Positions 1 to 64,000 of a DNA stretch of 64,000 nucleotides are shown piece after piece. How positions within the stretch are numbered: position 1 is the stretch's first letter; each line of letters begins with the position of its first letter. A model generated the notes under the pieces. That model made no database searches, was not told the origin of the DNA, and was given only the letters and a program-made list of their open reading frames with translations. Source of the stretch: a bacterium (GTDB taxonomy: Bacteria; Desulfobacterota; Desulfocorpusculales; Desulfocorpusculum); contig JBBFLE010000004.1 in assembly GCA_037481695.1 (NCBI GenBank), forward strand, positions 124,001 through 188,000, in the 5' to 3' direction. Made by a program: the position numbers and the translations under genes.

Positions 1-749
1 TGGCCTATATCATAGGCACCAGAGGCCCGGCCACCTCCAGCCTCAGAGATGAGGAGCTGGAAGGAGAGTTTCACAGGATCCTGGCGGAGAGAACCCCTTA
101 TGAAGTCAGGATGGAAAAACTGGAGGCCTTGTGCGAGAGGTTTGGGGAGTTCATTCGCAGCACAGCCAACATAAGAAGTCTTTCCAGGGCCGAAAGGCAG
201 GCCGTGAGGGCCCAGATGGATGAGATTCCCTTTGATCTGGATTCCAACGCCTTTCTGAGGATGGTTATCTCGGAGCTGTCCTTCTGCCATCGCTTTGGCC
301 AGAAGCGCTCCAACGAGAGTTGCGAGGAGGGCTGTCACTTCACTGGCTATGTTTGCAATGGAATCCGTAACTGCATTTCCAACAGATTTCCCATAAGCGT
401 CAGAAGCATGGCTCAGGCTGTGGCCTGGTTCCTGGGGGATCAGGCTGTGGGAGTGGAACATCTCAAGGCCGTGCTGCCTTACACCTTGGCCCACAGGCTT
501 CAGTGGAAAGAGGAGTTGGTGGCCCAGAGGGAGAAAGAGCCAAGAAACGATCCCCTTCCCATATACATGGCCAAGGAATGTGTTAAAGACATGCACAGGC
601 GTTACATGGAGCAGGGTCCTCAGATAAAGAATGCCTTGGCCGTTGCATGTCAGGTGGCTGAAGGGGCTGCCATGGAGCCGGTCCAAGGGGATCACCCCTT
701 GTTTTGGGAGATCCGAAGGGATCTAGGCGAGGAGGTCTCGGAGCCATGA
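1..749 (+). CDS. MoxR-family AAA+ ATPase, C-terminal part (5' end outside window)
   Basis: The reading frame is open from the first base (codons begin at base 3), so the start lies upstream and about 248 residues of the C-terminus are visible. A segment around NRFPISVRS followed by a helical bundle ending in LAHRL matches the sensor-2/lid region of MoxR ATPases; Walker motifs would lie outside the window. MoxR proteins are chaperone-like ATPases that act with VWA-domain partners on metalloenzymes or complexes, and a VWA gene follows at 1495. Just before the lid there is a Cys-rich insert with spacing C-x3-C-x6-C-x5-C, which could bind metal; this is not a usual MoxR trait as far as I know. 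The stop overlaps the next start as ATGA (746-749), indicating translational coupling. Family call is good; partner and target are inferred. Confidence 0.75.
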   Translation, partial: AYIIGTRGPATSSLRDEELEGEFHRILAERTPYEVRMEKLEALCERFGEFIRSTANIRSLSRAERQAVRAQMDEIPFDLDSNAFLRMVISELSFCHRFGQKRSNESCEEGCHFTGYVCNGIRNCISNRFPISVRSMAQAVAWFLGDQAVGVEHLKAVLPYTLAHRLQWKEELVAQREKEPRNDPLPIYMAKECVKDMHRRYMEQGPQIKNALAVACQVAEGAAMEPVQGDHPLFWEIRRDLGEEVSEP

Positions 750-1441
750 AAAACCCCTTCCAGGACTTTGGATCCCTGTCTGTGGAGCGCAAGGAGTTGC
801 CCCTGGAAAGAATCGTGAGGGCCCGTGAAGAGGTCATGGAAAGAATGGTTCACGGGTATCTCAAGCTAGTAGAGGAGGAGGTAAAGGACCTGGTATGGCT
901 GGTGGAGCACAGCCGTGTGGTAAAGGCCTATAGCGCGGCAGTCAAGTCCATCAGGGAGCTTCAGTATGATGCTGATGACATAGAGGAATTCTGCTCTGAA
1001 CTGGATAGCTCCAACAAGATTCCATACATGATTTCCGGGCCTGCGGGCATATACCTCTCTGCCCTTGTGAACCACGCCCAGGAAGACCGCATAGTACTGC
1101 CTTTGAAGGACTACCAACGCACTTTTCACTTTGTGGGCTACCGCCTCCCCGACGGTAAGACCCTAATATTGCAAGGCGACGTTGGTGATTTTGTGGGAGC
1201 CGGGCTCTCCGGAGGAAGGCTCGTGGTGGAAGGCTCGGTGGGGAACTGGTGCGGGGCCGGAATGATGAAAGGCGAGATACAGGTAATGGAGAATTCCGGT
1301 CAAAACACAGGAGAATGGATGAGAGGCGGGGAGATACACGTGGAAGGAAGGATTCGAAGCCTGGGTAAGACCCTATTCGGAGGCCGCATATTCCAGAGGG
1401 GCAAGCTGGTAGTGCCCCAAGAAACAGATTCAGAGATATGA
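746..1441 (+). CDS. GXGXG beta-helix domain protein between MoxR and VWA genes
   Basis: A protein of 231 residues. The start at 746 is chosen over an in-frame ATG at 704 because it gives an ATGA overlap with the MoxR stop and has AGGAGG at 729-734. The first half is charged and helical. The second half (about residues 130-215) has repeated G-D-V/G-N-W-x-G-A-G and G-G-x-I/L-x-V-x-G units, the pattern of the GXGXG right-handed beta-helix found at the C-terminus of glutamate synthase large subunit and in formylmethanofuran dehydrogenase subunit C. No glutamate synthase or Fwd genes are near. Its place inside a MoxR-VWA operon suggests it is a client, scaffold or adaptor of that system. Function unknown; the domain call is made from the motif pattern by eye. 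Confidence 0.7.
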   Translation: MKNPFQDFGSLSVERKELPLERIVRAREEVMERMVHGYLKLVEEEVKDLVWLVEHSRVVKAYSAAVKSIRELQYDADDIEEFCSELDSSNKIPYMISGPAGIYLSALVNHAQEDRIVLPLKDYQRTFHFVGYRLPDGKTLILQGDVGDFVGAGLSGGRLVVEGSVGNWCGAGMMKGEIQVMENSGQNTGEWMRGGEIHVEGRIRSLGKTLFGGRIFQRGKLVVPQETDSEI

Positions 1442-1494
1442 GCAGGGCTTTTCGTACTTTCTTATTCTGATGCTGCTAGAAGCCCTGGGGCCAT

Positions 1495-3066
1495 GTGATG
1501 GAGACGCTAGAGCAAAAGCAAAGAATGCTTAAAGAAGTCTGGGCCGAGGTGCGCAGGAAACACCTTTACCCTGAGCTTCCTCAGCCCAGCTGGGAAGAGC
1601 AGGAAGATAGGGTAGCCATAGACATAAAGGACAAGCGCATCTCGGTCTCTGCACCCTTCGTGGAGGAACTTTCTCAGTTTATGGATCCAGCCTGTGTGGC
1701 CTCGGGGCTTTTGGATCATGCGGTATCCCATTACCTGCACTGTCCCTGGGACCTCTCCACCCATTTGAAGCTTTACAGGGAAGCCAAGCACGTGCTCAAG
1801 GACAAGCAAATGGCCCAGAAGGCCACGGGCTATTTCATGGATGTGGTGGCTGACACGCTCTGTATGAGCCAGAAAGAAAGCAATCTTCCTGAGCTTTACC
1901 GGCACATCAAGAGAGGCATCATGGATGAGGCGGTCCATGCCCTTTATCAAACAATCTGGGGATTGGACCTGGGGGTAAAAGGCTATGAGGAGGTGGCCAG
2001 GAAGCTCTCCAGACTCCCATACCTGGACAGGGGAAGGTGGATGGAGAGCATTCGTAAGTTCTCCAAAATAGTGCAATCCCTCCTGGAGGTGGAGGAACGA
2101 TTCGGTGGGCTGGATCGTCCCAATCCCATGGGTGAGCATGGACTGCAACAGTATTCTCCTGAGGAAATAGAGCAGGGTCTAAAGGAGTTTGCAAGGGATG
2201 CAGCCACTCCGGCCGAGTTCAACGAAATAGTGGAGGATCTCCAGGACGAGCTTCTGGAGGCCATGGAGCCCAATCACAAGGGCATGGGCCTGGGTCCAGG
2301 CCGTTCCCTGGACGCTGACATTCTCTATTATATGAAGCTGGCCGAGAATTACGCCTTGCCGGTCAGAAGGAGACCCATGGAAAAAAGTGGGGCTCTCTAT
2401 CCCCATCACCATGTACCATGGGAGGTGGGCAGGCCTTTTCAGGACATAGACCCCTGGACCAGCTTCGGGAAGATAATGCCCGGCATTACCCAGACCTGGG
2501 AACGCAGGGAGGGGGAAGTCCTGGGCAGAGAAGAAGGCACGCCCGATTGCATAGTGCTCATTGACTCCTCAGGGAGCATGACAAATCCACGTCAGAGCCT
2601 CTCCTATGCGGTTCTGGGGGCTGCCTGCGCCTGTGACGCTTACCTTAGAAACGACGCTCAGGTGGCTGTTTACAACTTCAGCGACGCCAAGGCTGGGGGA
2701 TGCCAGATTCTGCCTTTCACAAGGCATCGCATGTCCATCTACAAGACCATCTGCCACTACTTCGGAGGAGGCACCAAGCTTCTTCTGGAGGACCTAGAAT
2801 CCCTGCAAAGAAGTTCGCTACCGGACATATTTCTCATAACAGACATGCAGATCACCAACCTGGAGGCCTTGATACAGTATTTCAATGAAAAGAAAAACAG
2901 AGTCACGGCAGTGCACATAGGAGACAACGAACACGTAAGAACTTTCCGTCGCTCCATGGCCCTGAGAAAGAACGTGGGTATATTCTCGGTGGAGAAAAAA
3001 GAAGACATCCCCAAGATAGTCCTGGGCCGCATCAGGGAGTACTTTCACAGCCCTTCCCGTCCCTGA
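1495..3066 (+). CDS. VWA-domain protein, partner of MoxR ATPase
   Basis: A protein of 523 residues starting with GTG at 1495, or one codon later at ATG 1498. The N-terminal two thirds are helical and rich in charged residues with no recognised domain. A von Willebrand factor A domain begins near residue 350, and the metal-ion-dependent adhesion site DSSGS sits at residues 357-361. A later GGGTKL segment and an ITDMQI segment fit the remaining MIDAS loops. VWA proteins encoded beside MoxR ATPases (as in CbbQ/CbbO and NorQ/NorD) help insert metals or remodel enzymes. The 53-base gap from the GXGXG gene and the common orientation suggest one operon. What it acts on cannot be read from the window. 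Confidence 0.8.
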   Translation: MMETLEQKQRMLKEVWAEVRRKHLYPELPQPSWEEQEDRVAIDIKDKRISVSAPFVEELSQFMDPACVASGLLDHAVSHYLHCPWDLSTHLKLYREAKHVLKDKQMAQKATGYFMDVVADTLCMSQKESNLPELYRHIKRGIMDEAVHALYQTIWGLDLGVKGYEEVARKLSRLPYLDRGRWMESIRKFSKIVQSLLEVEERFGGLDRPNPMGEHGLQQYSPEEIEQGLKEFARDAATPAEFNEIVEDLQDELLEAMEPNHKGMGLGPGRSLDADILYYMKLAENYALPVRRRPMEKSGALYPHHHVPWEVGRPFQDIDPWTSFGKIMPGITQTWERREGEVLGREEGTPDCIVLIDSSGSMTNPRQSLSYAVLGAACACDAYLRNDAQVAVYNFSDAKAGGCQILPFTRHRMSIYKTICHYFGGGTKLLLEDLESLQRSSLPDIFLITDMQITNLEALIQYFNEKKNRVTAVHIGDNEHVRTFRRSMALRKNVGIFSVEKKEDIPKIVLGRIREYFHSPSRP

Positions 3067-3104
3067 AAAGAGCCCAAACCAGATTATTCGCCAAAATAGC
3101 CCGC

Positions 3105-3149
3105 ATGCATGGCTGCATTTTTAGTGGTTCTGGCCGCAGCCAGCTTTTT
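3105..3149 (+). terminator. weak candidate rho-independent terminators after the VWA gene
   Basis: Two short hairpins lie in the 171-base gap between the convergent VWA and yacG genes. One is ATGCA/TGCAT (3105-3109 and 3114-3118) followed by T's. The other is CTGGC/GCCAG (3130-3134 and 3139-3143, loop CGCA) followed by CTTTTT. Each stem is only 5 bp, so the call is weak, but the position and T-tracts fit termination of the plus-strand operon. Confidence 0.35.
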
Positions 3150-3237
3150 CCCACGGCTTGAAACATCTTCAGAGCACCAAGAAGGCACGGCCTGCCAAGC
3201 TTCTGATTTGGCCAGGGCTCCTAATCATGCATTGGGC

Positions 3238-3441
3238 TCATGAATCCTTGTTTTCCTCCGAAGGCTCGGATTCATCTTGCAGAGGCGAGCTTATCCTGTA
3301 CTGTTCATCCAGCCATTTGCCAAGGTCGCTCAACTTGCATCTTTCAGAGCAAAAGGGTCTGTAGGGAGACTCCCCCCATGGCAGTTTTTTTCCGCAACTG
3401 GGACATGAGACAAGAAGCTTCTTCTTGCCTTTGGTATTCAA
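3238..3441 (-). CDS. yacG: YacG-type zinc-binding DNA gyrase inhibitor
   Basis: A protein of 67 residues, the usual size for YacG. Four zinc ligands are visible at C13, C16, C31 and C35 in the pattern C-P-x-C-G-K ... F-C-S-E-R-C-K, followed by [12 protein letters not shown], a typical YacG sequence. The C-terminal tail is acidic and probably disordered. In E. coli YacG binds GyrB and inhibits gyrase, and the same role is inferred here. The start codon overlaps the stop of the upstream phosphatase as ATGA (3438-3441), so the two are co-transcribed. In many bacteria yacG sits with coaE; here it follows a phosphatase instead. Confidence 0.88.
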
Positions 3442-4088
3442 GGCTCCACACCATAGGTGGAATAGAATATCCGATCCGGCAGTTCCAGACAGGTGAGGCT
3501 TCCGCCATAACCTGCCCCTGTGTCTATTCCTATCTTGTTGGGATGCACCAATGGCCTGGGAAAAGGTGTGTGGCCGAAGATAACAAGCTTCCCGAAATCC
3601 TTCTTGCTTTCTATGAATTCCCTACGAATCCAAACCAGGTCGTCAAGGGTCTGCTCATGCAAAGGTATTCCTTCCCTTAGTCCCGCATGGACGAATATGT
3701 AATCTTCGGTTTCATAGTAAGGCTTCAGGGAGTTGAAAAAAGTCAGATGTTCGTCTGGAATCTTGGATTCTATGTCCTCGCCAGTAAGATCGTATGAATG
3801 TATGGTCTCGATGCCTCCGTTGAGGAAAAAGGTCCAGGGGTCCTTTCTGTAAGTCAAGTAATCCAGCAAGGTGAATTCATGATTGCCCATCAAACAGGTT
3901 GTGCGAGGGAAAGCCTTCTTTATCTCCAAGACCATCTGCACCACTTCCTTGGAATTGGGACCCCGGTCCACATAATCCCCCAGGAAGACTAGCTCATCCT
4001 TGTGCGGATCAGGTTTGATCTTTCGCATCAGGGATTCCAGCTTGTTGAGATAGCCGTGGATGTCGCCTATGGCAAAGATCTTACCCAT
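3438..4088 (-). CDS. metallophosphoesterase, PrpA/PphA-like Ser/Thr protein phosphatase family
   Basis: A protein of 216 residues with all core metallophosphatase motifs: GDIHG at residues 8-12, GDYVDRG at 37-43, GNHE at 68-71, then VHAG and GHTP further on. This is the PPP-type fold that binds two metal ions and hydrolyses phosphomonoesters. The size and motif spacing match bacterial Ser/Thr protein phosphatases of the PrpA/PphA group; diadenosine tetraphosphatase (ApaH) is a related alternative but is usually longer. The protein has no signal peptide and should be cytosolic. It is co-transcribed with yacG downstream. The substrate is not predictable from sequence alone. Confidence 0.85.
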
Positions 4089-4109
4089 GCCCTCTGGTCC
4101 CCTGATTCA

Positions 4110-5882
4110 TCAAGATGCCTCAAAAAGGATCTCCCTGGCCTGCCTTATGGGTACGGCAGCCCCCCTTTGAATCACGTGAGCATGCATGTGCACCCTGGAG
4201 ACAGCCTCCCCTATGAAATGGGATGCCACGGACACCTTTCTCTCCCAAAGCTCCCCTTCCTCAAGAAGCAGGTAACCCATGAGCAGCTCGGCTCCCATCT
4301 CTGTAAGCCTTCGGGCAAAGAGACTCCTCAATCCACTCCATTGCTCAGGAGTCTTGGACTCAAGCCCCCTTTGGGACCTCAATGCATCCAGGCAATCCAT
4401 GAAAATCTTCTTTGCTTCCCCAAGTTCCTGGCTCAGGCTTCGCAGCCCGGGGGATTCATACACCCTCGAGGAATGAGTCTCCAAGACATCTTCCAGAACT
4501 CCCTTGGTGATCTTGGCCATGGCCCTGTCCACCTGCATCTGTGAGGTGCCTTCGTAGATGTTGGTGATGCGTGCATCCCTGTAGAGCCTCTCCACCGGGT
4601 AATCCCGCATGTAGCCATTGCCCCCGTGAACCTGAAGGGCCAGATTCGTGATTCTGATGGAGGCCTCGGATGTGTAGAACTTGGCCATGGGAGTCAGAAG
4701 CTCCGCAGTCTGGGCCGCCATGTCCCTTTTTTTCTTGACCTGGGCATACTGGGGATCCTTTCTGTCCATGAGATCCAGTCTTGCACCCAGTGCCTCATCC
4801 AGATCCACCGCCTCTGCTGTCCTGTATACCAGAGATCGCATGGCCTCCAAAGTGGTCTTTATCTCCACCAACATCTCCGCCACAGGGGGGAACTCTATTA
4901 TCCTGGAGCCAAACTGCTCCCTTTCTCTTGCGTAGCTCAAAGCCTCCCTGTAGGCCGCCTCCCCGATGCCCAGGCACTGGGCTGCCACTCCAAGCCTTGC
5001 CGCATTCATAAGCCAGTTGACATACTGGGTAAGTCCCCTTCCCCTCCTGCCTATGAGAAAAGCGGGGGCGTCATCAAAATAAAGCTCACAGGTGGGAGAG
5101 CCGTGGATTCCCATCTTTTCCTCCACTCTGCGCACCTTCACCCCGGCTCCTTTCTCCACCAAGAAGAGGCTTAACCCTCTTGCTCCTGAGAAACGCTCCG
5201 GATCCTCGCTCCTGGCCAGAACCAGCAGTATGTCTCCGCAGCCGTTGGTTATAAAGCGTTTCACACCTCTTATCTTCCAGCCCCCGGGCACTGATGGATC
5301 TTCCAAGGCCCTTGTCTGGATGGCCATGAGGTCGCTTCCGGCATCGGGTTCGGTGAGCACCATGGCGCCAGTGGCCTCACCTCTGGCAAAAAGAGGCACA
5401 TAGCGTTTCTTGAGTTCTTCGTCGCCGAACTTGGCTATGGTCTCCGCTATGCCTTGCAAGCCGAAAAGGTTCATGAGAGAGACATCTGCCCTGGATACTA
5501 TTTCGGTAGCGGCAGTGTACAAGGTGGTGGGAAAGCCCAGGCCGCCGTACCCTGGTGGAAGGGTCATGCCCATGAGATCGGCCTCGGCAAGATCCCTCAG
5601 ATTCTGCTCCATGGCCTTGGGCAAGACAACCCTGCCCTGCTCTAAACGGCAGCCCTCCTTATCTATTTCCGCTGCTCGGGGGGCTATACGCTCCGCGGCA
5701 AGAGTCCCCACTGGATCCGTGAGCAGATCCCTGAAGGTCTCCACCGCCTCTTCCAGGCTATCATAAGCGCAGCCCGGGTGACCGAGATCTCCTCTGGCCT
5801 CCAGTATGCTTCGCCAGTCCACCCGTTTTTCCACCTGGAACCTTAGATCCTCGTTGTCCAAATAAAAGTTCTGGGAAGCCAT
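4110..5882 (-). CDS. acyl-CoA dehydrogenase (long form, C-terminal extension)
   Basis: A protein of 590 residues, longer than the usual 380-residue acyl-CoA dehydrogenase. The FAD and substrate motifs [11 protein letters not shown] and RFITNG are present near the middle, and YEGTSQMQ carries the expected catalytic Glu region. The C-terminal 130 residues form a helical extension as seen in ACAD9/very-long-chain type and PF12806-containing members. The enzyme oxidises an acyl-CoA to the trans-2-enoyl-CoA and passes electrons to ETF. It is the last gene of a minus-strand set fixC-fixX-etfB-etfA-acd, 9 bases after etfA, so its electrons very likely go to the neighbouring EtfAB. Chain-length preference cannot be read from sequence. 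Confidence 0.87.
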
Positions 5883-5891
5883 GGCCTCCAG

Positions 5892-6848
5892 TCACCTCCT
5901 GAGCAATTCCAGTAGCTTGGGTATTACCTCTCTGACATCCCCCACCACACAGTAATGGGAAAACCTGAAGATGGGAGCCTGAGGATCCAGATTTATGGAC
6001 ACCACGGTCCCGGAATCCAACATGCCAACTCTGTGCTGAACGGCTCCACTGATACCGCATGCCACATAGAGTTCAGGCTTTACCTTGACCCCTGTCTGGC
6101 CTATCTGGTGTTCATGCCCCAGCCAGCCTGCATCCACAGCGGCCCTGGTGGCTCCCAACTCGGCTCCAAGAATGGAGGCCAGAGCACGCACTTGCTCAAA
6201 GCCCTCCTTGCCCCCTACACCCGCTCCCACGGCCACGATGGCCTTGGCCGAACGCAGATCCACCTTCCTGGTACCACCCGAGGAGGAAATTGTCCTAACT
6301 CTGCCCTCAGCAACGCCAGGCACATCCACCTCTACCACCTCTGCTTGGCCATGCTGGCCTACTTCGCTCAGATCCCCCACCCCCTGCTCCAGGGAAATAG
6401 CAGCGGGGGATCCATCCAGCTGGTACTCCACAGCAACTCTTCCCTCAAACTCAAGACGAGTGGCCACAAACCCTTCATCACCAAAGCGCACATCTGTGGC
6501 TCCCACCAAAGCTGCACCACCCTCCCTGCTGCCCAGCCAGGAAGCCAGATCCTGGCCCTGTGTAGTGGAGGGAAAAACCACCAGGTGAGGCTTCTCCCGC
6601 TCACACAAGAACTCCATGGCTCTGCCATAACAGGCTGTGTCATAGCCGCCCCGAAGATCCTCTCCCTGGAGGCGATAGATCTTGCCTGGGACCTCTGGCA
6701 AAGCCGCTGGCATTTCACCCACAATAACAGCCTCCAAAGTGGCCGATGACTCTTTTGCAAGCCTTGCACCCACAGAGAGCCCCATGAGGCTCTCCTCGAC
6801 CAAAGACTGGCCATCTTTCTGCAAATAAACCCAGATGCTCTTTCCCAT
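5892..6848 (-). CDS. etfA: electron transfer flavoprotein alpha subunit (FixB-like)
   Basis: A protein of 318 residues, the usual size. The C-terminal FAD-binding signature LYVACGISGAVQHRVGM is present near residues 255-275, preceded by the GAGVGG element. EtfA binds FAD and, with EtfB, carries electrons between acyl-CoA dehydrogenases and a membrane quinone oxidoreductase. It starts 4 bases after etfB and lies 9 bases before the acyl-CoA dehydrogenase, so the three are one transcription unit. Whether this pair bifurcates electrons, as FixAB do in some bacteria, or simply relays them is not settled by the sequence alone. Confidence 0.9.
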   Translation of the reverse strand: MGKSIWVYLQKDGQSLVEESLMGLSVGARLAKESSATLEAVIVGEMPAALPEVPGKIYRLQGEDLRGGYDTACYGRAMEFLCEREKPHLVVFPSTTQGQDLASWLGSREGGAALVGATDVRFGDEGFVATRLEFEGRVAVEYQLDGSPAAISLEQGVGDLSEVGQHGQAEVVEVDVPGVAEGRVRTISSSGGTRKVDLRSAKAIVAVGAGVGGKEGFEQVRALASILGAELGATRAAVDAGWLGHEHQIGQTGVKVKPELYVACGISGAVQHRVGMLDSGTVVSINLDPQAPIFRFSHYCVVGDVREVIPKLLELLRR

Positions 6849-6852
6849 AGCC

Positions 6853-7659
6853 TTACCTCACCAGCCCCTGATTTCTCAACTCATCCACCATGGCTTTGAG
6901 CTCTGCCTGGCTGGAGCCATCAACCCTTCTTGCAGGGAAATCCCTTTGAGGCTGGGACCTGAAGGCCAAAATCCTTGTTCCCCCCCCCGACCTCTGCTCT
7001 AAAAAAGAGCCCAGCTCCTGGATTTGCCATTGGGGAATCTGGGTCTTCTTGTGCTGCAGCTTCAACTTGGCTCTGGCACTTCTTGGAGCCCTCGGATCAT
7101 CCTTAAGCAGTGCCACACCCACGGATATCACCAGTGGAGGTGTTGCCTCCACCAACTCCACACCCTGCTCCACTGCCCTTCTAAGCTTCATGGGCCCCCC
7201 AAGCTCCCCCTGCTCCAGGGCCTCCACATATGTAGCCACAGGCCAACCCAGGGCATGGGCCAAAAAAACTCCTTTGTGGCCGCACTCGGTTTCATTTAGC
7301 TGAACCCCCGTGAAGACCACTTGAGCATCCAGCCTCCTGACAGCCCCTGCCAAGAGCCTGGCTTCCCATAGCAGATCCTGCGGCTGGCCTTCACCAGAGA
7401 GTCTAACCACCTGATCCACACCCCGGTAAAGACACTCCCTCAGCACATCCAGCTTCTTGGGCTCCCCCACAGAGACGGCCGTAACCTCCAGCCTGGGATC
7501 CCTGTCCTTCCACTGGAGGGCCATCTCCAAGCTGTTTAGGTCCTCTGGATCTATCCTGGTGTCCCAATCATCCCATTTGGGCATACTATCCTGGCCCAGG
7601 ATCTCCCCTATGAGATCTCTGGTGTCAGGAATCTCTCTGACCCAAACCACAACTCTCAT
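6853..7659 (-). CDS. etfB: electron transfer flavoprotein beta subunit (FixA-like)
   Basis: A protein of 268 residues with the ETF-beta fold pattern: N-terminal MRVVVWVREIPDT, the SLEMALQWKD helix, and a nucleotide-binding segment reading QLNETECGHKGVFLAHAL. In typical electron-transferring EtfB this segment has a D-x-D-T-G-Q core; here it is E-T-E-C-G, so the AMP/FAD site deviates and may signal a specialised subgroup. A good ribosome binding site (AAGGAGG) precedes the ATG at 7659. The partner EtfA follows after 4 bases and fixX ends 101 bases upstream. It is co-transcribed with the Fix-type quinone reductase genes. Confidence 0.88.
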   Translation of the reverse strand: MRVVVWVREIPDTRDLIGEILGQDSMPKWDDWDTRIDPEDLNSLEMALQWKDRDPRLEVTAVSVGEPKKLDVLRECLYRGVDQVVRLSGEGQPQDLLWEARLLAGAVRRLDAQVVFTGVQLNETECGHKGVFLAHALGWPVATYVEALEQGELGGPMKLRRAVEQGVELVEATPPLVISVGVALLKDDPRAPRSARAKLKLQHKKTQIPQWQIQELGSFLEQRSGGGTRILAFRSQPQRDFPARRVDGSSQAELKAMVDELRNQGLVR

Positions 7660-7760
7660 CCAACCTATCCTCCTTGTTCGGGACCCACCAACTGGCTTTG
7701 CAGTCCTGTGGTAAAGTTCTTCCCATCTCCAGACAAAGAGACGGCTTCCATCACCAGGTC

Positions 7761-8042
7761 TTATCCGAATCTATAACGCACTCCCATACCCCCGTTGGGA
7801 TAGTCCCAGGTGATTCCTTCACATGTGCAGGCCACCCTGCAGGTGCCACATTCCAGGCAATTTTCGTGTCTTACCTGTATATGCCCGGGCTGGCCTGGAC
7901 TCTCCACGTATACCCCGGCCGGACATATGAAGGTACATACCCGATCCCCACACCTGCTACAAATCTCTTGATTTACCTTTATGTGAGGATGGTCTGGATC
8001 CACCTCGTATCTCACGCGGTAGAGCTTTTCCTCAAGAGGCAT
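7761..8042 (-). CDS. fixX: FixX-like ferredoxin of the ETF:quinone oxidoreductase
   Basis: A 93-residue protein from the ATG at 8042, which has GGAGGG in front and begins MPLEEKLYRVRYEV as FixX proteins do. The frame stays open to a TTG at 8111, which would overlap fixC, but the ATG is preferred. Two cysteine groups are visible: C28-x2-C31-x4-C36-x3-C40-P and C62-x2-C65-x2-C68-x3-C72. This supports one or two [4Fe-4S] clusters; the classic FixX and the C-terminal domain of mitochondrial ETF-QO use one. FixX passes electrons from FixC flavin to quinone. It follows fixC with a 41-base gap. Confidence 0.85.
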   Translation of the reverse strand: MPLEEKLYRVRYEVDPDHPHIKVNQEICSRCGDRVCTFICPAGVYVESPGQPGHIQVRHENCLECGTCRVACTCEGITWDYPNGGMGVRYRFG

Positions 8043-8083
8043 TTGCAAGCCCTCCCAGGGCTTCTGACCCGAGTGCTCCTTGC

Positions 8084-9412
8084 TCAACCCAGCATCCTCC
8101 TCATCTTCCAAAGGTCCAAAACGGTCTTGAACTTGGGAAGCCCTTCCAGGGCCTTCTGGAAGGCATGCTTTCTGATCTCTTGTTTGGGCATCTGCACCTG
8201 TTCGAAAAGATCGGCCAAGAGCCCTGTGAACCTAGAAGGCAGCTCATCCATGAGCCGTGGGAAAACCAAATGTGCTCTCTCTATGTTTTTCAACCTCTGC
8301 AGGTCTTTCATGAGAAAGCTCTCTCCCAACATTTTTTCGTAAAGAGAGAGAGAACCCCTGGAAAAATCCCCCAGCAAGTGCGCCTGTATGGCCGCCTCTG
8401 CCGCAAGTCTCCCTGAAAGCATGGCCAGATTGGATCCTTCATGGTAAATGGAAGCATTCACCAGCCCGGCCGCATCCCCCACTATGATCAGCCCGTGGTG
8501 GCAAAGCTGCCCCACGGCTTTGGGACCGCCTTCAGGGATCAGGTGCGCCCCGTATTCCAGAAGCTCCCCACCTTTAATATACCTGGAGATCTGGGGGTTT
8601 GCCTTGAAACCCTCCATTAGATCTTGCGGGGAAAGCTTGGCCTTTTTCATGTTCTCAAGTTTCACTATCATGCCCAAGGCCAGAGTTTCCTTGCCCGTAT
8701 AAAGAAACCCACCCCCCACCAGGCCTTGGAAAGGACTCCCAACCCACTCCATGGCTGCCCCGCAGCCAGGCTCAAGACCGAAACGATCCTCTATGGTGGA
8801 AGCCGGGAGAGCCCAGATTTCCTTTATCCCCAGCCCATAGCTCTGGGGGATCTGTCCGCTGCTCATTCCCAGACGGCCCCTAGCCCGCTCTGAGACCAAG
8901 CCAACAGCTCCTTCTGCCAGGATCACCACCGGAGCCTTAAAAGTATCCTCTTCCCCCCTTATTTGCACCCCCACGACCTTTGTCCTGGAGCCTTCCTCTT
9001 GGTAAAGAAGATCCTCCACCACACTGCCTTCCAGGAGCGTGGCACCGGCTGCTTCAGCTTCAGAGGCCAGCCAGCGATCGAATTGGGCCCTGTACACCAC
9101 CCAGGTGTGGTTATAGGGAGGTGAACTCCATTTCCGGGATCCAAAGCAAAGAAGGGAAAAACCTTCTGGCGTCAGGAGCCCTATCCCTCTTTGGGAAACA
9201 GGTCTCTCCAAGGGAGCCCTGGAAGCGAAATCAGGAATCTCCTGTGCCAGCACCGTGGAGTAAAGAAGCCCGCTTAGGTTCTTGGCCCCCGCATATGGGC
9301 CCCTTTCCACCACTATTACCTCTAGGCCTTCCCTGGCCAATCTGTGTGCAGCGGTCAGTCCTGCGGGTCCTGCCCCCACCACTATGACTTGGGTCTCTAT
9401 TTCTTCTCCCAT
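8084..9412 (-). CDS. fixC: FixC-like flavoprotein, ETF:quinone oxidoreductase
   Basis: A 442-residue flavoprotein. The N-terminal dinucleotide-binding motif GAGPAG sits at residues 13-18, followed by the VVERG element that ends the Rossmann unit, and a second FAD motif GLIIVGDAAGLVN lies near residue 310. The sequence matches the FixC/ETF-QO family, which takes electrons from reduced ETF and, with FixX, reduces membrane quinone. A hydrophobic central segment could provide monotopic membrane contact. It is the first gene of the minus-strand set with fixX, etfB, etfA and an acyl-CoA dehydrogenase. No nif genes are present, so a nitrogen-fixation role is not supported; fatty-acid or organic-acid oxidation fits the neighbours. 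Confidence 0.88.
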   Translation of the reverse strand: MGEEIETQVIVVGAGPAGLTAAHRLAREGLEVIVVERGPYAGAKNLSGLLYSTVLAQEIPDFASRAPLERPVSQRGIGLLTPEGFSLLCFGSRKWSSPPYNHTWVVYRAQFDRWLASEAEAAGATLLEGSVVEDLLYQEEGSRTKVVGVQIRGEEDTFKAPVVILAEGAVGLVSERARGRLGMSSGQIPQSYGLGIKEIWALPASTIEDRFGLEPGCGAAMEWVGSPFQGLVGGGFLYTGKETLALGMIVKLENMKKAKLSPQDLMEGFKANPQISRYIKGGELLEYGAHLIPEGGPKAVGQLCHHGLIIVGDAAGLVNASIYHEGSNLAMLSGRLAAEAAIQAHLLGDFSRGSLSLYEKMLGESFLMKDLQRLKNIERAHLVFPRLMDELPSRFTGLLADLFEQVQMPKQEIRKHAFQKALEGLPKFKTVLDLWKMRRMLG

Positions 9413-9513
9413 GGCTCACCGTTAATCTTACTTCAGGGCTTCTCTCCGATGGGTACCAAGGCGTTATGGTGGCACAAACCGCCCGTGAAATCAACCGGCG
9501 CAAGGCATCATGC

Positions 9514-9543
9514 TTGACAGGCGGGGGGAGTCTTTGCTAGGGT
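9514..9543 (+). promoter_or_regulatory. candidate sigma-70 promoter for the exported ASH-domain protein
   Basis: A consensus -35 TTGACA lies at 9514-9519. Eighteen bases later is TAGGGT (9538-9543), a poor -10 but preceded by an extended TGC. It faces the gene starting at 9609. The strong -35 supports it; the weak -10 limits confidence. Confidence 0.4.
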
Positions 9544-9608
9544 GCGATTCACAAATGGTGTTGGGAGGAAGACCTCTGAAAACTGTTTTCAAACAAAGGG
9601 GGGACGTC

Positions 9609-10718
9609 ATGGGACGGATTGCCGGATGGGTGATGGGCCTGTTGATCCTGCTTTGTTTGCAGGTGGGGCAGGCGGCCGCTCAGGAGACCTCTTTGGGGGG
9701 AGACTGGTGGATAAGCATAGGCGGAGCCGATAAGGGAGCAGGGGCTCTGACCTTTGGGGTGCCCAGCACAGGTGTATTTGAGGTCTCAGGCAATCTCATC
9801 ACCTTGGCAGGAGCCTGGCCTGCGAGCGTGGCCGCTGGGGGGGCCTTGAGAATTGATTACAGAGGGGAAATAACGGGCAACCTCCTGCTAGAATTCGACG
9901 GATTCGGACCCGTTGGAGAACTGGAGGTCACAGCAGGAGGCACAGACGCCAGATTTCAGAAGCTTTGGTTAAAGGGCTATTTGACATACGGGGAAATGAG
10001 CCCGATTCTGGTGCGCATAAAGGGGCAGAGGATGCCTGCCTCTCCACCCATACTCACAGGTAGAAGCATTCAGCAGGGTCTGCTCAAAGGACCCGGTCTT
10101 TTGAGTCGAACCCTGGATATAGTGGTGGGAGAGGAAGAGGATCTGAAATTTCCATTTTATGTGGTGACAGGCGGGGGCTCTGTGAGGGTAGATGGAAGCG
10201 ACGAGGATGTGATCATACTTGGGGTTTTCGGCCGCACTCCCACAGCCACTGGCACCAGAAAAAACAACATCTTCGGGTGGCTCTGGAGTAGTGATCCGAC
10301 CATGGACGAGGGACCTCTGGTTGGAAACCTTCGCAAGTCAGAAGGAAAGGCGCCTGAGTTTAGCGCTTCTGTAAAAGGTAACAGACGTTTTCAGCTCTCG
10401 GCAAAGCTTAAGGAGCCTGTGAGTCCCATTATTTCCGTTACCCCAGATTCCATAGATTTTGGCACCGTGGAGGTGGGGGAGTCTTTGACCCGTACCTTCA
10501 CGGTCACTAACATAGGAAGCGGCATCTTGGATGGGGAGGCCACTGTGGATGGTGCGGGCTTTTCTGTCACAGGTGGAAGCCCCTACAGTCTTGCTGCCGG
10601 GGAAAGCTCTCCTGTCACCATCGAATTCTCACCCACCAACTCCGATACTTTCTTCGCAACGGTCAGCTTCACCGGAGGCGGCGGCACGACCAGATCTGTC
10701 ACCGGAAAAGGTGAATAA
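9609..10718 (+). CDS. exported protein with C-terminal ASH (ASPM/SPD-2/Hydin-like) domain
   Basis: A protein of 369 residues. The start at ATG 9609 is chosen over the upstream in-frame ATG at 9510 because a signal peptide begins there (positive start, hydrophobic LLILLCL, cleavage after QAAA) and a GGGGG ribosome site precedes it. The middle 240 residues are rich in beta-strand and glycine and are not recognised. The last 100 residues read PDSIDFGTVEVGES followed by TFTVTNIGSG, the signature of ASH/choice-of-anchor-D Ig-like domains that occur in exported and surface proteins. It is a stand-alone gene between two divergent or convergent minus-strand operons, with its own promoter and a terminator. 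A periplasmic or surface adhesion role is possible but not shown. Confidence 0.72.
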   Translation: MGRIAGWVMGLLILLCLQVGQAAAQETSLGGDWWISIGGADKGAGALTFGVPSTGVFEVSGNLITLAGAWPASVAAGGALRIDYRGEITGNLLLEFDGFGPVGELEVTAGGTDARFQKLWLKGYLTYGEMSPILVRIKGQRMPASPPILTGRSIQQGLLKGPGLLSRTLDIVVGEEEDLKFPFYVVTGGGSVRVDGSDEDVIILGVFGRTPTATGTRKNNIFGWLWSSDPTMDEGPLVGNLRKSEGKAPEFSASVKGNRRFQLSAKLKEPVSPIISVTPDSIDFGTVEVGESLTRTFTVTNIGSGILDGEATVDGAGFSVTGGSPYSLAAGESSPVTIEFSPTNSDTFFATVSFTGGGGTTRSVTGKGE

Positions 10719-10749
10719 GAAACCCGCGTGAGACCAAAATCTATCGTTA

Positions 10750-10775
10750 GGGGGGCAGAGAGCCCCCCTTTCTTT
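10750..10775 (+). terminator. rho-independent terminator of the ASH-domain gene
   Basis: A perfect 7-bp GC stem, GGGGGGC at 10750-10756 and GCCCCCC at 10762-10768 with loop AGAGA, is followed by TTTCTTT. It lies 31 bases after the stop of the plus-strand gene. The opposite strand has no T-tract, so it mainly terminates plus-strand transcription. Confidence 0.85.
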
Positions 10776-10777
10776 AC

Positions 10778-11929
10778 CTATCTATAGGCTCCTTCTGTGA
10801 TGGTACGGGTGGGCTTGAAGATCTCTTTTTGAAAACGCTGGGCCAGCCTTTCGAGCCTTGCGGTCAGGGCTTGTGGTTCCTGGCTCTTGGCCACAGTCAT
10901 GGGGCCCACAGGATTTCCGGTTCCGTTTACCATGGCCTTGTCTATGTCCTCGGGGGAGCAAACACCCATCTCCAAAAGCTTGGTGGCCTCGTTGATCTGC
11001 ACGGCCAGGAGATCCATGGGATCCACCTTGTCCGTGGCCTTGGACAGATCAATGGAAGGCCTGCCCTGGGACCAATCATAAAACCCCCTGCCGGTCTTCT
11101 TGCCCAGCAGGCCTGCCTTCACCTTTTCTTCAACTGCCTTGGCCGGGGTGAAATCCGGATGCACGGTCTGGGCAAAATAAAGGCCAGCATGGTAGTTGAT
11201 GTCAATGCCCGTATAGTCCATGAGCTCATAGGGGCCCATGGGCAGTCCCAATTTCTTCAGGAGGGCGTCCACCTCTTCGGGTTGGGCTATGCCGTGATCC
11301 AAGATGCAACCCAAGAGCACGCCTCCGGGGGCCTGCACCCTGTTGACTATGAAACCAGGCACGTCTTTCTCTACTCGAACCGGAACTTTCCCTGTCTTGA
11401 GGCAGAAATCGTAGGCTTTCTGCATGGTGTCTTCTGAGGTCTGCTCCCCACGGATCACCTCCACCAACTTCATGAGAACTGCTGGGTTGAAGTAGTGAAG
11501 ACCCAGCACCTTTTCGGGCCTGCTGGTGGCCTGTGCGATCTGTGTGATGCGCATGGTGGAGGTGTTTGAAGCCAAGAGCGCATGGGCTGGAGCCAAGCGG
11601 TCCAGCTCCTGAAAGGTATCTTTTTTTAGCTGCAGGATCTCTGGGATGGCCTCAATGACCAAATCCGCATCTTTGACTGCCTCGCCCAGATCCACGCAGG
11701 GATGAAGCAGCTCTTTGTGTATGAGATCATAATGATCCTGGGTGAGTTTTCCCTTTTCCAGAAGCTTCTTGAGACTTTCCTCTATGCGCTGGACACCCCT
11801 GTCCACAAAACGCTGCTCTATGTCTCTTAGAAAAACCCTGTACCCTGCAAGGAGCGCCACCTCGGCTATGCCATGACCCATGTCACCGGCGCCTATGACA
11901 GCCACTGTCTTTATTTCCCCTGAGCCCAT
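10778..11929 (-). CDS. 3-hydroxyacyl-CoA (3-hydroxybutyryl-CoA) dehydrogenase
   Basis: A 383-residue protein starting at ATG 11929, preceded by AAAGGAGG; the frame runs further upstream to 12220 but that part is antisense-like sequence inside the thiolase gene. The NAD-binding motif VAVIGAGDMGHGIA is at the N-terminus, ASNTSTM and GLHYFNPA carry the conserved Ser and catalytic His, and a second helical domain repeats at the C-terminus. The family oxidises (S)-3-hydroxyacyl-CoA to 3-ketoacyl-CoA with NAD. It is the last gene of the operon after thiolase, 44 bases away. With the 4-hydroxybutyryl-CoA dehydratase relative upstream, conversion of 3-hydroxybutyryl-CoA to acetoacetyl-CoA is the most likely step. 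Confidence 0.88.
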   Translation of the reverse strand: MGSGEIKTVAVIGAGDMGHGIAEVALLAGYRVFLRDIEQRFVDRGVQRIEESLKKLLEKGKLTQDHYDLIHKELLHPCVDLGEAVKDADLVIEAIPEILQLKKDTFQELDRLAPAHALLASNTSTMRITQIAQATSRPEKVLGLHYFNPAVLMKLVEVIRGEQTSEDTMQKAYDFCLKTGKVPVRVEKDVPGFIVNRVQAPGGVLLGCILDHGIAQPEEVDALLKKLGLPMGPYELMDYTGIDINYHAGLYFAQTVHPDFTPAKAVEEKVKAGLLGKKTGRGFYDWSQGRPSIDLSKATDKVDPMDLLAVQINEATKLLEMGVCSPEDIDKAMVNGTGNPVGPMTVAKSQEPQALTARLERLAQRFQKEIFKPTRTITEGAYR

Positions 11930-11973
11930 TGTTCCTCCTTTCCCCAGCTCTGGAGCCAGAATCCTGGAGTTCT

Positions 11974-13176
11974 TCACTGCGCCCTTTCTATGATTACCGC
12001 TACCCCCTGCCCTCCTCCGCAGCACATGTTGGCACAACCATAGCGGCCTTTCTTGAGTTCCAGGATGCGGGCCAGGGTCCCCACAAGCCTCACTCCGGAT
12101 GCGCCCAGAGGGTGACCTATGGCGGTACCTCCTCCCATGATGTTCACCCTTTCGGGGTCGATGCCCAACTCCTTGATACAGTTGAGGGCAACTATGCAAA
12201 AGGCCTCGTTTATTTCCCAATAGTCTATGTCCTTGGCCTCAAGGCCTGCTTTTTCAAGAGCCTTCTTGGTGGCGGGAACAGGGCCTACACCCATTATGGT
12301 GGGATCCACCCCGGCAAAGCCTATGGAGCGCACCCAAGCCATGGGCTTTACTCCCTTGGCCATGGCTCTTTCTTTGGCCATGAGCACCATGGCAGTGGCC
12401 CCGGCGTTGAGGGGTGAGGAATTCCCGGCTGTTATGACTCCGTCAGGCTTGAAAGCAGGTTTTAGAGATTCCATGTCCTGGAGACTCGTGCCCTCCCTTA
12501 TTGCCTGGTCCCTATCCACCAGGAGCTTGGAGCCGTCTTCCTGTTCCGCCTCTATGGGAAGGATCTCACCCGCGAAAAAACCCTCCTTTTGAGCCTTGGC
12601 CGCAAGCTGGTGGGCCCTTACACCCCAGCGGTCCAGGTCCTCTTTGGTGAAGTTGGTCTGGGAAAATAGCTTCTCTGCCGTGAGTCCCATGTTCATGGCA
12701 TTGGCCATGTCCCAATGCTTCAGGTCAGGGTCCGTAAATAACCTGGGGTTGGGGCTGATGGCTCCTTTTTGAAGCAAGGCTCCTCCCATGGGGACACGGG
12801 TCATGTGCTCCATGCCCCCTATCAAGACAGTGTCAGCAAATCCGCAAGCTATCTCCATGAAACCTATCTGGATGGCTGCCATGGAAGAGCCGCACTGCTG
12901 ATCCACAAACTTGGCGGCTATTGTTTCGGGAAGGTCGGCCAGGAATATGGGGAATCTGCCTCCATAGGTCCACTGTTCCGAGACCCCCAGTGCTGTCCCC
13001 ACTATGAAATCCTCAACCTCCTTGGGCTCTACATTGCTTCTTCTGAGAACCTCTGGCAGCAATTTGGCCAAAAGGTCATCCGCCCTCAATTTGTGGAACC
13101 AGTCTCTGCCAGGCTCATTGGGTCTTGAGCGCGAAAGGGCAGTCCTCAGATATCCAACTATGGCCACATCTCTCAT
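11974..13176 (-). CDS. acetyl-CoA acetyltransferase (thiolase)
   Basis: A 400-residue thiolase with the nucleophile C95 in VDQQCGSSMA, the NEAF motif, GGGTAIGHPLGASG, and the second active-site Cys in the CCGGGQG motif at the C-terminus. These are the full set needed for cleavage of a 3-ketoacyl-CoA with CoA. It sits between the carboxyltransferase and the 3-hydroxyacyl-CoA dehydrogenase genes. Its neighbours suggest acetoacetyl-CoA as substrate, giving two acetyl-CoA. A 240-base gap separates it from the upstream carboxyltransferase; it contains only a 6-bp hairpin (13305-13323) without a T-tract and no obvious gene. Confidence 0.9.
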   Translation of the reverse strand: MRDVAIVGYLRTALSRSRPNEPGRDWFHKLRADDLLAKLLPEVLRRSNVEPKEVEDFIVGTALGVSEQWTYGGRFPIFLADLPETIAAKFVDQQCGSSMAAIQIGFMEIACGFADTVLIGGMEHMTRVPMGGALLQKGAISPNPRLFTDPDLKHWDMANAMNMGLTAEKLFSQTNFTKEDLDRWGVRAHQLAAKAQKEGFFAGEILPIEAEQEDGSKLLVDRDQAIREGTSLQDMESLKPAFKPDGVITAGNSSPLNAGATAMVLMAKERAMAKGVKPMAWVRSIGFAGVDPTIMGVGPVPATKKALEKAGLEAKDIDYWEINEAFCIVALNCIKELGIDPERVNIMGGGTAIGHPLGASGVRLVGTLARILELKKGRYGCANMCCGGGQGVAVIIERAQ

Positions 13177-13416
13177 CTTTCCACCTCCTTATGGTTTGTG
13201 CACAAGCTCTTAGGTATCGTTGACCCAGATAGACCATGAAGCCTGACGGAATTGTCTTGAAGATTCTCTTTTTCCATCTCTTCCCAAAAACTTTGCTAGA
13301 GTTTTCCTGGGCTATGTCCAGGACCCCCAAAATAGACTCTTACCTCGGTGCCTCGGCGAATATTACCCGTGGAATCCAATTTGATTCAGATCATGGAGGC
13401 TTTTATCCCCACCAAG

Positions 13417-15015
13417 TCAGAACTTGGTGGGCCAGTTGGCCAGCCTATGTTCCCCTATGCCTTCTCCCTTGGAGGTCTGGCATATCTCCAGAGCCCTTAT
13501 CAGAAAGCTTCTGGTTTCCCTGGGATCTATCACGTCCTGGATGTAGTATTGGCCTGCAGCCCCATAAGGCGAGGCATCCTCCACCATCTGCTCCACGAAC
13601 TTCATCCACTGTGACTGGGTTTCCCCTTGAGTTGCATCAGAGTCCTTGGACTCAAGTTTTCCCCCGAAGACCACGTTGGCTGCTATTTCAGGGGCCACAA
13701 AGCTCATTTCAGCAGTGGGCCAGGCCACCAGAAAGTCCGCCCCACATCCGGAGCCACACATGTTCCAAAAGGCCATGCCATAGCTTTTCCTTATTATTAT
13801 GGATATCTTTGGCACGGTGATCAGCCCCAAGGCGTTCATGTAATTCATCACCTTTGCGGCCACACGCTTTCTCTCGGCCTCCTTACCCACCATGAATCCC
13901 GGTATGTCGTGGAAAAAAATCAGTGGGATGTTGAAGGTATCGCACAGGCACAAAAAACTGATTACTTTGTCTATGCCGTCTGTGTCCATGGCCCCTGCAT
14001 TCACCATGGGTTGATTGGCCACAACCCCCACTACCCTGCCATGGATTCTGGCAAGGGACGTGATCACTGTCCTGCCGAAAAGGGGTTTGATGGGAAAGAG
14101 GCTCCCTTTGTCCACGATGCAGGACAGGAGTTTGTTCATGTCGTAGGCCCTGTTTCTCTTTTGGGGTAGCAGTTCCAGGATTCGGTCCATGCCTTCCCCA
14201 GATCCGGCCGGGACATTTTTTCTGGGGGGCAGCTCATCTTTGTGTGAGGGCATATAGCTCAGGAACTCCCGGATGAGAGTGAAGCATTCCTCTTCTGTTT
14301 CAGCCACCCTGTCGGCCATTCCTGTTATTTCTCCATGCACCTTCCAACCGCCCAGCTCTTCGTCTGTGACTACCTCGCTGATGGCGTATTGAAGTACCCT
14401 GGGACCAGAAACGCCCATGGCGCTTCCCTTTACCTGCACCACAAAGTCCGATAAACAGGCCATCCAGGTAGGCATCCCGTAGCATTCCCCCATTATGGCC
14501 GTGATCATGGGGGCCTCTCTGACTCGGCTCATGATCTGCAAATAGGAGTCAAAACCACCACCTCCGAAAGAGGCCAAGCCCCTGGAGCCCATGATGTCTG
14601 GCATGCGGGCTCCGCCCGCCTCGCCCAGATAGATGAGGGGCAAACCCCTTCTGGTGGAGGCCAGCTTCAGCTCTGCTTCCTTGCGGCCAGCAATTCTGCT
14701 GGAGGTGGCTGCCAGTACCGTGAAATCATTGGCTATGACCACCACATCCCTGCCCTCTATCCTTCCAAACCCACTCACCTTGCTATCTGCGGGCGTCTTG
14801 TCCTCCATACCCGGCACATCGGAGTGGGCTAGCATTCCCAACTCCAGGAAGCTTCCCGGATCCAGGAGAGCCTGGATGCGCTCTCTGGCGGTAAGCCTTC
14901 CCTTGGCGTGCTGGCGGGCTACTTTCTGGGCTCCTCCCATCTGTTGGGCCTGAGCCTTTCTTCTCTTGAGCTCTTCCAAGCTCCTGTTCACGGATAAATC
15001 CCCGTCTAGGGCCAT
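13417..15015 (-). CDS. acyl-CoA carboxylase carboxyltransferase subunit (beta/PccB-type)
   Basis: A 532-residue protein with the two crotonase-like carboxyltransferase halves. The N-terminal half carries KGRLTARERI and the GGARMPDIM segment; the C-terminal half has ANQPMVNAGAMDTDG and FHDIPGFMVG, the acyl-CoA/biotin pocket motifs. Family members transfer a carboxyl group between biotin and an acyl-CoA such as propionyl-, methylcrotonyl- or glutaconyl-CoA. No biotin carboxylase, biotin carrier or sodium-pump subunit is in the window, so the direction and partner are unknown. Position between the SDR and thiolase genes of a crotonyl-CoA-level operon suggests a small acyl-CoA such as glutaconyl- or ethylmalonyl-type substrate; this is inference. 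Confidence 0.82.
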   Translation of the reverse strand: MALDGDLSVNRSLEELKRRKAQAQQMGGAQKVARQHAKGRLTARERIQALLDPGSFLELGMLAHSDVPGMEDKTPADSKVSGFGRIEGRDVVVIANDFTVLAATSSRIAGRKEAELKLASTRRGLPLIYLGEAGGARMPDIMGSRGLASFGGGGFDSYLQIMSRVREAPMITAIMGECYGMPTWMACLSDFVVQVKGSAMGVSGPRVLQYAISEVVTDEELGGWKVHGEITGMADRVAETEEECFTLIREFLSYMPSHKDELPPRKNVPAGSGEGMDRILELLPQKRNRAYDMNKLLSCIVDKGSLFPIKPLFGRTVITSLARIHGRVVGVVANQPMVNAGAMDTDGIDKVISFLCLCDTFNIPLIFFHDIPGFMVGKEAERKRVAAKVMNYMNALGLITVPKISIIIRKSYGMAFWNMCGSGCGADFLVAWPTAEMSFVAPEIAANVVFGGKLESKDSDATQGETQSQWMKFVEQMVEDASPYGAAGQYYIQDVIDPRETRSFLIRALEICQTSKGEGIGEHRLANWPTKF

Positions 15016-15082
15016 CTGGCAACTCCCCTGATCTCCTTTGCTAGAAACCCATCCACCAAGGGTGGGATAGGACCTGGAGGAT

Positions 15083-15877
15083 TCAGACCTTCATACCTGG
15101 TAGATTCAAAGAGGCGGTGTTACCGCCATCCACAGCCAGGGCCTGCCCTGTTATATAGCTGGACTCATCACTGGCCAGGAAAAGAATGGCAGAGGCCACC
15201 TCCTCTGCGTGCCCATATCTTCTAAGCTCACAGCGACTTCCCAGCTTCCATTCCTTTCCCTTTTGCCTTGCCAAATCGAAGACAGGTTTTGTCATCTCGG
15301 TTTCTATGAGACCTGGGCAAACGGCGTTGACCCTCACGTTGTGCTCCCCCAGGTCACAAGCCGAAGTCATGGTGAAATTGATTATGGCTGCCTTGCTTGC
15401 GCTATATGCATTGCCTCCGGCCCCTGAACGAATACCAGCCACAGAGGAGACATTGACTATGGAGCCCTTTTTCCTTTTGATCATATGAGGCGCAGCATGT
15501 TTGGTTGCGAAAACCGTACCCAGCACATTGGTGCGGTAAACACTCAGCCACTCCTCTTCCTGCTGGTCTTCCAGGGGGCTTAGACCTCCGGCAATGCCTG
15601 CATTGTTCACCAGGATATCTATTTGGCCAAATGAAGATATGGCAGAGTCTATCAGCTCTTTGACCTGGCCCTCCTGGGATACATCTGTGCACCTGGCTAT
15701 GGCACTGCCTCCCTGAGAGGATATTTCCTGGATAACCTGCTTTAGCCTTTCCTCTCTTCTGGCTCCAAGCACCAGCAGGGCCCCCTCCCTGGCAAAAAGC
15801 AGGGCTGTGGCCCTGCCTATGCCGCTGGATGCCCCGGTGATGACCGCCACCTTTTGCTTCAAACGCCCCTCGGGCAT
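15083..15877 (-). CDS. SDR-family oxidoreductase (FabG-like)
   Basis: A 264-residue classical short-chain dehydrogenase. TGASSGIG at residues 14-21 binds the cofactor, NNAG and a Ser followed by YSASK give the catalytic Ser-Tyr-Lys, and GGNTASLN lies at the C-terminus. The R-R after the second beta strand (GARREER) hints at NADP preference. The family reduces or oxidises hydroxyl/ketone groups; FabG-like members act on 3-ketoacyl thioesters. Within this operon it could oxidise a hydroxyacyl intermediate or a hydroxyacid. The exact substrate is unknown. It follows the 4-hydroxybutyryl-CoA dehydratase relative by 54 bases. Confidence 0.85.
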   Translation of the reverse strand: MPEGRLKQKVAVITGASSGIGRATALLFAREGALLVLGARREERLKQVIQEISSQGGSAIARCTDVSQEGQVKELIDSAISSFGQIDILVNNAGIAGGLSPLEDQQEEEWLSVYRTNVLGTVFATKHAAPHMIKRKKGSIVNVSSVAGIRSGAGGNAYSASKAAIINFTMTSACDLGEHNVRVNAVCPGLIETEMTKPVFDLARQKGKEWKLGSRCELRRYGHAEEVASAILFLASDESSYITGQALAVDGGNTASLNLPGMKV

Positions 15878-15931
15878 GGCTCACCTCTCCTCTTTGACTC
15901 CCATGCCAGGTCTCAAACCCTGGTTTTCCCA

Positions 15932-17359
15932 TTAATCCACTATGCCTGCCAGTCTCTTGACCATCTTCTTTCTGGCCTCTATGTCGTACTGGGCGGTTAT
16001 GGCTATCTTTTCCATTATGGGTGACCCCCCTCCGTGGAGCCCTCCCACTGCAGCAGCCCCCCCGTACGAGGAACAAAGGGTATCTGAGATCATGCGGAAG
16101 AGCCTGTGTTGGTTCTCAGCAGAAACCTTGGGGTTTCTCATTATGTACTTGTGCAGAAGGGGACCCACCTTTTCGTTGTAGAAGTCCTCTTCATAGGGAA
16201 GCGTTGCAGGAAGCCCCCCGGCCACATCTGCCAGGATCTGCAACTCGTGGTATACATTCTCTCCGGAGAGGCATCTTCCCACATTGCAGTAGACCACATC
16301 CGGGATGTAGGTGCCGCAGCGGGCCCTTACGCCTTTGGCCGAGGCCGTGAAACCCGCTGCATATGCCAGCTCGGTGACCATAATGATCTCCGCCAGCTTG
16401 TCCCTCACGTGATGCGCTGAGGCTATGCCGTTGTACTCCGCAGCCAGGGCCACCTGTCCCAGAAGCAGCTCATTGATGGCCGGCTTGCACCCTGAGTAGC
16501 TGTGCCTGTGGTAAAGAGCGAAGAGAAGGCCCAGCTGCCCTCCCAATTCCCATTCCCCACAAAGAAAAACCCTCTCCCAGGGGATAAAGGTGTTATCAAA
16601 AATCGTAAGGGAGTCCGTCATTCCCAGTTGCGAACCAGGGGACTTCAGGTACTTCCTGGGCCTTGGAGATGCGGGTCTGACCACCAGATGCACATCATCC
16701 CAGTCTCCTGGTATGGCAAAGGCTACTGCCCAAGGCCCCTCCTCGGAGGTCAACATGCGAGTGGGCAGTACCAGAATCTCATCGGCCTGGGCTGCCTCTG
16801 AGTTGTGGGCCTTGGCTCCTCTGACCACTATGCCGTCTTTTCTCTTTTCCACCACACGCAAATAGAGATCTGGGTCAGCCTGTTGGTGAGGCCGTTTGGA
16901 GCGATCCCCCTTGACGTCCGTTTGGGCGCAACAGCCCACCAGGTCTTCCTTCTGGAACCGTTCCAGCCACTTCAGAAAATTCTTGTAATACTCTGTGCCA
17001 TACTTCTGGTCTGCCTCGTAAGCTATCACGGAGATGGCGTTGGTGGCGTCTATTCCCATGCACCTTTGAATGCAGCCTCCCGTAAGGGTGCACAAACGTC
17101 TGGTCATGTCCTGCTTCTTGTGGAGATCCTCCACACTTTGATGCACATGGCAGAATCTGTTGATCTTTTCTCCTGTGATGTGGGAAGTGGCAGTGGTGAG
17201 ATCCTGGTACTGTGGGTCAGCTGCCACATCAAAGGTGGTGGAAAGGGTCCTGACTGCTCCCATCATTCTCTCGTCATCCCTGTCCACCAGCTCTCCTCCC
17301 ACGTACACGTTTCTTCTCATCTTGCGAAGCCCTTGGCGGTACTGCTCAGATGTCCTCAT
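15932..17359 (-). CDS. 4-hydroxybutyryl-CoA dehydratase / vinylacetyl-CoA isomerase family (AbfD-like)
   Basis: A 475-residue FAD and [4Fe-4S] enzyme of the AbfD family. The four cluster ligands of the Clostridium aminobutyricum enzyme (C99, C103, H292, C299) have counterparts at C96, C100, H284 and C291 with the same spacing, and the tyrosine and lysine of its active site match Y288 and K292. This distinguishes it from HpaB-type flavin monooxygenases, which share the fold but lack the cluster. The reaction would be dehydration of 4-hydroxybutyryl-CoA to crotonyl-CoA. AGGTC-type ribosome site precedes ATG 17359. The next genes (SDR, carboxyltransferase, thiolase, 3-hydroxyacyl-CoA dehydrogenase) can take crotonyl-CoA to acetyl-CoA if a hydratase is supplied elsewhere. 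A related, substituted 4-hydroxyacyl-CoA is a possible alternative substrate. Confidence 0.87.
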   Translation of the reverse strand: MRTSEQYRQGLRKMRRNVYVGGELVDRDDERMMGAVRTLSTTFDVAADPQYQDLTTATSHITGEKINRFCHVHQSVEDLHKKQDMTRRLCTLTGGCIQRCMGIDATNAISVIAYEADQKYGTEYYKNFLKWLERFQKEDLVGCCAQTDVKGDRSKRPHQQADPDLYLRVVEKRKDGIVVRGAKAHNSEAAQADEILVLPTRMLTSEEGPWAVAFAIPGDWDDVHLVVRPASPRPRKYLKSPGSQLGMTDSLTIFDNTFIPWERVFLCGEWELGGQLGLLFALYHRHSYSGCKPAINELLLGQVALAAEYNGIASAHHVRDKLAEIIMVTELAYAAGFTASAKGVRARCGTYIPDVVYCNVGRCLSGENVYHELQILADVAGGLPATLPYEEDFYNEKVGPLLHKYIMRNPKVSAENQHRLFRMISDTLCSSYGGAAAVGGLHGGGSPIMEKIAITAQYDIEARKKMVKRLAGIVD

Positions 17360-17424
17360 GGGAAGACCTCCTCTGTTTTTGGAAAATTCTGGTAATTACG
17401 AAAAAACGGTCCAACTCATGGCCA

Positions 17425-18756
17425 TCAAAGAACTCTGAAAAGAGACTCCTCGTACTCAGGCTTGCCCTCATATCGTTTCAAGAAAAAGGCCGGGGCCTTT
17501 TCCATGTTCTCAAAGATGGCAGGATTGAGTTCTATGCCGGCCTTATGAAAGGCCTCCACAACCTCCTTGGGGGATGGTGGACAACCCTTTACGGCTATCA
17601 TCTCCCGAATGTTGGGATTTTTTCGGTTTCTCTGATACATGCACTTTCCCAGCAATATGGTCTTTTTCTTTCCCTCGGTGGGCTCCATCACCTTGCCTGT
17701 GAGCACTTCCACGTCGTCCCAGGGCTGCCCTTTCCAGGCCTGGGCTATGGCCGTTAACACCACACCGGTGAGACCAGAACAGTAGGTGCACATGGTCAGG
17801 TCATACTTGCGGTAGGAAATGCCCTGTATGCCCATCTTGGCCATGGGAAGAGGCAAGGAGTTGTCCTCATTGTATGGGAAGCTCCATTCGTGCTTGGAGG
17901 CAACGGCCTCTATGGTTTCTCCCACCACCTCTATGTCCGAGAGGTCCAGGGGTCTTCTCCTGTCTGATGCAGCATGTACCAGATGAGGAACCTCAGAAGG
18001 CCTGTATCCCAACACCATGGCTCCCACCATGTCTGCAGAGAGCACATCAGAGGAAGCCACCAAGACATTTGTGCGCCTTATGCGGCCGTCGAAACTTGGG
18101 CCCCGCTCATTTGTGTAAATGCCGTCCAAGATGGTAAGGGAAGGGGGAAGCTTGTTGGCCAGCCTGGCGATCATGTAATGGAGATCCTTCACAGGATCCG
18201 CACCATGGCACTTCTTTCGAGAGTTTATGTCGATCATGCCTTTGAGATTCTTGATCCCAAGGCTGACCACTGCCTGTGCGTGGGTCTTGAGAACCGGCAG
18301 GTTCACTACGAAATCGCTCTCCAGAATGTCTCGATTGTAATTCAAGACGACCCCTGCACCCAGATCCACCTTCTTGAAAGGCCTCTCGAACACATTGAGA
18401 ATCTTTACCCCGTAGCGCTGGGCCAGCTTGTTGTAACCCAAGGTCTCGAAGGCATGAGAAGGGGTCTCCCTGTCATCGGGTCTAGATGTGACGGTACCCT
18501 CTCCTATGGTTATGTCATTGATGCCTCTTTCCTTGAGAAGCACTACAACGTCTTCCACCACCCTGGAAGTTGTTATCACCCCCCATTTGGGAAAAGGCAC
18601 AAACTTTGTCCAGAAGACTATATTGGGCTTGATGAAGACCCTGGCCCCCTGGGGCATGTGCTCCAGCCCGCGGCAAAGCTCCACTGCTTTTCTTACCGAC
18701 TCCAGGGGCTTTTGAAACCTCACTATGGAAACCAGCGATTTCTTCTCGTTTTTCAT
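17425..18756 (-). CDS. DUF362-domain protein
   Basis: A 443-residue protein of the DUF362 family, recognised from IKPNIV near residue 42, an ITIGEGT segment, NLPVLKTH and the GIKNLKG stretch. The C-terminal part has cysteines arranged as CTYC, GKCMY and KGCPPSP, which could hold an iron-sulfur cluster. The family has no agreed biochemical role; members occur beside radical SAM, ferredoxin and anaerobic catabolic genes. Here it is the first structural gene after the TetR regulator (4-base overlap) and 65 bases before the 4-hydroxybutyryl-CoA dehydratase relative. A role in maturation of that Fe-S flavoenzyme, or in supplying electrons, is an inference. Confidence 0.72.
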   Translation of the reverse strand: MKNEKKSLVSIVRFQKPLESVRKAVELCRGLEHMPQGARVFIKPNIVFWTKFVPFPKWGVITTSRVVEDVVVLLKERGINDITIGEGTVTSRPDDRETPSHAFETLGYNKLAQRYGVKILNVFERPFKKVDLGAGVVLNYNRDILESDFVVNLPVLKTHAQAVVSLGIKNLKGMIDINSRKKCHGADPVKDLHYMIARLANKLPPSLTILDGIYTNERGPSFDGRIRRTNVLVASSDVLSADMVGAMVLGYRPSEVPHLVHAASDRRRPLDLSDIEVVGETIEAVASKHEWSFPYNEDNSLPLPMAKMGIQGISYRKYDLTMCTYCSGLTGVVLTAIAQAWKGQPWDDVEVLTGKVMEPTEGKKKTILLGKCMYQRNRKNPNIREMIAVKGCPPSPKEVVEAFHKAGIELNPAIFENMEKAPAFFLKRYEGKPEYEESLFRVL

Positions 18757-19457
18757 TTCCCCCTCCTTTTGGGAGCGCTTGATCTGTCCCCGGCTTCTTG
18801 TTTGCCGGCCTGTGCTGGTTGAGGCGGCTCCAGCACAAGCCTCAGATTCCAGGTGCCGGGTGAAGGTTGTGGAGTTATGCCCCTGATGACCAGATCCGTC
18901 AGGGGATCTACGAATTCCACCAGGTTCTCTGGTTTTCCATGCAGAAGCTTCCTGATCAGTATGTTTTCTATGGTTCCAAATATGACCGAGCGGACCAGGT
19001 ACGGGTTGGTCCCTTCCAGAAACTCCCCAGAAGAAATTCCTTCCTCCACTACCCTCAGGATTACCCTGGAGCCCTCTCGCACGATCTGATAGGCCTCTGT
19101 CTCTGTAAACTTGCGGTTCTGTTTAAGTACAAGCATGGCTATGGAGGCATAGTCGGGATTATTCTGGTAAAAAGACAAATAGTGATAAATTATGCTTCTT
19201 AACTTGTTGGCAGCTCCCCTCACATACTGAAGATGAAACTCCAGGATCTCTTTTCCCCTTCGGGTGGTCTCTCCAGGGATGGAGAAGAGAAGCTCTTCCT
19301 TGGAAGGGAAATATTCATATATGGTGGCTTCCGAAAGCCCTGCCTCCCTTGCCACATCGGAAACCGTGGCATCCTGAAAACCCTTTCTGGCAAAAACCTT
19401 TTCTGCAGCCTTGAGGATCTGCTCCTTGCGCTGACCCAACCGGCGAAGACGTGCCAT
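18753..19457 (-). CDS. TetR-family transcriptional regulator
   Basis: A 234-residue regulator. Residues 11-57 form the TetR helix-turn-helix: ILKAAEKVFARKGF, then TVSDVAREAGLSEATIYEYF, a textbook match. The remainder is a helical ligand-binding domain, with a Pro/Gln-rich tail after residue 205 that is longer than usual. It is the first gene of the minus-strand catabolic operon and overlaps the DUF362 gene by ATGA (18753-18756). Such regulators commonly respond to acyl-CoA. A 17-base dyad at 19536-19552 in the region upstream is a candidate autoregulatory operator. Confidence 0.9.
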   Translation of the reverse strand: MARLRRLGQRKEQILKAAEKVFARKGFQDATVSDVAREAGLSEATIYEYFPSKEELLFSIPGETTRRGKEILEFHLQYVRGAANKLRSIIYHYLSFYQNNPDYASIAMLVLKQNRKFTETEAYQIVREGSRVILRVVEEGISSGEFLEGTNPYLVRSVIFGTIENILIRKLLHGKPENLVEFVDPLTDLVIRGITPQPSPGTWNLRLVLEPPQPAQAGKQEAGDRSSAPKRRGK

Positions 19458-19535
19458 GGCCCCTCCCGGATGATGACAGTCCTTATGGATTGAAATCTTT
19501 TTCCTAGACCATCGACTTTGAATAATCCGACATTA

Positions 19536-19552
19536 TCCTATTGCGATTAGGA
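19536..19552. promoter_or_regulatory. imperfect dyad, candidate TetR operator
   Basis: The 17-base element TCCTATTGCGATTAGGA has arms TCCTA/TAGGA and pairs at 6 of 8 positions about its centre. It lies 79 bases upstream of the TetR gene in the 298-base divergent gap to the amidohydrolase gene at 19756. Size and place suit a TetR operator, but no second copy was identified. Confidence 0.4.
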
Positions 19553-19755
19553 AATCAAGCCGATTTTTCAATCCTGTGTTAAATACCACAGCCAGGTTCT
19601 AGGCTCGATTTTCATTTGAACATGAGCTGAGATATATTACCCATGGGCCGGGGGTAGAGATTTTCTCCACACTGCTTTTGCCCGTGCCCATGGAGTCTTG
19701 GCAGAGTTACCTGGCTTGGCCTAGCCTCTTGTTGAAATCCTTTTGGGGAGGGACC

Positions 19756-20991
19756 ATGCAACAGTTACTCATAAAGAACGCGACCATAGTGGATGGCACC
19801 GGCTCTGATCCCAAGCCCAATGGCGGGGTCCTGGTTAGCAATGGGAAAATCCAGGAGCTATGGGATGGCCCTGTGAAGAAAAGCCCGGCTAAAACCCAGG
19901 TGATAAACGCTAAAGGCCAGTGGCTGTTGCCCGGTCTCATAGATGCCCATGTTCACATGGGGGCAGTGGATGTGGATATACGCAAACAGCAAAGAGAGAT
20001 GTACCCATCCTTGCTCCTGGTGCGCACCCTGAAGGTTCTGGAGGAGACCTTGGAGCAGGGTTTCACCACAGTCAGGGATGCCGGTGGTGTGGATCCGGGT
20101 CTCAGAGAAGCCCTACGGCAGGGACTAATTAAGGGGCCAAGGCTGCTCGTATCTGGTCCAGCCCTTTCCCAGACAGGTGGGCACGGGGATTTCCGTGTGC
20201 CAGCAGAACAGACCCCTCCCCTGGCAAATCCGGCCGGGCTTTGCACCTGGGTCTGCGACGGAGTGGAAATGGTAAGAAAGGCCACCAGGGAACTGCTGAG
20301 ACAAGGTGTGGATCAAATCAAGGTCATGGCAGCAGGAGGGGCCATGTCCCCCGCAGATGAGCTGGAGCAAGTGCAATTCACTCCTGAGGAGCTCAAGGCC
20401 ATTGTCTGGGAGGCCAAAGCAGCAGGCAAGTATGTCATGGCCCACGTTTATTCCACCAAGAGCATTCTTCATGCCCTGGCAGCTGGGGTCCGTTCCCTGG
20501 AGCATGGTAATCTCCTGGATCAGGAGGCTGCCTCAGCCATCAAGGCCGCCGGGGCATTTCTGGTTCCCACCCTGGCCACGTACGAAGCGCTGGGCCGCAT
20601 GGGCCAGGAGCTTGGAATTCCTAAAGAGAACATGAGAAAGATCCATGAGGCCAGGGAAAGATCCCTGGAGGCTCTCTCCATAGCCCATAAAGCTGGAGTG
20701 GATATTGCATCTGGCTCAGATCTCCTGGGCCCCATGCAATCCCAAAAGGCCCTGGAGCTGGAGCTTAAGGCCAAGGTTCTGGGCCCCATGGGAGCCATCG
20801 TGGCCTCCACCAGTACAAATGCCAGGCTTCTGGGCCTTGAAGGGCAGGTGGGAACCATTGAGCCTGGCAAGCTGGCAGATCTTATCCTGGTGGACGGTGA
20901 TCCACTGAAGGATATAAGGGTCTTGCAGCACTACCACAAGAGCATAACCCTCATACTCCAAGGGGGCAGGATAGTGAAAAACCTGCTCTGA
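19756..20991 (+). CDS. amidohydrolase-family metal-dependent hydrolase
   Basis: A 411-residue protein from ATG 19756, which has GGGAGG just before it; an upstream in-frame ATG at 19678 is less likely. The metal-binding DAHVHMG motif (near residue 66), KVMAAGG with a likely bridging Lys, AHVYSTKS and SLEHG His motifs, and the late SGSDLLG Asp match the imidazolonepropionase/prolidase-like amidohydrolase group. LADLILVDGDP at the C-terminus is the typical beta-sandwich ending. The family hydrolyses amide or related bonds in cyclic or N-acyl substrates; the substrate here is unknown. No signal peptide. The next gene is a molybdopterin oxidoreductase 183 bases on. Confidence 0.85.
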   Translation: MQQLLIKNATIVDGTGSDPKPNGGVLVSNGKIQELWDGPVKKSPAKTQVINAKGQWLLPGLIDAHVHMGAVDVDIRKQQREMYPSLLLVRTLKVLEETLEQGFTTVRDAGGVDPGLREALRQGLIKGPRLLVSGPALSQTGGHGDFRVPAEQTPPLANPAGLCTWVCDGVEMVRKATRELLRQGVDQIKVMAAGGAMSPADELEQVQFTPEELKAIVWEAKAAGKYVMAHVYSTKSILHALAAGVRSLEHGNLLDQEAASAIKAAGAFLVPTLATYEALGRMGQELGIPKENMRKIHEARERSLEALSIAHKAGVDIASGSDLLGPMQSQKALELELKAKVLGPMGAIVASTSTNARLLGLEGQVGTIEPGKLADLILVDGDPLKDIRVLQHYHKSITLILQGGRIVKNLL

Positions 20992-21089
20992 GCTTCTCAA
21001 AAAGGATCTGAAAATACTAAGCAACTCCAGGGCCGCTCCCATAACATGCTCCCTATTGAGTTTGTGCCCCTGAGATGTTATCTCTTTTG

Positions 21090-21112
21090 GCCTGGGCCAC
21101 ACATGCCCAGGC
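21090..21112. repeat. 8-bp GC-rich hairpin between amidohydrolase and Mo oxidoreductase genes
   Basis: GCCTGGGC (21090-21097) and GCCCAGGC (21105-21112) form a perfect 8-bp inverted repeat with a 7-base loop. The following bases TCTTCCC give only a weak T-tract, so it may be a terminator, an attenuator or a processing hairpin. No protein binding can be inferred. Confidence 0.5.
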
Positions 21113-21174
21113 TCTTCCCAAGACGGAGAATGCTCCAGACCCTAGGTTCTCCAAAGACCACCAGGAGGTCTCCC

Positions 21175-23346
21175 ATGGAAGGATTTCGCCATGCAAACAT
21201 TGAAAGGGAGATGGAGCTATACGGTTACGACCAGGTGGTGCGCACTCATTGCCGCATGTGTCACGGAGGATGCGGTGTTCTGGTCTTTCTCAAAGAGGGA
21301 AAGGTGAGAAAGATCCTGGGTGATCCAGACTGTCCCATCAATCATGGAACCCTTTGCAGCAAAGGTATCGCATCCTCCAAACTTCTCTATCACCCGGATA
21401 GAATTCTCTACCCCCTCCAACGCAAGGGCCCCAAGGGAAGCGGTCATTGGGAAAGGGTTTCGTGGGATCATGCCTTGGAGCTCATAGCAGACAAGATACT
21501 TGATTACAAGGCCAAGTACGGTGCAGAGTCCATAGTCTTGGGTTATGGCACGGGGAGGGAGAATGAGGCGGTGATATACCGCTTTGCCAATCTTCTGGGC
21601 ACGCCCAATGTGCTTACAGCAGGCCACTTTTGCTATGGCCCCAGAGTGGCCACCAGCATCATAACCTGTGGTTCTGTGCCTGTGGCAGACTATGAAAACA
21701 AACCTGCCTGCATCATGGTCTGGGGTAATAATCTGGTGATCAGTAATCCCGATGAGTACAAAGGGGAGAGCTTCTCCCAGGCCTTGGATGCAGGGGCCTT
21801 TCTCATTGCCGTAGATCCCAGGCTGACCAGGATCTCAGCCAGGGCAAACATTTGGCTTCGACCCAGACCTGGCACCGATGCTGCCCTGGCTCTGGGAATG
21901 GCCCACGTAATAATCCAGGAGGGCCTTTATGATTCGGATTTCGTTGAAAAGCACACTTACGGTTGGAAGCCATTTCAAGAGAGGGTCTCCCATTATCCTC
22001 CCCAAAAGGTCCAGGAGATCACCTGGGTTCTAGAGCATCAGATCCGAGAGGCGGCCAGACTCTTTGCCAAGAGCAAACCGGCGGTGATCCAGTGGGGTGT
22101 GGCCATAGAACAGCAGAACACCTCTGCGGACACCAACAGGGCCCTGCTGGCCCTCCTGGGCATTACAGGCAACATAGATGTACCTGGAGGGCAGGTGCTT
22201 TTCAGCCCTCCCAAGGTCAGAACAGTTGGGGAGTTCGGTGCCCATAAGATGCTTGCTGATCAGCAGAAGGCCAAGAGATTGGGGGGAGATAGATTTCGCC
22301 TGGCAGGCAACTTTGGGATCATAAATCCAGGGTGCGTGTGGGAGGCCATATTGCAGGGCCGTCCTTACCCTGTGAAGATGCTTTTCTTCATAAGCTCCAA
22401 TCCTCTTCTGACCAGGGCCAATGCTTCACAGGTCAGAAAGGCTTTGGAATCTGTGGATTTCATGGCAGTGGCGGACTTCTTCATGACACCCACGGCCGAG
22501 CTGGCCGATGTGGTGCTGCCAGCGGCCACCTGGCTGGAAATGGATTACATAGGGGATTTCTGGAAAAGGCATGGCTACATTCTTCCCAGGCGCCAAGTGG
22601 TCCAGATAGGTCAGTGTAGATCAGACCACGAAATACTAAATGAACTGGCCCACAGGGTGGGCCAGGGGGACTACTGGTGGGAGGAGTTCCAGGGTGCGCT
22701 GGACTGGATCCTGGAGCCCATGGGAATGACCTGGCAGGAATTCAAGGAAAAGGGAGAAGACTTGAGGGGAGAGGTGAAATACCGCAAGTACGAATCCAAG
22801 GGGTTTTCTACCCCCACCCGCAAGTTCGAGCTTTTCTCCACTCTCCTGGAAAAATGGGGACACGATCCCCTTCCCCAGTTCCGGGAGCCTCCCGAGAGCC
22901 CAATTAGCACTCCCGAACTCTACAAGGAATATCCATACATCCTCATCACAGGGAGAAGACTTCCCGGCTTCTTTCACACCGAGAACCGGCAAATAGGTCC
23001 ACTGAGGGATCTTCATCCAGAACCGGTTGTGGAGATACATCCGCAGGCAGCCAGCAAGGAGGGCATAAGGGAAGGAGACACTGTCCTGGTAGAGTCACCC
23101 AGGGGCAGGGCCAGGTTCAAGGCCAGGCTTTTTGAGGGTATGGACCCAAGGATCGTAAGCGCCGAACATGCATGGTGGTTTCCAGAAATACCTGAGCCCC
23201 ATCATGGATGGAAAGACTCAAACATCAATCTGCTTACCAGAAATGATTACGATAGCTGCGATCCTGCCATGGGGGCAACACCTGTGCGCACATTGCTTTG
23301 TCGCTTGAGGGTTTACAGCCCAAGCCATGGGGAGGAGACCATATGA
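21175..23346 (+). CDS. molybdopterin (Mo/W) oxidoreductase, cytosolic, PsrA/PhsA-like superfamily
   Basis: A 723-residue catalytic subunit of the DMSO reductase superfamily, starting at ATG 21175 after AGGAGG. The N-terminal [4Fe-4S] motif uses C26, C29, C33 and C61. C153 in GHFCYGPR is the best candidate for the Cys ligand of the metal. NPLLTRA and the C-terminal domain around LITGRRLPGFFHTENRQ are molybdopterin-contact segments. There is no twin-arginine signal and no membrane-anchor gene, so the enzyme should be cytosolic. It overlaps the ferredoxin gene by ATGA, so the pair forms a two-subunit enzyme. Substrate unknown: related enzymes reduce polysulfide, thiosulfate or organic compounds, or are hydratases such as acetylene hydratase. 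Confidence 0.85.
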   Translation: MEGFRHANIEREMELYGYDQVVRTHCRMCHGGCGVLVFLKEGKVRKILGDPDCPINHGTLCSKGIASSKLLYHPDRILYPLQRKGPKGSGHWERVSWDHALELIADKILDYKAKYGAESIVLGYGTGRENEAVIYRFANLLGTPNVLTAGHFCYGPRVATSIITCGSVPVADYENKPACIMVWGNNLVISNPDEYKGESFSQALDAGAFLIAVDPRLTRISARANIWLRPRPGTDAALALGMAHVIIQEGLYDSDFVEKHTYGWKPFQERVSHYPPQKVQEITWVLEHQIREAARLFAKSKPAVIQWGVAIEQQNTSADTNRALLALLGITGNIDVPGGQVLFSPPKVRTVGEFGAHKMLADQQKAKRLGGDRFRLAGNFGIINPGCVWEAILQGRPYPVKMLFFISSNPLLTRANASQVRKALESVDFMAVADFFMTPTAELADVVLPAATWLEMDYIGDFWKRHGYILPRRQVVQIGQCRSDHEILNELAHRVGQGDYWWEEFQGALDWILEPMGMTWQEFKEKGEDLRGEVKYRKYESKGFSTPTRKFELFSTLLEKWGHDPLPQFREPPESPISTPELYKEYPYILITGRRLPGFFHTENRQIGPLRDLHPEPVVEIHPQAASKEGIREGDTVLVESPRGRARFKARLFEGMDPRIVSAEHAWWFPEIPEPHHGWKDSNINLLTRNDYDSCDPAMGATPVRTLLCRLRVYSPSHGEETI

Positions 23347-23837
23347 GGCCTTATGAACTGTTTATCGAGGAAGAAGCCTGCTGGGGATGTAGGGCCTGTG
23401 AGTTGGCCTGTCAGCAGGAACACGAATTCAGCTTTCCTCCTCTTTTGAGGGTGCTGGAGGAAGGCCCCCACATGGACAACAAGGATTTCTCCTTCCAATT
23501 CAGGGTTCGCGTATGTCGTCACTGCCAGGACCCCGAGTGTGTGAAGGCCTGTCCCCAAGAGGCCTTGTATCAAAGACCTGACTCCATAGTTTTGCTGGAT
23601 CAGGCCAGGTGCAATGGCTGCGGCCTTTGCCAGGATGCCTGTGCATATCAGGCCATAATGATGGATCCTTCAAGAGGCAAAGCCTTGAAGTGCGACATGT
23701 GTCATGTGAGGGTGGACCATGGGCTCTACCCTGCCTGCGCCGACAATGTTTGTATGGCCCATTGTATTTACTTTGACAGGCCCGAACACATAAGGGCCCA
23801 GGTTGACCAAAAGAGGGCCAGGAGAAAGACCCGCTGA
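23343..23837 (+). CDS. four-cluster ferredoxin subunit (DmsB/PsrB/HycB type)
   Basis: A 164-residue protein from ATG 23343, the start overlapping the oxidoreductase stop by 4 bases. Sixteen cysteines fall in four groups, beginning CWGCRACELAC, CRHCQDPECVKACP, CNGCGLCQDACAY and CDMCHVRV, the pattern of four-[4Fe-4S] electron-transfer subunits. It passes electrons to or from the molybdopterin subunit. With no membrane subunit encoded nearby, its partner may be a soluble ferredoxin, NAD-linked protein or another module. The tail is basic (RARRKTR). Confidence 0.88.
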   Translation: MRPYELFIEEEACWGCRACELACQQEHEFSFPPLLRVLEEGPHMDNKDFSFQFRVRVCRHCQDPECVKACPQEALYQRPDSIVLLDQARCNGCGLCQDACAYQAIMMDPSRGKALKCDMCHVRVDHGLYPACADNVCMAHCIYFDRPEHIRAQVDQKRARRKTR

Positions 23838-23975
23838 GAGAGATTGGACTCTGGATAAAGGATGGATTGATGAGCAGTGGACTGTGATAAGATAAGTGAT
23901 TCACTAGATCTGGAATAACTAGAAGCCAAGAGATGAGAAGCTGGCAGTAATATTTTTCAGTAAAGAGATCAACCC

Positions 23976-24440
23976 ATGAAGATTCACGTAACGGATCAAA
24001 AGATCATGTGGGGTGATCTGGACCCCCTTGGAATAGTCTTCTATCCCCACTACTACCAATGGATGGATGGCTGCGCCCACCTTTTCATGGAAAGCCTGGG
24101 AATCCCCATGAAGCAGCTCCTTGAGTCGAGAGGCCTCATATTCGCCCTGGTGGAGACCAGGTGTGAGTATTACTCCCCAGGGAAATACCATGATACGCTG
24201 AGAATCATCACTTCTCTGGCTCATATGGACACAAAAAGATTGCTGCTAAGGTACAGATTTTACAAAATGCCGCAGGAAGAACTCCTGGCCCAGGGATGGG
24301 AACGCAGAATCTGCCTGGATGCTAAAGACCCCTCTCACCTGAGAGCCGCAGAAATCCCAGGGGACATATCAGCTTTGCTAAAATCCGCTCTGGAGGAGAA
24401 TGCACCATGGGCGGATCAGGACAGGATCACCTCCACTTGA
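23976..24440 (+). CDS. hotdog-fold acyl-CoA thioesterase (YbgC/FadM-like)
   Basis: A 154-residue single-domain thioesterase. The motif WGDLDPLGIVFYPHYYQW near residues 12-29 is the 4-hydroxybenzoyl-CoA thioesterase signature, with D17 likely the catalytic carboxylate. Members hydrolyse acyl-CoA thioesters. It stands after the Mo oxidoreductase pair with a 138-base gap that shows no clear promoter, and its 3' end overlaps the convergent RNase G gene by 25 bases. Substrate probably a medium or aromatic acyl-CoA, but not shown. Confidence 0.82.
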   Translation: MKIHVTDQKIMWGDLDPLGIVFYPHYYQWMDGCAHLFMESLGIPMKQLLESRGLIFALVETRCEYYSPGKYHDTLRIITSLAHMDTKRLLLRYRFYKMPQEELLAQGWERRICLDAKDPSHLRAAEIPGDISALLKSALEENAPWADQDRITST

Positions 24441-25933
24441 TCCCTATGTAACTTAGGATTGGGTCTGACCAGGACCCTTCTTTGAAAGCGCTGCTCCAGT
24501 TCCTCCAAACCCGGCCTCTCATCCTCACAGAGCATGTGGGCCACATCCGGATGCACCTCTACGAACACGTCACCACTGAGGTAATGGGAATGTGCCATTT
24601 CCCTTTGGATTTCTCTCAAGACCTCGTAGCACACGGTGGCTGTGGAGCGAATCCATCCCTGCCCATCGCAATATGGGCAAGGCTCACAAAGCTGTTTGCC
24701 GACCCCCTCCTTGACTCTCTTGCGAGTCATCTGCACAAGGCCCAACTCTGACATCTTAAGCACATTGGTGGGACTTCGGTCTTTCTTCAAGGCATCCTTT
24801 AGAGTCTCCAAAACCAGTTCCTTGCTGGATTCCTTTTCCATGTCTATGAAATCTATTATGATTATCCCGCCCAGATTGCGGAGCCTTATCTGATAGGCTA
24901 TCTCTTTAGCCGCCTCCAGGTTGGTCTTGACTATGGTCTCTTCCAGATTGTGTCTTCCCACATAACGTCCGGAATTGACATCTATGGTTGTAAGGGCTTC
25001 TGTCTCCTCAATGAGAATATAACCGCCGGACTTGAGCCAGATCTTTTTTTCCAGGGCCCTGGATATTTCCATTTCTATGTGATATGCATCGAAGATCGGT
25101 TCATCCTCTTCATAGAGAATGATCCTGTGATTGAACTGGGGGAGGTTGGCATCTAGAAACCCCAGAATCCTTCTGTACTCTGAGTCAGAATCTATTATGA
25201 GCCTGTCAACTTCTCCTACCATCAGATCTCTGACGGCCCTCAGAGTTATGTCCAGCTCCGCATATAGAAGCCTGGGCACAGGGCCCCGCTCCGCGTTTCT
25301 CTTTATGGACTCCCAGACCTGAACCAGGAAGTCCATTTCGGCTCGGATTTCCTCCTCGCTTACCCCTTCGCTGGCTGTACGGGCTATGAAACCGTAGGCC
25401 TCGGGCCTTATCCTGCGCAGCAGCTCCCTGAGTCGACAGCGCTCCTGCTCGGCTTCTATTCTTCTGGAAACTCCCAGGTGTGAAGCTGTGGGAAGCAGTA
25501 CCAGATTTCTGCCAGGCAGAGAGATGTGGGTAGTGACCCTGGCCCCTTTGCTGCCCATGGGGTCTTTGGCCACCTGTACCATTATCTGCTGCCCTTCACT
25601 TATCATCTCCTCTATGGCGTGGCCAGAAACAGGCCTGGAATTTCTATCCTCCTCATTGGAATCCACAGCTCCTTCCACACCCAAGAGTTCTCCCAAGTCT
25701 CTGGAATCATCCCTCACATCATCCACGTAAAGAAAAGCCGCCTTGGGAAGTCCTATGTCCACAAAGCAGGCCTGCATTCCAGGTAATACCTTGAGCACCC
25801 GACCCAGGTAAACGTTTCCCACCAGGCTTCGATCCGACTCTCGCTCCACATAGAGCTCGGCCAGGACTCCATGCTCCAGCAGGGCTACCCTGGTTTCCCT
25901 AGATGTCACATTGACAACAAGCTCTGAGGACAT
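24416..25933 (-). CDS. rng: ribonuclease G (Rne/Rng family)
   Basis: A 505-residue endoribonuclease. The N-terminal S1-like domain starts with VGNVYLGRV, an acidic insert follows, and the catalytic metal ligands lie in TTIDVNSGRYVG and IIDFIDM. The C-terminal zinc-link CEPCPYCDGQGW joins subunits. RNase G processes the 5' end of 16S rRNA and takes part in mRNA turnover in the cytoplasm. The start ATG 25933 lies inside the end of the radical SAM gene (35-base overlap), so the two are co-transcribed. Length matches RNase G rather than the longer RNase E. Confidence 0.92.
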   Translation of the reverse strand: MSSELVVNVTSRETRVALLEHGVLAELYVERESDRSLVGNVYLGRVLKVLPGMQACFVDIGLPKAAFLYVDDVRDDSRDLGELLGVEGAVDSNEEDRNSRPVSGHAIEEMISEGQQIMVQVAKDPMGSKGARVTTHISLPGRNLVLLPTASHLGVSRRIEAEQERCRLRELLRRIRPEAYGFIARTASEGVSEEEIRAEMDFLVQVWESIKRNAERGPVPRLLYAELDITLRAVRDLMVGEVDRLIIDSDSEYRRILGFLDANLPQFNHRIILYEEDEPIFDAYHIEMEISRALEKKIWLKSGGYILIEETEALTTIDVNSGRYVGRHNLEETIVKTNLEAAKEIAYQIRLRNLGGIIIIDFIDMEKESSKELVLETLKDALKKDRSPTNVLKMSELGLVQMTRKRVKEGVGKQLCEPCPYCDGQGWIRSTATVCYEVLREIQREMAHSHYLSGDVFVEVHPDVAHMLCEDERPGLEELEQRFQRRVLVRPNPKLHRDQVEVILS

Positions 25934-28559
25934 GCTTTTCCACCCCTCCTTCCTCCCCGGGGATGGGGCTGTCCCTCCCTTGGACTTTTGATCCTAGTAA
26001 CTCCACATTTGTCTTCCATATCCTCAATCTCCTGACTTGAGATTCCTCTAGACTCAGGAGACCTCCCAGAATCTCCACCAGGCGCGTACCCCCCTCGGGA
26101 AAACTGAGGATCCTCAGGCTTACCAGATCCTCCTGGAGGCTGCAGACACCCTCTACCAGGGGTCTTATGTCAACCTCCCTCATGCTTGAACCATCTTTCC
26201 CTCTTCTGCGGACCAGCCAAATCTCAGAGCTGAGGAATCCCTCCACCCGCTTTCTGAGTTCTTCACCCCTCGGGCCCATACCATGCGGAATTTGCACTCT
26301 ATAGCAACTGCGCATCTTTTCCCTGAAAAGAGAGGGCGAGTTTACCTCCACCTCTTCACAGGAAATGGGCTTTATACCCTCTGGCAACTCACTTCCCAGC
26401 CTCTGGAGTAGATCCTCTGGCTTCAGGAATCCAAGGGTTTCCAGGTCCATGAACTCCGCCCAGCTTTCCACTCCCAAGGGCAATCCTGGTCCCAGATCCA
26501 CTCTTGGCATGGGATGATGTCCCTCGCTGAAACGAAGCGCAATCCCAGCCCTGCGTAGCGCTCTTAGCAGGACATTACCCATCTCCAGATGTCCCAGAAA
26601 TCTTGCCTGTCCTGTCTTGGCATAGCGTACACGAAATCTCTTGAGCACATCGCGCCCCTTGACACGATGATAAGCTCCTGAAAACATTCCCATTCCGGGG
26701 AAAATGGTCCCATCCGAGGCCTCGGCAGCCAGAACCGGGCGAATTCTGGCATCACACACACCACATCCGTGGCATGTTCCGCTCCTGCAGTCCGAGGTGA
26801 ACTCTCCCCTCATGGCCTTTTTGTATTCCTCTAGCAAGAACTCCTGGGAGACGCCCACATCCAGATGGCTCCAGGGAAGAGGTTTGTCCAGGGGAAGCTT
26901 CCTGCCAACGTAATCCTCCAGTGGGATCCCGCTGCGCCTGAAGGCCTCCTCCCACAGATCATAGCGCAGGTATTCACTCCAGCCGTCTAGCTTGCAACCC
27001 ATTTCATGGGCCATCAAGAGCACTTGCGCCAGTCTTCTGTCCCCTCTGGAAAAAGCACCTTCCAGCTGGCTCAATCTGGCCTCCTGCCATTTCACCTGGA
27101 TGCCCTTTCTGCGTAGTGCCTTGCGAAGCCATCCCAGTCGTGTGATGGTTTCCTCCAAGGAGATCTGTGTAGCCCATTGCAATGGAGTATGAGGTTTTGG
27201 CACAAATGTGGAGATGCCCACGGCAAGCCTTGCCCTTTTTTTGAAGCGGCCTGCCACCTCCAATATCTTTGTGCACATCTGCACGATCCCTTCCAGGTCA
27301 TCCATGGTTTCCGTGGGCAGGCCCACCATGAAATAGAGTTTCAAGGAAACCCAACCCTTGGAGAAGACCCTGCTGACCGTGTCCAAGACCTCCTCTTGGC
27401 TCAGATCCTTGTTGATGACCCTGCGAAGCCTCTCTGTGCCTGCTTCTGGAGCTATGGTTATGCCTGTCTTGCGCACCTCCCTTACCATTGCGAGCACTTG
27501 GTCCGATAGGCTCCCAACCCTCAGGGACGGGAAGGAAAGGGCAACCCTCTCGGGCACATATCTGGCAGAGAGATCTGATACGATTTGGGTCAGAGAGCTG
27601 TGGTCCCCGGAGCTTAGGGAGAGTAGGGAGAGTTCCTCATACCCACTGGCGCTTATGGCCCTTTGAGCCAGTTCCAAGACCCTTCTGGAACCTCTTTCCC
27701 TGACAGGTCTGTAAGTGAATCCAGCCTGGCAAAAACGGCATCCTCTGGTGCAGCCTCTGGCTATTTCCACACAGGCCCGATCATGTACAACCTCAGTGTA
27801 GGGCACAATGGTATCCCCCTTGACCGGACTGCTGTCCAGATCCAGAACCACCCGTCGAACAACCCTTTTCAAGGCAGGTGCCTGGGTCTTGAGAGAACTC
27901 ACAGAGCCATCCTCAGCATACTCCACATGGAAAAAACCAGGCACATACACCCCGCTTATGCCTGCCAGCCCTTCTAGTATGCGCTCCTTGGACCAACCCG
28001 ACCCACGTGCCTGCAGCAGAAGGTCCACCACTTCCTGCACCACCTCTTCCCCATCTCCCAACACAAAGGCGTCCAAAAAAGGCGCAATGGGCTCCGGATT
28101 CACGCAGCAGGTGCCCCCTGCGATAACCAGGGGAAAGGGCTCAACCCTCTGCTCAGAAAACAGCTTGATCCCCCCCAACCTGAGTATGTGCAGCACATTG
28201 CTGTAGCCCATCTCATAAGGAATGGAAAACCCTATGACATGGAAATCATGAAGGGGTAATCGAGACTCCAGGGACAGAAGAGGAATCCCTCTGAGACCCA
28301 TCTGTTCTTCCATGTCAGGCCAGGGCACAAAGAACCGCTCTGCAGCCACCTCCTCCCTGGCATTGAGAATCCCGTACATGAGTCTGAAGCCCAGGTGGGA
28401 CATTCCGATCTCGTATGTGTCTGGGAAGGCCAAGGCAAAGCGCAAAGGAATCCTGGCCAGATCCTTCCTGACAGAGCCCACCTCACCCCCAAGGTATCGA
28501 CTGGGCCTGCTGACCATGGGTAGCAGCTTTTCCAACTCACCAAACCATGTATTGCCCAT
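25899..28559 (-). CDS. radical SAM protein, TIGR03960-type fused to DUF2344
   Basis: An 886-residue fusion. Residues 1-600 form the B12-binding-like plus radical SAM part, with the cluster motif C-TRG-C-RF-C around residue 270. The last 250 residues, from KRFRVRYAKTGQARFLGHLE, are the DUF2344 (TIGR03936) domain. A CHGCGVC segment between the two could bind another metal or cluster. The function is unknown; the family is conserved beside RNase G and ribosomal protein genes in many bacteria, so an RNA- or translation-linked modification is often supposed. It overlaps rng by 35 bases. A terminator at 28582-28609 separates it from rpoZ. Confidence 0.88.
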   Translation of the reverse strand: MGNTWFGELEKLLPMVSRPSRYLGGEVGSVRKDLARIPLRFALAFPDTYEIGMSHLGFRLMYGILNAREEVAAERFFVPWPDMEEQMGLRGIPLLSLESRLPLHDFHVIGFSIPYEMGYSNVLHILRLGGIKLFSEQRVEPFPLVIAGGTCCVNPEPIAPFLDAFVLGDGEEVVQEVVDLLLQARGSGWSKERILEGLAGISGVYVPGFFHVEYAEDGSVSSLKTQAPALKRVVRRVVLDLDSSPVKGDTIVPYTEVVHDRACVEIARGCTRGCRFCQAGFTYRPVRERGSRRVLELAQRAISASGYEELSLLSLSSGDHSSLTQIVSDLSARYVPERVALSFPSLRVGSLSDQVLAMVREVRKTGITIAPEAGTERLRRVINKDLSQEEVLDTVSRVFSKGWVSLKLYFMVGLPTETMDDLEGIVQMCTKILEVAGRFKKRARLAVGISTFVPKPHTPLQWATQISLEETITRLGWLRKALRRKGIQVKWQEARLSQLEGAFSRGDRRLAQVLLMAHEMGCKLDGWSEYLRYDLWEEAFRRSGIPLEDYVGRKLPLDKPLPWSHLDVGVSQEFLLEEYKKAMRGEFTSDCRSGTCHGCGVCDARIRPVLAAEASDGTIFPGMGMFSGAYHRVKGRDVLKRFRVRYAKTGQARFLGHLEMGNVLLRALRRAGIALRFSEGHHPMPRVDLGPGLPLGVESWAEFMDLETLGFLKPEDLLQRLGSELPEGIKPISCEEVEVNSPSLFREKMRSCYRVQIPHGMGPRGEELRKRVEGFLSSEIWLVRRRGKDGSSMREVDIRPLVEGVCSLQEDLVSLRILSFPEGGTRLVEILGGLLSLEESQVRRLRIWKTNVELLGSKVQGRDSPIPGEEGGVEKHVLRACCQCDI

Positions 28560-28581
28560 TTTGGCTCACTCGAATTGCGAG

Positions 28582-28609
28582 AAAAAAAAGCCCGAGGAAT
28601 ACCTCGGGC
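28582..28609 (-). terminator. rho-independent terminator after rpoZ
   Basis: On the minus strand an 8-bp stem GCCCGAGG/CCTCGGGC (28602-28609 and 28590-28597, loop of 4) is followed by eight T's (A's at 28582-28589 on the plus strand). It lies 22 bases after rpoZ and just before the radical SAM gene, so it ends the rpoZ transcript or attenuates read-through. Confidence 0.9.
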
Positions 28610-28630
28610 CCAAACCAAAGATTACCCAGA

Positions 28631-29020
28631 TCATTCCTCTTCTTCTGCTTCCCCTTCCTCTGCCAGGATCTCGTGAAATCCATCCTCGGGCAGACTTCCC
28701 ACCTCTGTCAGATCGCTCAGGGATCCCCTCTGGGTGAACTCCCCGATACCCACTTCCTCAATGGCAGTATCCAACATGATCTCTTCTTCGCGAGGCTCGG
28801 AAACGGGCCTCTGGGGCTCTGGCGGCTTAGTGGGATCCAGATAAGGCTTGACCTTCTTTGATGCAATCTCTCTGAGAGCTATCACACTGGGACGGTTCTT
28901 GGCCTGGACAAGGGGTTTGGAGCCTTCCATCAGCTGTCTTGTTCTTTTGACAGCCGCCTGCACCAAAAGAAAACGATTCTCCACATGATCCACGCAATCC
29001 TCTATTGTCACGCGGGCCAT
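28631..29020 (-). CDS. rpoZ: RNA polymerase omega subunit
   Basis: A 129-residue protein. The omega core [29 protein letters not shown] and [11 protein letters not shown] fills the first 60 residues. A proline-rich and then very acidic tail of about 65 residues, ending in repeated Glu, makes it longer than the common 70-90-residue form. Omega helps assemble the polymerase and binds beta prime. A ribosome site AGAGGTG precedes the ATG. It has its own strong promoter at 29061-29090 and a terminator just downstream, so it is probably a single-gene transcript. Confidence 0.9.
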
Positions 29021-29060
29021 ACAAGCACCTCTTGTGATTAGGTATTACAATCCGCTCAGT

Positions 29061-29090
29061 ATTATAGATCCTGAGCCCCTCAAAGGTCAA
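29061..29090 (-). promoter_or_regulatory. sigma-70 promoter of rpoZ
   Basis: On the minus strand, TTGACC (29085-29090) and a perfect TATAAT (29061-29066) are separated by 18 bases. The transcript would start about 34 bases before the rpoZ ATG. This is one of the two strongest promoters seen in the window. Confidence 0.8.
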
Positions 29091-29131
29091 ACATTTTGCC
29101 TGTGCGGACACTCACACAAGCCAGACCACCT

Positions 29132-30154
29132 TCATGAATTCAAGCTCCGGAAAGAATCCCAGCCTCCTTGGGGAAACTCAGAGATGACCCCCTGCCTGTT
29201 CAAAAGAAGAATCCGAGGATCTTCGGTGGTCTCACCTATGCGCCATATGGGCCTACGGAATCTCTCCTCAAAGGCCGACTCCATCTCTGCTGCTTTTGCA
29301 GCAGGCACCGTAAGCAAAAGGCAGTAATCCTCTCCGCCTGCCAGGGCCAGGGACACTGGATTCAACCCCAGCTCCAGGGCGTAATGCCTTAATTCCTTGG
29401 AAATAGGAATGGCCTCCTCCTTTACAATGGCCCCCACCCCGCTTCTCTTGCAGATATGACGAAGATCCGATGCCAGCCCGTCACTCAAATCCATCATGGC
29501 CCTGGGAAATCCTCTTTCGGCCAGGAATCTCCCTTCACACACATGGGGCCTGGGGTCCAGGTGTGCTCTCACAAGAGGACTACCTTCCCCCTGGGACCCA
29601 GCACTGCCTCTTAGAAGCAGGTCCAAACCAGCCCCTGCATCCCCCAGGGTGCCGGTCACGTAAATGAGATCTCCTGGTTGGGCACCTGATCTAAAAACCA
29701 CCAAGTCTTTTCTGGCACAGCCAGTGAGGGCAATGCTTATGACCAAAGGACCATGGGACCTGGTGGTATCCCCCCCCAAGATGTTGACCCTATGCTCCTG
29801 TCCCATCTCCCTCAAACCCTCGTATAGATCCTCCAGGTTTTCCAGGGTGAGCCTCTGTGGCACTGCCAAACACACATAGGCATCCAACGGTTCGGCTCCC
29901 ATGGCGGCCATATCGCTTAGGTTTACGGCCAGGCTCTTTCGTCCCAGGAGCCTGAAACTGGTAGTCTCCAAGGTGAAATGGACCCCTTCCACCAGCATGT
30001 CCGTTGTAATGAGCAGCACCATTCCGGCTCGGGGCTCGAACACAGAGGCGTCATCTCCTACTGCCTGTATGACCCCTTCTGGTCTAAAGATGACTTGCCG
30101 AGTCACTCTTTCTATGAAGCCGAACTCGCCTATTTCCGAAAGATTGGTGCTCAT
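29132..30154 (-). CDS. thiL: thiamine-monophosphate kinase
   Basis: A 340-residue ATP-dependent kinase of the AIR synthase/PurM-like fold. VGDDASVF near residue 32, TTDMLVEGVHF, the NLSDMAAMGA helix and GGDTTRSHGP are ThiL signatures, and MMDLSDGLASDL plus GGEDYCLL complete the set. It phosphorylates thiamine monophosphate to the diphosphate cofactor. It is the last gene after the Mla-type lipid transport genes, 6 bases after the lipoprotein gene, so it may be co-transcribed with them, though the function is unrelated. No other thi gene is nearby. Confidence 0.92.
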   Translation of the reverse strand: MSTNLSEIGEFGFIERVTRQVIFRPEGVIQAVGDDASVFEPRAGMVLLITTDMLVEGVHFTLETTSFRLLGRKSLAVNLSDMAAMGAEPLDAYVCLAVPQRLTLENLEDLYEGLREMGQEHRVNILGGDTTRSHGPLVISIALTGCARKDLVVFRSGAQPGDLIYVTGTLGDAGAGLDLLLRGSAGSQGEGSPLVRAHLDPRPHVCEGRFLAERGFPRAMMDLSDGLASDLRHICKRSGVGAIVKEEAIPISKELRHYALELGLNPVSLALAGGEDYCLLLTVPAAKAAEMESAFEERFRRPIWRIGETTEDPRILLLNRQGVISEFPQGGWDSFRSLNS

Positions 30155-30160
30155 CTGGTT

Positions 30161-30751
30161 TCATTTCCCAAGTTTCATCATGGCCTCTGCTATCAAACGG
30201 GCAGCTTTTTGCAAGAGCCGGCTCTTAGCAGCCACCAACTCCTCGTAGAGCCTGCTGGTGGTGGGCTCAATCATGTCCAACTCTCCCTCTGCAAGAGGCT
30301 TTTTGGGATCTGCCCCATAGATGACCCAATGGGCCAGGAATTCCACCTTTTGGCCTGGGCTGGCTTCCAAGCGTTTCACCCTCAGGCTCACCTGATGATC
30401 CACTCCTGCAAAGGATTTCCATGGGAAATACTCCACCCTTTGAACACAGACATGCCTGGCTATCTCCTCTGCCACTACCCTGGCTATGCCCTGGGCAAGA
30501 GGCTCTCCCCACTGGTCAAATTCCAAAGGCTGTATCTCGTTGGGGCTGAGGCGAACCACTATTTGGGGCCTATCCAAGTAGGCCGGAATCTCCACAGGGC
30601 CCACCCCCAGGATGATGCAGGAGTTGGATCTGTGCCGAGAGCCGGGCCCGGGAGATGAATCCAGCACATAAAACCGGGTGGGAGCTGTAACCGAGCAAGC
30701 GGCAACAGTGAGCATCAAGGCTGCTACAAGCAACACCATGTGAGTTCTCAT
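30161..30751 (-). CDS. ABC-type transport auxiliary lipoprotein (PqiC-like)
   Basis: A 196-residue lipoprotein from ATG 30751; the frame opens earlier at 30784 but the signal peptide starts at MRTHMVLLVAALML with lipobox V-A-A-C at residues 16-19. After cleavage the protein carries a short Thr-Arg-Phe-Tyr-Val-Leu strand and the pattern of the PF03886 auxiliary family. Such lipoproteins work with MCE/PqiB or Mla transporters in the periplasm, probably on the outer membrane. It is placed right after the MCE-domain gene (4-base gap) in the mlaE-mlaF-mlaD row. Family call fair; exact role inferred. Confidence 0.8.
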   Translation of the reverse strand: MRTHMVLLVAALMLTVAACSVTAPTRFYVLDSSPGPGSRHRSNSCIILGVGPVEIPAYLDRPQIVVRLSPNEIQPLEFDQWGEPLAQGIARVVAEEIARHVCVQRVEYFPWKSFAGVDHQVSLRVKRLEASPGQKVEFLAHWVIYGADPKKPLAEGELDMIEPTTSRLYEELVAAKSRLLQKAARLIAEAMMKLGK

Positions 30752-30755
30752 GGAA

Positions 30756-31805
30756 TCATCTCCCTTTGGGCGATCCCTTACCATGTATCAGAGCTTCAGG
30801 ATGCCTGCCCAGATAATCGGCCAGAACCCTCACGGATCTTGCGGCCAGAGCCATCTCTTCCATGGCTGCTGTGAGCCTCTGGACCAAAGGGGAGTTCTCC
30901 TCGGTGAGCCTCTCCACGGAGCCCAGAGTCTTCTTGGCCTGATCAACAGCCATGTCAGTGGTCTCCAAACTTTTCCCCAAGGCCTTGGAAATGGCCGTCA
31001 CGTTTGCCTCCATCTCCTGAGCCAGACTTGCGAAACTCCGTATGGTCTCTTGGAGTGACCCGCTTGTGCGAAGAAGCTGTGCATCAGCACTCTTGGCAAG
31101 CTTTCCATAGTCCCTTATGGTCTCTTCCAGGACAGAGGCCAAGGGTCCCACCTGTTCGTTAAGATTACTGGCCAGTTCAGCCAGCCTCTGTAGAGCCTTT
31201 TCCATGGAACTGAGACTGCCTTTCAGCTCAGGAGAGTTGATTAGGGCCTCTATTCCGTCCACGCTGCGAACTATCTTATTGACCATCTCTTCCAGAGGGA
31301 GGTCTTCCAGCTTCCTGGCCAGCTGCTGCATGACCGTGGGCACAGTAGGAATCTCAGGAAGTGTGCCATCACCTCTGAACTCAGCAGGCTTTTCAGGAAG
31401 AAAATCCAGGCTTATCATCAACTGCCCTGTAACATAGCTCTGAGTCACCAGTTGAGCTCTTAGGCCCTTTTCCACAAGCTTCTGGAACTGTTCCTGGGGA
31501 GCCCAGGCCTTTCCTACTCCAGTGACTCTGTGAGGCTGCAGTTCAACCACAACCGGAATCCTAAAAGATGAATCATTGGGATCAAAAACAAGTTGTATGT
31601 CCTTCACAGAGCCAATCTTGACCCCCCTGAAAACAACCGGGGCTCCCTCATTGAGCCCGCTTACCGAGCCCTCAAAGAACATGACGAAGTCTTGGAATCG
31701 GCCAAAAAGCTTGCCAGAACCAAAGACTCCCACACCAATCACGATCAGTACCAGGGCTCCAAGCACGAAGCCGCCTATGGCGGTCCTGCTCACATCCCTG
31801 CTCAT
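30756..31805 (-). CDS. mlaD: MlaD/MCE-domain periplasmic lipid-transport protein
   Basis: A 349-residue protein from ATG 31805, preceded by AGGAAGGGGG; the frame extends upstream to 31895 but without a ribosome site. One N-terminal membrane helix (about residues 9-28) anchors it, followed by a single MCE domain (FEGSVSGLNEGAPVVFRGVKIG and following). The last 180 residues are a long predicted coiled coil or apolipoprotein-like helix. MCE proteins form hexameric tubes that carry lipids between membranes. It works with the ATPase and permease encoded just upstream. Longer than E. coli MlaD, which lacks the helical tail. Confidence 0.85.
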   Translation of the reverse strand: MSRDVSRTAIGGFVLGALVLIVIGVGVFGSGKLFGRFQDFVMFFEGSVSGLNEGAPVVFRGVKIGSVKDIQLVFDPNDSSFRIPVVVELQPHRVTGVGKAWAPQEQFQKLVEKGLRAQLVTQSYVTGQLMISLDFLPEKPAEFRGDGTLPEIPTVPTVMQQLARKLEDLPLEEMVNKIVRSVDGIEALINSPELKGSLSSMEKALQRLAELASNLNEQVGPLASVLEETIRDYGKLAKSADAQLLRTSGSLQETIRSFASLAQEMEANVTAISKALGKSLETTDMAVDQAKKTLGSVERLTEENSPLVQRLTAAMEEMALAARSVRVLADYLGRHPEALIHGKGSPKGR

Positions 31806-32006
31806 CTTACCCCCTTCCTGTTGCCCCCAATGGGTGCCTTCTGAGGCCTTGGCTTTCCAACACCTCTGGGGCGCAGATGCCCCTGACCAGATCACACCTC
31901 AAGGCCCATGCCATCGGCTCAAAAAAACCCATTTCCCATCCAGTCATGGGCTCTACCCAACAGCAAGAAACAAGCCCCCTGGGGCCTCAGGCCATCAGCC
32001 GCAACC

Positions 32007-32792
32007 CTAGCCTGGAGAATAACCAGGGCCCCCTGGATTCGGCAAGGAGGAGCCCCTTGTCAGAAACTCCTTTACCCTTGGGTCAGGGCAAGTGGCCAAG
32101 AGCTGCTTGGGATGGCCCTGGGCTATCATGGTCCTGGCTTCAGAGTCCAGGAAAATGGAATTATCCGCCAGGGTGAATATGCTGGCCAACTCGTGGGTCA
32201 CCACCAGGATGCTGGCTCCAAGGCTATCTCGGAGCTCCAATATGAGCTCATCCAGGCGTCTGGCGCTCACTGGGTCCAGGCCGGCCGAGGGCTCGTCAAA
32301 GAAAAGCACTTCCGGATCCAGGGCCATGGCACGGGCCAGGCCTGCCCGCTTGCGCATTCCCCCACTGATCTCCGAGGGGTAATAATCCTCAAATCCTGCC
32401 AAACCCACAAGAGCCAGTTTCAGGGACACCAGTTCCTTGATCTGCCCTTCTTCCAGCTGGGTGAACTCCTTGAGGGGCAGGGCTACGTTCTCGGCAATGG
32501 TCATGGAACTCCAAAGGGCCCCGCTCTGGTACAGTATGCCTATACGGCTCAGAATCCTCTGCCTGGTAGCCTCATCCGCAGCCCATAGGTCTTCTCCCCA
32601 GTAGAGCACCTTTCCTGCTGCAGGGGCCTGGAGCCCCACCATATGCCTAAGAAGTGTGCTCTTGCCGCAACCGCTCCCTCCCATGACCACCAGGATTTCC
32701 CCCTTGTTAACCTGGAAATTCAGGTCTTTTTGCACCACCTGGTCTCCATAGGCCATTGTCAGATCCTTCACCTGCACCACAGGCTCTCCCAT
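32007..32792 (-). CDS. mlaF: ABC transporter ATP-binding protein of the Mla system
   Basis: A 261-residue ABC ATPase from ATG 32792; a GTG at 32816 is an alternative that would overlap the permease gene. Walker A is GGSGCGKST, the signature is SGGMRKRAGLARA, and Walker B is VLFFDEPSAGLDP. The SGGMRKR form is typical of MlaF/Ttg2A-type ATPases. It drives lipid movement by the permease MlaE at the inner membrane. It follows mlaE by 4 bases and precedes mlaD after a 201-base gap with no clear gene or terminator. Confidence 0.9.
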   Translation of the reverse strand: MGEPVVQVKDLTMAYGDQVVQKDLNFQVNKGEILVVMGGSGCGKSTLLRHMVGLQAPAAGKVLYWGEDLWAADEATRQRILSRIGILYQSGALWSSMTIAENVALPLKEFTQLEEGQIKELVSLKLALVGLAGFEDYYPSEISGGMRKRAGLARAMALDPEVLFFDEPSAGLDPVSARRLDELILELRDSLGASILVVTHELASIFTLADNSIFLDSEARTMIAQGHPKQLLATCPDPRVKEFLTRGSSLPNPGGPGYSPG

Positions 32793-32796
32793 GGCC

Positions 32797-33942
32797 TCAA
32801 ATCCCCAAGATTTCACAAAGGTAGGTAATGACGGCCGTGGCCACTATGATGGCCACTATCCCGTTTACAACAGCCGATGTGGCAGCCTCCCCTACGCCCG
32901 AGGCACTTCTGCTGGAGCGCATTCCCTGGAGGCAGCCTGTGAAGGCCACCAACACTCCGAAGACAAAACTGTGAAAAAGCCCTATCCAAAAATATGTCAA
33001 CTTGACCGACTCCTGAGTCACACGCAGATATTCCTGAACATTTAGATCCAGCATCAGCAGGCCCACGGTCATTCCACCCAGAACCCCCATGAGGTCAGAA
33101 TAGGCGCAAAGAAGAGGCATCATCAAGCTCAGGCCCAGCACCCTGGGAAGCACCAGAAACTCCATGGGGGAAATCCCAAGGGTCCTCAGGGCATCGATCT
33201 CCTCATTGACCTGCATGGTCCCCAACTCTGCTGCGAAGGCAGCACCAGTCCTGCCGGCCATGATGATTCCGGTCATGATAGCCCCAAGCACCCTTACCAT
33301 TCCTATTCCCACCAGGGCTGCCACAAAAATCTGAGCCCCAAACATTCTAAGCTGCACTGCTCCCACAAAGGCCAGGATCAGCCCTACCAGAAAGCTGATG
33401 AGGGAGACTATGGGAAGAGCCTGTACACCACAGCGTTGCATTACCAAAAGCAGATCTGAGGAGCGGAACCTGGCTTTTCCTCTGGCCAACTTCTCGGTGG
33501 CAATTGTCAGGTCTCCCAAAAAACCCATGGCATCTCGAGCCCCATTCCACATCAAGAAAGCCTTGTCACCCACCCTGGATAACAGCGATTCACGAATCTT
33601 CTCTTTGCTGGGCTGCTTCCTTTCCGGCACCGCAGTTGCCAGCCTCAGCAGTCTTCTCACTCCCTGGGGAAGTCCATCCAGATCTACCACCAGGTTTCTG
33701 CTCTCAAGCACTTCTTGCAGTTTGCGCAAAAAGGCAATCAGGGAGCTATCCCAGGCCACCAACTCGCTGCAATCGAAGAGCAACCTTACGGATTCCCCCT
33801 GAATCTCGCGTAAACTGCCTGCCACAGACTGCACAGAAGGGCTCGGCTGCCCCAGCTTCCAGCGGCCTTTGAGGTGAACCACCCAAGTCCCCTTCTCTGC
33901 ATTGGAGATCTTTGCTTCGGCCATGTTTCCCAAGCTTTCCAT
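32797..33942 (-). CDS. mlaE: MlaE-family permease with N-terminal STAS domain
   Basis: A 381-residue inner-membrane protein. The first 105 residues form a STAS-like domain (LLFDCSELVAWDSSLIAFL), and residues 120-380 carry the MlaE fold with five or six hydrophobic segments, a long GAAFAAELGTMQVNEEIDALRTLG loop and a conserved RVLGL region. The permease moves lipids across the inner membrane with MlaF. The fusion of a STAS domain to MlaE is known in other bacteria, where a separate MlaB does the same job in E. coli, so no mlaB gene is needed here. First gene of the row; no strong promoter was seen just upstream. Confidence 0.88.
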   Translation of the reverse strand: MESLGNMAEAKISNAEKGTWVVHLKGRWKLGQPSPSVQSVAGSLREIQGESVRLLFDCSELVAWDSSLIAFLRKLQEVLESRNLVVDLDGLPQGVRRLLRLATAVPERKQPSKEKIRESLLSRVGDKAFLMWNGARDAMGFLGDLTIATEKLARGKARFRSSDLLLVMQRCGVQALPIVSLISFLVGLILAFVGAVQLRMFGAQIFVAALVGIGMVRVLGAIMTGIIMAGRTGAAFAAELGTMQVNEEIDALRTLGISPMEFLVLPRVLGLSLMMPLLCAYSDLMGVLGGMTVGLLMLDLNVQEYLRVTQESVKLTYFWIGLFHSFVFGVLVAFTGCLQGMRSSRSASGVGEAATSAVVNGIVAIIVATAVITYLCEILGI

Positions 33943-34055
33943 GGTCCAACCCTAGTTAGATTTCAAGGTGCTCTCAAGGGTCGTGATCCGGAGTTTCTCC
34001 TCACGTTCAACGAGGAAATACACCAGGTCTTGCCCTGTGGGGGATCAGGGCGATG

Positions 34056-34424
34056 CTACTTTTTTGCAAGGGTCACAATGATATTGGTCTTGGCCTTGTC
34101 AGTGGCATCTGCCATTATGGATAGCACCTGCTTTGCTTTCTTGAAGTTTACCATGGAGGTGCGCTCCTGGTGCATCTCCATCTCCAGATTCCACCCCTTG
34201 CTTTCCATGGCCTTCTTATAAAAGGAGGCTATCTCCTTGGAAGATCCCGAAGCCTCTAAAACAGCATGGGATCCATCACTTGTTTCCATAGCTGTGAGAA
34301 CCTTGGCCTTGGGATAGAGGGGGAGCACATCCTTCAAGCTCTTGGGAAGCTCCACCTGGGCCACAGAGATGGTGAAGCCGAAAATTGCCAAAAAGACCAA
34401 ACCGGGCACTGTGTATTTTTTCAA
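34056..34424 (-). CDS. small exported protein of unknown function
   Basis: A 122-residue protein starting with TTG at 34424, supported by AAAGGAGAG just before it. A signal peptide (MKKYTVPGLVFLAIFGFTIS, cleavage near VAQ) is followed by a mature part rich in Lys and Ala, with a TSDGSHAVLEASGSSKEIASFY stretch typical of small periplasmic proteins. I do not recognise a family with confidence. It lies 113 bases upstream of the mlaE gene in the same orientation and might be co-transcribed with the lipid transport genes. Function unknown. Confidence 0.65.
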   Translation of the reverse strand: MKKYTVPGLVFLAIFGFTISVAQVELPKSLKDVLPLYPKAKVLTAMETSDGSHAVLEASGSSKEIASFYKKAMESKGWNLEMEMHQERTSMVNFKKAKQVLSIMADATDKAKTNIIVTLAKK

Positions 34425-34858
34425 GGTTTCTCTCCTTTCTGGGATGTGAGGCCTTCATCCTGCCCCAGGGTGGATGAGGCCAGCTGAGTTTTTCAGATGC
34501 TTGTGGTGAACCCACTCCTTCTGGAAAACACCCCTTTTCCCTAAAAAGCCCAAGACTCGAAACACCTCATTTTGCACGTCCTCCCAACTCCAGCGGCTAA
34601 CGAAACTGGCCATAATCAGAGGCAGTAAATCACTTCCTGCCACAAATGAAAAGCCCGTTAAAGAAAAAAAAGTAATGACAGTGCGTTTCCATGGCCTTTT
34701 TACAAGCCTCCCAAGATGCGGATGACCCATCCCATCCTACTTTGAAGGCCATCTTATCCTCGACACCCTCACAATTTATCTTTCTGATCCTGGCAAAGGG
34801 TGGTCAGCAGATCCGCCCCTGGCATGCCGGGGCTGTGGGAGAAAAGCAGCCCAAGCCT
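34425..34858. other. 434-base gap with one doubtful small ORF
   Basis: This stretch separates the end of the respiratory operon from the small exported protein. It contains a minus-strand open frame at 34455-34730 (91 codons, or 52 from an internal ATG at 34613) whose product looks partly protein-like (RWSWEDVQNEVFRVLGFLGK) but has no ribosome site and no known match, so I do not call it a gene. A run of A's near 34663-34672 and GC-rich stretches were checked; none forms a convincing terminator for the copper ATPase transcript. Confidence 0.5.
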
Positions 34859-37336
34859 TTAACTTTGGACATTAAACTGCTCTGGTCTGGTTCTGAACAG
34901 ACGCCTTGAATTAAATATCACCGTAAGGCTGCTTGCAAACATGATGGCCGCTGCCAGAGGTGGGTTCAAGAGTCCCACCACAGCCGCTGGTATTGCAGCC
35001 GAGTTATAAAACAAGGAAAAAATCAAGTTCTGCAGAACCGTCCTCCTGGCCCGCCTTAGTATGGCCAAGACATCCAGAATCACCCGCGGGTCACTCCTGC
35101 TTACCTGGACAGAGGCCACAGGGCTGGGAGGCCCCAGGCCGTTACCTAGGGCTATGCTCAGATGGGCCAAAGACATGGCGGGCGCATCGTTGATCCCGTC
35201 TCCTACCACGGCCACTCTTTTGCCTTCTTGGGAGAGTCTCTCCACAAAGGATGCCTTCTCCATGGGTAAAGCGCCCCCCAGGAATCTCTCCAGCCCGAGC
35301 TGGTTTGCCACCCAAGAGGTGGTAAGGGGAGAATCCCCCGAGACCAGCCATATTTCCATTTCTTGCTGTTTGAGGGCCGAGACAGCTTCCAAAGCCCCGG
35401 GCTTGAGGGAATCACCCAAGACCAGGGCTCCTCGCACCCTGGCCTCCCAGCCTATGAACACCACTGTGAAGCCTTGGGACTCCCTCATGGAAGCCTCCCT
35501 TTCTTGTTCCTGGGTCATTTCCAATCCCCACCTGCACATCCAGGCCCTGTTGCCCACACAGATCCTGACTCCATCCAAAAACCCGCAGACCCCCTGCCCA
35601 GACTCCTCATGAAATCCCTCCACCTGCTTTGGGTTGATTCCGCATTTTCGGGCATGATCTACCACTTTTCGGGCCAGGAAATGGTTGGAGCAAAGTTCCA
35701 CGGAGCATGCCTTGGAAAGCAGTACCTGCGGCTTTTCCTGGAAGCAGATCAGCTCCTGCACAGAGAAGACCCCCTGGGTCAGGGTTCCTGTCTTGTCCAG
35801 CACAAGGCTCTGGATGCGCCCCCCGCTCTCCAGAACCTCAGGATCCCTGATGCAGATGCCCAGCTTCCTGCCCAGGCCGACGGCTGCCACACGTGCCAGG
35901 GGAGTGGCCACTCCAAGGGCGCAGGGACAAGCCACCACCAAAAGCGTAAGTCCTCTCAAAAGGGCATCTTCCAGCCCTCCTCCTTTTCCCCATACCCACG
36001 CTGCTGTGGCAACTGCCATAAAGGCCACAAAGACCACGAACCATCTTGAAATACGGTCTGCTGCTCTCTCCCATGCCCAGGGCCTGGAAAGGGCCTCCTC
36101 CACCATGGCAGACATGGAGGCCAGCACGCTTTTCTGTCCATCCTCCTTGGCCCTTATTATCATTGAGCCTTTCACAAGAAAAGAACCGGCCAGCACCCCA
36201 TCTCCCTGGCCGACGCCCACGGGCTTCGACTCCCCGTTGATAACCGAAAGGTCCAAGGTTCCCTCACCTTTTTCCACAAGCCCGTCCACCGGCACCCCTT
36301 CTCCCTCCTCCACCAGTACCACATCTCCCTTCTTGATCTGTTCAACCCTTACCCACCGCGGGGAACCTTTTTCCATGAGACGGGCTTTTTGAAAGGCAGC
36401 CCCTATGCCTTCCAACCATTGTGTTGCCACCGTACTTCTGGCCCTTTGCTCCAGATATCTTCCCATCAACACTAGCGTGATGAGCATAGATGCTGTGTCA
36501 AAATAAAGATGAAGGCCCCCTGAAATAAATTGCATGAGGCTGTAGGAGTAAGCGCTCAGAGCCCCCAGCCCCACCAGGGTTTCCATATTGGGAGAAAGAT
36601 GACGTAGCGCCAACAGCCCCCTTCTTAGCACTGGAAGCCCGCACCAGAAAAGCACAGGTGTGGAAAGCCCCAAAAGCGGGATGGAAAGATAAAGCACCGA
36701 TTCTCTAGAGAGTTCCTCCACAAAGCCGAGGTAAAGAGCCCAGGAGATCATCATCACGTGGGCACTCAACAAGGCCGAGACCCCCAGGCGAATCCAGGAA
36801 CCCTTGTGCTTTCCTGATGCTCCATCTCCTGCTTGGGTGTAGGCCTTGTACCCCAGGGAGGCCATCTTGCTGATTATCTCCTTGGGAGTCACGCGGGAGG
36901 GCTGGTACCTTATCCTGGCCGTATCGGAGCCGAACGAGACCTTCACATGCTGTACCCCCTCGGTCTTCTCCAAGACCTTCTCCAAAAGCCAGGCGCAGGC
37001 AGGACAACCCATTCCCTGTACACGCAAAGATAGCTCCATGGAATCCGGCAGGTCCGGCACTTCAGAGTCCAAAACCTCTTCATCTTCTTCATGGTGCGGG
37101 TTCAAAACTATTCCTGCCCTCAGGCACTCTCTGAAGAGCTCTGTGTTTGTGGGCTCCTGTGGGATCGTCCCGTGGCGGAGGGTCAGGATCTCATAGACGG
37201 CTTTGCAGCCCGGGCAGCAAAACCACATCTCCCGAGCTTTCATCAGCCCGGCAATGCGCCGGCGTCCCAAGGGAAGGCCGCACAAAGAGCATCTCTGCTC
37301 CAGGGGAAGTTCTTTACCAGATACTGCTGAGTTCAA
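34859..37336 (-). CDS. ccoI: copper-transporting P-type ATPase, CcoI/FixI type
   Basis: An 825-residue P1B-ATPase with a TTG start at 37336 behind AAGGAG. The N-terminus has a Cys-rich segment (CSLCGLPL and FCCPGC) typical of CcoI proteins, then a heavy-metal domain with GMGCPAC. Eight membrane segments carry the copper site CPC in VACPCALGVATP; DKTGTLT is phosphorylated and GDGINDAP binds ATP. CcoI supplies copper for the CuB site of cbb3 oxidase. It is the last gene of the minus-strand operon with cco and act genes. The position in the operon supports the CcoI rather than a CopA detoxification role. Confidence 0.9.
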   Translation of the reverse strand: MNSAVSGKELPLEQRCSLCGLPLGRRRIAGLMKAREMWFCCPGCKAVYEILTLRHGTIPQEPTNTELFRECLRAGIVLNPHHEEDEEVLDSEVPDLPDSMELSLRVQGMGCPACAWLLEKVLEKTEGVQHVKVSFGSDTARIRYQPSRVTPKEIISKMASLGYKAYTQAGDGASGKHKGSWIRLGVSALLSAHVMMISWALYLGFVEELSRESVLYLSIPLLGLSTPVLFWCGLPVLRRGLLALRHLSPNMETLVGLGALSAYSYSLMQFISGGLHLYFDTASMLITLVLMGRYLEQRARSTVATQWLEGIGAAFQKARLMEKGSPRWVRVEQIKKGDVVLVEEGEGVPVDGLVEKGEGTLDLSVINGESKPVGVGQGDGVLAGSFLVKGSMIIRAKEDGQKSVLASMSAMVEEALSRPWAWERAADRISRWFVVFVAFMAVATAAWVWGKGGGLEDALLRGLTLLVVACPCALGVATPLARVAAVGLGRKLGICIRDPEVLESGGRIQSLVLDKTGTLTQGVFSVQELICFQEKPQVLLSKACSVELCSNHFLARKVVDHARKCGINPKQVEGFHEESGQGVCGFLDGVRICVGNRAWMCRWGLEMTQEQEREASMRESQGFTVVFIGWEARVRGALVLGDSLKPGALEAVSALKQQEMEIWLVSGDSPLTTSWVANQLGLERFLGGALPMEKASFVERLSQEGKRVAVVGDGINDAPAMSLAHLSIALGNGLGPPSPVASVQVSRSDPRVILDVLAILRRARRTVLQNLIFSLFYNSAAIPAAVVGLLNPPLAAAIMFASSLTVIFNSRRLFRTRPEQFNVQS

Positions 37337-37397
37337 GCCTAAACTCCTTGGGAATTAAGCAGGGCTTCGCTCTTGGGAAAGACTCGGTTTTCAACGT

Positions 37398-38102
37398 CTA
37401 GCCTGGATTGCAACAGGCAACTCCTCCAAGATTAAACAGGGCCTTGGCCCCTTCATAGAGAAGAACTCCTCCCATCCCCATTACCCCAAAAGCCGCAATT
37501 CTGTCCCCTGCGAGTCTTATTTTGTAAGATACTTTCGTGGCCGATACCCCGAAGATAACCAGAGCCGGCACAGTGCCCAGCCCAAAAAGGAACATGATCA
37601 AAAAACTCTCCAAGATGCCGCTGGAGGAGGCCCCTTTGACCATCATGCTCCATGGCAGCACACAAGGAAGAAATCCGCTGCCCATCCCGAGAGCGAATCT
37701 GCCCCTAATATTCTTGGCGTCTAGCCATCTCGAGATCCATCTGGTGGAACCAAAACCTTCTCGTGCCCTGGCAGGCAAAGGAACCAACACCATCAGGTCC
37801 AAGCCCATGAACAACAACAGCGTGCCCCCCAACAAGCTCACACAGGCCCTGAGGTGCCCCATGAAGACCTGCAGATTCACCAGTTGAGCTATTATTCCTG
37901 AGACTGCCCCGAGAAGCATGTAGGAACTCAATCTTCCCAGGTGAAACAACAGGTGATGGGAAAAACTGGCCATCAAGCCGCCTGGGTCATCTTTGTCCTT
38001 GACTATTTGCAGGGAATAAGCCATTACCAGGGGCCCGCACATACCTACGCAGTGAAGGCTGCCTGCAACTCCTATGAGAAAAGGCCCCAAGAACTCCAGC
38101 AT
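37398..38102 (-). CDS. SafE/UreH_2-type membrane protein, cytochrome oxidase assembly
   Basis: A 234-residue membrane protein from ATG 38102 (GGGAGA before it); a TTG at 38114 is possible. Six hydrophobic segments are visible, and the first begins with GSLHCVGMCGPLVMAY, a C-x3-C motif typical of the UreH_2 (PF13386) family. A SGFLPCVLPW motif repeats the pattern, as in transporters with inverted repeats. Members cluster with cbb3 oxidase genes and are thought to move copper or help haem delivery. Its neighbours (ccoI downstream, cytochrome genes upstream) support that role. The exact transported species is inferred. Confidence 0.8.
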   Translation of the reverse strand: MLEFLGPFLIGVAGSLHCVGMCGPLVMAYSLQIVKDKDDPGGLMASFSHHLLFHLGRLSSYMLLGAVSGIIAQLVNLQVFMGHLRACVSLLGGTLLLFMGLDLMVLVPLPARAREGFGSTRWISRWLDAKNIRGRFALGMGSGFLPCVLPWSMMVKGASSSGILESFLIMFLFGLGTVPALVIFGVSATKVSYKIRLAGDRIAAFGVMGMGGVLLYEGAKALFNLGGVACCNPG

Positions 38103-38289
38103 TTTTTCTCCCAACAGCCTGTCAGGTATGAATCATGGGGTACGAGATTTGATCCAAGAGGGATTTATCAGTCTGACTTTAAAGAGCCCGAAATTCTGAG
38201 ATCCACAGCTCTCAAGACACCTGCCATGGCCAACAAGGCATCTTGGTCCCAGAAGGTTCAAGCTGGGTCTATGCCTGGACATGCCGGAG

Positions 38290-38865
38290 CTATCCTTCTG
38301 GGTTTCCCTGGCTGGAAAGGGACCTAATAAAGCGGATAATTGCCCATCTATCCTCCTCGCTTACGGTGTAGCCCAAAGGAGGGCTTCTCCTGGAGCCCCA
38401 GGTGATGATCCCAAAGATCTCCCCGTCCGAAAGCGCCTGAATTTCCTTTGATGAAAGGTCAGAGGGAAGAGGATAAAAACTCTGCCCCACTGTTGCCCGG
38501 CCGTCCCCCTTGGGGCCGTGGCACATGACACAGTAGAAACCATAGGCCTGCTTGCCCTGCTCTATCCATATAGGTTCATTGCCCAAAGGATTCTTTAGAG
38601 ATTTGATATCTTGGGCAAGCATAAGCTCCATACCGCCTTGGATTGGAACGGTCCCTGAGGGCATCTGGGGAAGCCCTGACTCGTATGTGCGAAGTGACTC
38701 CTGTTCCTTCATGCGGCCGTAATCACATGCCCACAAGCCCAAGCACATGGCTGCCAGAACAAAAGAAATCTTTGCCAGGACCCTTGGGCCTGGAACCTGC
38801 CAAGGTGTGTTTTGGGAAGAGATCTTTCCTGCCATGCTCCCAGATCTTCTCTTCAGCGGGTCCAT
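38290..38865 (-). CDS. monohaem c-type cytochrome lipoprotein, ActE-like
   Basis: A 191-residue protein; the start at ATG 38865 is uncertain, with in-frame alternatives at 38886 and 38835. After a short basic segment comes a signal sequence ending LGLWAC, a possible lipobox. One haem site CVMCH is followed by GPKGDGRATVGQSFYPLPSDL and a late region in which a methionine ligand is not obvious. The layout, size and GEIFGIITWGS segment resemble ActE, the monohaem cytochrome of alternative complex III. A separate actE is missing between actD and actF here, so this gene, at the far end of the operon, may supply it. It could equally be the electron carrier to CcoO. Confidence 0.78.
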   Translation of the reverse strand: MDPLKRRSGSMAGKISSQNTPWQVPGPRVLAKISFVLAAMCLGLWACDYGRMKEQESLRTYESGLPQMPSGTVPIQGGMELMLAQDIKSLKNPLGNEPIWIEQGKQAYGFYCVMCHGPKGDGRATVGQSFYPLPSDLSSKEIQALSDGEIFGIITWGSRRSPPLGYTVSEEDRWAIIRFIRSLSSQGNPEG

Positions 38866-38872
38866 GTTTGTC

Positions 38873-39103
38873 TCATTGATCAACATGCTGTGGCACAGGC
38901 GGTCTTGCCTCACCCGGCCCCACACTGGAATGGGCTGCTTCTCCTGGCACGTCCTTTATCACTCCAAAATCCCAAGGTGCGGGCCCCTTATCTCCCACCA
39001 GAAAGAAAAGCAACAAGCCCCACCCAACAAAGAGCAAAGCCATGCCCACCACTATGAACCAACCTCTAAGCCTACCTTTTTCTTTTAGCTGCTCAGATCC
39101 CAT
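38873..39103 (-). CDS. small single-span membrane protein in the cbb3/ACIII operon
   Basis: A 76-residue protein with a charged N-terminus, one membrane helix (about residues 14-36, rich in Leu, Val, Phe and Trp) and a polar tail beginning GPAPWDFGVIKDVPGEA. ATG 39103 has GAGGG about 10 bases before. It has no recognised family, but it is tightly placed between two respiratory genes, 18 bases from the next gene and 8 bases before the cytochrome. It may be a small accessory subunit of the cbb3 oxidase or ACIII. Confidence 0.6.
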   Translation of the reverse strand: MGSEQLKEKGRLRGWFIVVGMALLFVGWGLLLFFLVGDKGPAPWDFGVIKDVPGEAAHSSVGPGEARPPVPQHVDQ

Positions 39104-39121
39104 CTCTAAACCCTCAGCACT

Positions 39122-39385
39122 TCAAAAAGGCGGGCCAAATATTCCGACTTTTAAGGCATAGCCCAAGGCCCAAAGCACAAATCCCACATAGATGAGCACC
39201 AGCAGGACCGGAACCGGCCCCCTTCCGGCCTTGATCCCATCAGGGTAATGTTCCAGATCCTGCTGCCTTTCTTCCTCCCCCCCATGGTAACCCCTGAAGC
39301 AAATCCAAAGCACCAGCACTGCCCCAAGCCCCATGAACAGGGCCAGCACCACGTATTGGAAGTCCAAAACAGGAAAAAATCTCAT
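39122..39385 (-). CDS. CcoP N-terminal-like membrane protein without haem domains
   Basis: An 87-residue protein with two membrane helices (about residues 11-30 and 57-80). Between them is a stretch HYPDGIKAGRGPVPVL that resembles the loop D-G-I-x-E-x-x-N-P-x-P before the second helix in the N-terminal FixP/CcoP domain. No CXXCH motif follows, so the two haem domains of a normal CcoP are absent. It sits between ccoS and the small membrane protein. It may be a CcoP anchor or stabilising subunit remaining after loss of the cytochrome domains, or a CcoQ-like peptide. Assignment moderate. Confidence 0.6.
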   Translation of the reverse strand: MRFFPVLDFQYVVLALFMGLGAVLVLWICFRGYHGGEEERQQDLEHYPDGIKAGRGPVPVLLVLIYVGFVLWALGYALKVGIFGPPF

Positions 39386-39391
39386 ACTTGC

Positions 39392-39658
39392 TCAGCCTTT
39401 TCCTTCGGTCATGGTAAGCCACAAGGCTGCGGCCATGGAAAGCAGAACCAGGCCCCCAACCAGACCAAGAAAGCCCACGGCCCAACGGGCTTTGTGGGAA
39501 GATCTGCTCTGGCTGCAAAGCATTTCATCGCGAAGGGGCAGAAATCTGGCTCTTTCCTGTTCCTGGAATTGGCCCGACCTAAGGGCCCAAACAAAGGCCC
39601 AGGTTCCCAGCCCTATTCCCATGAGAATAAGAAGCATCCACCCCGCATAGTACATCAT
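39392..39658 (-). CDS. ccoS: cbb3 oxidase assembly protein CcoS
   Basis: An 88-residue membrane protein starting at ATG 39658 or the next codon; an AAAGGTGA ribosome site lies just before. The N-terminal helix is followed by FVWALRSGQFQEQERAR, matching the conserved F-x-W-A-x-x-S-G-Q-F-D/E motif of CcoS. The longer C-terminus adds a second helix. CcoS is needed for haem b insertion into CcoN. The start is one base beyond the ccoO stop, so translation is coupled. Confidence 0.85.
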   Translation of the reverse strand: MMYYAGWMLLILMGIGLGTWAFVWALRSGQFQEQERARFLPLRDEMLCSQSRSSHKARWAVGFLGLVGGLVLLSMAAALWLTMTEGKG

Positions 39659-39659
39659 G

Positions 39660-40607
39660 TCACCTTTTCTCAAGGGGCCCCAAGTAAGAGGCGTCTATAC
39701 CCCTGGGCTCCCCCCCAGCATCGCTCTCTCCTATGAAATAAACAGCCACATAATTGCCCACATCCCAGATCTTCTCCGATTCCAGTTCCCTCTTGAAATA
39801 CGGCATTGCGGTGCCTGTGATTCCATTCATTATCTGATAGTAGATCAATCCCCCAGAGACGCCTCTTCCCTTCAATATGGTGAAATTCAGGGGCGGGGGA
39901 TATATATAGGGCTGGGCAGGGCCCATGCCGTCGCCTATGGGGCCATGGCAGCCTATGCAGAAGCCTTGGTAAATCCTCTGCCCCCTGGCAAGGCCCACTT
40001 GGCTGGTGGGATAGGGGTTGGGAAGCCTGCGCCAAGGCTCAGGAACGTGGCTGTGAAGCCATTCCACGTTGGCTTCTGGCCCAGCCTCGTAGGCCTTCAC
40101 AGCCTCCTTTTTCCAGAATCTCTGTCTCTCCATTCTGTGGTCTGCCTGTTGAAAACCCAGCCCCTGTATGTAAGCGGTAAGGGCTCGGATCCTCTGTTCC
40201 CCCAAGAACTCCCATGGTGGCATGATGGACTCTGGACGGGTGAACCTGGGATTTATGAAATGAGCCATATGCCAGTCATCAGGATGCTCCCCCCCGGCCT
40301 GGGAGAGGTCCGGGCCGGTTCTCTCAGAGCCCAATTGATGAGGCCTGTCCGCCACGTAATCTCCTGCCTTGGCGACCCTTTGGGACCCCAGATCCCAGTC
40401 CAGGAAACGCACGTATTGTGTATGGCAATATGAACAGCCGTTTTGGATGTACAGGAGCCTGCCTTGCTCCTCCAGGGAGGTTCTGGGTCTGAATATCTCC
40501 GATGGGGCTTCGGTCACCGTCAAACCCGGGAGCACCACGGCCACAAAAAAAACCGATCCAAAAATTATCAAACAACCTCCCAAGATCAAAGAAGGGGTCA
40601 TCTTCAT
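39660..40607 (-). CDS. ccoO: cbb3 oxidase subunit II (CcoO) with an added C-terminal cytochrome c domain
   Basis: A 315-residue membrane-anchored cytochrome. One N-terminal helix (residues 5-27) is followed by a haem site CSYCH at residues 58-62 in the CcoO consensus GCSYCHTQYVR. A second, class I-like domain has CIGCH at 207-211 with GPIGDGMGPA after it and a TAMPYF segment that could give the Met ligand. Normal CcoO has one haem and about 200 residues, so about 110 residues are added. The fused domain resembles one haem module of CcoP, and no haem-bearing CcoP is encoded in the operon. Overlaps ccoN by ATGA (40604-40607). Confidence 0.88.
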   Translation of the reverse strand: MKMTPSLILGGCLIIFGSVFFVAVVLPGLTVTEAPSEIFRPRTSLEEQGRLLYIQNGCSYCHTQYVRFLDWDLGSQRVAKAGDYVADRPHQLGSERTGPDLSQAGGEHPDDWHMAHFINPRFTRPESIMPPWEFLGEQRIRALTAYIQGLGFQQADHRMERQRFWKKEAVKAYEAGPEANVEWLHSHVPEPWRRLPNPYPTSQVGLARGQRIYQGFCIGCHGPIGDGMGPAQPYIYPPPLNFTILKGRGVSGGLIYYQIMNGITGTAMPYFKRELESEKIWDVGNYVAVYFIGESDAGGEPRGIDASYLGPLEKR

Positions 40608-41989
40608 GCTGAAGCACCTTTTGCCTGGGAAGGAACCGCACCTTCCGTACGTAACATCCTGAAGCTCATGGCTATGTTGTATAGGCCCACCAGAGCCCCG
40701 GCCAAGATGAGAACTCCTGAGGCAGCTCTTGCCACCATGTAAACGTGTAGCTGAGGCAGGATCCTGTAGACCGTCTCACCGTTGAGCCAGCCGTGGCCTT
40801 GCACCAAACCAGCTGCGGTCAGAATCGTAAAAAAGCCTGTCATGCCCACAAGCACAAACCAGTACTGGACATCTGCCAGCCTCTGGCTGTAAATGGGCCT
40901 ACCGGTGATCCTAGGGATCATGAAGTACATTGCCCCCAGGGCCGTAAGCCCGGCAAACCCCAGCACCCCCATGTGGGCATGGGCCACAACCCAGTTGGTG
41001 AAGTGGGTAACTCTCTGGATGTAGGGAAGCGATTGGAGCGGACCCTGCAAACAGGTCATCAAGTACCAGACTGTGCCGGCAAACACGAATTTGCCCCCGA
41101 TATCCTCGTGAATTGTCCCCACTCTGCCCTGCATGGTGAGCCAAAGATTTATCAGAACTGTCATCACCGGTATCAACATTCCCACACTGCCCGTGATGGC
41201 CACCACCTTAAGCCATGTGGGGGCAGGAGCTTGAACTAAATGGTGGGTGCCTATGTGAGAGTAGAGCAACAGCAGGGACCAGAATCCCACCAGGGACAAG
41301 GTGTGGCTGTAAAGGGGCCTCCTGCTTGTTATGGGAATCACGTAATAAGCCACTGCCACGGAAAGGGGAGTGAAGAAAAAACCCAGGATGTTGTGGCCAT
41401 AAAACCAGGCCAGAATGGCATCGGGTATACCTACTATGGAACCAGTCTGGGGCTCCCAAACAGCATTGCCGAAAAAATAACTGAAAAAAGTAAATATCAC
41501 TGCCCCAAACACGTACCAGACAGAAACATAGAGCAGATTCTCCTGCCTGGCCATCACGGTCCTCAACATGTTGTAGAAAATAAGGGCCAGGACCAAAAGC
41601 ACCCCGAGATCCACGGGCCATATGAACTCTGCATACTCCCTGTTTTGGGTGTACCCCAAGGAAAGGGCCACTATTCCCACTGCTATGGCCAAATCCCACA
41701 ACAGAGCCGAAATGACCCCCAGTTTCTGGCTGTATAGGGGAGCTCTTACGAGTTTGGGCACAAGGAAATGCGCTGCTCCCAAAAGAGCCGAACCCACAAA
41801 CCCGAACATGACCAAGTTGGTGTGAACCTGCCGAAGTCTACCAAAAACCAGCCAGGAGATGTTCCCAAGCAGATCTGGTGCCACAAGCTCCACTGCGCCT
41901 GTGAGACCGGCCAAAGCTCCCAGCACCATCCAAAAAGCAGAGGACAGGAAAAAGATTCTCACTGTACTATGAATTCTTGGGTTCTCCAT
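40604..41989 (-). CDS. ccoN: cbb3 cytochrome oxidase catalytic subunit CcoN
   Basis: A 461-residue, 12-helix subunit counted from ATG 41989 (a TTG four codons upstream is possible). Low-spin haem b ligands H56 and H339, CuB ligands H199 in FYGHN and H249/H250 in GTHHL, the His-Tyr cross-link Y243, and high-spin haem ligand H337 are all in place by comparison with Pseudomonas stutzeri CcoN. This is a C-type haem-copper oxidase, which keeps high oxygen affinity. The reaction reduces oxygen to water and conserves proton motive force in the inner membrane. It follows the ActA-like cytochrome and precedes ccoO. The NO-reductase alternative is excluded by the CuB set and the cross-link Tyr. Confidence 0.93.
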   Translation of the reverse strand: MENPRIHSTVRIFFLSSAFWMVLGALAGLTGAVELVAPDLLGNISWLVFGRLRQVHTNLVMFGFVGSALLGAAHFLVPKLVRAPLYSQKLGVISALLWDLAIAVGIVALSLGYTQNREYAEFIWPVDLGVLLVLALIFYNMLRTVMARQENLLYVSVWYVFGAVIFTFFSYFFGNAVWEPQTGSIVGIPDAILAWFYGHNILGFFFTPLSVAVAYYVIPITSRRPLYSHTLSLVGFWSLLLLYSHIGTHHLVQAPAPTWLKVVAITGSVGMLIPVMTVLINLWLTMQGRVGTIHEDIGGKFVFAGTVWYLMTCLQGPLQSLPYIQRVTHFTNWVVAHAHMGVLGFAGLTALGAMYFMIPRITGRPIYSQRLADVQYWFVLVGMTGFFTILTAAGLVQGHGWLNGETVYRILPQLHVYMVARAASGVLILAGALVGLYNIAMSFRMLRTEGAVPSQAKGASA

Positions 41990-42035
41990 CTTGATCCCCA
42001 AGGAGAGCTTCCTGCACCCCGAGAAAGACTCCTTC

Positions 42036-42554
42036 TTATCTGTGACAAGCCAGCCAGCAGTCTACCTGGGCTCCCAGGTTCCTGTGGCATCCTATACAAA
42101 ATCCCATCTTGAAATCCACCCTCTCCAGCCTGTCCCAGCTGGCCACATCCCCGTGGCAAACCTGGCAGTCAATGCCCCAGCGGATATGGGGTTCGTGATT
42201 GAAATGAGCATGATCTGGGATGTAGTAAATCCTCACCCATGGCACCGGTACATTGTTTTGGTAATGCCAACGTTCCTTCTGGATCTGCGGATGCTGGGGG
42301 ATTATGTGATCATGGCAGAAAAAACATTTCTGCATCTCAGGAATCCCGGCCCTAGGGGAACGATCCACAAAAGGATGGCAGAACCTGCAGCTTATCCCCT
42401 TTACCCCAGCGTGGACCCTGTGGCTAAAATGAATTGGCTGTTCAACACCGGCGCCCCTTTGGGGAAAAACAAAATACATGTAAAGTGCGGCCCCGACCAA
42501 AAGCGCTGCCACCACAATGAGGGAGTAGCCCGTGCCTCTCAGCCTTTCATCCAT
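42036..42554 (-). CDS. actA: ActA-like pentahaem cytochrome c of alternative complex III
   Basis: A 172-residue protein with an N-terminal membrane helix (about residues 9-28) and no cleavable signal. Haem-binding sites are CRFCH, CFFCH, CQVCH, CIGCH and a final CWLACH with three residues between the cysteines. Five sites match ActA, the anchor and electron-exit cytochrome of alternative complex III; the last is a CX3CH form. Extra His residues (HFSHRVH, HAHFNHEPH) supply the distal ligands. It overlaps actF by 8 bases and precedes ccoN. In most ACIII operons actA is first; here it lies after actF, next to the oxidase. Confidence 0.85.
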   Translation of the reverse strand: MDERLRGTGYSLIVVAALLVGAALYMYFVFPQRGAGVEQPIHFSHRVHAGVKGISCRFCHPFVDRSPRAGIPEMQKCFFCHDHIIPQHPQIQKERWHYQNNVPVPWVRIYYIPDHAHFNHEPHIRWGIDCQVCHGDVASWDRLERVDFKMGFCIGCHRNLGAQVDCWLACHR

Positions 42555-43782
42555 AGCTAGCCTCGGCGCCAGCTTTCAACCCCGTGCCTTTTGCCCTTTG
42601 AAATTCCGGGAACCTGGCCCTGAACACAGGATCCCCTAGGGGTAGCCAGGGAACCCTGGAGAGAAACCAGCTTACACAAAGCCCCACCAGGCCCCCAAAG
42701 CCCAGGGAAATCCCTAGCTCTAGGATACCCAGGGGAAGGCTTTCTTTGGAGTTGACAGAAGGTGCCACAAGCAAAAACCTTTCGAACCACATGGCCAGCA
42801 GAATCAGCATGGCAAGGGAACCCAGTAACCTCGGCTTCCTTTTCAGCTTTCGACTCAAAAGAGCAACAAAGGGGATGCCAAAGCCACCTATGAGCACGCT
42901 CCAGGCCAAAACGTTCCAGGGCCATGTACGCACCCTCAAGATCACATACTTGGTCTCCTCGGGGATATTTCCGTACCATATGACAAGAAACTGAGAGTAA
43001 AAGAAGTCCCCTGTGACCAGGCAAAAGGCCAGCAGCAGCTTTCCCAGATCATGGAATTGGGAGGCCTCGATCCTGCCTTGGAATTGCCCGTTTTTCCATA
43101 GCATTGCAGAAAGGAGGATCACCCAGGCGATTCCAGTATAAAGGCTCCCCATGAAATAATAGGCCCCAAAAAGGGTGCTGACCCAATGGGGATCCAAAGA
43201 CATGATGAGATCCCAGGCAAGAAGACTCATTCCCAACCCATAAAGCACTCCCAGCACTGGGGATAGCACAACCTGAATCCTCCATGGGGTCTGCACCTGC
43301 TCCCCGGAGCCCACCATCCATTTCAGATCCCCTTTGACCGAGCTGTAAACCAAAACAAGGGCCACCAAGACAATGGATCCCAGCACCAGAGAATCCCTGC
43401 CAAAGAGAAAACCTGCACTCAGCCAAAGTTCCTTTCCGTGAACGGGTTCCACGGCCCAGCTGTAGAGATCCTTGTGGCCCAAGTACAGCAACAACAGCAA
43501 CAACCAAAGCGCCGGTAGAGCCACGGCCGCGGCTTCAGCCAGCCTTTTCAGGGGTCTTGCCCATCCAGCATTGGTCATATTCAGTACGGCCACGAGGGTC
43601 ACCGAACCTGCACAGACTCCCAGCCAGAATACCAGGTTCACCAGATAGGCCTGCCACGCCCTCTGGCTTTGGCCAGATGACAAGGCCCACAAAAAGCAAC
43701 TGGATCCCACAGCCAGAGCAATCCAAAGAAAGAGCCTTGGGTTTCCCACCTTTCCCTGAGATGTTATCTGCTTATCATTCAC
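42547..43782 (-). CDS. actF: ActF, NrfD-like membrane subunit of alternative complex III
   Basis: A 411-residue, roughly ten-helix membrane protein with a GTG start at 43782. Its pattern (VFWLGVCAGSVTLVAVLNMTNAGWARPLKR at the third helix) is NrfD/PsrC-like, and the longer loop and sequence around SLDPHWVSTLFGAYYF place it with ActF, the second, divergent membrane subunit. ActC and ActF form the quinol-binding and possibly proton-translocating arm. The start overlaps the actD stop by 8 bases. An actE gene would normally come between actD and actF and is absent. Confidence 0.85.
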   Translation of the reverse strand: MNDKQITSQGKVGNPRLFLWIALAVGSSCFLWALSSGQSQRAWQAYLVNLVFWLGVCAGSVTLVAVLNMTNAGWARPLKRLAEAAAVALPALWLLLLLLYLGHKDLYSWAVEPVHGKELWLSAGFLFGRDSLVLGSIVLVALVLVYSSVKGDLKWMVGSGEQVQTPWRIQVVLSPVLGVLYGLGMSLLAWDLIMSLDPHWVSTLFGAYYFMGSLYTGIAWVILLSAMLWKNGQFQGRIEASQFHDLGKLLLAFCLVTGDFFYSQFLVIWYGNIPEETKYVILRVRTWPWNVLAWSVLIGGFGIPFVALLSRKLKRKPRLLGSLAMLILLAMWFERFLLVAPSVNSKESLPLGILELGISLGFGGLVGLCVSWFLSRVPWLPLGDPVFRARFPEFQRAKGTGLKAGAEASYG

Positions 43783-44281
43783 CTAGCGCTCTGACCTCCT
43801 CCGCCCCTGCTGCTTCCATTAGTTGTATGACTTGCTGTGGAGCCATTTTCCCGGGCTTCACCAGTAGTCCGAACCTGTCCTGGGAAAATACACTCTGATA
43901 ATGCGCCGGCAATCGGGTCCTGGGCATGCGGCACAGAAGCCACATGCCCACGAGGGTGGCAAGGAATCCCAGAAGAATGGTCATCTCAAATCCCACCACC
44001 ACAAGGGGAACAGCAGGAGGAACTGGTTTTGCGCCAGTGACGAACTTCCACTCCAAGAAAGTATATAAAGCCAGAGCCAATCCGCCCATGAGACCTGCCA
44101 ATCCTCCAAAAAACGTGGCAAAGCGAACCGGGCTCGGTTTGGCGCCCACGGCCTGAAGGATCTCTTCGGAATGGATAGGGCTGTAAACTGTCTGGATCTT
44201 GCCACCATGGCTCTTGATGGAGCTTACGGCCTCCAAGAGATCCTCTAGGTACACAAAGATCCCCAGCACTTCCTGATTCAT
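43775..44281 (-). CDS. actD: ActD, DUF3341 membrane protein of alternative complex III
   Basis: A 168-residue protein from ATG 44281, where the ATGA overlap with actC fixes the start; a longer frame reading to 44452 is antisense to actC. Residues 1-75 are a soluble ferredoxin-like part beginning MNQEVLGIFVYLEDL, and two membrane helices follow near 80-100 and 115-135. This is the DUF3341 layout of ActD. It contacts ActC and ActF in the membrane. No cofactor motif is present. Confidence 0.85.
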   Translation of the reverse strand: MNQEVLGIFVYLEDLLEAVSSIKSHGGKIQTVYSPIHSEEILQAVGAKPSPVRFATFFGGLAGLMGGLALALYTFLEWKFVTGAKPVPPAVPLVVVGFEMTILLGFLATLVGMWLLCRMPRTRLPAHYQSVFSQDRFGLLVKPGKMAPQQVIQLMEAAGAEEVRALGE

Positions 44282-45636
44282 GAACTTCCCCCATGGGGAA
44301 TGGGCCTGGAAGGTGGACCCAAGGATTCCTTCATCTCGGAAACCGAAACCGTGGGCAAAAACTTGCCAAACAGAAGGAAAAGGAAAAAGAACATGCAGAA
44401 GGATCCCACCATAATGCTCAGCTCCACCCAGGAGGGCCTGTAAAGACCCCATGCGTAAGGCACAAACTCGTGAGCCATGGACCCGACTATTATCACAAAT
44501 CTTTCATACCACATGCCTATGTTGACCAGCACGGCTATGCCCAGAAGCCATGCCAGAGACCTGCGTATGGATCTGAAAAGGTATAGAAGTGGGGCCAGAA
44601 CATTGCAGATCACCATGATCCAGAACTGGGGAGCATAATCTCCCACGGCCCTCCATATGAAGGTGTCCCACTCGAATATGTTCCCGCTGTACCAAGCCAT
44701 GAAGTATTCCACCCCGTAGGAATAGCCCACGATGAGACCGGTGAACACGATGGTCTTGGCTATGGACTCCAGGGTATGAAGGGTTATGAGACCCTCGAAG
44801 CCAAAGATTCTCCTCAGGGGAATGATCAGCGTAAGCACCATGGCCAGACCCGAGTGGATGGCTCCTGCCACAAAATAGGGCGCAAAAATGGTGCTGTGCC
44901 ACCCTGGGACTATGGAGAGGGCGAAATCCCAGGAGACCACGCTGTGAACAGAGATGACAAGGGGAGTGGCAAAGGCTGCAAAAAGCAAATAGGCGGTCCC
45001 ATAGTGTCTCCATTGCTCATGGGTGCCCTGCCAGCCCAAAGAAAGCAGCCCATAGATCTTCTTTCTTAGCCCCTGGCTCCTGTCCCTGGCCGCTGCCAGA
45101 TCTGGTAACATGCCCGAGTACCAAAACATGCTGCTAACGGTCAGGTATGTGGAGATGGCCAGAAAATCAAAGACCAATGGAGACTGAAAATTGGGCCAGA
45201 GATCCCTCTGATTCGGGTAAGGTACTATCCAGTAAAATATCCAAACCCTGCCAAGGTGTATGAAGGGGAAAAGCCCGGCAATCATCACCGCAAATACGGT
45301 CATGGCCTCGGCAGCCCTGGCAATGGAGGTCCTCCACCTGGCCCTAAGCAAGTAAAGGATGGCTGATATGAGGGTGCCTGAGTGGGCTATTCCCACCCAG
45401 AACACGAAGTTTACCAGGTATATGCCCCAGTTAACCGGATGATTTATGCCCGCAACTCCCATTCCGGTAAGTATCTGATAGCCCCAGCAAGAGGCTCCGT
45501 AGAGCAAGCCCAGAAAACAAAATCCTACTGCGGCCCAGTAAAGCCTGCCCGGCTTTCCCATGGCCCCTAGTACCAGGTCCTGAACCCTTGCGTAAGTCAG
45601 AGCTTCACCTTGTGTCTGATTCCCCTTGGAGCTCAT
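44278..45636 (-). CDS. actC: ActC, NrfD-like quinol-binding membrane subunit
   Basis: A 452-residue membrane protein from ATG 45636, overlapping actB by ATGA; the frame opens to 45798 but that part is inside actB. About ten helices are visible. The NrfD core, WGIYLVNFVFWVGIAHSGT, has the glycine-rich helix seen in PsrC, and the SVVSWDFALSIVPGWHSTIF stretch is typical of ActC. It probably oxidises menaquinol or ubiquinol at the inner membrane and passes electrons to the ActB clusters. It is the second gene of the operon. Confidence 0.9.
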   Translation of the reverse strand: MSSKGNQTQGEALTYARVQDLVLGAMGKPGRLYWAAVGFCFLGLLYGASCWGYQILTGMGVAGINHPVNWGIYLVNFVFWVGIAHSGTLISAILYLLRARWRTSIARAAEAMTVFAVMIAGLFPFIHLGRVWIFYWIVPYPNQRDLWPNFQSPLVFDFLAISTYLTVSSMFWYSGMLPDLAAARDRSQGLRKKIYGLLSLGWQGTHEQWRHYGTAYLLFAAFATPLVISVHSVVSWDFALSIVPGWHSTIFAPYFVAGAIHSGLAMVLTLIIPLRRIFGFEGLITLHTLESIAKTIVFTGLIVGYSYGVEYFMAWYSGNIFEWDTFIWRAVGDYAPQFWIMVICNVLAPLLYLFRSIRRSLAWLLGIAVLVNIGMWYERFVIIVGSMAHEFVPYAWGLYRPSWVELSIMVGSFCMFFFLFLLFGKFLPTVSVSEMKESLGPPSRPIPHGGSS

Positions 45637-48590
45637 ATGGCCTTGATCACCCTTTCCAGGTAGATCACAGCAGGCTTGGTATTGAGATGTCCCAATACCT
45701 GATAAGCCCTCACATCCTTTACGAGTCTGTGCACTCGAGCATCTTTGTCCATGAGATTCCCGAAGATCAGAGCCCCGGTAGGACATGTCTGCACGCAAGC
45801 CGGAATAACTTCCCCGTCCCTGACTCCCCTGGACTCTCTCCTGGCCTTATCCTTGGCCTCCACTATCCTTTGAACGCAGAAGGAACACTTCTCCATCACT
45901 CCCTTTTGCCGAACCGTGACATCCGGATTCAACTGGTAATTGAGAGGCTCGGGCCTGGTGAAGGTGAACCAGTTGAATCTCCTGACCTTATAAGGACAGT
46001 TCTGTGAGCAGAACCGAGTACCTATGCACCTGTTGTAGATCTGGTTGTTGAGCCCTTCGGGACTGTGATGTGGAGCATAGACAGGGCATACGGACTCGCA
46101 AGGGGCCGCATCGCAATGCTGACAGAGCATGGGAAGAAACCTAATGAAAGGCCAATTCTCCTCCCAGTAGCGCTCTATCCTCAACCAGTGCATCTCCCTG
46201 CCCTCAAGCACCATTTGCCGGCCCACAATGGCCACGTTGTTCTCTGCATTACAGGCCACCACACAGGCCCCACATCCTATACAACGATCCAGATCCACCA
46301 CCATGGCCCACCGGTAATGGGTGTGTCTGTGGGGCGGGTAAAGATCCTCCTTTGCATCATAGGCCTCCGGCAAAGGCAGCCTAAGTTGCGGTGACTGATT
46401 CTGCTTCAATCTTCTCACCCATTGGGCCTCATCCACTGCCCTGGCCAGTCCCCTGTTGTGTTGGCTCAGGCTTCCATCTGTGTTGGCCAGCCTTTGGCTG
46501 CGGCCTGTGGACTCCAACCACAAGCCAGAAGCACATACAAGGCCCCCTTTTTCATCAGGCTCCAGGAGAAGCCAGGCATTGCCAAGGACTTCAGCGGCGT
46601 ACCTGCCCATTTGCCGGTGGCCTTGTCCCATGGGCACAGCCAAAGTACCCACAGCCACTCCTTGGGTAGGATAAGCCGGGACCTCCAGGGCCGCACCCCT
46701 TTTTGTCCGAAGCCTTACCATTTCGCCCTTGTGTATGCCCAACCTGGAGGCGTCTGACTCGTGGATCTCCACCCAGCACCCCCATGTGATCTGGGTCACG
46801 GGATCCGCAAGTTCCTGAAGCCAGGGCCTGTTGGCTGCCCTTCCGTCCAAGAACTGGATCGTTGGGTAAACGATCAAATGGAAGGGTTTTTCCCTTTCAC
46901 CTCCAGGCCTTGATAAACCAATGTCCAAAGCCCTGGCAACCACCTGCCCGAGGCCAGGCTCTCTGTTGTTTTTCTCCCCAACCTCCCATATCCCACCTCT
47001 TGCCAGGCTCTCCACCCACCAGGAGGCAAAGGGCTTTTCCTCACCCTTGGAGGCATGGATCTGAGCCCATTTTTTCTTGAGATATTCCTCAAAAGATTCT
47101 TCCCTAAATACCTCGTTTCCCTTTAGTTTCTTCCCCAGACTCAACAAGATGTCTCCCAAGCTCTTGGTTTCAAACAGGCTTCCCATGACTGGCTGCACAA
47201 GCCCCCTTACCCCAGGGCAGGCTTCCCAGTCACCCCAGGACTCCAGGGAAGTGCTGGCAGGCAGGATCAAACTAGCGGCTGAGTTTGTCTCGTCATGATA
47301 AGGCGTGAAGCTCACCACTCGAAGCTTGCCTTCCAAAACAGCCTCCTCCAGGCCCCATTCCACGGGCAGGGAGAAGGCAGGATTTGCCCCATAGACAATA
47401 AGTATCTCAACTTCTCCTGTGTTTATCTTTTGAACCAGCGATTGCATCTGGCTAAGGCTGCTGGTTTTCCCCAAGGACCAAGCTCTGCCCAGGTCCAAGG
47501 TCTTAAGGCTCTCGGGTTTCAAAGAGCTTAGAAGGTGGGCCAGCAAGGCTGTTTCCTCAGCACAGGGGTCAACACACTCCAGTCCTGAAGGCAAAGCCAA
47601 GGGGCTTTTGGCCCCAGCCCAAAGCTCGGCCAGGCGAAGGATCTCCCGAGGTTCCACCACTGCCTCTTGGCAGATACGCTCCAAGCTCCATTCATTCCCC
47701 ATAGAGTCAAGCAGGCTGGTGGCAGGGTGAGCCCCTGGCAGAAGACCTTTTTGTCTGAGAGCCAACAGAATTCCCAGGGCCACCAGTCTTTGGGCGCTGG
47801 GTTTCACAGGAATCCATAAATCCGCACAGGCCGCGGTCTGGGAAAGCCTTGGGCCCACGTACACGAAAAGCCCCCTGGATGCCCCTTCCCCTGCTCTGAA
47901 AGAGGCAAACTGCCGCGCGTACTGCACCGGAGATATCCAAGTGCCAAGGAAATCGGCCCCAAAGGAGATTATTAAATCGGCCCTTTGCATATGGTACGAA
48001 GGGATCCCTTCCAGCCCGAAGATCCTGGCCGTAGCTTTCTTCAAGGGTTCATAGGATAGGGGCTCATACATGAGGTGTCCGCCTAGGCCCAGCTTCTCTG
48101 TCCACTCACCGGCCAGATCCAGCAGGCTGCCTGTGAGAAGCCCGCTCAAGAGCACCACCTTCTCCCCCCTTCCCTTTTTGGTTAGCTCCAGGAGCCACTC
48201 TACCAGAACCCTTTCTGCCTCTTCCCAGCCCAGGGGAGCCAAGACCCCATGCTTTGTTCTTATGCCCGGAGTTCTTATGCGATCTGGATCATAAAGACCT
48301 TGAACAGCAGCCTGCCCTCTGGCACACAGTGCCCCTGCGTTCACCGGATGCTGGGGATTGCCCTCCAGCTTCACCACCCTGCCGTCTCTGTTTCTGGCAA
48401 GGACTCCGCAGCCAGCTGCACACTCCATGCACGTGGTGGCATACCATACGGCCTTTCCAGGTATCACGTCTTTTGGAGGGAAAATATATGGAATGAGCTT
48501 GAGTCCCGAGTCTGGAGAACAGCCCGAGGCGGCTGCGCTTCCTGCCAGGCCCACCATCTTGAGGAAGTCGCGGCGACGAAAAGAGGCCAT
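45633..48590 (-). CDS. actB: ActB, Fe-S subunit of alternative complex III (Tat-exported)
   Basis: A 985-residue periplasmic subunit from ATG 48590 (AAGGAAAAC before it). A twin-arginine signal FRRRDFLKMVGL is followed by a possible lipobox SGC. The N-terminal half is a molybdopterin-enzyme-like domain with Cys ligands in CMECAAGC and ALCARG; in known ACIII this part lacks the molybdopterin cofactor. The C-terminal third has four cluster groups: CIGCGACVVAC, CQHCDAAPCESVCP, CIGTRFCSQNCPYK and CSFC with ACVQTCP. The third group lacks one Cys and suits a [3Fe-4S] cluster, as in Rhodothermus marinus ActB. It is the first gene of the operon, under the promoter at 48621-48650. Confidence 0.9.
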   Translation of the reverse strand: MASFRRRDFLKMVGLAGSAAASGCSPDSGLKLIPYIFPPKDVIPGKAVWYATTCMECAAGCGVLARNRDGRVVKLEGNPQHPVNAGALCARGQAAVQGLYDPDRIRTPGIRTKHGVLAPLGWEEAERVLVEWLLELTKKGRGEKVVLLSGLLTGSLLDLAGEWTEKLGLGGHLMYEPLSYEPLKKATARIFGLEGIPSYHMQRADLIISFGADFLGTWISPVQYARQFASFRAGEGASRGLFVYVGPRLSQTAACADLWIPVKPSAQRLVALGILLALRQKGLLPGAHPATSLLDSMGNEWSLERICQEAVVEPREILRLAELWAGAKSPLALPSGLECVDPCAEETALLAHLLSSLKPESLKTLDLGRAWSLGKTSSLSQMQSLVQKINTGEVEILIVYGANPAFSLPVEWGLEEAVLEGKLRVVSFTPYHDETNSAASLILPASTSLESWGDWEACPGVRGLVQPVMGSLFETKSLGDILLSLGKKLKGNEVFREESFEEYLKKKWAQIHASKGEEKPFASWWVESLARGGIWEVGEKNNREPGLGQVVARALDIGLSRPGGEREKPFHLIVYPTIQFLDGRAANRPWLQELADPVTQITWGCWVEIHESDASRLGIHKGEMVRLRTKRGAALEVPAYPTQGVAVGTLAVPMGQGHRQMGRYAAEVLGNAWLLLEPDEKGGLVCASGLWLESTGRSQRLANTDGSLSQHNRGLARAVDEAQWVRRLKQNQSPQLRLPLPEAYDAKEDLYPPHRHTHYRWAMVVDLDRCIGCGACVVACNAENNVAIVGRQMVLEGREMHWLRIERYWEENWPFIRFLPMLCQHCDAAPCESVCPVYAPHHSPEGLNNQIYNRCIGTRFCSQNCPYKVRRFNWFTFTRPEPLNYQLNPDVTVRQKGVMEKCSFCVQRIVEAKDKARRESRGVRDGEVIPACVQTCPTGALIFGNLMDKDARVHRLVKDVRAYQVLGHLNTKPAVIYLERVIKAI

Positions 48591-48620
48591 GTTTTCCTTA
48601 TCTCTACCTTGATGGTGCCA

Positions 48621-48650
48621 ATTATACCAGCCCATCTTGTGGGCTGCCAA
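48621..48650 (-). promoter_or_regulatory. sigma-70 promoter of the ACIII-cbb3 operon
   Basis: On the minus strand, TTGGCA (48645-48650) and a perfect TATAAT (48621-48626) are 18 bases apart. The transcript would start about 24 bases before the actB ATG. The spacer carries a perfect inverted repeat (48628-48646), so regulation by a DNA-binding protein at this site is likely. Confidence 0.75.
48628..48646. promoter_or_regulatory. perfect 7-bp inverted repeat inside the actB promoter spacer, candidate operator
   Basis: CAGCCCA (48628-48634) and TGGGCTG (48640-48646) are separated by TCTTG, giving a 19-base element. It lies between the -35 and -10 of the actB promoter and touches the -35. A bound protein here would block RNA polymerase. 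The centre is not the FNR or Fur consensus. It could also simply be a hairpin, since the transcript would not include it. Confidence 0.5.
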
Positions 48651-48687
48651 CCCACTACAAGCAGATCATGCCATTGGGTCCAGAAAG

Positions 48688-48716
48688 TTGATCCTCCAAT
48701 ATTCATCTGGTATAAG
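48688..48716 (+). promoter_or_regulatory. sigma-70 promoter for purL
   Basis: TTGATC (48688-48693) and TATAAG (48711-48716) are 17 bases apart and face purL. The predicted transcript start near 48723 leaves a leader of only about 12 bases before ATG 48735 or 30 before ATG 48753, so translation may begin at the second ATG. It is back-to-back with the actB promoter. Confidence 0.6.
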
Positions 48717-48734
48717 TGGATAAAACAAAAAGGC

Positions 48735-51734
48735 ATGGCCCGGCAGGTTCAGATGATTCATCGTATAGAGATCGGATTCCAAGAAAATGTGACAGACGCC
48801 CTGGGCGAGAAGATAAGAATAAGGGTGGAAAAGCATCTTGGGATCAAGCTGAAGCGCGTGAAGACCATAGACGTTTTTACCCTGGAAGGCGAGATCTCAG
48901 AAAAAGAAGCCCATGATATAGCAATGCTACTTTTCACAGATCCCGTGACTCAAAGCTATTGCTTGAATAAGCCCCTTGCCAGGGACTTTGACTGGCTAGT
49001 GGAGGTGGGTTTCCTGCCTGGCGTAACAGACAACGTGGGCAGGACCGCCAGGGAGACTGTGGAGACCTTTCTTGGAAGAAGCCTTGGGAATCCCTCAGGC
49101 ATATACACCTCCAAACAGTATCTTATGGAGGGGATTCTCACCAGGGAGCAGGTGGAGCAAATAACAACCGGGCTTCTGGCCAACACCCTTGTCCAGCGCT
49201 TTCACATCAGGAGCAGGCAAGATTGGTTGAGAGGCGAGAGGATCCAGGCAAGGGTGCCCCGTGTGACCCAGCTGGGTCAACCCAAGGTGGAGGAAATAGA
49301 CCTGGAGATCCCAGATCAAGACTTGCTGGAGCTGAGCCAGAGGCGGGTCCTAGTCCTGGATCTCCAAGAGATGCAGACCATAAGGGACTACCTGCGCAAA
49401 GCCCAGGTGCTGGAGGCCCGGCGTAAGGTTTCCCTGGGGCCCATGATCACGGATGTGGAGTTGGAGGCCCTGGCCCAGACCTGGTCCGAGCATTGTAAGC
49501 ACAAGATCTTCAATGCCAGAATTCGTTATGAGGATGAAACGGGCAAGACCCAGCTCATAGACAGCCTTTTTGAAACCTTTGTGAAAGGAGCCACCAAAGA
49601 GGTCAGGAGAGCCTTGGGGGACAGGGATTGGTGTCTGTCGGTCTTCTCGGACAACGCAGGCGTCATCAGCTTCAACAGAGACTGGAGTCTGGTCTTCAAG
49701 GTGGAGACCCACAACACTCCCTCGGCTTTGGAGCCCTATGGAGGGGCCCTCACAGGGATAGTAGGTGTTAACAGGGATCCCTTTGGCACCGGAAAGGGTG
49801 CCAGACTCATTTTCAACACAGATGTCTTTTGTTTTGCGCCGCCGGATTATTCAAAGCCTTTGCCTCCGAGGCTTCTTCATCCAAGAAGAATCTTCGAGGG
49901 GGTCCGTGAAGGGGTGGAGCACGGAGGCAACAAGAGCGGGATCCCCACACTCAACGGTTCCATAGTCTTTGATGAGCGTTACCTGGGAAAGCCCTTGGTG
50001 TACTGTGGCACAGCCGGAATCCTTCCAGCCAGCATCGGGGGAGAACCAGGCCACATAAAAGCAGCCAAACCCGGGGACCTCATAGTCATGACAGGTGGCC
50101 GTATCGGCAAGGATGGAATACACGGGGCCACCTTCTCCAGCGAGGAGCTTCACGAGGGCAGCCCCGTGACGGCCGTGCAGATAGGAGATCCCATAACCCA
50201 GAAGAAGATGACGGATTTCCTCCTTCTGGCCAGGGACCAGGGGCTTTACAACGCCATTACGGATAACGGAGCCGGAGGACTATCATCCTCTGTGGGGGAA
50301 ATGGCCAGGGATCCGGGTGGCTGTGAGCTGCATCTGGAGAGAGCCCCCCTGAAATATCAGGGCTTGGCCCCATGGGAGATCCTCATATCCGAGGCCCAGG
50401 AACGCATGACCCTGGCCGTGGCTCCGGAAAAAATAGAAAGATTCCTGGAGCTGGCCAGGCGCATGGGCGTAGAGGCGACTGTGCTGGGCAGATTCACGGA
50501 TTCAGGCTTCTTCCACGTGCTCTATGGCGGAAAGACCGTGGCTTACTTGCACATGGATTTCTTGCACGAAGGAGTGCCCAGGATGGAGCTGGAAGCCCGC
50601 TGGAGTCCCCCAGTGCATGAGGAGCCTTCTTTTCCCTGCCCGGAGAATCTCACAGGAGAGCTTTTGGGTTTGCTGGGACGCCTGAACATATGCAGCAAAC
50701 AGACAGTGGTGCGCCAATACGATCACGAGGTCCAGGCCGGAACCGTGGTAAAGCCCATCACAGGCGCCATGGACGACGGACCCAGCGATGCTGCGGTCTT
50801 CAGGCCTCTGCTTGACAGCCTGGAGGGTGTTGTTGTGGCCCACGGGATCTGCCCCAGATACAGTGACATCGACACCCATGCCATGATGGGCTGCGCGGTG
50901 GACGAGGCCCTGAGAAATTATCTCTGTGTGGGGGGTGCGCTGGAGAGGCTGGGAGGCCTGGACAACTTCTGCTGGCCTGATCCTGTGGAATCGGATAAGA
51001 CTCCTGACGGCCGTTACAAGCTGGCCCAACTGGTAAGGGCCAATCAAGCCTTGTACGAATCCTGCGTGGCCTACGGGATACCCCTGATATCCGGCAAAGA
51101 CAGCATGAAGAATGATTACAAGGTAGGGGATCTGAAAATAAGCATCCCACCCACGGTTTTGTTCTCTCTCATAGGCAAGATTCCTGACGTGTGCCAAGCA
51201 GTGACCATGGATGTCAAAAGACCTGGAGACCTAGTATATGTGCTGGGGCTTACCAGGCAGGAGTTGGGGGGCTCGGAGTACTATGCCATGCATGGATTTG
51301 TAGGCAACTCGGTCCCACGGGCCAGGCCCCAGGAGTTCATCCTCTATTACACCTCCCTGGAGAGGGCCATGAGAAAAAGGCTTGTGGCCTCCTGTCATGA
51401 CTGCTCAGACGGAGGCTTGGGGGTGGCCATTGCCGAGACTGCCTTTGCGGGAGGCTTCGGACTGAGGCTTCAGCTCTCCAGGGTTCCGGCCCAAGGGGTA
51501 CTGAGGGATGATCACCTATTGTTTTCCGAGTCCCAGGGCAGGTTCGTCCTGACTGTTCATCCCGAGAATGCAAGAGAGTTCGAAAAGATCATGTGCAATG
51601 CTCCCCTTGCCTTGGTGGGAGAGGTAAGTTCAGGCCCGGAGCTGGTCATTGAAGGTCTGGATGGCCGAGAGGTGATAAGGGCCTCCATAATGCAGCTCAA
51701 GGAGGCATGGATCACTCCTTTGGCCGGATTTTGA
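48735..51734 (+). CDS. purL: phosphoribosylformylglycinamidine synthase, PurS-PurL fusion
   Basis: A protein of 999 residues from ATG 48735 (993 from ATG 48753). The first about 180 residues look like one or two PurS-type ferredoxin-like repeats, starting HRIEIGFQENVTDALG. The rest is the PurM-like synthase pair: the QTWSEHCKHK motif near residue 255 binds substrate, then FKVETHNTPSALEPYGGA and the ISGKDSMKND segment late. There is no C-terminal glutaminase domain, unlike the roughly 1200-residue enzymes, and no purQ was seen here. The enzyme makes FGAM from FGAR in purine synthesis. The long frame extending to 48249 runs antisense to actB and is not counted. Confidence 0.9.
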   Translation: MARQVQMIHRIEIGFQENVTDALGEKIRIRVEKHLGIKLKRVKTIDVFTLEGEISEKEAHDIAMLLFTDPVTQSYCLNKPLARDFDWLVEVGFLPGVTDNVGRTARETVETFLGRSLGNPSGIYTSKQYLMEGILTREQVEQITTGLLANTLVQRFHIRSRQDWLRGERIQARVPRVTQLGQPKVEEIDLEIPDQDLLELSQRRVLVLDLQEMQTIRDYLRKAQVLEARRKVSLGPMITDVELEALAQTWSEHCKHKIFNARIRYEDETGKTQLIDSLFETFVKGATKEVRRALGDRDWCLSVFSDNAGVISFNRDWSLVFKVETHNTPSALEPYGGALTGIVGVNRDPFGTGKGARLIFNTDVFCFAPPDYSKPLPPRLLHPRRIFEGVREGVEHGGNKSGIPTLNGSIVFDERYLGKPLVYCGTAGILPASIGGEPGHIKAAKPGDLIVMTGGRIGKDGIHGATFSSEELHEGSPVTAVQIGDPITQKKMTDFLLLARDQGLYNAITDNGAGGLSSSVGEMARDPGGCELHLERAPLKYQGLAPWEILISEAQERMTLAVAPEKIERFLELARRMGVEATVLGRFTDSGFFHVLYGGKTVAYLHMDFLHEGVPRMELEARWSPPVHEEPSFPCPENLTGELLGLLGRLNICSKQTVVRQYDHEVQAGTVVKPITGAMDDGPSDAAVFRPLLDSLEGVVVAHGICPRYSDIDTHAMMGCAVDEALRNYLCVGGALERLGGLDNFCWPDPVESDKTPDGRYKLAQLVRANQALYESCVAYGIPLISGKDSMKNDYKVGDLKISIPPTVLFSLIGKIPDVCQAVTMDVKRPGDLVYVLGLTRQELGGSEYYAMHGFVGNSVPRARPQEFILYYTSLERAMRKRLVASCHDCSDGGLGVAIAETAFAGGFGLRLQLSRVPAQGVLRDDHLLFSESQGRFVLTVHPENAREFEKIMCNAPLALVGEVSSGPELVIEGLDGREVIRASIMQLKEAWITPLAGF

Positions 51735-51756
51735 GTTCAACGGAGACAAAAAAGGA

Positions 51757-52344
51757 ATGATTCCTAAATCTTTCTTGGGATTGATCTTGAAATTGCTGCT
51801 GGCCGCGTGGCTTGTGGTAGAGGCCTGTTGGGCAGGCTCTGTCATTTACCAGTGGAGGGATGAGCAAGGAAGATTGCATTTCACAGACAATCCTTCGGCC
51901 GTACCTGTCCAGTACTGGAGCCAGATATCCCAGGGCTCTCGTTTTTCAGAAGCAGCCACCCCCAGCCATGGACCAGCCACCCGGGTGGTGGTGGGAAGTG
52001 GGCAAAGAGCAATTCAGGTGCCTGTTTCAGTGAACCGCGCCTGGACTTTTCTGGCCTATTTGGACACAGGCGCAACGTACTGCCAGATCACAGGAGAAGA
52101 CGCCACAATGCTGGGCATCTCTGTGGAGTCGCAACCCAGGGTGCGGGTTACCATGGCAGACGGAAGATCCCTGGAGGCTCCAGTGGTGACACTTGATTCC
52201 ATAAGAATCGGCTCTGTGGAGCTCAGGGATGTGGAGGCCCTTGTGGGGGATCTTAGACTCCTGGGCCTCAATGCATTGAGACACCTTCGAGTAACAGTAG
52301 ACCTTCCCAACGGAGAAGTGGTGTTGGAGGCTCAAAAAAGATGA
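51757..52344 (+). CDS. exported DUF4124 and retropepsin-like aspartic protease domain protein
   Basis: A 195-residue protein. Residues 1-26 form a signal peptide (LLLAAWLVVEACWA). Residues 29-45 are the DUF4124 pattern YQWRDEQGRLHFTDNPS, common in periplasmic proteins of Gram-negative bacteria. The remainder is a single retropepsin-like unit, with the catalytic DTGA at residues 103-106 and the hydrophobic GLNAL near residue 171. Such proteins act as dimers, so each active site would be formed from two chains. It follows purL by 22 bases. A role in envelope protein processing is possible; the substrate is unknown. Confidence 0.75.
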   Translation: MIPKSFLGLILKLLLAAWLVVEACWAGSVIYQWRDEQGRLHFTDNPSAVPVQYWSQISQGSRFSEAATPSHGPATRVVVGSGQRAIQVPVSVNRAWTFLAYLDTGATYCQITGEDATMLGISVESQPRVRVTMADGRSLEAPVVTLDSIRIGSVELRDVEALVGDLRLLGLNALRHLRVTVDLPNGEVVLEAQKR

Positions 52345-52661
52345 TCCTTCAAGAGTCCTTATCTGATCCGACGGGTCTGTTCTCCTTGCGCCGATCCACG
52401 GCGCAGACATCCTGGGACATTCATGTGCGGATCCCCAACTTAGGCAGTATCCATTTTTGCAGGGCGAACCACCCGGCCAGAATTACCATTAACCAGATCC
52501 ACTCAGACATGTTTTCTCCATTTCTTAAGAATCTTTATGCCATCAGTATACAGCCAAGGACAAGATAGACAACCTCTACATGGCCCTCTAAGGATGGCCC
52601 TAGATGAGAGGCTGCGCATGATGGTCTTGCGGGAAGGGCTCTGATACAAGCTAGGATGTGA
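52345..52661. other. 317-base gap without a supported gene
   Basis: A plus-strand frame at 52341-52568 would start by ATGA overlap with the preceding stop but its product is Ser/Arg/His-rich and unlike a natural protein. No promoter, terminator or repeat stood out. The following gene at 52662 may have its promoter here. Confidence 0.5.
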
Positions 52662-53645
52662 ATGTTCCAGGCCGCATCCATCAATGATGGGAGGTTTGCC
52701 AGGGTGCAGGTGTGCAGCAGAAGGCTCAAGGCTCAGAACAACTTGCTTTCCAGAAGAAATGCCTTCTTAGAGCGGACCGTGAACCGCCTCGGGGGTGGGC
52801 TTCCACAGATGCTCAAGCGCAGGGGCCTCATATTGCAAAGGACAGTAGGTCCCCAGCGTCTGTTGGTCCACCGTGGAATGTCCCCTAGGGCCAAAGAGGA
52901 GTTCTACAGGCTCATGCACAGGTATTCCTTCAGACTCTGGCTTAGGGACGTGATAAGGCTTAGGGAAGGAAATGATCTGGAGGCCATCTGTTCTTACTGC
53001 TCGGCTTCTTCCTGCAGAGAATATATGGAGATCCTATCCCGAATGGGCATGGTGCAAATACAACCTGGGGGAGCCTGGAGGCTTTTGAGACCAGGCGTCA
53101 CAAGCTTTGGGGAAACCTTGGAGTGGTTTGTGGCTGAGATTTTTCGCAGGGAGTTTTGTGCCCAGGTGATCCACGGGGTTTCCCTCAGGAGTCCCCCACC
53201 TGGGGGGGACTTCGATGTGCTGGCTGCAGTGGAGGGTTTTCTGGTTTACGTGGAATGCAAGAGCTCTCCACCGAGGGGCATAGAAGCAGAAGAAATGGCT
53301 GGTTTTCTAGGCAGATGCCATGTGCTGGCCCCGAACCTGGCTCTCTTCTTGGTGGATACTCATCTGCGCATGTTGGACAAGATGGTGCCCATACTGGAGG
53401 AACTCCTGGGGGCAGCGGCCCCTGACTCTGGGCTTACCTGCCAGAGAGTTCAGAGGCTGGAAAGGGAAATCTTCCATGTGGAGCATACCCTTTATGTTCT
53501 CAACAGCGCAAGGCGCCTGGCAGGAAACCTGCGCTGCTGCCTCATGGATTTTCTCAGGTGCAAGGGCCCTGGAATCTTAAAAACTAGGGAAGCCTTGGGG
53601 GCATGGCCTCCAGGCTCACCGGTCCTGGGAAATGACCAGGGCTAA
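52662..53645 (+). CDS. PD-(D/E)XK-like nuclease-fold protein of unknown function
   Basis: A 327-residue protein. The start at ATG 52662 has AGGAT before it; a shorter form from ATG 52878 is possible because the first 70 residues look less conserved. The middle helical segment is followed by GGDFDVLAAVEGFLVYVECKSS, with D185, E198 and K200 in the order of the PD-(D/E)XK nuclease core: Asp, hydrophobic strand, then E-x-K. A region beginning with a winged-helix-like stretch (residues 85-150) lies before it. Possible roles include nucleic-acid processing or restriction-like defence, but neighbours are a retropepsin-domain protein and a phosphatase. Function unknown. Confidence 0.6.
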   Translation: MFQAASINDGRFARVQVCSRRLKAQNNLLSRRNAFLERTVNRLGGGLPQMLKRRGLILQRTVGPQRLLVHRGMSPRAKEEFYRLMHRYSFRLWLRDVIRLREGNDLEAICSYCSASSCREYMEILSRMGMVQIQPGGAWRLLRPGVTSFGETLEWFVAEIFRREFCAQVIHGVSLRSPPPGGDFDVLAAVEGFLVYVECKSSPPRGIEAEEMAGFLGRCHVLAPNLALFLVDTHLRMLDKMVPILEELLGAAAPDSGLTCQRVQRLEREIFHVEHTLYVLNSARRLAGNLRCCLMDFLRCKGPGILKTREALGAWPPGSPVLGNDQG

Positions 53646-53656
53646 GGGAGGAAACA

Positions 53657-54679
53657 ATGAGAGTTTCGATGGAGGTGGAACTGCAGGCAGCCCTTGGAGC
53701 GGCTTCAGCAGCGGCTAGGCTGTGTCGGGCAGTTCAGGAGGAGATGGTTCAGGGGGATTATCTTTCAAAGAAGGATCGAAGCCCTGTCACAGTGGCTGAT
53801 TTCGGCTCCCAGGCGGTTGTTTGTAAGCTCCTGAGGGAAGCCTTTCCCCATGACCAGATCCTAGCCGAAGAGACCGCCGCAATGCTCATGGAGAGGGAAA
53901 ACAGAGATCTCCTGCAACGAGTGGCCAGTTTCATCTCAAGGATTTTTCCAGAGGCTCAGCCTGAGAGTGTTTGCCGATGGATCGATTTGGGGGGCAAGAG
54001 TGGCTCTGGACGCCACTGGTGCCTGGATCCCATAGACGGCACAAAGGGCTTTCTGCGGCATGACCAGTACGCCATTGCCCTGGCTCTGATCCTGGAAGAA
54101 AGGGTGGTCTTGGGAGTTTTGGCCTGCCCGAACTTGTGGCTTGAGCCTGGGCTCATTACGGATTCTAGGGGAGTCTTGTTTTATGCCGTGGAAGGAAACG
54201 GGGCTTTCCAGATGTCTCTGGAAGGTACAGGAGCCTTGCCCATAAGAGTGTCCCACTCAGTCCTGGGGGATCCATGCCTGAGGTTCTGTGAAAGCTTCGA
54301 ATCCGGCCACTCGGATCACGAGGGCCAAGCCCGCCTGGCCAAAGCCCTGGGCATAACCGCTCCTTCCATCCGCATGGACAGCCAAGCCAAGTATGGGCTG
54401 GTGGCCAGGGGGGAGGCAGATATTTACCTCAGGCTGCCCAATCCCAAGACCCCTCATTACAAGGAAAAGGTATGGGACCACGCTGCTGGCTCCATCATCA
54501 TTGAAGAGGCAGGGGGAAGGGTTTCGGACATTCATGGAGAGCCGCTCAGATTCGGCTCAGGAGACAAATTGGTTGCCAATGAGGGAGTGGTAGCCACCAA
54601 CGGGCTGGTGCACCAACGAGTGCTGGAGGCCCTGGCCCAAATGGCTGGCACACTCCCCAGTTCTTCCGGTTTGAGATAG
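53657..54679 (+). CDS. 3'(2'),5'-bisphosphate nucleotidase / inositol monophosphatase family (HAL2/CysQ-like)
   Basis: A 340-residue phosphatase with GGAGG just before ATG 53657. Metal ligands are in AEET near residue 75, LDPIDGTKGF near residue 124 and WDHAAG near residue 273, all standard for the IMPase/FBPase superfamily. The length and the D-P-I-D-G-T-K-G-F-L-R form suit the HAL2/CysQ-like subgroup that removes phosphate from PAP during sulfate metabolism; inositol monophosphatase is a less likely alternative. It starts 11 bases after the PD-(D/E)XK-like gene and ends 12 bases before a convergent acyl-CoA dehydrogenase gene. Confidence 0.82.
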   Translation: MRVSMEVELQAALGAASAAARLCRAVQEEMVQGDYLSKKDRSPVTVADFGSQAVVCKLLREAFPHDQILAEETAAMLMERENRDLLQRVASFISRIFPEAQPESVCRWIDLGGKSGSGRHWCLDPIDGTKGFLRHDQYAIALALILEERVVLGVLACPNLWLEPGLITDSRGVLFYAVEGNGAFQMSLEGTGALPIRVSHSVLGDPCLRFCESFESGHSDHEGQARLAKALGITAPSIRMDSQAKYGLVARGEADIYLRLPNPKTPHYKEKVWDHAAGSIIIEEAGGRVSDIHGEPLRFGSGDKLVANEGVVATNGLVHQRVLEALAQMAGTLPSSSGLR

Positions 54680-54691
54680 TCTTGGGAAGAT

Positions 54692-56500
54692 TCAGTCCTG
54701 AAAATGTTCTTCTCCTATCTCAACGGTAAGGTGGTCAGGGCTTGTAAGCCTTGAGGCCAGACCATGGATCTTGGGAAGTTCATACTGGAAGAAATATCTC
54801 ATGGTGGCCAGTTTCCCCTGGTAGAAAAAACAGTCAGCCTGGCTGGGCCTTGACAAGAGGCCTTTGCAGGCCCCCATTGCCTGCTTCAACCACTGCCAGG
54901 CCACGGCCACTATGCCGAACAGCTCCAGGTACAGGGTGGCATCTGCCAGGAAGACTTCCAGGTCCCCCCTCTGGGCCAGACCCACCAGATGCCTGGTCAC
55001 ATCAGTGAGGGTTTTCACCGCTTCCCGCAGGGCCAGGGTTTGTTCTTCCAGGCTGCTGATGCCTTCAGCCTCGCCAAGGGTCTTTTGTACCTCCTCCAGA
55101 AATAGAGCAAAGGCCCTGCCTTGTTTCATGAGCACCTTTCTTCCCAGCAGATCCAGTCCCTGGATCCCGGTTGTGCCTTCGTGGATGGGATGGATTCTGG
55201 CATCCCTGTAGAACTGTTCCAGGGGAAACTCCTCGCAGTATCCATAGCCCCCAAGACACTGGAGCCCTGCGCTCACAGAAAGGATCCCCATCTCAGAGGG
55301 ATAGCTCTTGGCCACTGGCGTCAGAAGATCCAGAAGCAGGAAACTGCGTTCTTTTTCCGTTGGATCCTCCAGCACACGGCACAGGTCTGCCCAAAGCGCG
55401 CATTGCATGATGACGCCTAGGGAGCCCTCCACCACTGCCCTTTGAAAGAGCAACATCCTCTTGACATCGGCGTGACGAATTATGGGAATTTGTGGTCTTG
55501 TGGGATCCTTGGCCCCTGGAGGTCTTCCCTGGGGCCTTTCCCTGGCGTATTCCAGTGAGGCGTAGTAGGCTGCAGAAGCTATGGCTGCAGCCCCCATGCC
55601 CACGTCTATCCTGGCCTCGTTCATCATCTGAAACATATAGGAGAGCCCTTTGTGGGCCTCTCCCACCAGGTAACCCTTGCAATCCTGGTTCTCTCCCAGG
55701 CTCAACTGTGTTATGGGTGCTCCCCTGTATCCCAACTTGTGATAGATCTGGGTGACCGTTACGTCATTGGGTACAAGAGATCCGTCGGGATTTGGACGCA
55801 GCTTGGGAACCACAAACAAGGATATGCCCTTCACTCCAGGGGGAGCCCCCTTGATCCGGGCCAGCATTAGGTGCACCACGTTTTCCACACCATCATGGTC
55901 GCCGGTGGATATGAAGATCTTTTGTCCTTTTATTCTGTAATTTCCCTCAGGGCAAGGCTCGGCCTGGGTGAGAATGTCAGAAAGGGAACTGCCTGCCTGG
56001 GGCTCGGTCAGGGCCATGGTACCCTGCCATTGCCCTGAGAACATCTTGGGGATATAGGTCCTTTTTAATTCCTCGCTTCCAAAGGACTCTATCAGGTGAG
56101 CGGCCCCTGTGGTGAGAAACGGATAGACACTGGCCGAATAGTTGGCAGCCGAGAAGATGAAACGACAGGCCGAGGTCACAAGAAGGGGAAGCTGCTGGCC
56201 GCCCAACTCATAGGGGGCATGGGCTGCTATCCAACCTCCCTCCCCGCACTCCTTCATGATCCTCCTTACCACAGGATGCACCAGCACCCTTCCATCCACC
56301 AGCCTGGGAGGGTGCTGATCCATCTCTTTGAGTACTGGTTTCAAGAGCTCCCTGGCCAGCTTCATGGCTGTATCCAGAACCAGATCAAATGTCTCCCGGC
56401 CGTGATCCTGGTAGTAGGGATATTGCGTAAGGGATTCGGCATGGAAGATCTCATAAAGGAGAAACCTCAGATTCCTCTCGCTAACAAAACGCTCAGCCAT
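54692..56500 (-). CDS. acyl-CoA dehydrogenase, DmdC-like long form
   Basis: A 602-residue flavoprotein. The N-terminus YEIFHAESLTQYPYY and following residues are typical of the long DmdC/AidB-like class. Motifs MALTEPQAGSSLSD and FISTGDHDG bind FAD, and IHEGTTGIQGLDLLGRK carries the catalytic region. The C-terminal 130 residues are helical. The enzyme should oxidise a fatty or modified acyl-CoA to the enoyl-CoA with ETF as acceptor. It is the last gene of the fadD-fadJ-type-NMO-ACAD row, 72 bases after the NMO gene. Role in beta-oxidation is likely; substrate unknown. Confidence 0.87.
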   Translation of the reverse strand: MAERFVSERNLRFLLYEIFHAESLTQYPYYQDHGRETFDLVLDTAMKLARELLKPVLKEMDQHPPRLVDGRVLVHPVVRRIMKECGEGGWIAAHAPYELGGQQLPLLVTSACRFIFSAANYSASVYPFLTTGAAHLIESFGSEELKRTYIPKMFSGQWQGTMALTEPQAGSSLSDILTQAEPCPEGNYRIKGQKIFISTGDHDGVENVVHLMLARIKGAPPGVKGISLFVVPKLRPNPDGSLVPNDVTVTQIYHKLGYRGAPITQLSLGENQDCKGYLVGEAHKGLSYMFQMMNEARIDVGMGAAAIASAAYYASLEYARERPQGRPPGAKDPTRPQIPIIRHADVKRMLLFQRAVVEGSLGVIMQCALWADLCRVLEDPTEKERSFLLLDLLTPVAKSYPSEMGILSVSAGLQCLGGYGYCEEFPLEQFYRDARIHPIHEGTTGIQGLDLLGRKVLMKQGRAFALFLEEVQKTLGEAEGISSLEEQTLALREAVKTLTDVTRHLVGLAQRGDLEVFLADATLYLELFGIVAVAWQWLKQAMGACKGLLSRPSQADCFFYQGKLATMRYFFQYELPKIHGLASRLTSPDHLTVEIGEEHFQD

Positions 56501-56572
56501 GTCCCCTCCTTCCAGGGAGGTAAATACTATCCTGGGATCTGTTCTTCAAAGCGCACACCTGCCAGCTGATCC

Positions 56573-57727
56573 CTATCTGGCCACAACGCTTTCAGGAAGT
56601 CTTCTGGTCAGTATGTCAACGGCCTCCTCCACCATTTCTTCCAGGACCTGCCTGGCCGGCTTTATCTCCTTTATGAGACCCGAGATCTGACCTGCCAGCC
56701 CCCCAACGTACTCGGTCTTGTTGGCCTCTATGAATGCAGCCAGCAAGGCCGAGGAGATCAAAACCTGGGTTGGGAAAGGTAAGGGCTCAAGGCCTGAGTT
56801 GTCCCAGAGATCGTGGAACTTGTTGTAGCTGGCCCTGAGAGTCTTGCCTGTATAGGCCCGGCTCACCCTGGTGTCTTCGTCTGTGGAGTCCAATATGCGC
56901 TTTTTGTTCACCGGAAGCGCACCACCTTCTTCTGTAGCCAGAAATCGGGTCCCAACCCAGACCCCTACACAGCCCATGGCCAAAGCCGCAGCAACACCTC
57001 TGCCGTCCCCAATGCCCCCTGCGGCCAGAACCGGCACCGGATACGCAGCGTCTATGGCCTGGGGCAGAAGTGCCATGGTGCCTATCCGGCCTGTGTGGCC
57101 GCCACCCTCATGGCCCTGGGCCACCAGCAGATCCACTCCAGATTGCGCCATTCGTCTGGCGTTCTTGGCATTGCCTGTTATGCCCAAGACCTTCATTCCC
57201 CTGGCGTGGGCCTCGCTTACCATGAAGCCGGGATTTCCAAGTCCTGCACAAAACAGCGGTACCTTCTCCTCCAGACACACCTGAACCGCCTCCTGGGGCC
57301 TCATGGTAGTGGTGTTCATGCGCACCATGATCTCGGTTTGGGGCAGCCCCAGCTCTTCCCTCACCTTGGCTATCCACTCCTGATGGGGCTTGGGAATGGC
57401 CTTGAGCAACACGCTCAGAGGCAACTGCTCTGGCCCTTTCTGCCCTAAGCCCCCTCCCAGATCCAGGTTCTTTGGAAGGAGCAGGTCCACCCCGAAAGGC
57501 TTTGGGGTGAGCTTCTTGATCTCCCTGATGGCATCCCTGAGTTCATCCACGGTAAAACCACTTCCGCCTAGAACTCCCAGCCCTCCTGCCTCGGACACTG
57601 CCACCACAAGCTCCACAGGAGCACCGGTTTTCTCTCCTATGAGAGTGGGTCCCATACCGGCGCTCAATATGGGGTATTCTATGCCCAGCATTTCACAAAG
57701 CTTTGTCTTAAGGACTCTTTTGCCCAT
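56573..57727 (-). CDS. nitronate monooxygenase-family flavoprotein (FabK/NPD-like)
   Basis: A 384-residue TIM-barrel flavoprotein from ATG 57727 (AGGAGGG before it). GIEYPILSAGMG and AEAGGLGVLGG near the start, GHEGGGHTG and the AAGGIGDGRGVAAAL segment bind FMN. The family includes nitronate monooxygenase and FabK enoyl-ACP reductase. Position between the FadJ-type protein and an acyl-CoA dehydrogenase suggests it reduces an unsaturated acyl-CoA (2,4-dienoyl or enoyl) or handles a special chain, but that is inference. Confidence 0.82.
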   Translation of the reverse strand: MGKRVLKTKLCEMLGIEYPILSAGMGPTLIGEKTGAPVELVVAVSEAGGLGVLGGSGFTVDELRDAIREIKKLTPKPFGVDLLLPKNLDLGGGLGQKGPEQLPLSVLLKAIPKPHQEWIAKVREELGLPQTEIMVRMNTTTMRPQEAVQVCLEEKVPLFCAGLGNPGFMVSEAHARGMKVLGITGNAKNARRMAQSGVDLLVAQGHEGGGHTGRIGTMALLPQAIDAAYPVPVLAAGGIGDGRGVAAALAMGCVGVWVGTRFLATEEGGALPVNKKRILDSTDEDTRVSRAYTGKTLRASYNKFHDLWDNSGLEPLPFPTQVLISSALLAAFIEANKTEYVGGLAGQISGLIKEIKPARQVLEEMVEEAVDILTRRLPESVVAR

Positions 57728-57834
57728 GTTCCCTCCTGTGTTGAATTCAGCCCTGATGGGAGTGCCAGGCTCTTTTGAGCGGCATTAGCCGCTTTGATCC
57801 CCCAGCCCGGCTAATCATAAAGGCCACAGAGGGC

Positions 57835-59961
57835 CTATTTGTAAAAGGTCTCTCCTTTTTCAGCCATTTCTACCAATAAAGGACATGGGGTAAAGCGTGC
57901 TCCGTGTTCCCTTTGCAGTTCCAGGAGCTTCTGGTAAACATTCTTGAGTCCCCATTTGTCCGCATAGCGCAGGAGGCCGCCACGGTAAGGCGGAAAGCCG
58001 GTTCCATATATCATGGCCAGGTCCATGTCCTGAGGTCTGTCACATATGCCCTCCTGGATGATGTAGGCAGCCTCGTTGATTGCCCTTGCCAGCATTCTTT
58101 CTATGATCTGATCCCGGCTCATCTGCTTTGGGGCTATACCATGCTCTTTGAGGTACTGTTCCACCACTTGTCTCACCTTGGGGTTGGGCACAGGTTTTTC
58201 ACCGCTGTAATCATACCAGCCAGCCCCTGTCTTTCGCCCATAACAACCTGTCTTGTATACAAGCTCGTATATGGGGGACATCTTCCATCTCTCCCCGAAG
58301 GATCGCTCAAAGTTCCTGCCCACATGGTAGCCTATGTCAATACCTGTCAGATCGCTCAGAGTGGCTGGACCCATGGGCATGCCGAAATCCACCACGGCCT
58401 CTTCTATCTCAGCCGGATCCACCCCTTCGGCCACCATGAAGGTGGACTCTCCCATCAAGGCCCCAAGCTGTCTGGACACATAGAAACCAGGACCATCGTT
58501 TACAACTATGGGCACCTTCTTTATGGCTCTGGAAAAGGCTACTGAAGTGGCAAGTGTCTGATCCGAGGTCTTCTTGCCGCAGATTATCTCCAGGAGCTGC
58601 ATCCTTTCGGCCGGGTTGAAGAAGTGCAGTCCTATCATCCTGCCCGGATCCTCCAGCACAGATGCCATTTCTGTGATGGGCAGTGCTGATGTGTTTGTGG
58701 CAAAAACAACCTCTTTGCGGCATATTCCCTCCAGTTTTTTCCAGAGTTCCTGCTTAATCTTCATATCCTCCACAACGGCCTCGATGACCAGATCCACGTC
58801 CTTCATTTCCTCCAGGGCTGTGGTGCTGACAAGCCTCTCCTGAAGCAGCTTTTCCAGATCCTGCTGTGTCATCTTGCCCTTCTTTATAGGGTAGGAGAAG
58901 GTCTTTCTCACGGCCTCTAAGGCCTTTTGCCTTGCCGCATCATTTATTTCCCAAAGAACGGTCTCAAAATTGTTTCTCAAAAGCAGATTCACTATCCCCG
59001 ATCCCATCACACCCCCGCCCAACATGCCAACCTTCTTTATCCTTGCAGGCTCCAGGCCCTCTATGCGGGGGAGTCGCCCTGCAGCCCGGGTGTTGAGAAA
59101 GATCCCTATCAGATTCTTGGCCACTTCAGAAACTGCGCATTCGCAGAAAAGCTCGGCCTCCCTCTTGAGATCCCCCTCGAAATCCTGGCTCAAGCCTTTT
59201 TCCATGGCCTCTATGGCCTTGAATGGGGCGATGTATCCCTTGGCCTGTTTGGCGGCCACTGCCTTGGCAAAGTTGAAGATGTTTTGTTTCTGTTCAGGGC
59301 TGGGAAGTTTCTCGCTGAGATCTCTGGTTATTCTGGCCTTTTGCTGGAGATCCCCTGAGACAAAGCGTGCTGCAGCCAAAAGGGCCGCATCCAAAAGCCT
59401 TGAGGGCTCCACCACTTCGTCTATACAGCCTTTCTGAAGTGCCTCCTCGGCTGAAATGCCCTTTCCTGTGGTTATCATCTGAAGAGCGTCGGGCAGCCCC
59501 ACAAGCCTGGGAAGCCTCTGGGTACCCCCTGCTCCTGGTATCAGGCCTATCTGTACCTCGGGCTGACCAATCTGCACTCCACTGGCCGCAACCCTGTAGT
59601 GACAGGCCATGGCTATTTCGAGGCCTCCTCCCAGGCAGTGGCCGTTTATGGCCGCGATCACAGGCTTGGGACCCTGTTCTATGGCATTCAGGAAGCGGTT
59701 GTTCTCCATCACCTTCTGGAACAAGTATTCTTTGTCAGTGACCTTTTGCACCTCTGTTATGTCCGCACCTGCAATGAAGTTCCTTCCTGTGCCTGTCAGG
59801 ATGAGACATCTTACCTCAGGATCCTGAAATCCTGAGAGGATGGCATCGGCCATTTCCCTGACAAAATGCTCTGAGAGCTGGTTAACGGGAGGATTGTCCA
59901 GCCTCAAAACAGCTGTTCCATCTTGAAGCTCCACCTTCACCGTCCTGAAATCGGTTCTCAT
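57835..59961 (-). CDS. fadJ: fatty oxidation complex alpha subunit: enoyl-CoA hydratase/3-hydroxyacyl-CoA dehydrogenase
   Basis: A 708-residue multifunctional protein. Residues 1-190 are the enoyl-CoA hydratase/isomerase domain, with the GHCLGGGLEIAMACHYR oxyanion loop and the catalytic Glu near GLIPGAGGTQRLPR. GMLGGGVMGSGI near residue 315 binds NAD, the ATNTSALPIT and GLHFFNPAERM motifs follow, and two C-terminal helical dimerisation domains finish it. It performs hydration and oxidation in beta-oxidation; the thiolase step is encoded elsewhere. It overlaps fadD by ATGA (59958-59961). Can also hydrate crotonyl-CoA for the operon at 10.8-19.5 kb. The fadJ symbol is by family and size; fadB is the alternative. 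Confidence 0.9.
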   Translation of the reverse strand: MRTDFRTVKVELQDGTAVLRLDNPPVNQLSEHFVREMADAILSGFQDPEVRCLILTGTGRNFIAGADITEVQKVTDKEYLFQKVMENNRFLNAIEQGPKPVIAAINGHCLGGGLEIAMACHYRVAASGVQIGQPEVQIGLIPGAGGTQRLPRLVGLPDALQMITTGKGISAEEALQKGCIDEVVEPSRLLDAALLAAARFVSGDLQQKARITRDLSEKLPSPEQKQNIFNFAKAVAAKQAKGYIAPFKAIEAMEKGLSQDFEGDLKREAELFCECAVSEVAKNLIGIFLNTRAAGRLPRIEGLEPARIKKVGMLGGGVMGSGIVNLLLRNNFETVLWEINDAARQKALEAVRKTFSYPIKKGKMTQQDLEKLLQERLVSTTALEEMKDVDLVIEAVVEDMKIKQELWKKLEGICRKEVVFATNTSALPITEMASVLEDPGRMIGLHFFNPAERMQLLEIICGKKTSDQTLATSVAFSRAIKKVPIVVNDGPGFYVSRQLGALMGESTFMVAEGVDPAEIEEAVVDFGMPMGPATLSDLTGIDIGYHVGRNFERSFGERWKMSPIYELVYKTGCYGRKTGAGWYDYSGEKPVPNPKVRQVVEQYLKEHGIAPKQMSRDQIIERMLARAINEAAYIIQEGICDRPQDMDLAMIYGTGFPPYRGGLLRYADKWGLKNVYQKLLELQREHGARFTPCPLLVEMAEKGETFYK

Positions 59962-61634
59962 GTTCTTCCTCCTTGTTTTCGCTTGGCTTCCTCTTCGGCC
60001 CTGAGAACTTTCCTCAGAACCTTGCCCACGGCACTCTTGGGCAGCGACTCCCTGAACTCCACCAACTTGGGAACCTTGTAAGCAGCCAGTTTTTCTCTGC
60101 AGAAGTCGATTATCTCCTGTTCGGTGGCGGTCTGTCCTGGCCTGAGCACAACAAAGGCCTTTACGGTCTCGCCCCTGTAAGGATCGCTTACTCCCACCGA
60201 GACGGCATCCATGATCTTGGGATGCTGGAAGAGCACTTCGTCTATTTCCCTTGGATATATATTGAAACCGCCGGCAATGATCATATCCTTCTTGCGATCC
60301 ACTATGAAGATGTAATCTTCCTCGTCACGCACTGCCACATCCCCTGTGTAGAGCCATCCGTCCTTGATCTGACCGGCTGTTTCCTCAGGGTTCTCCCAAT
60401 ACTCCTTCATGATCAAGGGGCTTTTTATGATTATTTCTCCTGGCTGTCCCATAGGCACGTCCTCCTTCCCTTCCTCCACATCCACTATTCTCACGTCCGT
60501 GTCTGGGAAAGGAATGCCTATGCTCCCAGGTTTCTTGAGCCCGAGTATGGGGTTGGATATTCCCAGGGAGGTGGTCTCGCTCATGCCCCAGCCTTCGCTG
60601 AAGTAGATTCCCATGTCCTTGACCTGCTCTATCAGTTCCACGGGCATGGGGGCTGCTCCTGAGTTGAGAAGTTTTAGTCTTCTGGCCAGGTTCAATTCCC
60701 CTGCCTTGGGATGGTTCACCAGGGCGTTGATCATGGTGGGGACCGCCGGGAAGAATGTTATCTCAGGGAAGTTGGCCAGCAGCCCCATGAGCTCGTCTAT
60801 CTGAAACCTGGGCACCAGGATCTGAGTGGCACAATTAAAAAGGGCCCAGTTCATGACAACTATGTTCCCATAGACATGGAAAAAAGGTAGCAGGGCCAAA
60901 ACATTCCTTCTCTCCGGAGGGGTGTATTGAATTGTGGGTGAACCCCACAGGGCGCACTGAAAGGTGGCTGCCACAAGGTTTGCATGAGTGAGCACAGCTC
61001 CCTTGGGAATCCCTGTGGTACCTCCTGTGAACTGTATCATCCCAGGGTCCTCGGGATTCACCTGGACTCGCGGCCTGCGGGTGTCGGTGCAGTTGTCCAG
61101 CAGCTCAGAGAAATGATGCCACTTGGGCTCCAACTCCAGGGTCTCCTTGGTGCTCTTTCCCAGTCCCTCGATGAAGTCAGTAACCTTTGTTACTATGACC
61201 CTTGGGATGTCCACGCTCTGGCAAAGAGCGCGCACGTTGTGGAGCACCATGTCAAAGGTGAAAAGAGTGCTTACCCCGGTCTTGGAGGTCATGAGTTTTA
61301 GTTCCTCTGGGGTGTACATGGGATTCAGGTTCACCACGATGGCACCCAGGGAAAGGGCCGCATAATTGGCAATGAGATACTGGGGGCAGTTGGGAAGATG
61401 CATTCCCACGCGATCCCCTTTCTTCACCCCAAGTCTGCCCAGAGCATTGGCCATGCGAAGCACCAGTTCCCTGAGCTCCCAAAAGCTCATCTTGGTCCCA
61501 TAGAAAATAAGGGCCGGTTTATCAGGATAGGCGTTGGCCGGGATACCCAATAGCTCATGCAGTGCCAGCCTGGGATACCTTATGGACGTGGGGACATTGT
61601 AATCATAGTGCCTGTGCCAGGGTCTGGATTCCAT
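59958..61634 (-). CDS. fadD: long-chain fatty-acid-CoA ligase
   Basis: A 558-residue AMP-forming ligase from ATG 61634, chosen because GGAGGTGG stands just before; an earlier ATG at 61715 lacks a ribosome site. The P-loop-like TGGTTGIPKGA and the GWGMSETTS motif bind ATP, and GWLYTGDVAVRDEEDY plus GGFNIYPREID with the late Lys in PKSAVGKVLRK complete the adenylation core. The enzyme activates a fatty or related acid as acyl-CoA in two steps using ATP. It is the first gene of the minus-strand beta-oxidation operon and is divergent from the MerR regulator gene at 61880. Confidence 0.9.
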   Translation of the reverse strand: MESRPWHRHYDYNVPTSIRYPRLALHELLGIPANAYPDKPALIFYGTKMSFWELRELVLRMANALGRLGVKKGDRVGMHLPNCPQYLIANYAALSLGAIVVNLNPMYTPEELKLMTSKTGVSTLFTFDMVLHNVRALCQSVDIPRVIVTKVTDFIEGLGKSTKETLELEPKWHHFSELLDNCTDTRRPRVQVNPEDPGMIQFTGGTTGIPKGAVLTHANLVAATFQCALWGSPTIQYTPPERRNVLALLPFFHVYGNIVVMNWALFNCATQILVPRFQIDELMGLLANFPEITFFPAVPTMINALVNHPKAGELNLARRLKLLNSGAAPMPVELIEQVKDMGIYFSEGWGMSETTSLGISNPILGLKKPGSIGIPFPDTDVRIVDVEEGKEDVPMGQPGEIIIKSPLIMKEYWENPEETAGQIKDGWLYTGDVAVRDEEDYIFIVDRKKDMIIAGGFNIYPREIDEVLFQHPKIMDAVSVGVSDPYRGETVKAFVVLRPGQTATEQEIIDFCREKLAAYKVPKLVEFRESLPKSAVGKVLRKVLRAEEEAKRKQGGRT

Positions 61635-61748
61635 CTTGGCCACCTCCGCCAGAGTTTTGTTGAGGGAACCTGCCTTCCTCTCAGGAGCCCTTGTGAGTGG
61701 GATTTTGCTGAGCATTACTACATACTCTATAAAAAAGTCAAGAGAAAT

Positions 61749-61762
61749 TTGATAGCTATCAA
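61749..61762. promoter_or_regulatory. perfect 14-bp palindrome in the fadD-MerR divergent region
   Basis: TTGATAGCTATCAA is an exact palindrome lying 115 bases upstream of the fadD start and just before the -35 of the MerR promoter. It is AT-rich at the ends and placed so that a bound protein could act on both genes. It may be the operator of the MerR regulator or of another regulator; no second copy was found. Confidence 0.5.
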
Positions 61763-61779
61763 CCAAGTGCATTTTTCCC

Positions 61780-61809
61780 TTGACACACCCTCTTGGATTT
61801 GTGTATGAA
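61780..61809 (+). promoter_or_regulatory. sigma-70 promoter for the MerR regulator gene
   Basis: TTGACA (61780-61785) and TATGAA (61804-61809) are 18 bases apart and face the gene at 61880. Spacer length and the consensus -35 make it likely; the -10 matches 4 of 6 positions. MerR-type regulators often act at promoters with long spacers, but usually 19-20 bases. Confidence 0.6.
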
Positions 61810-61879
61810 GATCACGTTTCCCTAAGAGCTATGTCTGCTTAGCATAGTGTCCCTCTGCACGGAACGAGGTTGGGGAGTC

Positions 61880-62596
61880 ATGAAAATCAGTGAACTTTCC
61901 AGGCGCACCCAGGTATCCAAAGAGACCATACATTACTACGTGCGCGAGGGCCTGCTCCCCAGACCCAGGAAACTCGGTAGAAACGTGGCCGACTATGACG
62001 AAGGATATGTGAACAAGATCCTGCTCATTAAGCAGCTCCAGAATCATCGTTTCCTGCCTCTTTCCATGATCAAGAAGATTCTGCGGTATCAAAAAGGTTC
62101 TGTGGAGAGGGAGTCCTTCTTGCAGTTGCATGATAGCTATTTCAGGCCTGTGGATCAGCTCCTGCCCACAGAGGTAGTAGGAGAAGAGGCTTTTAGAAAT
62201 GCCACAGGGCTGGGCCGAAAGTGGCTGGCCAAGATGGAACAATGGGGAATAATCACTCCAGAGATAAGGGATGGGGAGAAGATTTACTCTCAAGACGATG
62301 TGACCCTGGGCAGGGTGGTGGTGGACATGGACCGCATAGGCCTGGGGCCCAAAGACGGTTTCGACCCCGAAGCTCTAAAGCACTACAAGGACATGTTCCG
62401 GGAAATAGTGATCATGTCACACAGGTATTACATACAAGGGGCCTTGGGCAAGCTCACCCCCGAGGAGTACTCGGCAAGGGCAGCCAAGGGCAGCGAAATA
62501 ATGAGCGTGTTTTTCTACCACCTGTACCGGAAGATATCCAGGGAAGAATACAGAAGGATTCTGGCTCTGATGGAAAACAAGGCAAATGATTCCTGA
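61880..62596 (+). CDS. MerR-family transcriptional regulator
   Basis: A 238-residue regulator from ATG 61880, preceded by GGGGAG; the frame opens earlier at 61847. Residues 1-60 form the MerR winged helix-turn-helix, with KISELSRRTQVSKETIHYYVREGLLPRP. A linker helix region and a C-terminal part of about 120 residues follow, long for the family, containing no Cys pair, so metal sensing is unlikely. A role in acyl or lipid signals would fit its divergent position next to fadD. The 14-bp palindrome upstream is a candidate binding site. Confidence 0.85.
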   Translation: MKISELSRRTQVSKETIHYYVREGLLPRPRKLGRNVADYDEGYVNKILLIKQLQNHRFLPLSMIKKILRYQKGSVERESFLQLHDSYFRPVDQLLPTEVVGEEAFRNATGLGRKWLAKMEQWGIITPEIRDGEKIYSQDDVTLGRVVVDMDRIGLGPKDGFDPEALKHYKDMFREIVIMSHRYYIQGALGKLTPEEYSARAAKGSEIMSVFFYHLYRKISREEYRRILALMENKANDS

Positions 62597-62703
62597 TCCA
62601 TGATTGAGTCGGGCAGACCTGCTTGGGATCTGGATATTTCCCAAGCGAGGTTTTCACCTAGGCGCGAAGGCGCAAGACATTCTCTTAGATAAGGAGGGAA
62701 CAG

Positions 62704-63969
62704 ATGAGGCGCCGATCAAGAATTGCCGGTTGGGTGGGAGCTCTGGCTACCATGGCCCTGTGTTTAGGATTTTTTCAGCCGGCCATGGCCCAGGAAGAGG
62801 TGGTAATAGGCTTCACCGGACCCCTCAGTGGAGTTGCGGCGGAGTACGGTCAGGATTGCGTAAATGGTATAGAGATGGCGATCCAGGACATCAACAAGTC
62901 AGGGGGAATTAATGTTGGAGGCAAGAAGTATAACCTGAAGCTGGTCAAACTGGATGACCAGATAGACCCCACTCAGGCAGTCAACAACTGCAGAAGACTA
63001 AAGGACCAGCACAAGGCCTCTGTCATCTTCAACCCTGTTTTCAACACCCTGGCTGCCATGGCCAAGATCAACGAGGAGAAGGGAAACGAGTTTTTGATAA
63101 TGGCCTACACCAGCACCCCCAAGATGGTGGAAATGGGAAACAAGCTGGCTGTGGCCATACCACCTCCGTTCACGGCGTATGTGCGCACCTTCGCGGAGCT
63201 GGCATGGGAGCAGGGTTGGAGAAAAGCGGCCATGGTGGTGACATTGGGAGCGTATGGGGACGAGTGGAGAGCCGCCTTCAGGGATTACTGGCAGAAAAAG
63301 GGTGGACAGATAACCGAGGACAAGCCAGCCAACTACTACGCCGAGACAGACTTTTCAGCACAGCTCACGGCGGCCCTGGCCACAAAGCCTGAGTTCCTGC
63401 TCATTGGAGGTCCTTCGGCCACAACGGCTCTGGTCATCGAGCAGGCCAGAAACCTGGGCTTCAAGGGAGGCTTTGTGCTCATAGACCAGGCCAAGGTGGA
63501 CTATATCGAGAACATCCTCAAGGGGGTGAAGCTCCTGGGAAACACCATCGGGGTAGCGGCAGTAAGAGACATACCCACACCCTCGGTGCCTGCCTGGGAC
63601 AAACGCTACAGGGAGAATTACAAGCGCATGCCTACCTGGGAGACTGTCCTGAACTACAACGCAGCTCACGCTGTGGCAAGGGCAATGGAGGCAGCAGGCA
63701 CTACCAGCGATGCTGCGGCCATAAGAGCTGCCTTCCCCAAAGCCTTTCCCATGCTGGGAGACAAGTTCCCCTCCGAGTACCACGGTATAACCCCTGGTGG
63801 ACGCATCCATTGCCCTGCCTCCATTCAGAAGCTGGACCCAGGTGGAAAGTACGGACCGGTCTTGCTGGCCGCCTGGTGGTTCAAGGATAAAGCCGACTTC
63901 GACAAGTTCAAGGCAGGCCGCCCCACCAGTGAGACCTGGGCATTCTTCAAACACGAAAAAGAGGAGTGA
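62704..63969 (+). CDS. periplasmic substrate-binding protein of a branched-chain amino-acid-type (HAAT) ABC transporter
   Basis: A 421-residue protein with AAGGAGGG just before ATG 62704. The signal peptide MRRRSRIAGWVGALATMALC is cleaved near PAMAQ. The mature part begins VVIGFTGPLSGVAAEYGQD, the usual start of LivJ/Peripla_BP_6 proteins, and contains the two-lobed ligand fold, with a LLIGGPSATTALVIEQA segment in the second lobe. The ligand could be a branched-chain amino acid, a small organic acid or an aromatic acid. The membrane and ATPase genes would lie beyond the window. It may be controlled by the neighbouring MerR regulator. Confidence 0.88.
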   Translation: MRRRSRIAGWVGALATMALCLGFFQPAMAQEEVVIGFTGPLSGVAAEYGQDCVNGIEMAIQDINKSGGINVGGKKYNLKLVKLDDQIDPTQAVNNCRRLKDQHKASVIFNPVFNTLAAMAKINEEKGNEFLIMAYTSTPKMVEMGNKLAVAIPPPFTAYVRTFAELAWEQGWRKAAMVVTLGAYGDEWRAAFRDYWQKKGGQITEDKPANYYAETDFSAQLTAALATKPEFLLIGGPSATTALVIEQARNLGFKGGFVLIDQAKVDYIENILKGVKLLGNTIGVAAVRDIPTPSVPAWDKRYRENYKRMPTWETVLNYNAAHAVARAMEAAGTTSDAAAIRAAFPKAFPMLGDKFPSEYHGITPGGRIHCPASIQKLDPGGKYGPVLLAAWWFKDKADFDKFKAGRPTSETWAFFKHEKEE

Positions 63970-64000
63970 AAAGGCATCTGCGGGTTGGGAGCAGGTTGTT

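Follow-up and report, generated by a model that had tools for sequence, protein, structure and literature searches.

The operon at 10.8-19.5 kb of the window (the whole stretch of 64,000 nucleotides analysed here) probably has a function other than the one first proposed for it. A different function is proposed because the clade of its central enzyme, a relative of 4-hydroxybutyryl-CoA dehydratase (4HBD), has lost one catalytic residue and because the gene sits with genes for fatty acid breakdown. In the reading that we prefer, to which we give an even chance, the operon is one half of an acyl-CoA beta-oxidation module and the central enzyme would perform C3/C4 chemistry on acyl chains longer than C4. 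The window also holds the other half of this putative module, at 54.7-61.8 kb. The central enzyme falls in a sister group of 4HBD that is widespread and apparently uncharacterised.

Gene content of the two halves of the proposed module

A preliminary description had read the row as genes for a dehydratase, an SDR, a carboxyltransferase, a thiolase and a 3-hydroxyacyl-CoA dehydrogenase (HCDH), together with DUF362 and TetR genes. All seven proved real and lay where that description had placed them:

18753..19457, minus strand: TetR regulator, FadR/YsiA-like (NCBIfam FadR and Pfam TetR_C_4)
17425..18756, minus strand: DUF362 protein (PF04015, 4.7e-41)
15932..17359, minus strand: 4-hydroxybutyryl-CoA-dehydratase-like protein of the Glu455-less clade (HpaB/4HBD family)
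15083..15877, minus strand: SDR oxidoreductase (motifs TGxxSGIG, NNAG and YSASK)
13417..15015, minus strand: acyl-CoA carboxyltransferase, PccB/MmdA-like (PF01039, 3.6e-111)
11974..13176, minus strand: FadA-like 3-ketoacyl-CoA thiolase (NCBIfam PRK06445, above cut-off)
10778..11929, minus strand: HCDH (PF02737 and PF00725; GLHYFNP motif)

The TetR regulator matched the NCBIfam FadR (Bacillus) model at 2.3e-31, under the cut-off of that model, and Pfam TetR_C_4 "YsiA-like" at 5.4e-11; its counterparts in loci L018 and L090 were 77% and 61% identical, respectively. Its gene shares a 4-bp overlap with the DUF362 gene. The SDR had counterparts at 68% in L148 and L100. The thiolase contained the motif QQCGSSM and a C-terminal CCGGG, and its nearest solved relative was 1wdk_C, described as a 3-ketoacyl-CoA thiolase. 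The HCDH contained an additional C-terminal 3HCDH stretch, the second in the protein, and its start is most likely the ATG at 11929 rather than the TTG at 12220, which lies within the thiolase. A promoter scan returned fewer sites than expected by chance and none on the minus strand. The sequences upstream of the two halves were inspected only by eye for a common operator, and nothing is claimed from them.

The second half, with a regulator gene beside it, comprised the following genes:

59958..61772, minus strand: long-chain fatty-acid-CoA ligase (FadD), module partner (80% in L018, 77% in L145)
57835..59961, minus strand: FadB/FadJ-type enoyl-CoA hydratase/3-hydroxyacyl-CoA dehydrogenase
56573..57727, minus strand: NMO/FabK-like flavin reductase (PF03060, 2e-66)
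54692..56500, minus strand: acyl-CoA dehydrogenase, FadE type, 602 aa (PF12806 C-terminus)
61847..62596, plus strand: MerR regulator, divergent from the ligase gene

The hydratase domain noted earlier at 57835 is present, as part of a complete bifunctional protein of the FadB type whose gene adjoins that of a long-chain acyl-CoA ligase. Both Glu motifs of the crotonase domain of this FadB were intact, and counterparts were found at 77% in L018 and at 72-74% in several clusters holding a dehydratase relative. The FabK-like reductase matched the FabK model at 1.3e-69, under its cut-off, and had counterparts at 83-86% in L091, L142 and L145. Those of the FadE-type dehydrogenase reached 73% in L018, 70% in L145 and 67% in L148, and those of the MerR regulator 67-71% in L100, L114, L140 and L145.

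The dehydratase relative and its clade

The dehydratase relative matched the aminobutyricum enzyme AbfD (1u8v; phmmer 3.6e-112, 41% identity) and the 4HBD of N. maritimus (6vjr; 4.2e-98, 37% identity), and its predicted structure (pLDDT 92) had the AbfD fold, with a TM of 0.96 to 1u8v. Alignment to AbfD, whose numbering is used here, confirmed the earlier observation that the four [4Fe-4S] ligands (Cys99, Cys103, His292 and Cys299) and the active-site Tyr296 and Lys300 are all retained; the replacements of Glu455 by Gly, Thr190 by Ser and Glu257 by Asp had been missed. Of these residues, Glu455 is reportedly essential in AbfD. The latter two replacements were conservative, and Gln466 was replaced by Glu. 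Alongside the shared fold, ligands, Tyr and Lys, the window protein differs from both characterised enzymes at these four positions, in its separate clade and in its beta-oxidation setting.

In a 54-row tree, which was built without the C-terminal region holding Glu455, the Glu455-less clade formed one side of a branch with 95/94 support (bootstrap/SH-aLRT), and the window protein fell apart from the characterised AbfD and N. maritimus enzymes across this branch. A 90-row tree contained 61 members of the clade, from bacteria and archaea. Among the cultured carriers are Desulfoscipio geothermicus and Desulfofundulus australicus (loci L027 and L032). The position of Glu455 was occupied by Ala, Gly or, once, Asp in 61/61 of these rows, whereas all 23 AbfD-side rows kept Glu455. 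More than 20 further positions separated the clade from the AbfD side; Lys370 to Arg and Ala460 to Gly were each found in 62/62 clade rows, and Gln466 to Glu and Val104 to Met, the latter adjoining a cluster Cys, each in 61/62. The rows that kept Glu455 included a paralog from the same genome (C4:40891-42312), which was 54% identical to AbfD and had its own ligase and SDR. This paralog is a better candidate for 4-hydroxybutyryl-CoA dehydratase than the operon protein. The 'Type 2' 4HBD homologs of Crenarchaeota, set beside this case by description only, likewise occur as a second homolog beside a working enzyme; in M. sedula, the candidate Msed_1220 was not up-regulated and Msed_1321 is the working gene (table in PMC7078158).

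HpaB-type flavin monooxygenases shared the superfamily fold (TM 0.84-0.91) at about 20-30% identity, but both HpaB references lacked the cluster cysteines. HpaB was the outgroup in the tree, so that the clustering with HpaB-type enzymes against which the preliminary description had cautioned was not seen, and an HpaB identity of the ligand-bearing dehydratase relative was ruled out.

Neighbourhoods in relatives and the DUF362 protein

L018, in a genome of the same family (G002), held ligase, FadB, dehydrogenase, dehydratase relative, TetR, DUF362, HBD, carboxyltransferase and thiolase genes as one cluster, which united counterparts of both window halves except the FabK-like gene. In L148, carboxyltransferase, SDR, acyl-CoA dehydrogenase, ligase, thiolase and FadB genes surrounded the clade gene, with DUF362 at the edge. 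The beta-oxidation set of ligase, acyl-CoA dehydrogenase, FadB and thiolase was found together in L018 and L148 and partly in L142 and L145. In L096, L137, L139 and L141-L144, the clade gene was clustered with a thiolase (71-77% to that of the window) and a FadB (65-74%). Within the phylum only, FadB or thiolase lay within 6.5 kb at 15/31 Glu455-less and 3/19 AbfD-side loci (p 0.03, uncorrected for relatedness). The presence of at least two beta-oxidation families nearby (27/62 vs. 4/21, also uncorrected) did not differ significantly (p 0.067). L044 and L046 carried clade members with CoA-transferase, crotonase and HBD genes in genomes of likely amino acid fermenters, a setting that suits a short 4-hydroxyacid too.

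Across 395 genomes, DUF362 co-occurred with the Glu455-less clade (23/53 vs. 44/342, uncorrected for relatedness). The DUF362 protein of the window contained a C-terminal four-Cys site (C323, C326, C372 and C392) and a C183-H184 pair, all invariant in 14 aligned sequences. The protein may carry an Fe-S cluster, as suggested earlier. DUF362 (PF04015) is part of the LarA clan CL0471 (PMC11770544); LarA-superfamily structures were the best fold matches, although partial and of low TM, and the C-terminal four-Cys part is an extra in comparison with them. A literature search, which covered DUF362 as well as 4HBD in a beta-oxidation context, returned nothing on function.

Proposed role and alternatives

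The partner genes look like those of long-chain beta-oxidation operons (FadD, FadE, FadB, FadA and FadR), with a long-chain ligase, a FadE-type dehydrogenase, a FadB, a FadA-like thiolase and a FadR-like TetR; to these the window adds the 4HBD relative, DUF362, the carboxyltransferase and the SDR. The setting is unlike known GABA or 4-hydroxybutyrate fermentation, as had been suspected. Such a fermentation was rejected, as the operon holds no 4-hydroxybutyrate-specific gene; a genome search located CoA-transferase candidates outside it, at C1:101748 and C7:139019.

The substrate of the module would be an acyl-CoA, probably of a long-chain fatty acid. The dehydratase relative is expected to hold FAD and a [4Fe-4S] cluster, with whose help it would act on C3/C4 of acyl-CoAs with chains of more than four carbons. 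We favour a shift of the double bond in unsaturated acyl-CoAs, with 4-hydroxyacyl dehydration as the alternative at these carbons. The 2-enoyl-CoA product would pass to FadB and the thiolase, and the TetR regulator may sense acyl-CoA. One point against this reading is that the window's FadB has both Glu motifs of its crotonase domain, so that an additional 3,2-enoyl isomerase is no absolute requirement; with these motifs intact, the idea of an isomerase standing in for a dead FadB domain is not forced either.

The enzyme could instead be, in line with the substituted 4-hydroxyacid suggested earlier, a dehydratase for 4-substituted or longer 4-hydroxyacyl-CoAs, such as those of 4-hydroxyvalerate or gamma-hydroxy fatty acids, which we regard as possible but unlikely. 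Loss of the Glu455 side chain would make room for a C4 substituent, and another acid, for example the Glu that the clade conserves at position 466, would act as base. The retained cluster ligands, Tyr296 and Lys300 fit this idea, as does the new conserved Glu 11 residues downstream of 455 (position 466), and downstream of the clade gene in L044/L046 lie genes for an HBD, a crotonase, a CoA-transferase and a thiolase, which make up a full path starting from a 4-hydroxyacid. However, no hydroxyacid-generating enzyme was found common to the clusters, and FadD, FadE and FadB as neighbours suggest ordinary fatty acids.

Plain beta-oxidation leaves the carboxyltransferase and the SDR unaccounted for. 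The former has the carboxyltransferase domain of biotin-dependent acyl-CoA carboxylases, with the PCC beta structure 1vrg as its nearest solved relative (2.3e-107); a glutaconyl-CoA decarboxylase identity was rejected, the match to 1pix being distant (3.6e-27). No biotin carboxylase or carrier was found in the operon, as had been noted, but the genome contained one biotin carboxylase (G000:C1:207279, within C1:205870-207599) and biotin/lipoyl domains at C1:205870 and C17:41928. A branched-chain pathway, in which the two enzymes would carboxylate or decarboxylate an intermediate with a methyl branch, whose double bond would be shifted by the dehydratase relative, could make use of this carboxylase. 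The carboxyltransferase is conserved with the module in L018 (75%) and stands beside it in L148 (55%), and in L026 two carboxyltransferases follow the dehydratase relative. This pathway is nevertheless improbable, and most clade clusters lack this carboxyltransferase type, which lay within 6.5 kb of the clade gene in 4/62.

The original reading, a 4-hydroxybutyryl-CoA dehydratase in a C4 route to acetyl-CoA, stands as to ligands, fold (the nearest solved structures are 4HBDs) and the adjacent thiolase and HCDH, but its C4 role is the least probable, given the separate clade without Glu455, the better-fitting paralog and partner genes of long-chain type.

Implications

More tentatively than for the operon itself, and with the odds somewhat against it, a widespread flavin/[4Fe-4S] family, sister to 4HBD and with a different active-site acid, may perform, in both bacteria and archaea, a step of anaerobic fatty acid beta-oxidation that has gone unrecognised, and in some lineages would do so with a four-Cys DUF362 of the lactate-racemase clan. 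Homologs of 4HBD can be read as a sign of a 4-hydroxybutyrate pathway or of CO2 fixation, and a missing Glu455 is a simple sequence test against such misreading. The two contrasting natural clades also lend themselves to an experiment on what Glu455 does. Should the clade catalyse a reaction of its own, a radical-type flavin/Fe-S step would be added to fatty acid breakdown, and this would explain the several 4HBD copies in so many anaerobes.

Organization of the Operon

The open reading frames listed in the window include a row of seven on the minus strand, for which Pfam and NCBIfam scans gave names identical to those in the preliminary description, whose observation was confirmed overall. 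The row and the other genes discussed here are as follows:

19457-10778, minus strand: operon, in the order TetR (19457-18753), DUF362, dehydratase relative, SDR, carboxyltransferase, thiolase, and HCDH (ending at 10778)
54692-56500: FadE-type acyl-CoA dehydrogenase
56573: FabK-like gene
57835-59961: FadB
59958-61772: acyl-CoA ligase, matching long-chain models
4110-9412, same strand as the operon: FixABCX-like electron-transfer genes and a second acyl-CoA dehydrogenase (590 aa), with one opposite-strand gene between this stretch and the operon
9510-10718, convergent with the operon end: 402-aa protein with a C-terminal HYDIN/VesB-type Ig-like domain
21046-23837, opposite strand, near the operon: molybdopterin oxidoreductase and ferredoxin-like Fe-S protein

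Intergenic distances within the operon were short (from a 4-bp overlap to about 70 bp), with the exception of a gap of about 240 bp between the carboxyltransferase and thiolase genes, and consensus scans revealed no convincing promoter or terminator dividing the row. The HCDH frame as listed from 12220 begins within the thiolase gene; an ATG at 11929 fits as its start and agrees with the domain start.

A Glu455-less Clade of AbfD Relatives

Among solved structures, the dehydratase relative came nearest to the 4-hydroxybutyryl-CoA dehydratase AbfD of Clostridium aminobutyricum (1u8v, 3.6e-112), followed by the N. maritimus enzyme (6vjr, 4.2e-98); HpaB was a far weaker match. The AlphaFold model of the dehydratase relative (pLDDT 92) had a TM of 0.96 to 1u8v. 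Alignment with 1u8v bore out the claim that the cluster ligands and active-site Tyr and Lys are intact (Cys99, Cys103, His292, Cys299, Tyr296, and Lys300, AbfD numbering), and the cofactors of the dehydratase relative are predicted from these ligands and the fold. The same alignment revealed Glu455 replaced by Gly, Thr190 by Ser, and Glu257 by Asp. The AbfD variants E455Q and E257Q reportedly have no measurable hydratase activity.

Relatives were collected from genome contigs and 395 genomes of the window's phylum, and trees were built excluding the C-terminal motif. In a quick tree of 90 rows, Glu455 was present in 23/23 rows on the AbfD side, whereas the 61 rows on the window's side carried Ala, Gly or, once, Asp; the divergent, long-branched, Glu455-less row L157 was unplaced. 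In a careful tree thinned to 54 rows, with three long-branched rows omitted, the Glu455-less rows formed one side of a branch (95 bootstrap/94 SH-aLRT). The groups also differed at more than 20 other positions, some beside the cluster cysteines, including Gln466 to Glu (61 of 62 Glu455-less rows) and Lys370 to Arg (all 62). The clade extends over the window's own phylum, Bacillota (e.g., Desulfoscipio and Desulfofundulus), Chloroflexota, Asgard archaea, and one Archaeoglobi MAG. In the literature searched, which covered few subscription papers, no description of this clade was found; crenarchaeal "type 2" homologs lie outside our comparison. Three archaeal copies (L039, L040, and L048) are downstream of genes for complex-I/energy-converting-hydrogenase-like subunits (PF00346 and PF00146 in L039), and a divergent homolog (L173:5774-7210) carries His in place of Tyr296 and Ser in place of Glu455.

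The window's genome contains two further homologs. One (C4:40891-42312) shares 54% identity with AbfD, including Glu455, and adjoins an acyl-CoA ligase and an SDR. The other (C3:194582-196015, which is L022:9570-11024, minus strand) has intact cluster ligands but Cys for Tyr296 and Ala for Glu455, and neighbors a methylmalonyl-CoA-mutase-like large subunit, a small frame of B12-domain size, and a PaaK-type ligase; a homolog in a second genome (L020:2806-4284) lies in a similar gene order.

Association with Beta-Oxidation Genes

In the nearest genome carrying the operon, a member of the same family, counterparts of both window stretches run as a single cluster, so the simplest reading makes the two stretches halves of a single module. 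The cluster matched the ligase (80%), FadB (77%), and acyl-CoA dehydrogenase (73%) of the second stretch, and the dehydratase relative (56%), TetR (77%), DUF362 (73%), carboxyltransferase (75%), and thiolase (78%) of the operon; it also holds another ligase, after the acyl-CoA dehydrogenase, and an HBD, after DUF362. The FabK-like gene had no match in that locus and was 83-86% identical in loci L091, L142, and L145. Seven loci in other genomes of the phylum (L096, L137, L139, and L141-L144) combine a dehydratase relative with a thiolase (71-77% to the window's) and FadB (65-74%), and in L148 it is surrounded by a carboxyltransferase, SDR, acyl-CoA dehydrogenase, ligase, thiolase, and FadB. The operon thiolase is nearest to the FadA type, and TetR to FadR, with a score below the cut-off. 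Within the phylum, FadB or thiolase was nearby for 15/31 Glu455-less genes vs. 3/19 AbfD-side genes (Fisher p 0.03, kinship ignored); a broader neighbor count, likewise ignoring kinship, was non-significant (27/62 vs. 4/21, p 0.067). Electrons from beta-oxidation may be taken up by the FixABCX-like genes.

The carboxyltransferase is PccB/MmdA-like, with 1vrg as its best solved relative; identity as a glutaconyl-CoA decarboxylase was rejected, the sequence being far from that family. The genome search for a biotin carboxylase suggested earlier found one (C1:207279); two other carboxyltransferases are encoded nearby. Biotin/lipoyl domains occur at C1:205870 and, with an AMKM motif, at C17:41928, so the operon carboxyltransferase may use a shared biotin partner.

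The DUF362 protein is a long form present in 67/395 genomes of the phylum, where its genes often adjoin acyl-CoA ligases, transporter ATPases or beta-oxidation genes. A CxxC, a third Cys, a CPP-type Cys, and a CH pair were common to 14 sequences, a pattern consistent with the putative Fe-S site suggested previously, or with a metal site. The top matches of its predicted fold were LarA-superfamily racemases, at low TM (0.3-0.4). It occurred in 23/53 genomes with the Glu455-less clade vs. 44/342 others (p 7e-7, uncorrected); because it also occurs without the clade, it is not a dedicated partner.

Proposed Reaction

The earlier reading as a C4 dehydratase is partly supported as regards family, but unsupported as regards function. 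The dehydratase relative probably performs radical-type flavin chemistry, the mode proposed for AbfD, but with a different active-site acid. Loss of water from a 4-hydroxyacyl-CoA of longer chain is a reasonable reaction, and the window FadB retains its own crotonase-domain Glu motifs, which argues against placing a double-bond shift first. The shift from 3-enoyl to 2-enoyl is also reasonable and is nevertheless preferred because of the fatty-acid oxidation partners and the OYE-family proteins in several clusters. The latter (644-652 aa; L035, L142, and L152) match 2,4-dienoyl-CoA reductase in size, and elsewhere in the window's genome there are OYE-family frames with lengths of 645 and 683 aa. 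The product of 2,4-dienoyl-CoA reductase is 3-enoyl-CoA, which the dehydratase relative would convert to 2-enoyl-CoA.
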